Source: a virus. From it: DNA of 23,947 nt. Location of the stretch: IMG/VR virus record IMGVR_UViG_3300012936_000164, positions 1 through 23,947 of that record; one strand, given 5' to 3'. Numbering within the stretch: position 1 is the stretch's first letter; each line of letters begins with the position of its first letter. The translations under genes were made by a program, and so were the position numbers. The notes under the pieces are model-generated. The model was not told the origin of the DNA. It saw only the letters and a list, made by a program, of their open reading frames with translations, and did not search any database. Below are positions 1-23,947 of this stretch, in pieces.

Positions 1-1046
1 ATTGATTCCCATATCGCAGTAGTACCAAATGTATCTTGATAATTGACACCACCTTTATAAGCTACAGTCATAGCAAGTGTAATCAATCCCATCTTATCTT
101 CAAGGCGATCAACCAATTGTACATCTTTCATATTATAGTCAATGTACTTTTGGTAATCGTCTTTATATAGATTTTTTAGAGAACCGGATTCTTCATACGA
201 TAATTTCTTTTCACCAAGAACTACGTATGCAATATGATCAAGCTTATAAGATTCTTGAGCGCCATAGGCATATCCAAACTTTTGAAACAATTCTAGATAA
301 TCTAAAACTTGTACACCTTTTATATCGTATGTACTCTGTGTACGATTCATGCGCTTTACTTTACGATGATCGATTAAACCCCATGGAGAGAATTCTCTAC
401 ATCTATCAAGACCAAGCACACGGTTAATACGATTTACAAGATAAGGTATATCGAAAAATCTAACATTCCAACCTGTTATAACATCAGGTATATGTTGTTC
501 AGTTTTCCAATGTTCTAAGAATCGTGCTAGTAATTCATTTTCATTACTACACTTTACATACTTCAAAGGTTTTATAAGCGCAGCTTCTTCATCGTAATCC
601 TGTAAACCCCACACATAGTATATGCCATCTATATTATTTTTTAATGTGATAGCTAATACAGTTTGATCAGCAATATCAGGATCAGGAAAGCCACCTTCAT
701 ATTCTGTTTCAATATCGATTGTAGTAACATTGATCTTATCACGATCGAATGCTATATCTTTAGGAAACTTTTGAGTAATATATTGATGAATATAATTAGT
801 AGCTCCATATATATTGAAACCACCTACATCATTATATTGTTCGAGCCAGTCGCGTGCTTCACGCATTGATCCGAACTCGACTTCGCCAATTGGCGTGCCG
901 TCTAAGCCATGCCATCCAGTCTGTGTTTTAGACGGAACATAAAATTTTGGCTTAAACTTTTCTTTTCTAAAAACTTTTTTACCGGAGCCATCATAGCCCC
1001 GGTAAAGAATATAATTTGAATAACGAACAATATTGGTATAAAACAT
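1..1046 (-). CDS. 43: DNA polymerase gp43 (T4-type family B), N-terminal part, cut by window edge
   Basis: Replicative family B polymerase with 3'-5' proofreading exonuclease. The 348 codons present cover the N-terminal and exonuclease domains; the polymerase domain lies outside the left edge. Visible motifs are Exo I (DIE, D111/E113, followed by PDP as in T4), Exo II (GWNVRFFDIPY, D199) and Exo III (YIDYNMKDV, D308), so all proofreading acids are kept. The protein begins MFYTNIVRYS, which lines up with the start of T4 gp43 (MKEFYISIE), supporting the ATG at 1046. There is no Shine-Dalgarno sequence before this ATG. A strong promoter places the predicted transcription start on the A of the ATG. 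It works with the gp45 clamp and gp44/gp62 loader encoded upstream. Confidence 0.97.
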   Translation of the reverse strand, partial: MFYTNIVRYSNYILYRGYDGSGKKVFRKEKFKPKFYVPSKTQTGWHGLDGTPIGEVEFGSMREARDWLEQYNDVGGFNIYGATNYIHQYITQKFPKDIAFDRDKINVTTIDIETEYEGGFPDPDIADQTVLAITLKNNIDGIYYVWGLQDYDEEAALIKPLKYVKCSNENELLARFLEHWKTEQHIPDVITGWNVRFFDIPYLVNRINRVLGLDRCREFSPWGLIDHRKVKRMNRTQSTYDIKGVQVLDYLELFQKFGYAYGAQESYKLDHIAYVVLGEKKLSYEESGSLKNLYKDDYQKYIDYNMKDVQLVDRLEDKMGLITLAMTVAYKGGVNYQDTFGTTAIWES

Positions 1047-1052
1047 ATAGTT

Positions 1053-1081
1053 ATTCTACCACAGTTCACAGCAATTGTAAA
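1053..1081 (-). promoter_or_regulatory. Host-type promoter for gp43
   Basis: On the minus strand: -35 TTTACA (1076-1081), exactly 17 nt, then -10 TAGAAT (1053-1058) with extended -10 TGG before it. Counting from the -10 box, +1 falls at about 1046, the first base of the gp43 ATG. The -35 to -10 stretch is nearly identical to the promoter before gp45 at 7800-7828. Confidence 0.8.
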
Positions 1082-1089
1082 CTATTATT

Positions 1090-1377
1090 TTAACCTTCAA
1101 CTAATTCAATTGCATCCATTTGTGATTGATTGATACGCTTAAGTATATCTTGATTTACAGTTCCTTTTTCATGATCTTCAAGACGCTTTTGAGCATAAAA
1201 TACAATCATCTGCTTTGTTCCATTATCGCCTGAATTTGATTCTATCCAAGCTGCTCTGTCTTTGCCATCATCTGTAGCACACTCATCAAGTAATTCTAAT
1301 GCCTTGGTTTCATTTAGTTGATCAGCGCAATCTTGCACGCATTCTTTTAGACCTGTAGGTAACGAGTCAATTGACAT
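1090..1377 (-). CDS. Hypothetical 95 aa protein
   Basis: I do not recognise this protein. It is acidic, has three cysteines in its N-terminal third (CVQDCAD and DECATDD) and shows no signal peptide or membrane segment. Its ATG follows the endolysin stop codon directly, and the Shine-Dalgarno GGAGGA lies inside the last codons of the endolysin gene, so the two are probably translated together. The gene stops just before the -35 box of the gp43 promoter. A lysis-related role is possible from position alone, but nothing in the sequence shows it. Confidence 0.75.
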   Translation of the reverse strand: MSIDSLPTGLKECVQDCADQLNETKALELLDECATDDGKDRAAWIESNSGDNGTKQMIVFYAQKRLEDHEKGTVNQDILKRINQSQMDAIELVEG

Positions 1378-2253
1378 TTAGTCCTCCAATAGTTTTGCAA
1401 AGGTGGCTGGTCCTGCCACACCATCTGCAGTTAATCCATTTGCGGCTTGCCATTCTTTAAGAGCACGTTCGGTACCAGGACCAAACGCTCCATCAGCAGT
1501 AATACCTAAAGCTTCTTGCATGATTTTTACACCATCACCGCTTGAGCCTTTACGTAATACACCGATGTCATCAATAATTTCTTCAATATCATCATCTTCT
1601 GCTGCAATGTCTTCAGGAGACATGCCTAATACTTTCATAGCGTGCATGTATCGTTTCTTACGATCTTCTAATCCAATACTTCCACCATTAATTTTTTTAG
1701 TCATAAGCTTAACGTCGTCGCCATCAGCGATATTATTAAGATTATTATTATCCCAAAACCAACATGCTGATTCAATTGCACCAGCTGGTGTTGCTACATA
1801 TTCTGCAGCTTCTTCTGCAGTCATATCTACTGATGCACCAAATCGTGTATAGTTTTCTCTACCAGTAAGTTGTTTTAATCCACGACCACGAAACAGCCAA
1901 CCATCGCCTTCTTCTACATTACCCATTTTATATTTACGGAACTCATCCATATAAACATAATTAGCAATCATTTCAGGTTGACGATGATATTCATCTGCAT
2001 CTCTTTTTGGCGAATCGCCAAAGTAACGACCAAACACTGCACGTAACGCTTTAGCCGAATAGTTTAAATTTTCTTCTAATCGTTTAAACCCAGCGCTTTC
2101 ATGTGCGCATTGTGATAAGAAGTGTGCCACTCTACGTTCTGTAGTAATTTCATACTTAGGTAATAAATCGCATAAAGCGTCATACCAGTTATCTGCATCA
2201 TCAGATATAATTTCTGCTAGATGCTCTTTTGTAAAATCAAAATCAAAGCTCAT
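1378..2253 (-). CDS. Endolysin: GH19 chitinase/lysozyme-like domain plus C-terminal peptidoglycan-binding domain
   Basis: A 291 aa modular lysis enzyme predicted to cleave the glycan strand of peptidoglycan. Residues about 1-210 are a glycoside hydrolase family 19 domain: HFLSQCAHESAGF carries the presumed catalytic glutamate (E52), followed by GDGWLFRGRGLKQLTGRENY and the late INGG motif typical of the family. Residues about 232-290 form a PG_binding_1 domain (LRKGSSGDGVKIMQEALG, then ITADGAFGPGT and GLTADGVAGPAT). There is no signal peptide, so release would need a holin, and none is obvious next to it. The Shine-Dalgarno is AAGGAAAG before ATG. The gene sits in the accessory island between regA and gp43, not in the structural block. 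Confidence 0.93.
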   Translation of the reverse strand: MSFDFDFTKEHLAEIISDDADNWYDALCDLLPKYEITTERRVAHFLSQCAHESAGFKRLEENLNYSAKALRAVFGRYFGDSPKRDADEYHRQPEMIANYVYMDEFRKYKMGNVEEGDGWLFRGRGLKQLTGRENYTRFGASVDMTAEEAAEYVATPAGAIESACWFWDNNNLNNIADGDDVKLMTKKINGGSIGLEDRKKRYMHAMKVLGMSPEDIAAEDDDIEEIIDDIGVLRKGSSGDGVKIMQEALGITADGAFGPGTERALKEWQAANGLTADGVAGPATFAKLLED

Positions 2254-2273
2254 AAACTTTCCTTTTTCCTATG

Positions 2274-2522
2274 CTAAGTTCGAACATCTGATACTTCTAT
2301 CTTGACATCCTCTTCAAAGTATTTATCTAACATTTCTAACCGCTCATGAGCATGCCCCATAGTAGTTAATTCTTTTTGTATAGCTTCAACTATATCGCTA
2401 TGTTCACCTATACCTGCAGCATTTCTCATATAAACCATTATATTAGTTTTTGCTCGCTCTAATTCACCTTCAGCATGCATTCTACATGCTTTAATTAATT
2501 GCTGACTAAACTTTTGCGCCAT
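2274..2522 (-). CDS. Hypothetical 82 aa protein
   Basis: Unrecognised small cytosolic protein, charged and probably mostly helical (MAQKFSQQLIKACRMHAEGE at the N-terminus). Its ATG overlaps the pseudoazurin stop codon (TAATG), with GGAGAA upstream, which indicates translational coupling. No catalytic motif, signal peptide or membrane helix is visible. Confidence 0.72.
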   Translation of the reverse strand: MAQKFSQQLIKACRMHAEGELERAKTNIMVYMRNAAGIGEHSDIVEAIQKELTTMGHAHERLEMLDKYFEEDVKIEVSDVRT

Positions 2523-2950
2523 TACAAATTCTCCAGTAGTTCTTTCATTTTTCTCTTTGACTTGCCACGTATCTTCACGTCTTTTATATCATCTAGATTT
2601 GACATGTCATCTCCAACAACTACCATAGCAATCATACCCATTGTTGCATGTGGTGTACATTGGTATAAGTAAATGCCGGCTGTATCAAATGTTATTGATA
2701 CTTCTTTATTATTTTTACTTTTTGCTGGAAGCTCCCATCCTTCAGGACCAGCAATAAAATGTACATTGTGGCCTTTTGATTTTGGATTCCAAGTTATTGT
2801 ATCGCCTACGTCAATACGTGCTATATCTTCGGAGTATACCATTTTTGCTCCATCATCACGTTTATTTAACATATCGATTGTTATGTCTGCAGCAAATGTT
2901 GGAACAGACAATGAAGCTATTACAGCTACAGTTGATAAAAATTTAATCAT
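2522..2950 (-). CDS. Pseudoazurin, exported type 1 blue copper protein
   Basis: A 142 aa precursor: a 20-residue Sec signal peptide (Met-Ile-Lys, hydrophobic core, TFA|AD cleavage) and a 122-residue mature domain, the usual pseudoazurin length (about 123). After cleavage the four type 1 copper ligands are His41 (GHNVHF), Cys78, His81 and Met86 (YQCTPHATMGM); the family's classic positions are 40, 78, 81 and 86. The C-terminal helical extension (DMSNLDDIKDVK...) is also typical of pseudoazurin rather than plastocyanin. Pseudoazurins carry single electrons in the periplasm to nitrite reductase, nitrous oxide reductase or cytochrome c peroxidase. The ATG at 2950 (GGAGAG upstream) is preferred over one at 2974 because it gives a clean signal peptide. 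It overlaps the kinase-like gene by 8 nt. Confidence 0.93.
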   Translation of the reverse strand: MIKFLSTVAVIASLSVPTFAADITIDMLNKRDDGAKMVYSEDIARIDVGDTITWNPKSKGHNVHFIAGPEGWELPAKSKNNKEVSITFDTAGIYLYQCTPHATMGMIAMVVVGDDMSNLDDIKDVKIRGKSKRKMKELLENL

Positions 2951-3428
2951 GACTTTCTCTCCATATATTATCAAAGGATCTTAAACCCTTTTTTTCGAAA
3001 TCTTTTTTCAAATCGTGATATGCTTTATTGAGTTTTTCTTCTTTTGTCATGACACCGCATGCATCCCAATCTATCATTTGCATATCATTACCATTTACTA
3101 TTATATTTTCTAACGCCCAATCACCATGACCAAGTGAACCAGTTTCTTGTATATTACTGTGGACAAATTTTAAAACGCGTTTAACAAATTTTATACCACT
3201 ACCAAGAGTTTTAGCATTTACACCAGGAACTGTTTTCATAATAAAAGTCATTCTAGTTGTACTATAAAAAGTATTTATATAATATCCTGGATTCATAGTA
3301 TCAACCATTTTTATATGTTTATGATACCAGTAGTGATCACAATAATCGAATTCTTTTATATAACATCCATTCCCTTTATAAACACGTCTAGTTCCCCACA
3401 TGTCCGATCTGGATTTTACTAAGATCAT
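2943..3428 (-). CDS. Small kinase-fold (aminoglycoside phosphotransferase/LPS-kinase-like) protein
   Basis: This 161 aa protein carries a kinase catalytic core in miniature. LGHGDWALENIIV is the HGDxxxxN catalytic loop of aminoglycoside/choline and lipopolysaccharide kinases, and MQMIDWDACG is the metal-binding equivalent of the DFG motif. The N-terminal part is much shorter than in normal family members; YIKEFD at about residue 25 could hold the ATP-binding lysine. The substrate cannot be told from sequence; small molecules, sugars/LPS or a protein are all possible. It lies between the DoxX-like gene (7-nt gap) and pseudoazurin (overlap). The nearest Shine-Dalgarno (AGAGGAAG) is rather far from the ATG, so the start is less sure than the identity. 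Confidence 0.75.
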   Translation of the reverse strand: MILVKSRSDMWGTRRVYKGNGCYIKEFDYCDHYWYHKHIKMVDTMNPGYYINTFYSTTRMTFIMKTVPGVNAKTLGSGIKFVKRVLKFVHSNIQETGSLGHGDWALENIIVNGNDMQMIDWDACGVMTKEEKLNKAYHDLKKDFEKKGLRSFDNIWRESHD

Positions 3429-3435
3429 TATACAT

Positions 3436-3852
3436 TCATGTTCGGCTTCCTCTTAACGCAAAGTATAAACCACCTACCCATAGAAATACATGTAAATTAT
3501 CATATAATATTACATCCATAAGACTATCAGGTTCTCCTATCCATATGACACCTGTCATAATTGAACACATTACAATACCACAAAAGCGTGTAAACAAATC
3601 GCTTATGCTTCTTATAGTATCTCCAAAAAATTTAAATGCTAGCAATCCGCTAACTATTATGCCAAGTCCTGCACCTAACTCACCATATGTAACAAACCAC
3701 CAAACCAATGGTGATAAGTCAAAGGCTGCGCCATCTTCTATGTCATATGGTAATTTGCTCATACCTTGCTGTAGAAAAATTACAGCTAAAGGTATTCGTA
3801 GTAGCCAATGGCTTAAACAAAACTCAGGTATTTTATTTAATAATCTAATCAT
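3436..3852 (-). CDS. DoxX-like four-helix inner-membrane protein
   Basis: This 138 aa protein has about four hydrophobic helices (roughly residues 15-32, 48-72, 86-108 and 116-134). The first carries WLLRIPLAVIFLQQGMSKLP, which resembles the DoxX signature (RxxLGxxFxxxGxxKL). DoxX family members are small membrane proteins seen with quinone-linked oxidoreductases and, as HvfX, with copper-responsive operons; no single reaction is common to them. The ATG is preceded by TAGGAAG, just after a GC-rich hairpin. Its place next to an exported copper electron carrier suggests a redox or envelope role (inference). A holin is an alternative, but the DoxX resemblance argues against it. Confidence 0.65.
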   Translation of the reverse strand: MIRLLNKIPEFCLSHWLLRIPLAVIFLQQGMSKLPYDIEDGAAFDLSPLVWWFVTYGELGAGLGIIVSGLLAFKFFGDTIRSISDLFTRFCGIVMCSIMTGVIWIGEPDSLMDVILYDNLHVFLWVGGLYFALRGSRT

Positions 3853-3870
3853 TTTACTTCCTAAACTAAT

Positions 3871-3888
3871 GGGGCGGTTGCCCGCCCC
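3871..3888 (-). promoter_or_regulatory. GC-rich RNA hairpin with GNRA-type tetraloop before the DoxX-like gene
   Basis: The minus-strand RNA would read GGGGCGG-GCAA-CCGCCCC: a perfect 7-bp stem closed by a GCAA (GNRA) loop. It lies between the 61 aa gene and the Shine-Dalgarno of the DoxX-like gene. The following ATTAGTTTAGG is a poor U-tract, so this is more likely an mRNA stability or processing element, or a weak attenuator, than a strong terminator. Confidence 0.6.
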
Positions 3889-3897
3889 ACAACTGTA

Positions 3898-4083
3898 TTA
3901 TTTTTCTCCAGTTTGTCTCAAGTTCTGAATCTCTAACATACACTTCTTAGCTTCTTCATGATAGCCAAGTGATGTTAATTGAGCTGCAGCTCTTGAATAT
4001 CCAACTACTTCTGCGGTTTGCATTATGGAACTCCATAAACCAAGTAAAGGAGAGATAGTACATTTCATCATAGCTACTGTCAT
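3898..4083 (-). CDS. Hypothetical 61 aa protein downstream of DUF1127 gene
   Basis: Unrecognised. The ATG at 4083 overlaps the DUF1127 stop codon (TAATG), indicating coupling; a GTG nine bases upstream is an alternative start. The N-terminal third is moderately hydrophobic with several methionines (MTVAMMKC, LLGLWSSIM). The rest looks helical (SRAAAQLTSLGYHEEAKKC). There is no signal peptide with a clear cleavage site. The tight pairing with DUF1127 suggests that the two act together or at the same time. Confidence 0.65.
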   Translation of the reverse strand: MTVAMMKCTISPLLGLWSSIMQTAEVVGYSRAAAQLTSLGYHEEAKKCMLEIQNLRQTGEK

Positions 4084-4340
4084 TACACCCACCCATTTAA
4101 ATTAGAGTTGGTTTCACATGATCGCTTATGAGTTGGATCACCATTAGCTATAGCGCGTATGTCACCTCGACCTATTCCGATATCATTCAATTCAGCATCG
4201 GTTAACTGTCTTAGTTCATTTATAGTTTTCTTTACTCGTCTATATTGACGAAGTCTAGAGTTTAGTCCTTTAAGCAGGCGGAACGCCTCCTGTATCGGAC
4301 TCGTTAAGTAATTGCTTACTGTCAGTATGTGTTGTGTCAT
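4083..4340 (-). CDS. DUF1127 (YjiS-like) small protein
   Basis: An 85 aa protein. Residues about 37-62 are a clear DUF1127 domain: an arginine-rich helix (RLRQYRRVKKT) followed by INELRQLTDAELNDIGIGRG and DIRAIA. DUF1127 proteins are abundant in alpha- and gammaproteobacteria. In Rhodobacter a member (CcaF1) binds RNA and affects RNA turnover, and others are stress-linked. The ATG at 4340 (GAGG upstream) overlaps the end of hsp20 by 71 nt in another frame. There is no good later ATG, GTG or TTG before the domain, so the overlap seems real. It may let the phage adjust host RNA metabolism (inference). Confidence 0.85.
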   Translation of the reverse strand: MTQHILTVSNYLTSPIQEAFRLLKGLNSRLRQYRRVKKTINELRQLTDAELNDIGIGRGDIRAIANGDPTHKRSCETNSNLNGWV

Positions 4341-4761
4341 CTTCGGCCTCGTTTTTTCCAATTGAAATTTTACGAGGACGCATTTCTTCAGGGACGACGT
4401 ACTTCAGTTCGATTGCAAGTATACCATCCTGAATATCTGCTCCGTGCACTTGTACGTGCTCAGACAGCCTAAATGTTCGCTTAAACTTCTTAGTAGAAAT
4501 ACCGCGGTGAATAAACTCCCTACCCTTAGAAATATGATCACCAGTTACAGTTAAAGTTCTATCTTTTACTTCTACTGATAATTCATCTTTCATAAAACCT
4601 GCAACTGCCATCTCTATTAGATAATCAGATTCGCCTGTTTTAATTATGTTATGTGGAGGGTAGTGATCGTTTGCATGTTTAGCCGTCCATTCTAGTTCAT
4701 TGAATAAATGGTCGAACCCTACAAATGATGCACGCGGGAATAGTCCTGATAAGCCTGTCAT
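4270..4761 (-). CDS. hsp20: Small heat-shock protein Hsp20 (IbpA-type)
   Basis: This 163 aa protein has an alpha-crystallin domain at about residues 28-125 (YPPHNIIKTGESDYLIEMAV, AGFMKDELSVEV, then GISTKKFKRTFRLSEHVQVHGADIQDGILAIEL). Such proteins are ATP-independent holdases that keep unfolding proteins soluble. Genes of this type are common in marine T4-like phages, near gp43/regA in cyanophages. The chosen ATG at 4761 has a strong AAGGAG seven bases upstream; an ATG at 4785 has none. The acidic tail after about residue 130 lacks a clear I-x-I/V motif except KISIGK, and its coding DNA is shared with the DUF1127 start. The family is certain; a role in virion assembly is inference. Confidence 0.95.
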   Translation of the reverse strand: MTGLSGLFPRASFVGFDHLFNELEWTAKHANDHYPPHNIIKTGESDYLIEMAVAGFMKDELSVEVKDRTLTVTGDHISKGREFIHRGISTKKFKRTFRLSEHVQVHGADIQDGILAIELKYVVPEEMRPRKISIGKNEAEDDTTHTDSKQLLNESDTGGVPPA

Positions 4762-4791
4762 TGTTATCTCCTTTATGTCAAGCAAGATTGT

Positions 4792-4817
4792 AAAAGAGCC
4801 AGATCATTCTGCACTCT
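4792..4817 (-). terminator. Weak hairpin/possible terminator between regA and hsp20
   Basis: The minus-strand RNA can fold AGAG/CTCT and CAGA/TCTG arms around an ATGA loop, with a bulge between the arms, and is followed by TTTT. It lies after regA and just before hsp20. The stem is imperfect and the U-tract short, so termination would be partial at best. If transcription starts near 4816 it would instead be the 5' hairpin of the hsp20 mRNA. Confidence 0.35.
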
Positions 4818-4822
4818 ATACT

Positions 4823-4851
4823 ATATATAATCATTTTTTACGAGATTTAAA
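4823..4851 (-). promoter_or_regulatory. Candidate promoter for hsp20 and the accessory island
   Basis: On the minus strand, TTTAAA (4846-4851), 17 nt, TATATA (4823-4828), in the 81-106-nt gap after regA. It is weaker than the other five host-type promoters and lacks the TGn extension, but the spacing is the same and it stands at the head of a new gene set. Confidence 0.4.
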
Positions 4852-4866
4852 CCAGCTACTCGTAAT

Positions 4867-5232
4867 TTATTTTGAACCAATGTTATACTTAGGGCAAAGC
4901 TCCCAATCATTCTTTTCTTTAAACGGAATGATCTTTATTTGTCTCATAGGAGCCAAAGGCTCTACTGTAGTATCAATTGATATAAGTCCCCAATCGCTCA
5001 TTAACTGCGCAATTGTATTTCGCCTGGCAATGTCATTTTCTTCTAAGTTTGACTTCTTGCCATCAAGCAAAAATAATTCCTTAAAGTGCACAATAAAGTA
5101 TCTGCCTTGTTTGTGCAAAATATGACAAGATTGATATAGTTTCTTGTCTTTACGTGACGCTACTCCAATACGGGTAAGCGTTTCTCGAACCTTTAAAAAG
5201 TCATCTGGCTCGTTTAGTGTAACCTCTAACAT
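4867..5232 (-). CDS. regA: RegA translational repressor
   Basis: This 121 aa protein (T4 RegA is 122 aa) is recognisable end to end: MLEVTLNEPDDFLKVRETLT corresponds to T4 MIEITLKKPEDFLKVKETLT, followed by LYQSCHILHKQGRYFIVHFK and the C-terminal WELCPKYNIGSK. RegA binds ribosome-start regions of early phage mRNAs, including its own, and blocks translation. The ATG at 5232 is chosen because it matches the T4 start and length. An in-frame GTG at 5271, overlapping gp62 by 14 nt, would add 13 residues and cannot be excluded, since neither start has a strong Shine-Dalgarno. Weak initiation signals would fit autoregulation. Confidence 0.95.
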   Translation of the reverse strand: MLEVTLNEPDDFLKVRETLTRIGVASRKDKKLYQSCHILHKQGRYFIVHFKELFLLDGKKSNLEENDIARRNTIAQLMSDWGLISIDTTVEPLAPMRQIKIIPFKEKNDWELCPKYNIGSK

Positions 5233-5257
5233 AGAGGCAGGTGTCCACTCTATTATA

Positions 5258-5635
5258 TTATTTTCTTCCACCTTTATAAACCTTCTGTTTCAATTCGCTG
5301 AGTTGTTCAGCTGTAAGAAGAGTTAAGGCTTGTCTGGCTTTTTCGTTATTATAACCATAATATTCCTTAACAACATCCACGTCATTATTAGAAACAGACT
5401 TTTGCCATTTTGAAAAGCGTTTCCGTTTCCTGACCATATTTATAAAAAAATCGAATTGTAAACGCTTATCGACTGTGTGATTGACATTCATTTCATTAGC
5501 AAACAATACTGTATCTTGAAAGTAAGATAATGCACGATTAACCATAAAAGGATTATATGCTTTCTCCGCAAGATCATCTACCATAATATCTTTTTTAGTC
5601 ATATTAATAGCATTGACATATTCAAATGGATTCAA
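5258..5635 (-). CDS. 62: Clamp loader small subunit gp62
   Basis: With gp44 this forms the ATP-driven loader that places the gp45 clamp on primed DNA. At 125 aa it is much shorter than T4 gp62 (187 aa) but keeps recognisable segments (NPFMVNRALSYFQDT, LQFDFFINMVRKRKRFSKW) and the position between gp44 and regA. The start codon is TTG at 5635: GGAGGA lies six to seven bases upstream, inside the end of the glutaredoxin gene, and the two genes overlap by 4 nt. An internal ATG (codon 12) is a less likely start. The rare TTG start may hold gp62 output below that of gp44, in line with the loader's 4:1 stoichiometry in T4 (inference). Confidence 0.9.
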   Translation of the reverse strand: MNPFEYVNAINMTKKDIMVDDLAEKAYNPFMVNRALSYFQDTVLFANEMNVNHTVDKRLQFDFFINMVRKRKRFSKWQKSVSNNDVDVVKEYYGYNNEKARQALTLLTAEQLSELKQKVYKGGRK

Positions 5636-5919
5636 GACATGTCCTCCACTCCGCTATCTTGACCAGGCCATACAGTTCGCAATGATTGTAGTAATTGGTG
5701 CTGATCAAACATATTCGTATCAACGTTATTTAATTTTAAATCTTTAAAAAATAATTGAGGCACTGTCTTAAGACCTTGTTCTTTTAAAAATTGCTTACCT
5801 TTAGTATCTTCTGATATGTTTATTGTTTCGTACTCTATACCCCATGAATCTAGTTTACGTTTCATGCTTACACAATATCCACAATCATTTTGAGTATAGA
5901 GTCTAAGTAAATTCGACAT
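5632..5919 (-). CDS. grx: Glutaredoxin
   Basis: A 95 aa thioredoxin-fold protein. Residues about 5-80 match glutaredoxin: LYTQNDCGYCVSMKRKL has the CxxC active site (C14/C17) and GLKTVPQLFF the cis-proline loop. The glycine pair that usually follows (GG-D) is replaced by NNVDTNMF, so glutathione binding may differ. Glutaredoxins reduce disulfides and supply electrons to ribonucleotide reductase; T4 encodes one (NrdC) for that purpose. Here it lies inside the clamp-loader operon, overlapping gp44 by 17 nt and gp62 by 4 nt, so it is made together with the replisome, which suggests support of dNTP supply. Confidence 0.9.
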   Translation of the reverse strand: MSNLLRLYTQNDCGYCVSMKRKLDSWGIEYETINISEDTKGKQFLKEQGLKTVPQLFFKDLKLNNVDTNMFDQHQLLQSLRTVWPGQDSGVEDMS

Positions 5920-6832
5920 TGGCCATTACCTCTGTTAAGCAAGCTACAACGTTGAGCTCGTGATCAGCAACGAATGCATTTTTATATTGATAGTCTGCAA
6001 GAATTAAAACCAGTTGAGGGATAGATGCCGGTGAAACTTTATCCGACATACGATCATATATGGATCTAAAAATTGCAGCTGCATCAATATCTATATTGTT
6101 TACAACCCATGTTCGCATCTTCTTAAAATCTTTTGTTTTTAAATGCGCAAATAAATCGTTATAGTTACTGTCAGATATATTGTCAAGTACACCTAAGTCG
6201 ATTTTACCTGATAAAGAATAACGTTGTAACTCATTAAGAACTCTACGCCAATCAGGAAAATGTTTCATTATGAGTTCAGCCAAAGCTTTATTATCGTATG
6301 AAATGTTTTCTGAATCTAGTATAGTTTGACAGCGCGTCATAAACTCATGACATAGAGTTTGTTTGCTGCCACCATTGAACTCATACACGCCACAACGAGA
6401 ATGTAAAGGCTCAATGATTCTATTCTTAAAATTACATGTTAGTATGAATCTGCAGTTGTTAGCAAACTCTTCAATGAAACCACGAAGAGCTGGTTGTGTT
6501 GACTGCGGATTCAGGTAATCAGCCTCATCAAGGATCACAACCTTATAACCACCTTGAAGCGAGACAGTGCTAGCAAATTGCTTGATCTTACCACGGAGAG
6601 TGTCAATGTTACCTTCTTCGGAACCATTGATCACTATATAATCTAAATCAAGCATATTGCATAGAGCTTTGGCAACAGTTGTTTTGCCTAAGCCAGCAGA
6701 ACCAGTGAACAGCATATTGGGTAACTCACTGGCTTCTACAATTTTATTGAATGTATCCTTTAAAGATTGTGGTAGAATACATTCATCTATAGTTTGAGGT
6801 CGATACTTCTCGACCCATAGAAATTGTTCCAT
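5903..6832 (-). CDS. 44: Clamp loader large subunit gp44 (AAA+ ATPase)
   Basis: This 309 aa AAA+ ATPase opens and loads the gp45 clamp. It begins MEQFLWVEKYRPQTIDECIL (the typical loader W-EKYRP box), then Walker A GSAGLGKTT (about residues 44-52), Walker B VVILDEAD (101-105), sensor 1 region LTCNFKNRI and the SRC motif (145-147) with the arginine finger. The C-terminal part is the oligomerisation domain. Length matches T4 gp44 (319 aa). Shine-Dalgarno GGAG lies six bases before the ATG. Transcription should start near 6849 from its own promoter, with glutaredoxin, gp62 and regA in the same unit. Confidence 0.97.
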   Translation of the reverse strand: MEQFLWVEKYRPQTIDECILPQSLKDTFNKIVEASELPNMLFTGSAGLGKTTVAKALCNMLDLDYIVINGSEEGNIDTLRGKIKQFASTVSLQGGYKVVILDEADYLNPQSTQPALRGFIEEFANNCRFILTCNFKNRIIEPLHSRCGVYEFNGGSKQTLCHEFMTRCQTILDSENISYDNKALAELIMKHFPDWRRVLNELQRYSLSGKIDLGVLDNISDSNYNDLFAHLKTKDFKKMRTWVVNNIDIDAAAIFRSIYDRMSDKVSPASIPQLVLILADYQYKNAFVADHELNVVACLTEVMANVEFT

Positions 6833-6855
6833 TCATAACTCCATTACAAAAAAAT

Positions 6856-6884
6856 ATTATATCACATTTGAGCAAGAATGTAAA
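6856..6884 (-). promoter_or_regulatory. Host-type promoter for gp44 unit
   Basis: TTTACA (6879-6884), 17-nt spacer, TATAAT (6856-6861), with TGA before the -10 (extended -10). It begins right after the stop codon of the 68 aa gene. Predicted +1 near 6849 leaves a leader of about 17 nt containing GGAG. Confidence 0.85.
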
Positions 6885-6885
6885 C

Positions 6886-7092
6886 CTATTCGTCAGTCTC
6901 CATCGCAGCGTCTTGTTGCAAGTTTTCAACAATAGAAATGATTTGAATAGCTTGGTCGCGTAATTGACCAATAGTGGAAAGTTCTTCACCTTTAAATCCA
7001 CCACGTTGTGTAACAGCGTCTACTACTGCAACAGTAGAACGTGATACGTTATTAGCGAGCTTCATTAGCTCATCATACTTTTTATCCGTCAT
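6886..7092 (-). CDS. Hypothetical 68 aa protein between gp45 and gp44
   Basis: Small, probably all-helical protein (KKYDELMKLANNVSRSTVAV, then TIGQLRDQAIQIISIVENLQ). I see no known motif. It overlaps the gp45 stop region (TAATATG) with GGAGAA as Shine-Dalgarno, so it is co-translated with the clamp. In T4 the RNA polymerase-binding protein RpbA is coded next to gp45, but I see no convincing likeness. A clamp- or polymerase-associated role rests only on position. Confidence 0.7.
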   Translation of the reverse strand: MTDKKYDELMKLANNVSRSTVAVVDAVTQRGGFKGEELSTIGQLRDQAIQIISIVENLQQDAAMETDE

Positions 7093-7093
7093 A

Positions 7094-7771
7094 TTATTCT
7101 CCGATTGTTGACGATTTCTCTAGAGCAATCCAGTAACTTACGTTAGTAGACTTATGCTTAAATTGGCTAATTAGTTTAGAAGAGATACTTACCTCATAAT
7201 CACCCGGAATGATTTTCAAATTACCAATGTTAATTACATAATTGAACTTCTGTAAGGATATGGAGGTATGCGGAACATCTATAGAATAGGTATTTGATGT
7301 CGCATTTTCATTGTCTACCACAGAAAGCGTTAAGCCATTTTCACCTGCAGTAACTGATACTTCGTTATGACCTAATGCTGAAGCAGCACTACGCAATTTA
7401 TTTAAAGTATCACCATCTAGTGTGAACTGTACTTCACATTCAGGCATATTAATATCTTTTTGTGGAGACGTAAGTGTTTCTTCTGGAGAGAAGAAATACC
7501 TAATTTTTGATCGACCACTTTGATCGCTGATAGTTACAGACTCATCAGCAAATTTAAGATTAGGTTTGTCGACCAACGATAGTACGCTTATGAACTCTTT
7601 AAGATCATAGATACCAAATTGTTGAGGGAACTCATTATCTACAATTGCAGTGGCCAATACGTTTTTAGCCTCACTAATTGTTTTGATAGTGTTACCTGAT
7701 TTAATTAAAATATTCGGATTGATGTCCGAAAAGTTTTTAAGAACGTTTAACGTTTGTTCTTGTAATTCCAT
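7094..7771 (-). CDS. 45: Sliding clamp gp45
   Basis: 225 aa, equal to T4 gp45 (228 aa). A trimeric ring that holds gp43 on DNA; in T4 it is also the moving activator of late transcription through gp33/gp55. The sequence follows the family: MELQEQTLNVLKNFSDINPN at the start, LATAIVDNEFPQQFGIYDL, and the C-terminal STNVSYWIALEKSS region. Shine-Dalgarno GGAG precedes the ATG after a leader of about 22 nt from its own promoter. The presence of both clamp and gp55 supports T4-style coupling of late transcription to replication, although gp33 is not in this window. Confidence 0.95.
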   Translation of the reverse strand: MELQEQTLNVLKNFSDINPNILIKSGNTIKTISEAKNVLATAIVDNEFPQQFGIYDLKEFISVLSLVDKPNLKFADESVTISDQSGRSKIRYFFSPEETLTSPQKDINMPECEVQFTLDGDTLNKLRSAASALGHNEVSVTAGENGLTLSVVDNENATSNTYSIDVPHTSISLQKFNYVINIGNLKIIPGDYEVSISSKLISQFKHKSTNVSYWIALEKSSTIGE

Positions 7772-7799
7772 AATATACTCCGTGGATTAAACATTATTT

Positions 7800-7828
7800 A
7801 TTCTACCATAGTTCACTGCAATTGTAAA
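7800..7828 (-). promoter_or_regulatory. Host-type promoter for gp45
   Basis: TTTACA (7823-7828), 17 nt, TAGAAT (7800-7805), with TGG before the -10. It starts directly after the gp46 stop codon. Predicted +1 near 7793. The spacer differs from that of the gp43 promoter at only two positions. Confidence 0.85.
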
Positions 7829-7831
7829 CCA

Positions 7832-9544
7832 CTATGCTGCCATTTTACTAAAATTTCTTTCTTTTTTGAATTCAATCTTAGCTTCAAATTTGCCATCAAG
7901 TATTTCGCCTTTATGTGATATAACAAACACGTTAGTATCATCATCAAGTGTATACAATATCTTAAGAAGATTTTCCACACCGTCATGATCGAGCGAAGAG
8001 TCAAACGTTTCATCTAAGATAAGTAAATTAGTAGCTACTGAATTTTTCATCTTAGCGATTTGACGCCATGTAAAGAGAAGCGCTAAGTCAATACGTTGCT
8101 TTTCTCCTTCACTAAATGAATCATATGTAAATGCGTCGCGATGGCGTGAACGTATTGTTTCTTGAAATGATTCATCTAAATTAAAATGGACAAAGAAGTC
8201 TAGCACTTGTAAGTATTGATTAGTAAGCTTATTGATAGCAGGTAAATACTGTTTGATTAGTTTAGTCTTAATGCCAGTATCTTTAAGCATTTCTCCCATT
8301 ACAGAATTATAATTAAACTGTTCAGATATTTCAAACTTCCGCTCTACAAATGATTCTCTTTCTTTTCTCATACCTTCACAATCATTCTTTGCTTCAGTTA
8401 AATCTGCTGCTACCTCTTTGTCTATAAACTTTTGGTACTCTGTAATAGATTTTTGTAATGAAGATATATCTTTATTGTTATCAGCTAAAGTATTTAATTT
8501 AACTCTAAGTTCTTTAGCTATATCCGTAATCTCTTGTATTTGATTCTCTAACACCATACCTTCTTCACCTAGAGATTTAGATGTAGACTTAAGTGATTTA
8601 GCTTCAGTCTTACATTCACTTAACTGGTTGGCGCGCAGATCGTCTGAGATCTCGCCTGAGCACTCCGGACAATAAACATTGGTTTCATAAAACTTAGCAC
8701 GTTTAGCTACTGAAGACATTCTAGTTCGAACATCTTGCGAGTCAAGTAATAAAACCTGTCGTCTATCGTGTAGTTTCTTTAGCTTTTCTTCATTAGCTTT
8801 TATAGCATCATCTAAACCTTCACTTAAAGTATTATTATCTTCTTGTAATTTTTTTATATTTTCTTGAGATTCTGCTATCTTTAGTTCATATTCTTTTTTA
8901 TTATCATCAGTCACTGCTTTTATATCGCGGATGTATTTTTCCTGTGTCTGTATCTTATTAGATTGTATGTCAATCTTATAATTTAAATCTTTTAAACTAT
9001 CACGCAATACAGTTTGCTTTTCTTTTAAAAGATGATTCATTTTTGAAAATACATTAATGTCCAGAAGATCCTCGATGACATCTCTACGATGTCCACCTGC
9101 AAGCTGCATAAATGGAATGAAGGATGAGGAGCCAAGCACTACAACTTGATGGAAACTTTTATGATTAAGTTTCAAGATGTTTTGTTCGAGGATCTTCTGG
9201 TACTCCTTGGCATGCGAAGATTGATTAATCATCGTGCCATTTTTCCATATTTCGAATATACCTGGCCTAATACCACGTATAACTTTAAAACTACTTTTGC
9301 CTACATCGAATTGTACTTCAACTACACAATCTTTATTATTGATTGAGTTTATCAATTGAGGTTTATTAATGTTTCTATGTGGCTTACCAAATAGCGCAAA
9401 TGAAATGGCGTCAAGCATTGTTGATTTGCCAGCACCATTATGTCCTACAACTAATGTAGTCTTATTCCTATTTAAATCTATTTCTGTAAAGGTATTGCCA
9501 GTGGACAAAAAGTTTTTCCACTTAACCATTTTAAATTGTATCAT
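7832..9544 (-). CDS. 46: Recombination nuclease ATPase subunit gp46 (Rad50/SbcC-like)
   Basis: This 570 aa SMC-type ATPase forms, with gp47, the nuclease that resects ends for recombination-dependent replication. Walker A is GHNGAGKST (residues 34-42). A zinc hook CPEC lies near residue 293 between two coiled-coil arms. The ABC signature FSEGEKQRIDLALLF and Walker B NLLILDETFDSSLD follow, then the H-loop VFVISHKGE. Length is close to T4 gp46 (560 aa). Its ATG overlaps the gp47 stop codon (ATGA), so the two subunits are translationally coupled. Confidence 0.97.
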   Translation of the reverse strand: MIQFKMVKWKNFLSTGNTFTEIDLNRNKTTLVVGHNGAGKSTMLDAISFALFGKPHRNINKPQLINSINNKDCVVEVQFDVGKSSFKVIRGIRPGIFEIWKNGTMINQSSHAKEYQKILEQNILKLNHKSFHQVVVLGSSSFIPFMQLAGGHRRDVIEDLLDINVFSKMNHLLKEKQTVLRDSLKDLNYKIDIQSNKIQTQEKYIRDIKAVTDDNKKEYELKIAESQENIKKLQEDNNTLSEGLDDAIKANEEKLKKLHDRRQVLLLDSQDVRTRMSSVAKRAKFYETNVYCPECSGEISDDLRANQLSECKTEAKSLKSTSKSLGEEGMVLENQIQEITDIAKELRVKLNTLADNNKDISSLQKSITEYQKFIDKEVAADLTEAKNDCEGMRKERESFVERKFEISEQFNYNSVMGEMLKDTGIKTKLIKQYLPAINKLTNQYLQVLDFFVHFNLDESFQETIRSRHRDAFTYDSFSEGEKQRIDLALLFTWRQIAKMKNSVATNLLILDETFDSSLDHDGVENLLKILYTLDDDTNVFVISHKGEILDGKFEAKIEFKKERNFSKMAA

Positions 9545-10602
9545 GCAACTTCCAGTGCTTGTGCCTCAGTCATGAGTTCACGCATTTGGACTTTGATTTT
9601 ATCTTTATCCAAATCTGTATCTACACCATCAATATACGAATCAACAATCGTAGTGGTGTCGTCAAACTCAATATCTGTGTCCTCTACATTTTCACCAATA
9701 AATTCATTAAAATTTTCTGCGATCTTCAGCTCATGAATATTCACGCTCTGTACACGATCTACAAATCTATCGAATGAAAATGCATCCTTCTTATTTACTA
9801 CCACAATCTTTACAAACTTCTTTTCTAATTGTGATACATCATAACTATTATAATCTATTTTGTCGTCATTGTAAACAATTTTATGAAATAAAGTATACGG
9901 ATTTTTAATTCTTTCTACTTCACGAGTTTCAGTATCGATAATATGAAAGTACTTAGGATCATGAGCATCTGACCAGAAAAACTCCATCTGCGATCCTAAA
10001 TACCAGATGTTATCTCGTTTAGATCCACAATGGAAATGACCAGTAAGAACTTGTTCAAACTTATTAAATATCTTGTGGTCCATTCCATGTACGCTTTTAA
10101 TACCACGCATCATTTCGAAACCATCAAGCTCTAAGTGAGCACCAAGCCAGTCGGCTTTACAATTTTCTAAGAACGTCATAGTTGACGAATTATTTTCTTG
10201 GTTAATCCATGGAACCATAGCAATCTTTAGAGAACCATATTCCATAACTTTTGGCTCCATAATGATATGCACTTCATTCATGTAATAACCTAATAATTCT
10301 TTTAGAGAATTTAAGTCATTAGTGTTTTTGTAATAAGTATCGTGGTTGCCTGGAATAATATCCATTTGCATACCAGCTTTACGCATAGGATCTAGAAAGA
10401 CTTTTCTATTATGATTGAGAGCCTTAAAATTAACAAACTTACGATGATCATAGTAGTCACCCAAATGAATGATCTGCTTGATATTATGTTCTTCACAATA
10501 CGGAAAAAAGACGTTACCATAGAAATCTGCTGCGTTATTTAAAAATATTTCTGAAGAGTTACGGATACCACAATGAGTATCGTTTAACACTGCTACCTTC
10601 AC
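9541..10602 (-). CDS. 47: Recombination nuclease subunit gp47 (Mre11/SbcD-like)
   Basis: A 353 aa metallophosphoesterase nuclease, partner of gp46. The motifs are in order: NDTHCG (D8, H10), HLGDYYDHR, PGNHDTYY and TGHFHCGS, which supply the two-metal site. Length is near that of T4 gp47 (339 aa). The start codon is GTG at 10602, overlapping the gp55 TGA stop (GTGA), with AGGAG upstream inside gp55. Order 55-47-46 without gaps means one transcript from the gp55 promoter. Confidence 0.97.
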   Translation of the reverse strand: MKVAVLNDTHCGIRNSSEIFLNNAADFYGNVFFPYCEEHNIKQIIHLGDYYDHRKFVNFKALNHNRKVFLDPMRKAGMQMDIIPGNHDTYYKNTNDLNSLKELLGYYMNEVHIIMEPKVMEYGSLKIAMVPWINQENNSSTMTFLENCKADWLGAHLELDGFEMMRGIKSVHGMDHKIFNKFEQVLTGHFHCGSKRDNIWYLGSQMEFFWSDAHDPKYFHIIDTETREVERIKNPYTLFHKIVYNDDKIDYNSYDVSQLEKKFVKIVVVNKKDAFSFDRFVDRVQSVNIHELKIAENFNEFIGENVEDTDIEFDDTTTIVDSYIDGVDTDLDKDKIKVQMRELMTEAQALEVA

Positions 10603-11192
10603 TTCATAAACTCCTGTAAATCTGAATCTACAATCTTAGCTCGTTTCTTTTTTTCTTTTTCCTCTTTAGCATACTGCTGAACTTCTAGATCTGAATGTCG
10701 TACCTTGTCTATTCTATCTCTAAGAGTATCAACAAAGGATCCTACTACTTGCCAACTTCCATCTGACATATCGCCATCAACAAAGTTCTCAATACCAGAT
10801 CTTGTAAGATATTTTAATTTAATGTCTTGTTGCTTCTTTTCTTTTGCTATACGTCTAAGAAATGCATACCATGTTATCTGTGTAAAGTATGCAAAAGCGT
10901 TAGGCTTTCCTGTACGAGTAGCTGCAGCTATGTCATAATTCTCGACTGCTTTAAGACAATTTTCAACTGCGTCCATTACCATTTCTTCGCGATATGTATA
11001 GCGAATAAAATTAGATTTGTGAGACAAACCTTCAGCGATACTTAGAAAACACTGAGCTATATAATCTGGTACTACTGGAAGAGTTTTACCTGCGTCTTTA
11101 GCGTCATTGACTGTATGTACATAAGCTACTACGGCATTAGAAAAATCAGCGTTATTAACATAGTGGGCGCTTTTTTTATTTTTACGTGCCAT
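10599..11192 (-). CDS. 55: Late-promoter sigma factor gp55
   Basis: 197 aa (T4 gp55 is 185). It directs host RNA polymerase to TATAAATA late promoters, such as those seen at 16105 and 23131. Recognisable segments: HYVNNADFSNAVVAYV (compare T4 YNYVNNKELLQAIIDW), CFLSIAEGLSHKSNFIRYTY, MVMDAVENCLKAVENYD and NAFAYFTQITWYAFLRRIAK, the region 2-like core. The ATG at 11192 is chosen because AAGGAA lies upstream; an ATG at 11207 has no such site and precedes the predicted leader by only a base. It is first in the 55-47-46 unit. Confidence 0.93.
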   Translation of the reverse strand: MARKNKKSAHYVNNADFSNAVVAYVHTVNDAKDAGKTLPVVPDYIAQCFLSIAEGLSHKSNFIRYTYREEMVMDAVENCLKAVENYDIAAATRTGKPNAFAYFTQITWYAFLRRIAKEKKQQDIKLKYLTRSGIENFVDGDMSDGSWQVVGSFVDTLRDRIDKVRHSDLEVQQYAKEEKEKKKRAKIVDSDLQEFMK

Positions 11193-11214
11193 ATCAATTC
11201 CTTTCAATAACTAT

Positions 11215-11243
11215 ATTATATCATAGTATATCATTAATGTAAA
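11215..11243 (-). promoter_or_regulatory. Host-type promoter for the 55-47-46 unit
   Basis: TTTACA (11238-11243), 17 nt, TATAAT (11215-11220), TGA extension before the -10. Predicted +1 near 11208, leaving a 16-nt leader with AAGGAA before the gp55 ATG at 11192. The rest of the gap, 11244-11348, is the longest gene-free stretch in the window, and I see no RNA gene or further signal in it. Confidence 0.85.
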
Positions 11244-11348
11244 ATTTTATTTTTGCTGTTAAGCTGCGCGAATAATTAAATTAGGGGGTGTACAACCATG
11301 TAATACTGGTGTATAATAGTAGAGTACTGGCTGAGGATGGAGGTACCA

Positions 11349-11819
11349 CTAATGTAATTTCGTACCCGGCGGTGTAAATTGTATAACGTTATCGGTTTCT
11401 TCTTCTGAGTCGTCCCACATGTCCTCATTATCCATTTTTTCTAGTTTCATCTTTAGATACTCGCGCATCTCATCATTATTTAAATTTGCAACCTCAGTTA
11501 CTATCTCATCAATATTAAATTCTTTTTTCTTTTCCATCTTTTTAATTTGATTCATTGCTTCAGTATAATGCAACAATAAAGCAGCAGAAGGAGACGTTTC
11601 ACCAATGATATGACCAACATTTAACACAGTTACTTCACTTACATTATCCTGAAATGACATCCATGGTTTAAACGAATAATATCTAACGCCATTATCGAAA
11701 TCTTCAGCATGAAATATTTTTAGCGCATTGCGTAGTACAAGATCGCCTTCTTCAACGATTTCTAATATTTCTGCAACTATTTCGTCGTTATTCGTTAGTT
11801 TAAACTGTTTTAAATTCAT
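11349..11819 (-). CDS. Hypothetical 156 aa protein after uvsW, possible Sm-like N-terminal domain
   Basis: Conserved in position between uvsW and 55. The first about 75 residues (MNLKQFKLTNNDEIVAEILE, then DLVLRNALKIFHAED and RYYSFKPWMSFQD) have the strand pattern of a small barrel such as Sm/LSm. The C-terminal part is very acidic (DMWDDSEEETDN). LSm proteins bind RNA, but this assignment rests only on pattern and is tentative. The ATG overlaps the uvsW stop (ATGA), so it is co-translated with the helicase. Confidence 0.8.
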   Translation of the reverse strand: MNLKQFKLTNNDEIVAEILEIVEEGDLVLRNALKIFHAEDFDNGVRYYSFKPWMSFQDNVSEVTVLNVGHIIGETSPSAALLLHYTEAMNQIKKMEKKKEFNIDEIVTEVANLNNDEMREYLKMKLEKMDNEDMWDDSEEETDNVIQFTPPGTKLH

Positions 11820-13306
11820 AAGTCTATTACCGATGTTGTATAATTAAATTCTTCTTTATTATATATCTTTAATCTTTCGAATGAATGTATTAAAGAAAAG
11901 TTCTTTCGTTTTAACCAACTAATATCGTCAGATATATCGTAAAGTGTTGTCTCACGCCCGTCGTCACTTTTTCGTAATCCTCTACCAATTGACTGCAATA
12001 CTCGTATTTGAGATTTGCTTGGTGAGGCAAATACAATATTATGTAGGTTCCTAATATTTATACCTGTTGAAAAGGTACCTAGTGAAGCAACTACAATTGC
12101 ATTCGACATACTTTCAACTATTCCTCGTATCGCTTCTCTATCTGATACGTTAGTTTCGCCTGATACAAAATACACTTTTTTGTTTTCAGATTTATCTCTT
12201 ATCATATTATATAAAGGCTTACCATGTTTATCTACATAATTATATAAGACTAATGTATTACCTTTTAAATCTAATGATAAATTTCTTATGAATTTATTTC
12301 TTTTTTCGTGCGCTACAATATAATCTATTTCTTCTTGGTATGTTTGTTTACCAAAGTCTTTTCTAATTTGCTCTGGATAATTAAGAACAACTCTCTTAAT
12401 AGAAAGCGGGGCTAGCGTATCATTATCTTGTAACTTCTTAGTTGTTGTGACTTTATAGATCTTGCCAAATAATCCTTGCAACACCAGTTCATGTGTCTGT
12501 GATCCATCTAGTGTGCCTGTAGTACCAAACCTGTATTCAGCTTCCGTACATTTATTCATTATATTCATTAATGATTTAGATTTAAAACCATGCACCTCAT
12601 CACCAAACACACAGCCAAATTGTTCGAACCAAACCTTAGGCAACTTATATATCGATTGCCATGTGGATATAACAATAGCAGAGTCTACAGCTTTATCTTT
12701 ACCAGAATAAATTCTATGCATACCTCCTTCAGGCATACCGTACTTTATAAAATCGCTGTGCATTTGTTCTACCAATGATGTAGTAGGAACGATGATAAGA
12801 ACTCTACCACCTTTAGGGTATCCACGTCCGTCACTTAAAAAATTTAACCAATACCTAGCTAATGCATATATCATGTAAGATTTACCAGAACCAGTAGGAG
12901 ATAATAAAATCGCGCGTTTTCGTACTAAACCTTCGCCTACTGATTGGTATTGATAATCACGTAAAGGAAATGGTAAATCTAAAGTATTTAAATAATCACT
13001 GAGCTGTGTTGGACTTATATGAGTTCTATCGTCTGCTTTACCATACTTGCTTTCTTCAGAAACTAATTCATAATCTCTTTTATCGCAAAATTCTTTTAAG
13101 TGGTAATATAGACCAACAGGCAAAGTTTTTTCGTTTAAAGCGAATAAACGTATTTTACCATCCCACATCCTATTACGAAACGCAGGCATAAACTTATAGC
13201 CAGGCACAAAGAAAGAAAAGAACTCATTCAGTTCTTGAGCTGTACCATTATCGCACGTAACGTTTAATGTAGAGTGATTTAATTTCCTGACTCGAACTGT
13301 TTCCAC
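11816..13306 (-). CDS. uvsW: Recombination helicase UvsW
   Basis: A 496 aa superfamily 2 helicase; in T4 (about 500 aa) it unwinds R-loops and branched DNA and drives the switch from origin to recombination-dependent replication. Motif Q-like region RDYQYQSVGEGL, Walker A SPTGSGKSY (about 137-143), motif Ia IIVPTTSLVEQM, motif II GDEVHG (236-239), motif III TGTLDG, and motif VI QSIGRGLRKSDDGR are all present. The start is GTG at 13306, overlapping uvsY by 28 nt in another frame. A late-promoter box lies about 40 bases upstream inside uvsY. Confidence 0.96.
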   Translation of the reverse strand: METVRVRKLNHSTLNVTCDNGTAQELNEFFSFFVPGYKFMPAFRNRMWDGKIRLFALNEKTLPVGLYYHLKEFCDKRDYELVSEESKYGKADDRTHISPTQLSDYLNTLDLPFPLRDYQYQSVGEGLVRKRAILLSPTGSGKSYMIYALARYWLNFLSDGRGYPKGGRVLIIVPTTSLVEQMHSDFIKYGMPEGGMHRIYSGKDKAVDSAIVISTWQSIYKLPKVWFEQFGCVFGDEVHGFKSKSLMNIMNKCTEAEYRFGTTGTLDGSQTHELVLQGLFGKIYKVTTTKKLQDNDTLAPLSIKRVVLNYPEQIRKDFGKQTYQEEIDYIVAHEKRNKFIRNLSLDLKGNTLVLYNYVDKHGKPLYNMIRDKSENKKVYFVSGETNVSDREAIRGIVESMSNAIVVASLGTFSTGINIRNLHNIVFASPSKSQIRVLQSIGRGLRKSDDGRETTLYDISDDISWLKRKNFSLIHSFERLKIYNKEEFNYTTSVIDL

Positions 13307-13725
13307 TTAATCATATTACCTATAGTTTGATGTCGCCAATTAAGATTATTTATAATCTCTGTTAGCGTTTCAATTATGGTCTTATAGTACTGTATCTTTT
13401 CTTCAGACTTTTGTATCTCAGGATCTGAATCATAGTAATGATCCATTTCACCCTTTAATATTTTTAGACCATTAAAAGGATCTGGATTCCAACCTTTGTC
13501 CTTTAACTCTTCTTCTGACATCTTGCCATTATAATATAACCACTTGTCTTTTAATAAAGACTTTTGTGCAAACTCAGCACGTTTTAACATAAGCTTTGTG
13601 TGAGATAACATTTCTAGATATTTAGCATGCAACACTGGTGTAACACGCGATGATTCATCTAGATTAGTTTGTTTTATCTTGCAGTCTTCTGACCACATTT
13701 CATGTATTTGCTTTAAGTCAATCAT
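13279..13725 (-). CDS. uvsY: Recombination mediator UvsY
   Basis: 148 aa (T4 UvsY 137 aa). It loads UvsX recombinase onto gp32-covered single-stranded DNA. The match to T4 is modest but colinear: the start MIDLKQIHEMWSED, the middle LLKDKWLYYNGKMSEEELKD, and the end NLNWRHQTIGNMIKWKQFESGN against T4 IKHIQDMRAFEAGK. The gene also sits directly upstream of uvsW. The ATG at 13725 has no Shine-Dalgarno, and the strong promoter ahead of it places +1 on that A, so the message should be leaderless. Confidence 0.88.
   Translation of the reverse strand: MIDLKQIHEMWSEDCKIKQTNLDESSRVTPVLHAKYLEMLSHTKLMLKRAEFAQKSLLKDKWLYYNGKMSEEELKDKGWNPDPFNGLKILKGEMDHYYDSDPEIQKSEEKIQYYKTIIETLTEIINNLNWRHQTIGNMIKWKQFESGN
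13347..13354 (-). promoter_or_regulatory. Possible late promoter for uvsW inside uvsY
   Basis: A perfect TATAAATA on the minus strand about 40 bases upstream of the uvsW GTG, within a 7-bp perfect inverted repeat (13343-13358: AGATTAT-TT-ATAATCT). In T4, uvsW is expressed late from its own late promoter, so the position is meaningful. The same box also occurs by chance in AT-rich coding DNA (see rejected items), so this is moderate evidence. Confidence 0.5.
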
Positions 13726-13731
13726 ATAGTT

Positions 13732-13760
13732 ATTATATCATAATATGCCAGTAATGTAAA
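13732..13760 (-). promoter_or_regulatory. Host-type promoter for uvsY-uvsW unit
   Basis: TTTACA (13755-13760), 17 nt, TATAAT (13732-13737), TGA before the -10. Predicted +1 at about 13725, the A of the uvsY ATG. The six bases between the -10 and the ATG (AACTAT) are the same as at gp43. The box starts just after the end of the fibre gene and separates the late block from the early/middle block. Confidence 0.85.
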
Positions 13761-13765
13761 CTTAT

Positions 13766-15229
13766 TTATGCAGCATTTCCGGAAGCGCCAGAACCATATG
13801 ATCCAGATACACTGCCTAAGCTTCCGACCAGTGTAGCGTTGCTACCAGTCGCAATAACTCTTCTATCTATATCATTCCTAGCACCACTAGAAAGGTTGCC
13901 GTTCGCAAATCCGCCGGCATGTATAAAATAAGTTTTATCCGACATAGCTAGCCCACCTTTTCTAGCACGGCTAATAGATCCACCACTAATTGCAGATGAT
14001 CCTGTGTCATATGTTGTAGTAGTTAAACCACTGTAAACAGAAATTGTATTGGCATGCCCACCACCAGCAAATATAGCATGTGTTTCATCACCGGCCGCTG
14101 CAGGTCTAGTAGCATCATATCCTAAGTTACCAAAATTATAAGCCGAGCCAACAGTATCATATAAAACATAATTACATCTTGCAGTACCACCATAATCGCT
14201 ACTATGTATTCCCATGCCAGATAATGCCTTTGTATCATTTCCGCACATAGCATCAGCAGTGTTAAATTGTGAAGAAAGATTAGAATGACTAGCGCATGTT
14301 GAACCACTGGTTAGTGCCATGTAATCGAACTTATTGTAATAACTCGAATTACCTCCGCGCCATATTCCAATTGAACCATTACCCGCGGCAGAAGCGTAAT
14401 CTGCATTTCTGTTAAAACGGCTGTTCGCAAAATTAGTCGCTGTTCCTGCAGTAGCCGAATTAATAGACCAAATATTACTATTTGATTGAGGCACAATTAT
14501 CAATTCACCGGTACTAACAGCGTTATCGCCATTAGCGCATTGTCCAGGTAAATTGCTCATAGCAGTAACGCTTGTACCTGTAGCGATATCCATATAACCG
14601 GCATCATCTCTATCCATCCAGCTACCTAGAAAAAATCCTCGAGTTCCTGCCCAATCTATCCCACCACCGGCAGGATTATATGCTATAGTTACATCTTTAC
14701 TAATATAGTTTATTCCGTCGCTCCATTTAAAGTTATAAATGAAATCGCCATTTGATTCTACTAAGTTACCTGCTGCAACTTCAATGCCTATTGAGTCTGC
14801 GCTTTTTGGCGTGAATGTCCAAACTGATGAATCGTTTGTAATAGACACCATGTATTGTGCACTATCACCAATCACATTACTTTGATTAAGTAACGTAGTT
14901 CCATCTGAATCAGCAGCTAAGGCTGTAATAATTAATGGTGTAGCTGAATCGGTGATTGTAGCAGTGGTATCAGGCTCCGTAATCCACCGCGGATTGGCAT
15001 TTACGTTGAATCCTACATTATACCAGCCGTTTCCATCTGTAAGGTATAATCGATTAACACTTTCAACTAATGCTTTTTGGCCAGGAACTAAATCACTGGC
15101 GGGTAAAGAATCTAAAGTAGAAAAAACTAAATTGCTGCCGGCCGCTAGAACACTTACTTCCGCTGAATCTAATCCAGCCGTGCGTTCTTCTCTTTGTCTA
15201 TTCTTCCGTATGCTCGACAGAGTCGTCAT
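13766..15229 (-). CDS. Tail fibre/adhesin protein A with kelch-like C-terminal tip
   Basis: A 487 aa virion protein. Residues about 25-188 are a module shared with the gene at 16108-17031: TLDSLPASDLVPGQKALVES, NRLYLTDGNGWYNVG, PRWITEPDTTATITDSATPL, FTPKSADSIG and FKWSDGINYISKDVT, ending in a PAGGG hinge. Residues about 190-487 are different: glycine/serine-rich, with repeats such as HAIFAGGGHAN and YFIHAGGFANG that recall kelch blades, plus four spaced cysteines. This part is the likely receptor-binding tip. The ATG (AGGA eight bases upstream) overlaps the previous gene by 32 nt. Structural role is strongly suggested, exact fibre identity is not. Confidence 0.82.
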   Translation of the reverse strand: MTTLSSIRKNRQREERTAGLDSAEVSVLAAGSNLVFSTLDSLPASDLVPGQKALVESVNRLYLTDGNGWYNVGFNVNANPRWITEPDTTATITDSATPLIITALAADSDGTTLLNQSNVIGDSAQYMVSITNDSSVWTFTPKSADSIGIEVAAGNLVESNGDFIYNFKWSDGINYISKDVTIAYNPAGGGIDWAGTRGFFLGSWMDRDDAGYMDIATGTSVTAMSNLPGQCANGDNAVSTGELIIVPQSNSNIWSINSATAGTATNFANSRFNRNADYASAAGNGSIGIWRGGNSSYYNKFDYMALTSGSTCASHSNLSSQFNTADAMCGNDTKALSGMGIHSSDYGGTARCNYVLYDTVGSAYNFGNLGYDATRPAAAGDETHAIFAGGGHANTISVYSGLTTTTYDTGSSAISGGSISRARKGGLAMSDKTYFIHAGGFANGNLSSGARNDIDRRVIATGSNATLVGSLGSVSGSYGSGASGNAA

Positions 15230-16076
15230 TTGATTTATCCTGCACCAAACTCAAAATGTCGGTATTAGTTATATTATCTTTACCGAAAATTCTTTGAGTT
15301 GTTTTATCAGATTCCTTATAATATTTTTCAGCCATTGCATCTAAAAATTCTTCTAAATGATTAGAGTGCGGTATTTGATTATTCTTTATTAATTCATTAA
15401 CAGCACCGATATAACCACTCACTTCGGTATGTCCTACTTGAGGATGTATACCATATTGTTGCATGTATTCGATAGTTGCAGTAGAAGCTCTGCCTCCATC
15501 CATCAAATTACGATACATCAATTCAAACCCACGTCGAACGTGATGTTTCTTTTCTGAGTTCTCAAATTCTTCTTCAGTCCAGTTATCAATATTATAATTT
15601 TTTTTGACATTATTATACGCAGTTATTAGTGTAGCGATATCTTTGAAAGAGCCATTTATCTTGCTTTCCATAGATTCAATACCAACATACGCAGCACGTA
15701 ACTTAGCGTTTAAAACATTATTATCTGGATCTAAGAACAGTTTATCCTGTAACTTTTCAATTTTTTCAAGTGCTTTAGCATGCGTTACTTGTGCTTCTGC
15801 CAATGCCATTTTCCGCGTTTCTGTTTCAGCTAAAACTTGTCTTAATAATCTATGAGGTGAATGACCATTTAACATAGTCAAAGACATCATTGATAAAGTC
15901 GATTGTGAGTTACCTCTATCAAAGAATTTAGTTTTCTCATCAAGTTCTGGTAAAAACTCATTTACTAAAGCTACAGCCTTTGGATTAATTTTACTCCTTG
16001 ATACTGGTGTAATGCCAAATGTAATTGGATCAGTTGGTTTTAATTCATTGCTTTCATGTTCTGTAAGTTCGTTCAT
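15198..16076 (-). CDS. Hypothetical 292 aa protein between the two fibre genes
   Basis: Not recognised. It is hydrophilic and largely helical, with a probable coiled coil at about residues 85-120 (AETETRKMALAEAQVTHAKA, LEKIEKLQDKL) and an acidic tail. It has no signal peptide or membrane helix. It follows a TATAAATA late box and has AAGGTAT as Shine-Dalgarno, so it is probably a late protein. Lying between paralogous fibre genes, it could be a structural connector or a fibre-assembly chaperone, but neither can be shown from the sequence. Confidence 0.78.
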   Translation of the reverse strand: MNELTEHESNELKPTDPITFGITPVSRSKINPKAVALVNEFLPELDEKTKFFDRGNSQSTLSMMSLTMLNGHSPHRLLRQVLAETETRKMALAEAQVTHAKALEKIEKLQDKLFLDPDNNVLNAKLRAAYVGIESMESKINGSFKDIATLITAYNNVKKNYNIDNWTEEEFENSEKKHHVRRGFELMYRNLMDGGRASTATIEYMQQYGIHPQVGHTEVSGYIGAVNELIKNNQIPHSNHLEEFLDAMAEKYYKESDKTTQRIFGKDNITNTDILSLVQDKSNDDSVEHTEE

Positions 16077-16104
16077 AATATACCTTATAACTATTCTACC
16101 ACAT

Positions 16105-16112
16105 TATTTATA
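16105..16112 (-). promoter_or_regulatory. T4-type late promoter TATAAATA
   Basis: Exact TATAAATA on the minus strand at the end of the upstream fibre gene, 29 bases before the ATG at 16076. Seven bases downstream of the box is TAGAAT with a TGG extension (16093-16098) but no -35 box, so the site may combine a late box with a weak host-type extended -10 element. Its place before a gene in the structural block fits gp55-dependent transcription. Confidence 0.7.
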
Positions 16113-17031
16113 GTGGAATGTTTCCTGCATTATTAGATCCCGCGGTTGATTCATTCGTGTAGCTTGGAGAACTAACACCGGTATTCCATATTTCATAGTT
16201 GTAATTTCCACCAGTCCATTGGTTAGATAAAGCGTAAGCAGTATACACTGTTCCATTCCATTCAACTCCTTGAGGAACAGTAACAACTAGACCTTGGTTA
16301 CTAAAATTACTAGGAGAAGATGGGTAATTCAACGCGTATCTCCATGTACCAGGAGTTTGAGATGGCCAGTTAATAGGATACGCAAATCTGCGCTTTGAAA
16401 AGTCAGTTGGATCTGTCCACATTATATAAGGATCAGAATTACTATTTGCCCATTGTAATGGCGCGCCGCCACCAGGCGCGTATTGAAGAGTTACTAATTT
16501 AGAAACAAAACCAATTCCGTCTGACCACTTAAATGTGTAATTAACATCTCCATTTGAATCTGGTATATTACCAGCAGCAACCGCCGAACCTACCGCGGCT
16601 GCAGTTTTAGGTGTAAATGTAAACACCGAAGAATCAACAGATACATCAAGTTTGTACTGAGCAGAATCAGATCCAAAACTTTGATTTACTAAAGTTAAAT
16701 TAGAATTATCACTGTCAACAGCTTTAGCCGTAATTGTAAGAGGTGTGGCTGAATCTACGATTTCATACGTAGCGCTTGGTTCTGTTTGCCATCTAGGTGA
16801 TCTATTAATTAAACCGGCGTTATACCAGCCAACACCATTTGAAACGTACATTCTTTGATTTGCAGCAACATAGGCTAAGTTACCAGCTGATAACGCGTTT
16901 CCTACAGGTAATGAATCTAGCGTTTCATAGTAAACTAATCCACTAGCTTCAACGTTGTCCAAGTATTCAGATTGAACATCGCCGTCGTCATCTATAAGTT
17001 CGGCTAATAGCCTATTAATACTTTTTCCCAT
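16108..17031 (-). CDS. Tail fibre/adhesin protein B, paralogue of the 13766-15229 protein
   Basis: 307 aa. Residues about 28-195 match protein A in order: TLDSLPVGNALSAGNLAYVA, NQRMYVSNGVGWYNAG, PRWQTEPSATYEIVDSATPL, FTPKTAAAVG and FKWSDGIGFVSKLVT, ending PGGGAPLQWA. The remaining about 110 residues are unrelated to A, rich in W, N, S and G, and probably form a small globular tip. The ATG at 17031 overlaps the upstream stop region (TAATATG). An upstream in-frame start within the giant gene is less likely. Virion role is inferred from the module and neighbours. Confidence 0.82.
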   Translation of the reverse strand: MGKSINRLLAELIDDDGDVQSEYLDNVEASGLVYYETLDSLPVGNALSAGNLAYVAANQRMYVSNGVGWYNAGLINRSPRWQTEPSATYEIVDSATPLTITAKAVDSDNSNLTLVNQSFGSDSAQYKLDVSVDSSVFTFTPKTAAAVGSAVAAGNIPDSNGDVNYTFKWSDGIGFVSKLVTLQYAPGGGAPLQWANSNSDPYIMWTDPTDFSKRRFAYPINWPSQTPGTWRYALNYPSSPSNFSNQGLVVTVPQGVEWNGTVYTAYALSNQWTGGNYNYEIWNTGVSSPSYTNESTAGSNNAGNIPL

Positions 17032-17032
17032 A

Positions 17033-20000
17033 TTAAGCCTGCGATTCGCCCCATGTAATTCTTGATGATGCAGTAAATGGCTGACTTGCGTTAATTGATG
17101 ATGTATCAACAACTTGTACAGCAACTGTTAGAATATCAGGCCCGTTAGGGAAGATACCGTTACCGCCTAAGATTGAGTTACCCATATCAACCAAGTCTCC
17201 TAGTGAGAAGTTAGATGTAGATGAAGTACCATCGGCACCACCCGAAGCTCTAAAGGAGAATACTTCGTTACCACCAGTAATTTGATCACCTGATTCATGT
17301 TTGATCAATTGTGACAATGATGGAGATCTAACATTTTCCCAAGAAACTGTACTAATATCACCATTTAAGATAAGTTTAACTTCGCAGTCATGCGTTAGAA
17401 TCATACCAACTTCATTTAGTTTTAACTGCATTCGGTTAATGATATCTCTTTCACCTAAATCACCAGTCAAGTTGTTATCAACAGATGGCGCAAGTCTAAG
17501 TGACACTAGCGGGATAACGTCTGTACCTAAGTTAACATCATCTCCACCTGAAGCTGGTGCACCGATGTTGACTGTAGTTCCGCTACTAACTACTGGATAA
17601 GTACCTGAACCTGGAAAGCTATAACCAGAAGATATGTAAATGTGAACTCTAAAAGTAGATCCACTATAGTCTGTATACGCAACTTCTTGACCATTCAACT
17701 CATTGTTTGAAGTATAGAGTTTTGTACCAGTGTTAAACTTAGATGCATCACTTGAACTAAACGGTAATCTTACATAGAAGTCATACTGTCTTGTACCTCT
17801 ATTGTATCTGTAAGATAGAGATGAATTGCCATTAGTGTTAGCACTATTTGTTTGACCGTTTGTGAATGTTAAGTTTTTCGAAGGAGCAGTAAATAGATAT
17901 GCATTATCGTCATCAAACGTACCATCCATGATAACCGATGTACCCCAATGGAATAGCGTTGGAGCATACGTTGGATTTTCATCGTTTTCAATTTCATACT
18001 TAGCAGGTAAGTTACCAGATCTCATATAAGCTTCGTCCAACCTGTTGTTGTGAATAAACTCATGAGCATATCTAACGTGACCTTTACGATCTTTAAATCC
18101 AAATCTAATTTTACCAGCACCGTACCATGAGTAATCCATGTATGCCATTTGAATTTTAGATGTATTTAAGTTAAATCCTTGTTTTCCGCTACCATCGCAC
18201 TTATCTAAGTTCCAATCAGATTGTGCAACTCTAACATCAACTGTTTTTGTAAGGATAATACCATCACTGGAAATACCTCTATATTGTGGCTGAACAAACA
18301 ATTCTGTTCTACTATTAATTTTAACAATCTTATATGTTTGTCCACGGATAACTACTTTATCATTTCTTACAAGCTGCCCGCTAAAGTTAGTGTTTGTACC
18401 TACGATACGTCCACTTCCTTTAACTGCTTCTACTGTACCAGATAACTGTGTAGTTGATGAACGTCTTACACAGTGTAGTACAGTGCCATCCCATTCAAAG
18501 AAGAATCCGTTTTGGTTATCAAACATACCAGCTCTAACAAAAGAACCTGAATACCCATTAACTACATACTGTATGATACCTGAAGGAATCGAAGCGTTAG
18601 GAGCTTGCGCAGCAGTGTAGGTAAAGTTATAATCATCTACGACACTAGCTACTGATTGAACACCATTATACGCACCATCCGATGCACCTTCAATTGTTAT
18701 TTGCATTCCAACTGCCAGTCTATGAGGATACTTTGTCCTACATCTAACTGTTGTATCTAGCGAGTTAATTGTTTCTAAAATAACAGGTGGGTTGAAGTTA
18801 ATAGCTAATGATGTTTGAATACCTTTACCTGACTGATAACGGAAATATTTTCTTGTTTGTCTAGTAATCTGCGAAAGTGGTGCAGTACCAGCGCCAATTT
18901 CAACACCACCATCAAATGGTCTGTGTACTGAGTAGCCATCAGGTTTTGCGTAAATATTAGTTTTTACGAAGTGAGTAGCGTCAGATTTACTAAAGTTAGC
19001 CGGTGTTGTAAGTTCCATGTTTTCATCATCTGAAATAACAGCAATGGTATGCTCATCTAAACGACCTGGAGTTGATGAATCATTCTTAAAGAATATTGTA
19101 TCACCAGATTTAAAGAATCGTTTAAAGAGTGTTTGGTTACCAGTAACCTTTTTGGATCCGTCTCTAACAATAACTGTACCAGACGCACCTGTTCTACCAG
19201 CAATCGATGTTGTTGTAATCTGATGGAGCTGTGCACCGCCCGCAGAGTCAGAAGCTAATTGAATTGGATTAATACCAACTATAGCATCTTGTCCGTTACC
19301 ATGTAAGCTAAGATAGTTATCGTCAATTGCATGTACATAATATGTGTTGCCATTTTGTAAACCACCTAGTCCGCTGTCAGAAGAATGACTGTACACTACC
19401 TTTGTACCAGATAAGAAATTGTGTCCACCAAAAGTCTGTATGGTAGAAGAATCAGCACTATCGGCTTTTAGTATTTCTGTATTACCTTCAACTAAGAAAG
19501 GTGTGTTAAGGGTAATAAATTCATCGCCTACAGATTCAGCAGAGTAAGATCCATCGGCTGCCCCTTGTACATCAGATAATGCAAACTTCATAAGGTTAGC
19601 ACTATCAAAACCACTGCCGCTATCTGTTAGGTCTATTAAGGCTCCAGCATTTGAAACACTAAATCTATTGTTATTAATAACATTAGCAGTTAATGTATCA
19701 CCTACAGTGAATGATGGATTTAAGAAATTCGCATCAACACCTTGAATGATAGCGTTAACTAAGTTAACCATTTTGCTGTTATTAAAGTTGAATGATGTGT
19801 TACCAGCAAAGAATAGTCTTACAGTAACTTCATCTTGGTTATAACTGCTATTGTACAGATATGAATATGAGTTATATGAATTATATCGATAGTTATATGT
19901 GTACAATCCGCTACCGTTAGTGCTATAACCGGACCATCCTTTGTTCGGCGTAGTTTTACCGAATGTAAGCATTAATTGTACAAATTCAGAAGAATACTGC

Positions 20001-22738
20001 ACGTTAACATAAGCTACTGACCAATGATATGTATCACCTGATGTATTACCAACAGTACTACTCATGTATCGCGATGTAGAATAATGATCATACACGTAAT
20101 AATACCGGTGATCCATGAATGTATAATTGTAGTATATCCAATAATTACTAGAATTATACTGACCATCAGTAGCGCCATGCGCAGCATCAGAACCAAAGGT
20201 TACATCCATATAATAAGGTATTTGCGTATACTGTTGCCATGGAGTAGCAAGTCTGAAAATACCGTATGACTTAGCATCAGTAGTTTCAAATAAGTTTTTA
20301 GGTGTTGTAAGATCAAAATTACCTACATAAGTATCAGCGTAATTGTAATAGCTTTGGCTCTTAACATACGAACCATTTTTAACAACGCCTAAGTAGTTTG
20401 ATGAATATCTTGTATTAACATAATCAAAACCCGGTGTACTTAATCCGGCTTCACCACTTGATGTAAGTCTTTCTGAGTTACCACTATGGTTTGATGTTCT
20501 AAAGTCTTGATGATTGCTAAAATCACTGTGATTGTCAACGTGATTCTGTACAGCATCATTTATTGTTTGTGCGAAATATGGAGCATTACCTTGAGTACCT
20601 AATTTCCATCGTGGAGCCAATGCACCACTTGGTACGGCTGGTAAAGTAGGATTACCTACTTTGCTCAATACCATTTCATCTCCGTCAATAAGACCATGCT
20701 GATCGACATAGAATGAGTTAGCGTTTGGATTGGCAACGTTACCTACAATATTGTAAGCTCCGTTTGAATCACCTACCGCGGTTGCTATTCTAGAACCACC
20801 TATTTTAAATCTATCAGGAGAAACAACATCAATAGTATAATCACCATCAGCTAATGTTGTGTTGCTTCGAGTATCTCCCATATAACTACCAGAGTTAACT
20901 GTAGGTGCAGAACCTGATTTAGTAGCGAAAGTAATTGTGTCGCCTTGCGCTAATCCATGACTTTGAGAAAAGAATGTATCTGCTTCTTCATCGTATATGA
21001 ATGGGAATACAAACATACGGCGAGAAGACCAATAGTAATTATAAGTACCGGAATAGTAATATGTTTGAAATCTAAAATAGCCACTACTATATGTGTAGGT
21101 ATAACTATTCCATGAGTAGCTTCTCCATCTACCAAAGTCTTCGATTGGATTCCATCGCGATGGATGGAGACTTGGTGTTTGGTTATCATACTCAGGAAAG
21201 TCTGTATATAAGTAGTGGTTACCACCATAAACGTTATAATAGTTTTGATATTCTGGTCTGTAATAATCCATCCATCTTGCGCTATAGCCAGGATACTGAT
21301 AGTTACGAGTCATGACCATTAGGCCATCTTCTTTTTTATCGCCTAACCCGTAAAAAGTTTGTCCTGTGTTTGGATCTGACTTGCCTCCTTGACGCATATC
21401 GTAACCAGAATAATTAGCAGTACCATACCAGTAACCCCAAGTATAGTGATAAGTATATGAGTTTCTATAACTTTTACTTGAGTATCTTAATTCATATACT
21501 AGGTGCAATGAATGCTGTGCTACGGATGTATCTCCTGCACTGCTAAAGCTAATTGCACTACCGTTTTGTGAAGTTGTTAGCTGAATATTATTAGCATCTA
21601 CTCTTTTTACATAATAGATTTCGAATCTATCTAAACCGCCTATACCTTGAGCACCAGCTGGTGGGACATATAAAAGAGTGTAGTTGGTGTTCATATTGTG
21701 GCTAGGCCAGCTAATAGTATTAGAGGCTACGTCTACGTCTGAGGCAGGAAAGTATCGACTGTATCGACCACGTAATTCGTTTGTTTTTGTTTTAGATAAA
21801 TCTAGAGGTACTTCTCTAGTAAATGTATTTCTTTTATCAATAATAGGATCACCGTCTGGCGCAGTTTTATTATCTGTAATTTTAAGAGATTTAGATGCAA
21901 TAGTATTAACTAAGTAAAACTGTGATCCTTCGACAAAACCATGAACGTCCGGCGTATTAATTCTAAGGGTTGATGGATCTAATTCATTTGTTTCTAAACC
22001 CGAATCTTGAGCATATGGAATTTGAGAACCAGCATAAAACGATCCAGGCGTAACAGCAGAATAAAGAGAACCGATAGCACCAGTAACAGTTTGAGGAGCA
22101 TTTGCTCTATAAAAGAAATTATTTGAATCTGCAGAAATAATTAGGAATTTACCTTCTGCAGTTCTAAAGTCTAGACCAGATACATCGATAGGCGTACCGA
22201 CAACAAGATTATGAGCATCTGTACATGAAACTTTAATAACATCAGAACCAGTAGTAGCAGTAATTGTTTCAACAATAGGTAAAGCAGTATCACCATCGGC
22301 AACGAAGAATGACGGAACGTTGTTTGATAGTTCTAATGTTTCCCATTTAGTTGGCTGCAATCCATATTCAAAGTCAGTATCGATTAAGTTTTCCGGAGTT
22401 GATACTCGAATCTTATGTACAGGATCAAGTAATGAGTCCGAGACTTCGATCTCCATTTCCGGATGATCAACAATAATTTGTACGTTAGATGTAGAATCAA
22501 TAGCATATGCTGCTAAACTTGTTTCTAAATATAAAGTAGTAGTTTCATCTATCGTATTAAATACCGCGCCTTTATGTCCTTTAGCACCATCAGCAAAATT
22601 AAATATAATCGTTCCACCGCTATTAGGAGTAACATCTGTAATTAATTGAAACTGTTCTGCTCGATAAAAGCCCTTTACGGTAATTGTATCACTATCAGAA
22701 TTGATACTATAGTCTGTTGCTAAAATCTTCTTTGCCAT
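17033..22738 (-). CDS. Giant modular virion structural protein (1901 aa) with tyrosine-rich segments
   Basis: Very large late protein, probably part of the tail, baseplate periphery or a fibre. It contains several short modules of the form xHGLxxGDxV... followed by a NxF/Y strand: CTDAHNLVVGTPIDV, TPDVHGFVEGSQFYL, SQSHGLAQGDTITF, VDQHGLIDGDEMVL, FGGHNFLSGTKVVY and KYPHRLAVGMQITI. Such modules are common in phage tail proteins. Three tyrosine-rich, low-complexity zones lie between modules (about residues 420-450, 475-580 and 765-970). The C-terminal third looks like beta-sandwich repeats. The ATG has AGGA seven bases upstream and lies four bases after the previous gene. It is not a clear homologue of any single T4 protein that I can name. 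Confidence 0.88.
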   Translation of the reverse strand: MAKKILATDYSINSDSDTITVKGFYRAEQFQLITDVTPNSGGTIIFNFADGAKGHKGAVFNTIDETTTLYLETSLAAYAIDSTSNVQIIVDHPEMEIEVSDSLLDPVHKIRVSTPENLIDTDFEYGLQPTKWETLELSNNVPSFFVADGDTALPIVETITATTGSDVIKVSCTDAHNLVVGTPIDVSGLDFRTAEGKFLIISADSNNFFYRANAPQTVTGAIGSLYSAVTPGSFYAGSQIPYAQDSGLETNELDPSTLRINTPDVHGFVEGSQFYLVNTIASKSLKITDNKTAPDGDPIIDKRNTFTREVPLDLSKTKTNELRGRYSRYFPASDVDVASNTISWPSHNMNTNYTLLYVPPAGAQGIGGLDRFEIYYVKRVDANNIQLTTSQNGSAISFSSAGDTSVAQHSLHLVYELRYSSKSYRNSYTYHYTWGYWYGTANYSGYDMRQGGKSDPNTGQTFYGLGDKKEDGLMVMTRNYQYPGYSARWMDYYRPEYQNYYNVYGGNHYLYTDFPEYDNQTPSLHPSRWNPIEDFGRWRSYSWNSYTYTYSSGYFRFQTYYYSGTYNYYWSSRRMFVFPFIYDEEADTFFSQSHGLAQGDTITFATKSGSAPTVNSGSYMGDTRSNTTLADGDYTIDVVSPDRFKIGGSRIATAVGDSNGAYNIVGNVANPNANSFYVDQHGLIDGDEMVLSKVGNPTLPAVPSGALAPRWKLGTQGNAPYFAQTINDAVQNHVDNHSDFSNHQDFRTSNHSGNSERLTSSGEAGLSTPGFDYVNTRYSSNYLGVVKNGSYVKSQSYYNYADTYVGNFDLTTPKNLFETTDAKSYGIFRLATPWQQYTQIPYYMDVTFGSDAAHGATDGQYNSSNYWIYYNYTFMDHRYYYVYDHYSTSRYMSSTVGNTSGDTYHWSVAYVNVQYSSEFVQLMLTFGKTTPNKGWSGYSTNGSGLYTYNYRYNSYNSYSYLYNSSYNQDEVTVRLFFAGNTSFNFNNSKMVNLVNAIIQGVDANFLNPSFTVGDTLTANVINNNRFSVSNAGALIDLTDSGSGFDSANLMKFALSDVQGAADGSYSAESVGDEFITLNTPFLVEGNTEILKADSADSSTIQTFGGHNFLSGTKVVYSHSSDSGLGGLQNGNTYYVHAIDDNYLSLHGNGQDAIVGINPIQLASDSAGGAQLHQITTTSIAGRTGASGTVIVRDGSKKVTGNQTLFKRFFKSGDTIFFKNDSSTPGRLDEHTIAVISDDENMELTTPANFSKSDATHFVKTNIYAKPDGYSVHRPFDGGVEIGAGTAPLSQITRQTRKYFRYQSGKGIQTSLAINFNPPVILETINSLDTTVRCRTKYPHRLAVGMQITIEGASDGAYNGVQSVASVVDDYNFTYTAAQAPNASIPSGIIQYVVNGYSGSFVRAGMFDNQNGFFFEWDGTVLHCVRRSSTTQLSGTVEAVKGSGRIVGTNTNFSGQLVRNDKVVIRGQTYKIVKINSRTELFVQPQYRGISSDGIILTKTVDVRVAQSDWNLDKCDGSGKQGFNLNTSKIQMAYMDYSWYGAGKIRFGFKDRKGHVRYAHEFIHNNRLDEAYMRSGNLPAKYEIENDENPTYAPTLFHWGTSVIMDGTFDDDNAYLFTAPSKNLTFTNGQTNSANTNGNSSLSYRYNRGTRQYDFYVRLPFSSSDASKFNTGTKLYTSNNELNGQEVAYTDYSGSTFRVHIYISSGYSFPGSGTYPVVSSGTTVNIGAPASGGDDVNLGTDVIPLVSLRLAPSVDNNLTGDLGERDIINRMQLKLNEVGMILTHDCEVKLILNGDISTVSWENVRSPSLSQLIKHESGDQITGGNEVFSFRASGGADGTSSTSNFSLGDLVDMGNSILGGNGIFPNGPDILTVAVQVVDTSSINASQPFTASSRITWGESQA

Positions 22739-22742
22739 TCTT

Positions 22743-23108
22743 TTATCCTAACGCAATTGCAAATGCTATAGCTTCGGCCTCAGAGACACCGCCGCCTCCA
22801 CCACCTCCGCCACCACCAGCGAAATTCGGTAAATTAATTGTAGGTCCTAAGGCACTTAAGTTATTAAGAATTGTATTACCATCTACATCCAGATCTGTTG
22901 TAACATTTAAATCATTAGTTACGTTAACGTCTCTTGTAACATTTGCATCTCTTGTAATATCAATATCTCTACCGACATGTATATCATTATCAATATGCAT
23001 GTCGTTTGACATGTGAATGTCTCTAAACTTTAATGCTGTATGTCCAAGGTCAGCATTGGTGTGACCAGGAATTAAACCATCTTCTACTCTAAATGCTGCT
23101 TTTGCCAT
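22743..23108 (-). CDS. Small fibre-like protein with hexapeptide repeats and a ten-glycine run
   Basis: A 121 aa protein in three parts. Residues 1-29 hold a fibre-type N-terminus (LGHTALKFRDIH, compare the LGSxxxxFKDlyls motif of many phage fibres). Residues 30-77 are eight six-residue repeats. Residues 98-107 are ten glycines in a row, followed by a hydrophobic tail (SEAEAIAFAIALG). The repeats suggest a short trimeric beta-helical shaft, and the glycines a flexible linker to the final anchoring segment. A late promoter precedes it, and its Shine-Dalgarno is AGAGG. Virion role inferred. Confidence 0.82.
   Translation of the reverse strand: MAKAAFRVEDGLIPGHTNADLGHTALKFRDIHMSNDMHIDNDIHVGRDIDITRDANVTRDVNVTNDLNVTTDLDVDGNTILNNLSALGPTINLPNFAGGGGGGGGGGVSEAEAIAFAIALG
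22788..22817 (-). repeat. Poly-glycine tract of ten codons
   Basis: Ten consecutive glycine codons using a mix of GGT, GGC and GGA. Because the codons differ, the DNA is not a simple triplet repeat, so the run was probably kept by selection on the protein rather than created by slippage. Confidence 0.85.
22878..23021 (-). repeat. Eight tandem hexapeptide repeats (18-nt units)
   Basis: Units in order: DIHMSN, DMHIDN, DIHVGR, DIDITR, DANVTR, DVNVTN, DLNVTT, DLDVDG. The rule is Asp, small or branched hydrophobic, His/Asn/Asp, Ile/Val/Met, then two polar residues. The DNA units are diverged but visible as recurring 18-nt blocks. Confidence 0.85.
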
Positions 23109-23130
23109 ATCAACCTCTTTAATTTGATTC

Positions 23131-23138
23131 TATTTATA
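23131..23138 (-). promoter_or_regulatory. T4-type late promoter TATAAATA
   Basis: Exact TATAAATA on the minus strand in the 33-base gap between two structural genes, 23 bases before the ATG at 23108. It should drive the hexapeptide-repeat protein and the giant structural gene behind it. Confidence 0.72.
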
Positions 23139-23141
23139 TAC

Positions 23142-23576
23142 TTACGTCGTAACCGGCGTGTCAATTCTTTTAAATGAAAACTTCAATCCAGCATGTCCTT
23201 GAGGATCTGCTAGTAACGAAACCTGATCAGACCCATCAATGCTACAATCGTACATTACTAAAGTTCCAGCTGCATGCAACAACGTACCATATGAAGTAAG
23301 AGTTGCACTATCACCGGTATGCGTTACAAATACCTGTCCAGCTTGATGATCACTGTCGCCCGAAGTTTGACATATGATATCATAGTGAGCAGCTCTAATC
23401 GTAGTTCCATCAAATGTATTAATTGCTGTTTCTGCTGAGTCTGCTATAGTAGCGCTTCCAGTAAATATTTCAGGAGCTTCCGGTGCAGCACTATCTGCAA
23501 ATTCACCTTTTAATCTTATATCGCCAGTAGGCGTTGATGAAAAAGTTTGTGATAATAATCTTGCCTTTGTCGCCAT
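23142..23576 (-). CDS. Small virion-type protein (144 aa)
   Basis: Not recognised by name. It has the composition of a phage structural protein: rich in S, T, D, A and G with alternating beta strands (RLLSQTFSSTPTGDIRLKGE, AGQVFVTHTGDSATL, AAGTLVMYDCSIDG, GLKFSFKRIDTP). The start at 23576 (GGAG six bases upstream) overlaps the stop of the preceding gene (TAATG) and is preferred to an in-frame ATG at 23588. It is probably a tail or decoration component, given its neighbours. Confidence 0.75.
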   Translation of the reverse strand: MATKARLLSQTFSSTPTGDIRLKGEFADSAAPEAPEIFTGSATIADSAETAINTFDGTTIRAAHYDIICQTSGDSDHQAGQVFVTHTGDSATLTSYGTLLHAAGTLVMYDCSIDGSDQVSLLADPQGHAGLKFSFKRIDTPVTT

Positions 23577-23917
23577 TATGAACTCCAAGTCTGTATTGCG
23601 CCACCGCCACCACTTTCGGCATTGGCAAGTTGTACTCTAAGTGTACTGATTAAACTGTTTGCAGAGTCTGCTGATGCTTGTGCTGCTACTGCAGCGTCGG
23701 CAGTGTTAACTAGAATAAGATCATTCGTATAATTTAACATATGATTATTAGTGTAAGAAGAATCTAGTGTTCCATCTGACTCAATAAAAGTAATATCATT
23801 ACTGAAGTCTAGAACAGGAGAAGAATCACCATAGATGTAATCATTGGCATAGCCATCCATATTCCATGGCGTATCTAAATGATATGTTGAATCTGTATAA
23901 CCAGTACGTGTAGGCAT
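23576..23917 (-). CDS. Small virion-type protein with C-terminal glycine run (113 aa)
   Basis: Not recognised by name. The N-terminal half is rich in Y, D, N and T (TGYTDSTYHLDTPWNMDG), the middle has a helical stretch (ADAAVAAQASADSANSLIST), and the end carries GGGG before AIQTWSS. This resembles in outline the three-part plan of the 121 aa neighbour. The ATG has GGTGG upstream. It is coupled to the next gene by a TAATG overlap. Confidence 0.72.
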   Translation of the reverse strand: MPTRTGYTDSTYHLDTPWNMDGYANDYIYGDSSPVLDFSNDITFIESDGTLDSSYTNNHMLNYTNDLILVNTADAAVAAQASADSANSLISTLRVQLANAESGGGGAIQTWSS

Positions 23918-23920
23918 TTA

Positions 23921-23947
23921 TTATGTTCCACCCTCTGGAAATAGATA
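23921..23947 (-). CDS. Possible 3' end of another structural gene (partial)
   Basis: One minus-strand frame enters from the window edge and stops at 23921, ending in YLFPEGGT. The spacing of three bases to the next ATG fits the tight packing of this block. Only eight codons are visible, so this is a guess. Confidence 0.3.
   Translation of the reverse strand, partial: YLFPEGGT

Follow-up and report, generated by a model that had tools for sequence, protein, structure and literature searches.

Gene 43 of a marine T4-like phage has a predicted leaderless layout that alternates with Shine-Dalgarno leaders in close relatives

In T4, the operator of the replicative DNA polymerase gene 43 comprises a hairpin about 40 nucleotides upstream of the AUG and an overlap with the ribosome-binding site, according to a review (PMC3014915). 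In the marine phage studied here, a promoter directly abuts the gp43 start codon, which raises the question of where the gp43 mRNA begins and how ribosomes would load it. The window, i.e. the whole 23.9-kb virus record that was analysed (IMGVR_UViG_3300012936_000164), is a fragment of a T4-like marine myovirus. Its minus strand carries gp55, gp47, gp46, gp45, gp44, gp62, regA, hsp20, an endolysin gene, a 95-aa ORF and the start of gp43, with uvsY and a gene for an UvsW-like helicase further upstream (Table 1). The polymerase was identified by phrog_262 (E=4e-116) and Pfam DNA_pol_B_exo1. A Shine-Dalgarno (SD) sequence is present at most other genes of the window, and none was found upstream of the gp43 ATG.

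Table 1. Coordinates of the gp43 region and of related features in the window
Feature	Position	Strand	Remarks
gp43, family B DNA polymerase	1..1046	-	first 348 residues, continues past the edge of the window; predicted +1 at base 1046
Gap AACTAT between -10 and gp43 start codon	1047..1052	-	6 nt; pyrimidine at -1
Extended -10, TGG-TAGAAT	1053..1061	-	the TAG doubles as in-frame stop just 5' of the ATG
-35 hexamer TTTACA of gp43 promoter	1076..1081	-	T, T, A and C near-invariant in 71 pooled promoters of the predicted leaderless type
95-aa ORF upstream of gp43	1090..1377	-	own SD; stop 43 nt before the gp43 ATG
RegA translational repressor	4867..5271	-	phrog_242, E=4e-60
gp45 (sliding clamp) promoter	7799..7829	-	near-copy of the gp43 promoter, GTTTACAATTGC[A/T]GTGAACT[A/G]TGGTAGAATAA
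uvsY, 148 aa	13279..13725	-	ATG at 13725, no SD; second predicted leaderless gene; Pfam UvsY E=4e-29, phrog_231
uvsY promoter TTTACA-17-TATAAT-AACTAT	13726..13760	-	before the ATG; geometry as at gp43

Read on the minus strand, the region upstream of gp43 is aatag-TTTACA(1081-1076)-ATTGCTGTGAACTGTGG (17 nt)-TAGAAT(1058-1053)-AACTAT-ATG(1046-1044). The two hexamers match the consensus at 10 of 12 positions with a spacer of 17, and TGG stands directly before the -10, so that the promoter has every element of the sigma70 extended -10 type (a TTGACA-like hexamer, 17 nt, TGn and a TATAAT-like hexamer). Transcription from sigma70 promoters usually starts at the seventh base after the -10. The gap before the ATG is six bases long here, so that the seventh base is the A of the start codon itself; this position is deduced from the spacing rule of E. 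coli sigma70, which may not be that of the phage's host. The start codon at 1046 is forced beyond doubt. The in-frame codons 5' of the ATG are TAT, AAC and AAT followed by the TAG within the -10 hexamer, so that translation cannot begin earlier in this frame, and the alignment of the protein with gp43 extends to its first residues. Thus the promoter described in the earlier note (TTTACA-17-TAGAAT with TGG, no SD before the ATG) was found as reported, and its assignment of the start codon was well founded.

We then compared this layout with that of 80 relatives, collected with the polymerase as query, whose starts were lined up and classified by script. The first comparison set consisted of 82 non-cyanophage gp43 genes, the window included, and a sigma70-type promoter with 17-nt spacing was kept by all the gp43 relatives in it. 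Two classes were observed. In 42 of the 82 genes, among them those of the window and of C48C1, the -10 lies 5, 6 or 7 nt from the ATG, and none of the 42 has an SD. The other 40 have the -10 at 20-24 nt from the ATG, and each of the 40 has an SD, usually GGAGG, in a leader of about 15-16 nt. The only intermediate spacing in this set was that of HTVC008M (12 nt between -10 and ATG, no SD). The association between SD and spacing class gave a Fisher p of 2e-24, which is overstated because the relatives are mostly metagenomic contigs with many near-copies, and the same holds for the other raw p-values. The start codon stays ATG while residue 2 varies (MFYT, MAFYT, MSFYT, MKSFYT, MTKFYT), although this constancy is partly built in, the scripts having chosen ATG starts. 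The upstream stop codon lies a median of 38.5 nt from the ATG in the class with close spacing vs 58 nt in the class with an SD; the two medians differ by about one leader length. A quick tree requires a minimum of 9 changes between the two states, and well-supported branches force 4 of these; this indicates that they were exchanged repeatedly, by mutation or recombination.

The earlier note had taken relatives with a leader and an SD as evidence against a leaderless mRNA. Such relatives exist as sister clades, yet they add to the support, since an SD is confined to genes whose promoter is about 16 nt further upstream. The prediction itself gained support, as the geometry recurs in all close and many distant relatives and the absence of an SD tracks it perfectly. 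The proposed alignment of the -10 to ATG distance thus gave 5-7 nt in about half of the first set, and this spacing recurred in further, independent lineages. In the C48C1 lineage, 60 of 79 gp43 genes are at 6-7 nt (0 SD), and in the HTVC008M lineage 36 are at 5-6 nt (0 SD). Altogether, the counts of SD among relatives sharing the close spacing were 0/42, 0/60, 0/38 and 0/35.

When 71 distinct promoters with 6-nt gaps were pooled, TT-AC, TGn, TATAAT and ATG were conserved or near-invariant, and the spacer far less so. Of 55 distinct gaps, 52 end in a pyrimidine at -1 (binomial p 5e-9 vs an assumed 0.6). Together with the A of the ATG, this pyrimidine gives the pattern of a putative YR initiator that coincides with the start codon. 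Furthermore, promoter-to-start distances taken over 11 records were bimodal: 20 cases fall at 6 nt, a second peak spans 17-33 nt, and the range of 8-16 nt is nearly empty. Genes found at the 5-7-nt distance are gp43, uvsY, those for primase and Dam methylase, and a few others. In the window, uvsY has the identical six-base gap AACTAT, and in 34 of 78 relatives the distance from its promoter to the ATG is again exactly 6 nt, with 0 SD. The close layout is therefore not peculiar to gp43, as judged from uvsY in the window and from primase and Dam in relatives. Taken at the level of sequence, replication and recombination genes have a conserved arrangement for predicted leaderless expression, with SD leaders as the alternative in close relatives.

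We propose that a host-sigma70-type extended -10 promoter sets the 5' end of the gp43 mRNA at the A of the AUG or one to two bases off it, and we consider it very likely that the message is leaderless in this sense and loaded by ribosomes through its 5'-terminal AUG instead of an SD. The same promoter layout would drive uvsY here and other replication and recombination genes in relatives, and gp43 would alternate between two discrete states that can be exchanged in evolution, one leaderless and one with a short SD leader. By analogy with lambda cI, translation would follow the 70S/5'-AUG route. The leaderless verdict is drawn from the discreteness of the spacing and its repeated recurrence.

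Each alternative can be set against these data. If RNA polymerase started slightly upstream, or used the promoter differently, the mRNA would carry a very short leader of about 3-8 nt, and initiation would be SD-independent at an AUG that is not strictly 5'-terminal. HTVC008M and its closest relatives, in which 10-13 nt without an SD separate the -10 from the ATG, fit this reading, and the 12-nt gap of HTVC008M shows that strict leaderlessness is not universal. However, in the other lineages the gap measures 5-7 nt, in most cases exactly 6, and a pyrimidine at -1 precedes the A at +1. In the window, the other purines of the gap occupy only its positions 1, 2 and 5 counted from the -10, nearer than the usual start distance; we regard such a leader as improbable. 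Still less probable is that gp43 is translated mainly from mRNA that reads through from the upstream operon, with the promoter in a secondary role. The upstream ORF stops 43 nt before the gp43 ATG, and the promoter/terminator scan called no terminator between 1090 and 1046. In addition, the marine cyanophages S-SM2, P-SSM2 and S-RSM4, which have the T4-like replication cassette and the gp43 family in common with the window, start gp43 at a TAATG or TGATG overlapping the upstream ORF, and no promoter of its own was found there. But in the window the AUG of a read-through mRNA would have neither an SD nor a stop-start overlap, the promoter was kept by every relative of the first set, and the gene two upstream of gp43 encodes an endolysin, a late-type function. 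Finally, a chance pairing of a promoter-like sequence with an ATG in AT-rich DNA deserves practically no weight. The promoter scan of 6 kb gave 36 promoter-like sites vs 25 expected, so that the gp43 promoter by itself is weak evidence; the comparative data nevertheless refute chance, since the hexamers, the 17-nt spacer and the 5-7-nt gap are conserved across diverged gp43 lineages.

T4/RB69 gene 43 encodes a homologous polymerase, and RegA is also encoded by the window phage. The operator of that gene, as described in PMC3014915, has no counterpart in the window's predicted promoter-derived mRNA: this mRNA is without leader or SD, and an Rfam scan of the window was empty, as was a tRNA scan. 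The departure from T4 claimed in the earlier note thus stands as far as the hairpin operator is concerned, but some T4-related gp43 polymerases lack translational autoregulation (same review). The further claim that neither leader element could exist is too strong. T4 RegA sites overlap the AUG or sit immediately 5' of it (PMC3014915), and consequently a leaderless mRNA loses only the 5' part of the site. A RegA operator is an A+U-rich unstructured stretch with the AUG and a 5' poly(A) tract; the gp43 sequence is A+U-rich from the AUG on, and a leaderless mRNA would lack the 5' tract. By analogy, RegA may still act on the leaderless gp43 mRNA, and read-through mRNA from the upstream ORF could still carry the upstream sequence.

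A 13-bp, terminator-like hairpin at 978-1006 (minus strand), followed by AAAAGTTTTT, lies inside gp43 codons 14-24 (+41 to +69 of the mRNA) and is strong in the window and in the relatives L001-L017. In close relatives, the third base of an Arg codon and its partner covary (G-C, A-T, T-A), which the protein motif may explain. We rejected this hairpin as a replacement operator, as it is also found in SD-led relatives and follows the codons of the conserved LYRGYDxxGK motif.

The promoter of gp45 provides a further link within the window. Over about 31 bases of the minus strand, the gp45 (7799-7829) and gp43 (1052-1082) promoters are near-identical, and they share an imperfect dyad GTTTACA-n5-TGTGAAC; this likeness suggests promoter duplication or shared regulation. 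The gp45 gene is SD-led: a leader with an SD follows its promoter, with an ATG near +1. Of 23 distinct promoters of SD-led gp43 genes, 13 have a comparable ATG 5-7 nt downstream of the -10 (17 of 23 counting GTG/TTG). In many SD-led gp43 mRNAs (e.g. L022, L024, L036, L062), an ATG at the predicted +1 is out of frame and opens a short ORF overlapping the gp43 start. These ATGs, with that of gp45, resemble the 5'-terminal AUGs of SD-leadered E. coli mRNAs (Beck et al. 2016, PMC4965119). They could be functional in the same way or, unlike the E. coli cases, the 5' AUG of SD-led gp43 may be a relic of a leaderless start.

Among phage genes, leaderlessness is known best for repressors, lambda cI being an example. 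The likeness to such mRNAs consists in the 5'-terminal AUG, the lack of an SD and initiation by AUG recognition (PMC9031893, PMC4965119). Unlike lambda cI, the present case is a prediction and concerns the replicative DNA polymerase of T4-like phages, together with uvsY, primase and Dam. A literature search of limited coverage found no description of leaderless gp43 or of leaderless T4-like genes. The replicative polymerase and the recombination mediator of widespread marine T4-like phages would thus have a conserved, predicted leaderless layout, and the textbook T4 gp43 operator would be without counterpart in the promoter-derived mRNA of these lineages. Sister phages that gained or lost an SD leader of about 16 nt constitute a natural experiment on the purpose of leaderlessness, whereby a non-standard translation start becomes directly testable on an essential gene. 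The layout may also serve the annotation of start sites and promoters, given that searches for middle and late promoters failed in a published survey of pelagimyophages (PMC7029224). A wider reading, which we hold only tentatively and think rather doubtful, is that of a leaderless regulon: gp43, uvsY, primase and Dam would be translated differently from the SD-led gp44, gp45, regA and late genes, control would have moved from the RNA operators of T4 to promoter DNA and the state of the ribosome, and lineages would switch gp43 repeatedly.

A phage-encoded ribosomal protein S21 was discarded as an enabling factor, since it occurs only in HTVC008M-lineage records (L118, L132, L171, L172) and was not found in those of the window group or the C48C1 group. 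In the HTVC008M lineage, the gp43 promoters of L117-L160 carry an inverted repeat over the -35, TTGACTT-n2-3-AAGTCAA or TTGAC-n6-GTCAA, which is operator-like and more palindromic than shuffles. As a shared operator these repeats were dismissed, being clear only in that lineage and weak in the window group. Downstream of gp43, a predicted leaderless gene of 367 aa in L092 (7383-8486, minus strand) matches Pfam DruA, a Druantia protein (E 6e-8), and belongs to a PHROG family of unknown function. In the window, a gene for a plastocyanin/azurin-like copper-binding protein is located among the phage genes at 2522-2974 (minus strand).

Follow-up and report, generated by a model that had tools for sequence, protein, structure and literature searches.

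A phage-encoded pseudoazurin with a recurrent DoxX-family neighbour: a candidate supplement to the respiratory electron transport of marine bacteria

In cyanobacteria, it is established that phages supplement the electron transport of photosynthesis. In the part of the open-access literature covered by the search, neither a phage pseudoazurin nor DoxX among auxiliary metabolic genes was found, and a link between DoxX and pseudoazurin has to our knowledge not been described previously. Marine phage genes for respiration and heme include nirK and norB (PMC8115048) and a viral 5-aminolevulinate synthase (PMC11480375); azurin, cupredoxin and plastocyanin are unmentioned in the main text of both papers, as are DoxX and copper in the latter.

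The DNA considered here, referred to as the window, is a whole virus record of 23,947 bases. A preliminary description, made from its letters alone, had proposed that positions 2522-2950 encode a pseudoazurin that is exported and has its type 1 copper site intact, that is relevant to respiration rather than to photosynthesis, and that more specifically would pass electrons to the reductases of nitrite or nitrous oxide or to cytochrome c peroxidase. Alignments, profile matches and a predicted model bear out the first part of this proposal. The relevance to respiration is supported as well, whereas the specific donor role is not supported as stated. The preliminary description had missed two further features of the system, namely that the protein is a member of a large viral family and that a DoxX gene is the conserved neighbour of these viral pseudoazurins.

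The pseudoazurin gene in its phage operon

The features of the window on which the argument draws, all on the minus strand, are the following.

2274..2522 (-), phage protein phrog_1811 (PHROG match), whose start codon overlaps the pseudoazurin stop
2522..2950 (-), pseudoazurin precursor, 142 aa, ATG to TAA (open reading frame, Pfam, NCBIfam, PDB and model)
2891..2950 (-), putative signal peptide, residues 1-20, MIKFLSTVAVIASLSVPTFA (n/h/c regions and TFA-A cleavage site, by eye)
2956..2962 (-), Shine-Dalgarno-like GGAGAGA, 5 nt ahead of the pseudoazurin ATG (sequence)
2943..3428 (-), 161-aa open reading frame between DoxX and pseudoazurin, whose stop overlaps the pseudoazurin start (sequence)
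3436..3852 (-), DoxX-family helical membrane protein, 138 aa (Pfam DoxX E 1.2e-6; neighbourhoods; model pLDDT 87)
3898..4092 (-), small conserved cassette open reading frame (cluster C3, 19/43 listed viral loci)
4083..4361 (-), DUF1127 cassette protein (Pfam E 1.7e-11; cluster C2, 19/43 listed viral loci)
4867..13725 (-), T4-like core, overall span (RegA, clamp loader A, gp44, UvsW, UvsY)
4867-5271 (-), RegA (Pfam)
5258-5635 (-), clamp loader A (Pfam)
5903-6832 (-), gp44 (similarity to phage C48C1)
11816-13306 (-), UvsW (similarity to phage C48C1)
13279-13725 (-), UvsY (Pfam)
within the core (-), gp45, gp46 and gp47 (synteny with phage C48C1)

RegA, clamp loader A and UvsY pass their Pfam cut-offs, UvsW and gp44 are respectively 55% and 71% identical to their counterparts in phage C48C1, and the gene order of the window is largely that of C48C1 and of the OM43 phage Melnitz. 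No near DNA match to the window was found among isolated phages. The same gene order, with 89% protein identity, is repeated in five contigs from different samples (L001-L005), and overlapping start and stop codons lock the pseudoazurin gene into the phage operon. The gene is viral because it shares the record with a T4-like core, overlaps phage genes at both ends and keeps its place in the repeated order. Chance origin of the 2522-2950 reading frame as a pseudoazurin gene is excluded. The adjoining frame at 2943-3428 has a weak match to APH-like phosphotransferases (E 0.0012, under the cut-off), the phage also encodes a glutaredoxin and Hsp20, and a very tyrosine-rich frame of 1901 aa at 17033-22738 is probably a tail fibre protein. 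A promoter scan was uninformative, with 17 matches vs 11.4 expected.

Regarding the precursor, its N-terminus, MIKFLSTVAVIASLSVPTFA followed by AD, has a Sec-type layout as judged by eye, so that mature numbering is counted from A21; a simple signal-peptide heuristic was passed by 72 of 81 viral relatives. Export by Sec to the periplasm is therefore predicted from these residues. The mature protein of the window has a pI of 5.9, and the charge of the mature forms does not separate viral from cellular pseudoazurins.

Relatives of this pseudoazurin can be found on at least 312 IMG/VR contigs (241 and 312 in two scans), and on none of 50,697 records of isolated phages, where the nearest proteins are cyanophage PetE plastocyanins with at most 30% identity. 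The gp23 and terminase families, taken as virus markers, were each matched in only 3 contigs, a low number that probably reflects the fragmentary state of most of them. Two of the viral loci deserve mention for their other neighbours: a Mom-family DNA modification gene lies directly behind the pseudoazurin-DoxX pair in L010 (6288-7097), and L031, which also has pseudoazurin, carries an aminotransferase class I/II gene like 5-aminolevulinate synthase (12112-13314).

Copper site, fold and family assignment

The His-Cys-His-Met type 1 ligands occur in the order and spacing of pseudoazurin, and alignment places the four residues named in the preliminary description at the positions of the ligands in crystallised pseudoazurins. 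All four are invariant in viral alignment A1.

2768..2770 (-), copper ligand His41 (precursor His61)
2657..2659 (-), copper ligand Cys78 (precursor Cys98)
2648..2650 (-), copper ligand His81 (precursor His101)
2633..2635 (-), copper ligand Met86 (precursor Met106)

The four-ligand motif is kept in all 81 extracted viral copies (58 distinct sequences), and in A1, which aligns 21 viral sequences, the ligands and MLNKRDDGAKMVY are invariant, an invariance owed partly to the choice of sequences since such stretches doubled as search patterns of the scan. Viral pseudoazurins are under purifying selection, with dN/dS ranging from 0.06 to 0.27 in 13 of 16 pairs; among the other three pairs, dS is saturated in two and no amino acid is changed in one. 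Judging from ligands and model, the protein would be loaded with copper. At the position of Lys77 of Alcaligenes-type pseudoazurin, a residue in contact with the partner protein, the window protein has Gln, as does 3tu6.

The best PDB sequence match of the window protein is pseudoazurin 3tu6 (E 7.5e-25), and it also matches Pfam Copper-bind (E 2.2e-15). Among cupredoxin profiles, NCBIfam TIGR02375 pseudoazurin is the best by far (E 5.7e-30), with amicyanin, halocyanin and plastocyanin far behind. Its score of 103.5 bits lies about 6 bits under the naming cut-off of 109.85, which is passed by viral L039 (115.8) and cellular L093 (112.1) but missed by other relatives; since related viral and cellular proteins score on either side of it, the shortfall is treated as a threshold effect inside one clade. 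The identities of amicyanin (TIGR02657, 52.5 bits vs 110.2 required) and of plastocyanin (PetE, 35 bits vs a cut-off of 87.85, and the low identity to cyanophage PetE given above) were tried and rejected. Structure prediction agrees with the profiles: an AlphaFold model built from the 21 viral sequences (pLDDT 82) retrieves pseudoazurins as its top 27 matches in the PDB (rmsd 1.4-2.0 A) and displays, as had been proposed, a C-terminal extension, predicted as two helices (119-123 and 130-141). No pseudoazurin was found by the same kind of search in a viral fold library, where a giant-virus blue copper protein is the best match and cyanophage plastocyanin comes fourth.

DoxX neighbour, cellular relatives and host

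DoxX is a large family whose function is poorly known. The window member exceeds the Pfam PF07681 gathering score (29.5 vs 23.6 bits); a PDB fold search with its model gave nothing significant, and neither this protein nor the DUF1127 protein has a match among isolated phages. Clustering of neighbours identified DoxX as recurrent beside viral pseudoazurins, together with two small genes, those of DUF1127 and of 3898-4092. Forty-three loci were listed, L015 and L016 encoding an identical pseudoazurin, so that 42 are non-redundant: DoxX lies on the strand of pseudoazurin in 28 of these and on the opposite strand in none, and in 23 the two genes overlap or abut (gap of -16 to +41 nt). The pairing spans several distinct gene neighbourhoods. 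About one third of the viral pseudoazurin loci have no nearby DoxX; many contigs are fragments, and some of these loci have nearly 10 kb of flank on each side. Starting from DoxX, 22 of 79 viral loci have pseudoazurin in reach, one of them as a truncated match at a contig end, and most have none inside about 3 kb. The phage-typical DoxX family is widespread among marine viral contigs, with 135 carrying it, and often occurs without pseudoazurin.

Among alphaproteobacterial genomes, the centre genome being omitted, a marine-type pseudoazurin is present in 3 of the 4 that have a close DoxX, vs 10 of 384, a difference (p 5e-5, uncorrected for relatedness) that is weak since the genomes are related. 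In G259 and G160, DoxX adjoins a pyridine-nucleotide-disulfide oxidoreductase. From gene order, DoxX would probably be the functional partner of pseudoazurin at the membrane; we know of no established biochemical role of DoxX in such a setting.

A genome scan found cellular relatives mainly in marine Alphaproteobacteria (Rhodobacteraceae, OCS116, Pelagibacterales and others), and phylogeny points to the same group as the bacterial origin of the viral gene. In a tree based on a short alignment (143 columns), in which many forks are open, 40 of 43 viral rows fall into one supported clade (99/96) inside marine alphaproteobacterial pseudoazurins, and the other three lie close to SAR11-like rows. 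Only seven cellular rows can be found in the main viral clade: five with Rhodobacteraceae or Paracoccaceae labels, L105 among them, as well as L187 and L086, the latter with a Flavobacteriaceae label. The host is thus most likely a marine alphaproteobacterium, as judged from this tree. L086, in which DoxX adjoins pseudoazurin, is a phage-like contig in a bin and possibly misbinned, and the same may apply to L105, from a Rhodobacteraceae-labelled bin, which resembles phage too. The Rhodobacteraceae genome G004 (C41, C69; locus L087) has an ordinary pseudoazurin together with a phage-like one that is 81% identical to that of viral L054.

The neighbours of cellular pseudoazurins vary by lineage. 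In G259 the gene is flanked on one side by a PQQ methanol/ethanol dehydrogenase of xoxF type, a methanol-related cytochrome c and a MoxJ-like gene, and on the other by pqqE and pqqB, an arrangement seen in part in G026. In L336 and L337, from small-genome marine Alphaproteobacteria, pqq genes lie on one side of pseudoazurin and a methanol dehydrogenase cluster of xoxF type on the other. AhpC and AhpD lie near it in L330, L335 and L095; 5-aminolevulinate synthase also adjoins it in L335 and belongs to its AhpC/AhpD neighbourhood in G365. By eye, an MsrA-like gene adjoins pseudoazurin in L104, L106 and L107. No obvious functional neighbour was seen in OCS116, and no denitrification gene, by eye and by family matches, at the cellular loci inspected. 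Elsewhere, in SAR11 of the Benguela upwelling, pseudoazurin has been found between nirK and cbb3 genes (2026; PMC12816887).

Possible roles and comparison with known systems

The balance of these observations tips, without great force, towards a viral auxiliary metabolic gene whose product is a functional pseudoazurin supplementing the aerobic respiratory electron transport of the host. The infected cell would make the viral protein, export it by Sec and load it with copper in the periplasm, where it would act as a one-electron carrier of the aerobic respiratory chain, taking electrons from the quinol-oxidising side or from dehydrogenases of the periplasm and delivering them to terminal oxidases of the host. 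In this way it would help to sustain the energy supply during infection. Most of these phages would provide DoxX alongside it as a membrane partner. This reading is weakened by the loci in which only one of the two genes is seen, by the failure of the DoxX model to match any PDB structure and by the Gln in place of Lys77. A search of 46 viral contigs with profiles of the COX1 family (oxidase/NOR) and of PF00034 cytochrome c found neither gene. Because both are missing from these contigs, the phage seems to add no enzyme chain of its own but a carrier for use by enzymes of the host. The same result, together with the fact that most cellular relatives adjoin other genes, argues against the specific donor role as first formulated. 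Aerobic respiration is the most general use of such a carrier, stress repair, methanol oxidation and denitrification being candidates as well.

Stress or redox repair, in which pseudoazurin would supply or drain electrons for periplasmic repair of peroxide or methionine-sulfoxide damage, or would buffer copper, appears unlikely. The AhpC/AhpD and MsrA-like neighbours of the cellular copies described above favour it, as do the glutaredoxin and Hsp20 of the window phage and an ECF-sigma regulon of Sinorhizobium meliloti that lists pseudoazurin, sulfite oxidase and cytochrome (PMC6180224); however, none of the genes recognised next to the viral copies is a peroxide or Msr gene, and the neighbours differ at other cellular copies. 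Rather doubtful is an extension of the respiratory reading into a two-protein shunt, in which electrons would pass from the quinone pool to DoxX, then to pseudoazurin and on to terminal oxidases, bypassing or supplementing bc1 during infection. That pseudoazurin instead passes electrons at low oxygen to the reductases of nitrite, nitric oxide or nitrous oxide, partly as the preliminary description had it, would agree with the classic role of these proteins, with the Benguela SAR11 locus and with the presence of nirK and norB in other marine phages, but the lack of a COX1-family gene on the 46 viral contigs and of a recognised denitrification gene beside viral copies or at the cellular loci inspected makes it quite improbable. 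Still harder to credit is a service as acceptor of PQQ dehydrogenases in support of XoxF methanol oxidation by the host, a role suggested by the arrangement in G259 and partly in G026, since this is found in one lineage only, which the tree places apart from the main viral clade. As for cellular contamination or a chimeric assembly, relatives do occur in bacterial bins, some of them resembling phage contigs (L086, L105), but the order shared by contigs of independent samples, the codon overlaps at both ends of the gene and the presence of T4-like genes elsewhere in the 24-kb record refute it for practical purposes.

If the supplementation of aerobic respiration is taken as the working reading, viruses that infect non-photosynthetic bacteria of the ocean may supplement the respiratory wiring of their hosts, much as cyanophages do for photosynthesis. 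The principle would then extend to the respiration of some of the most abundant cells of the ocean, apparently heterotrophic marine bacteria; viral upkeep of host respiration would become testable, phage fitness would be linked to copper supply, and DoxX would gain a candidate redox partner.

Relative to known phage electron carriers, the protein and the probable type of host are different and the gene partner is new. With bacterial pseudoazurins (TIGR02375; 3tu6, 1paz, 1adw) the window protein shares a putative signal peptide, the predicted cupredoxin fold and C-terminal helices, and the His-Cys-His-Met site with near-identical numbering, but it is about 40% identical to them and carried by a phage; unlike the Alcaligenes-type protein, it has one extra residue ahead of the first ligand and, as noted, Gln for Lys77. 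The window DoxX is, like other members of PF07681, a small helical membrane protein, but it belongs to a phage-typical subfamily that has no match in isolated phages and is linked to pseudoazurin. The window protein would resemble cyanophage plastocyanin (PetE, phrog_515), also found in T4-like phages, in being a phage-encoded, exported blue copper carrier; the plastocyanin is at most 30% identical to it, does not have the C-terminal helices and serves photosynthesis, and we know of no DoxX partner for that protein. Viral nirK/norB (PMC8115048) and the viral 5-aminolevulinate synthase (PMC11480375) are, like the present gene, marine phage genes for respiration or heme, but they encode enzymes, whereas pseudoazurin is a carrier.
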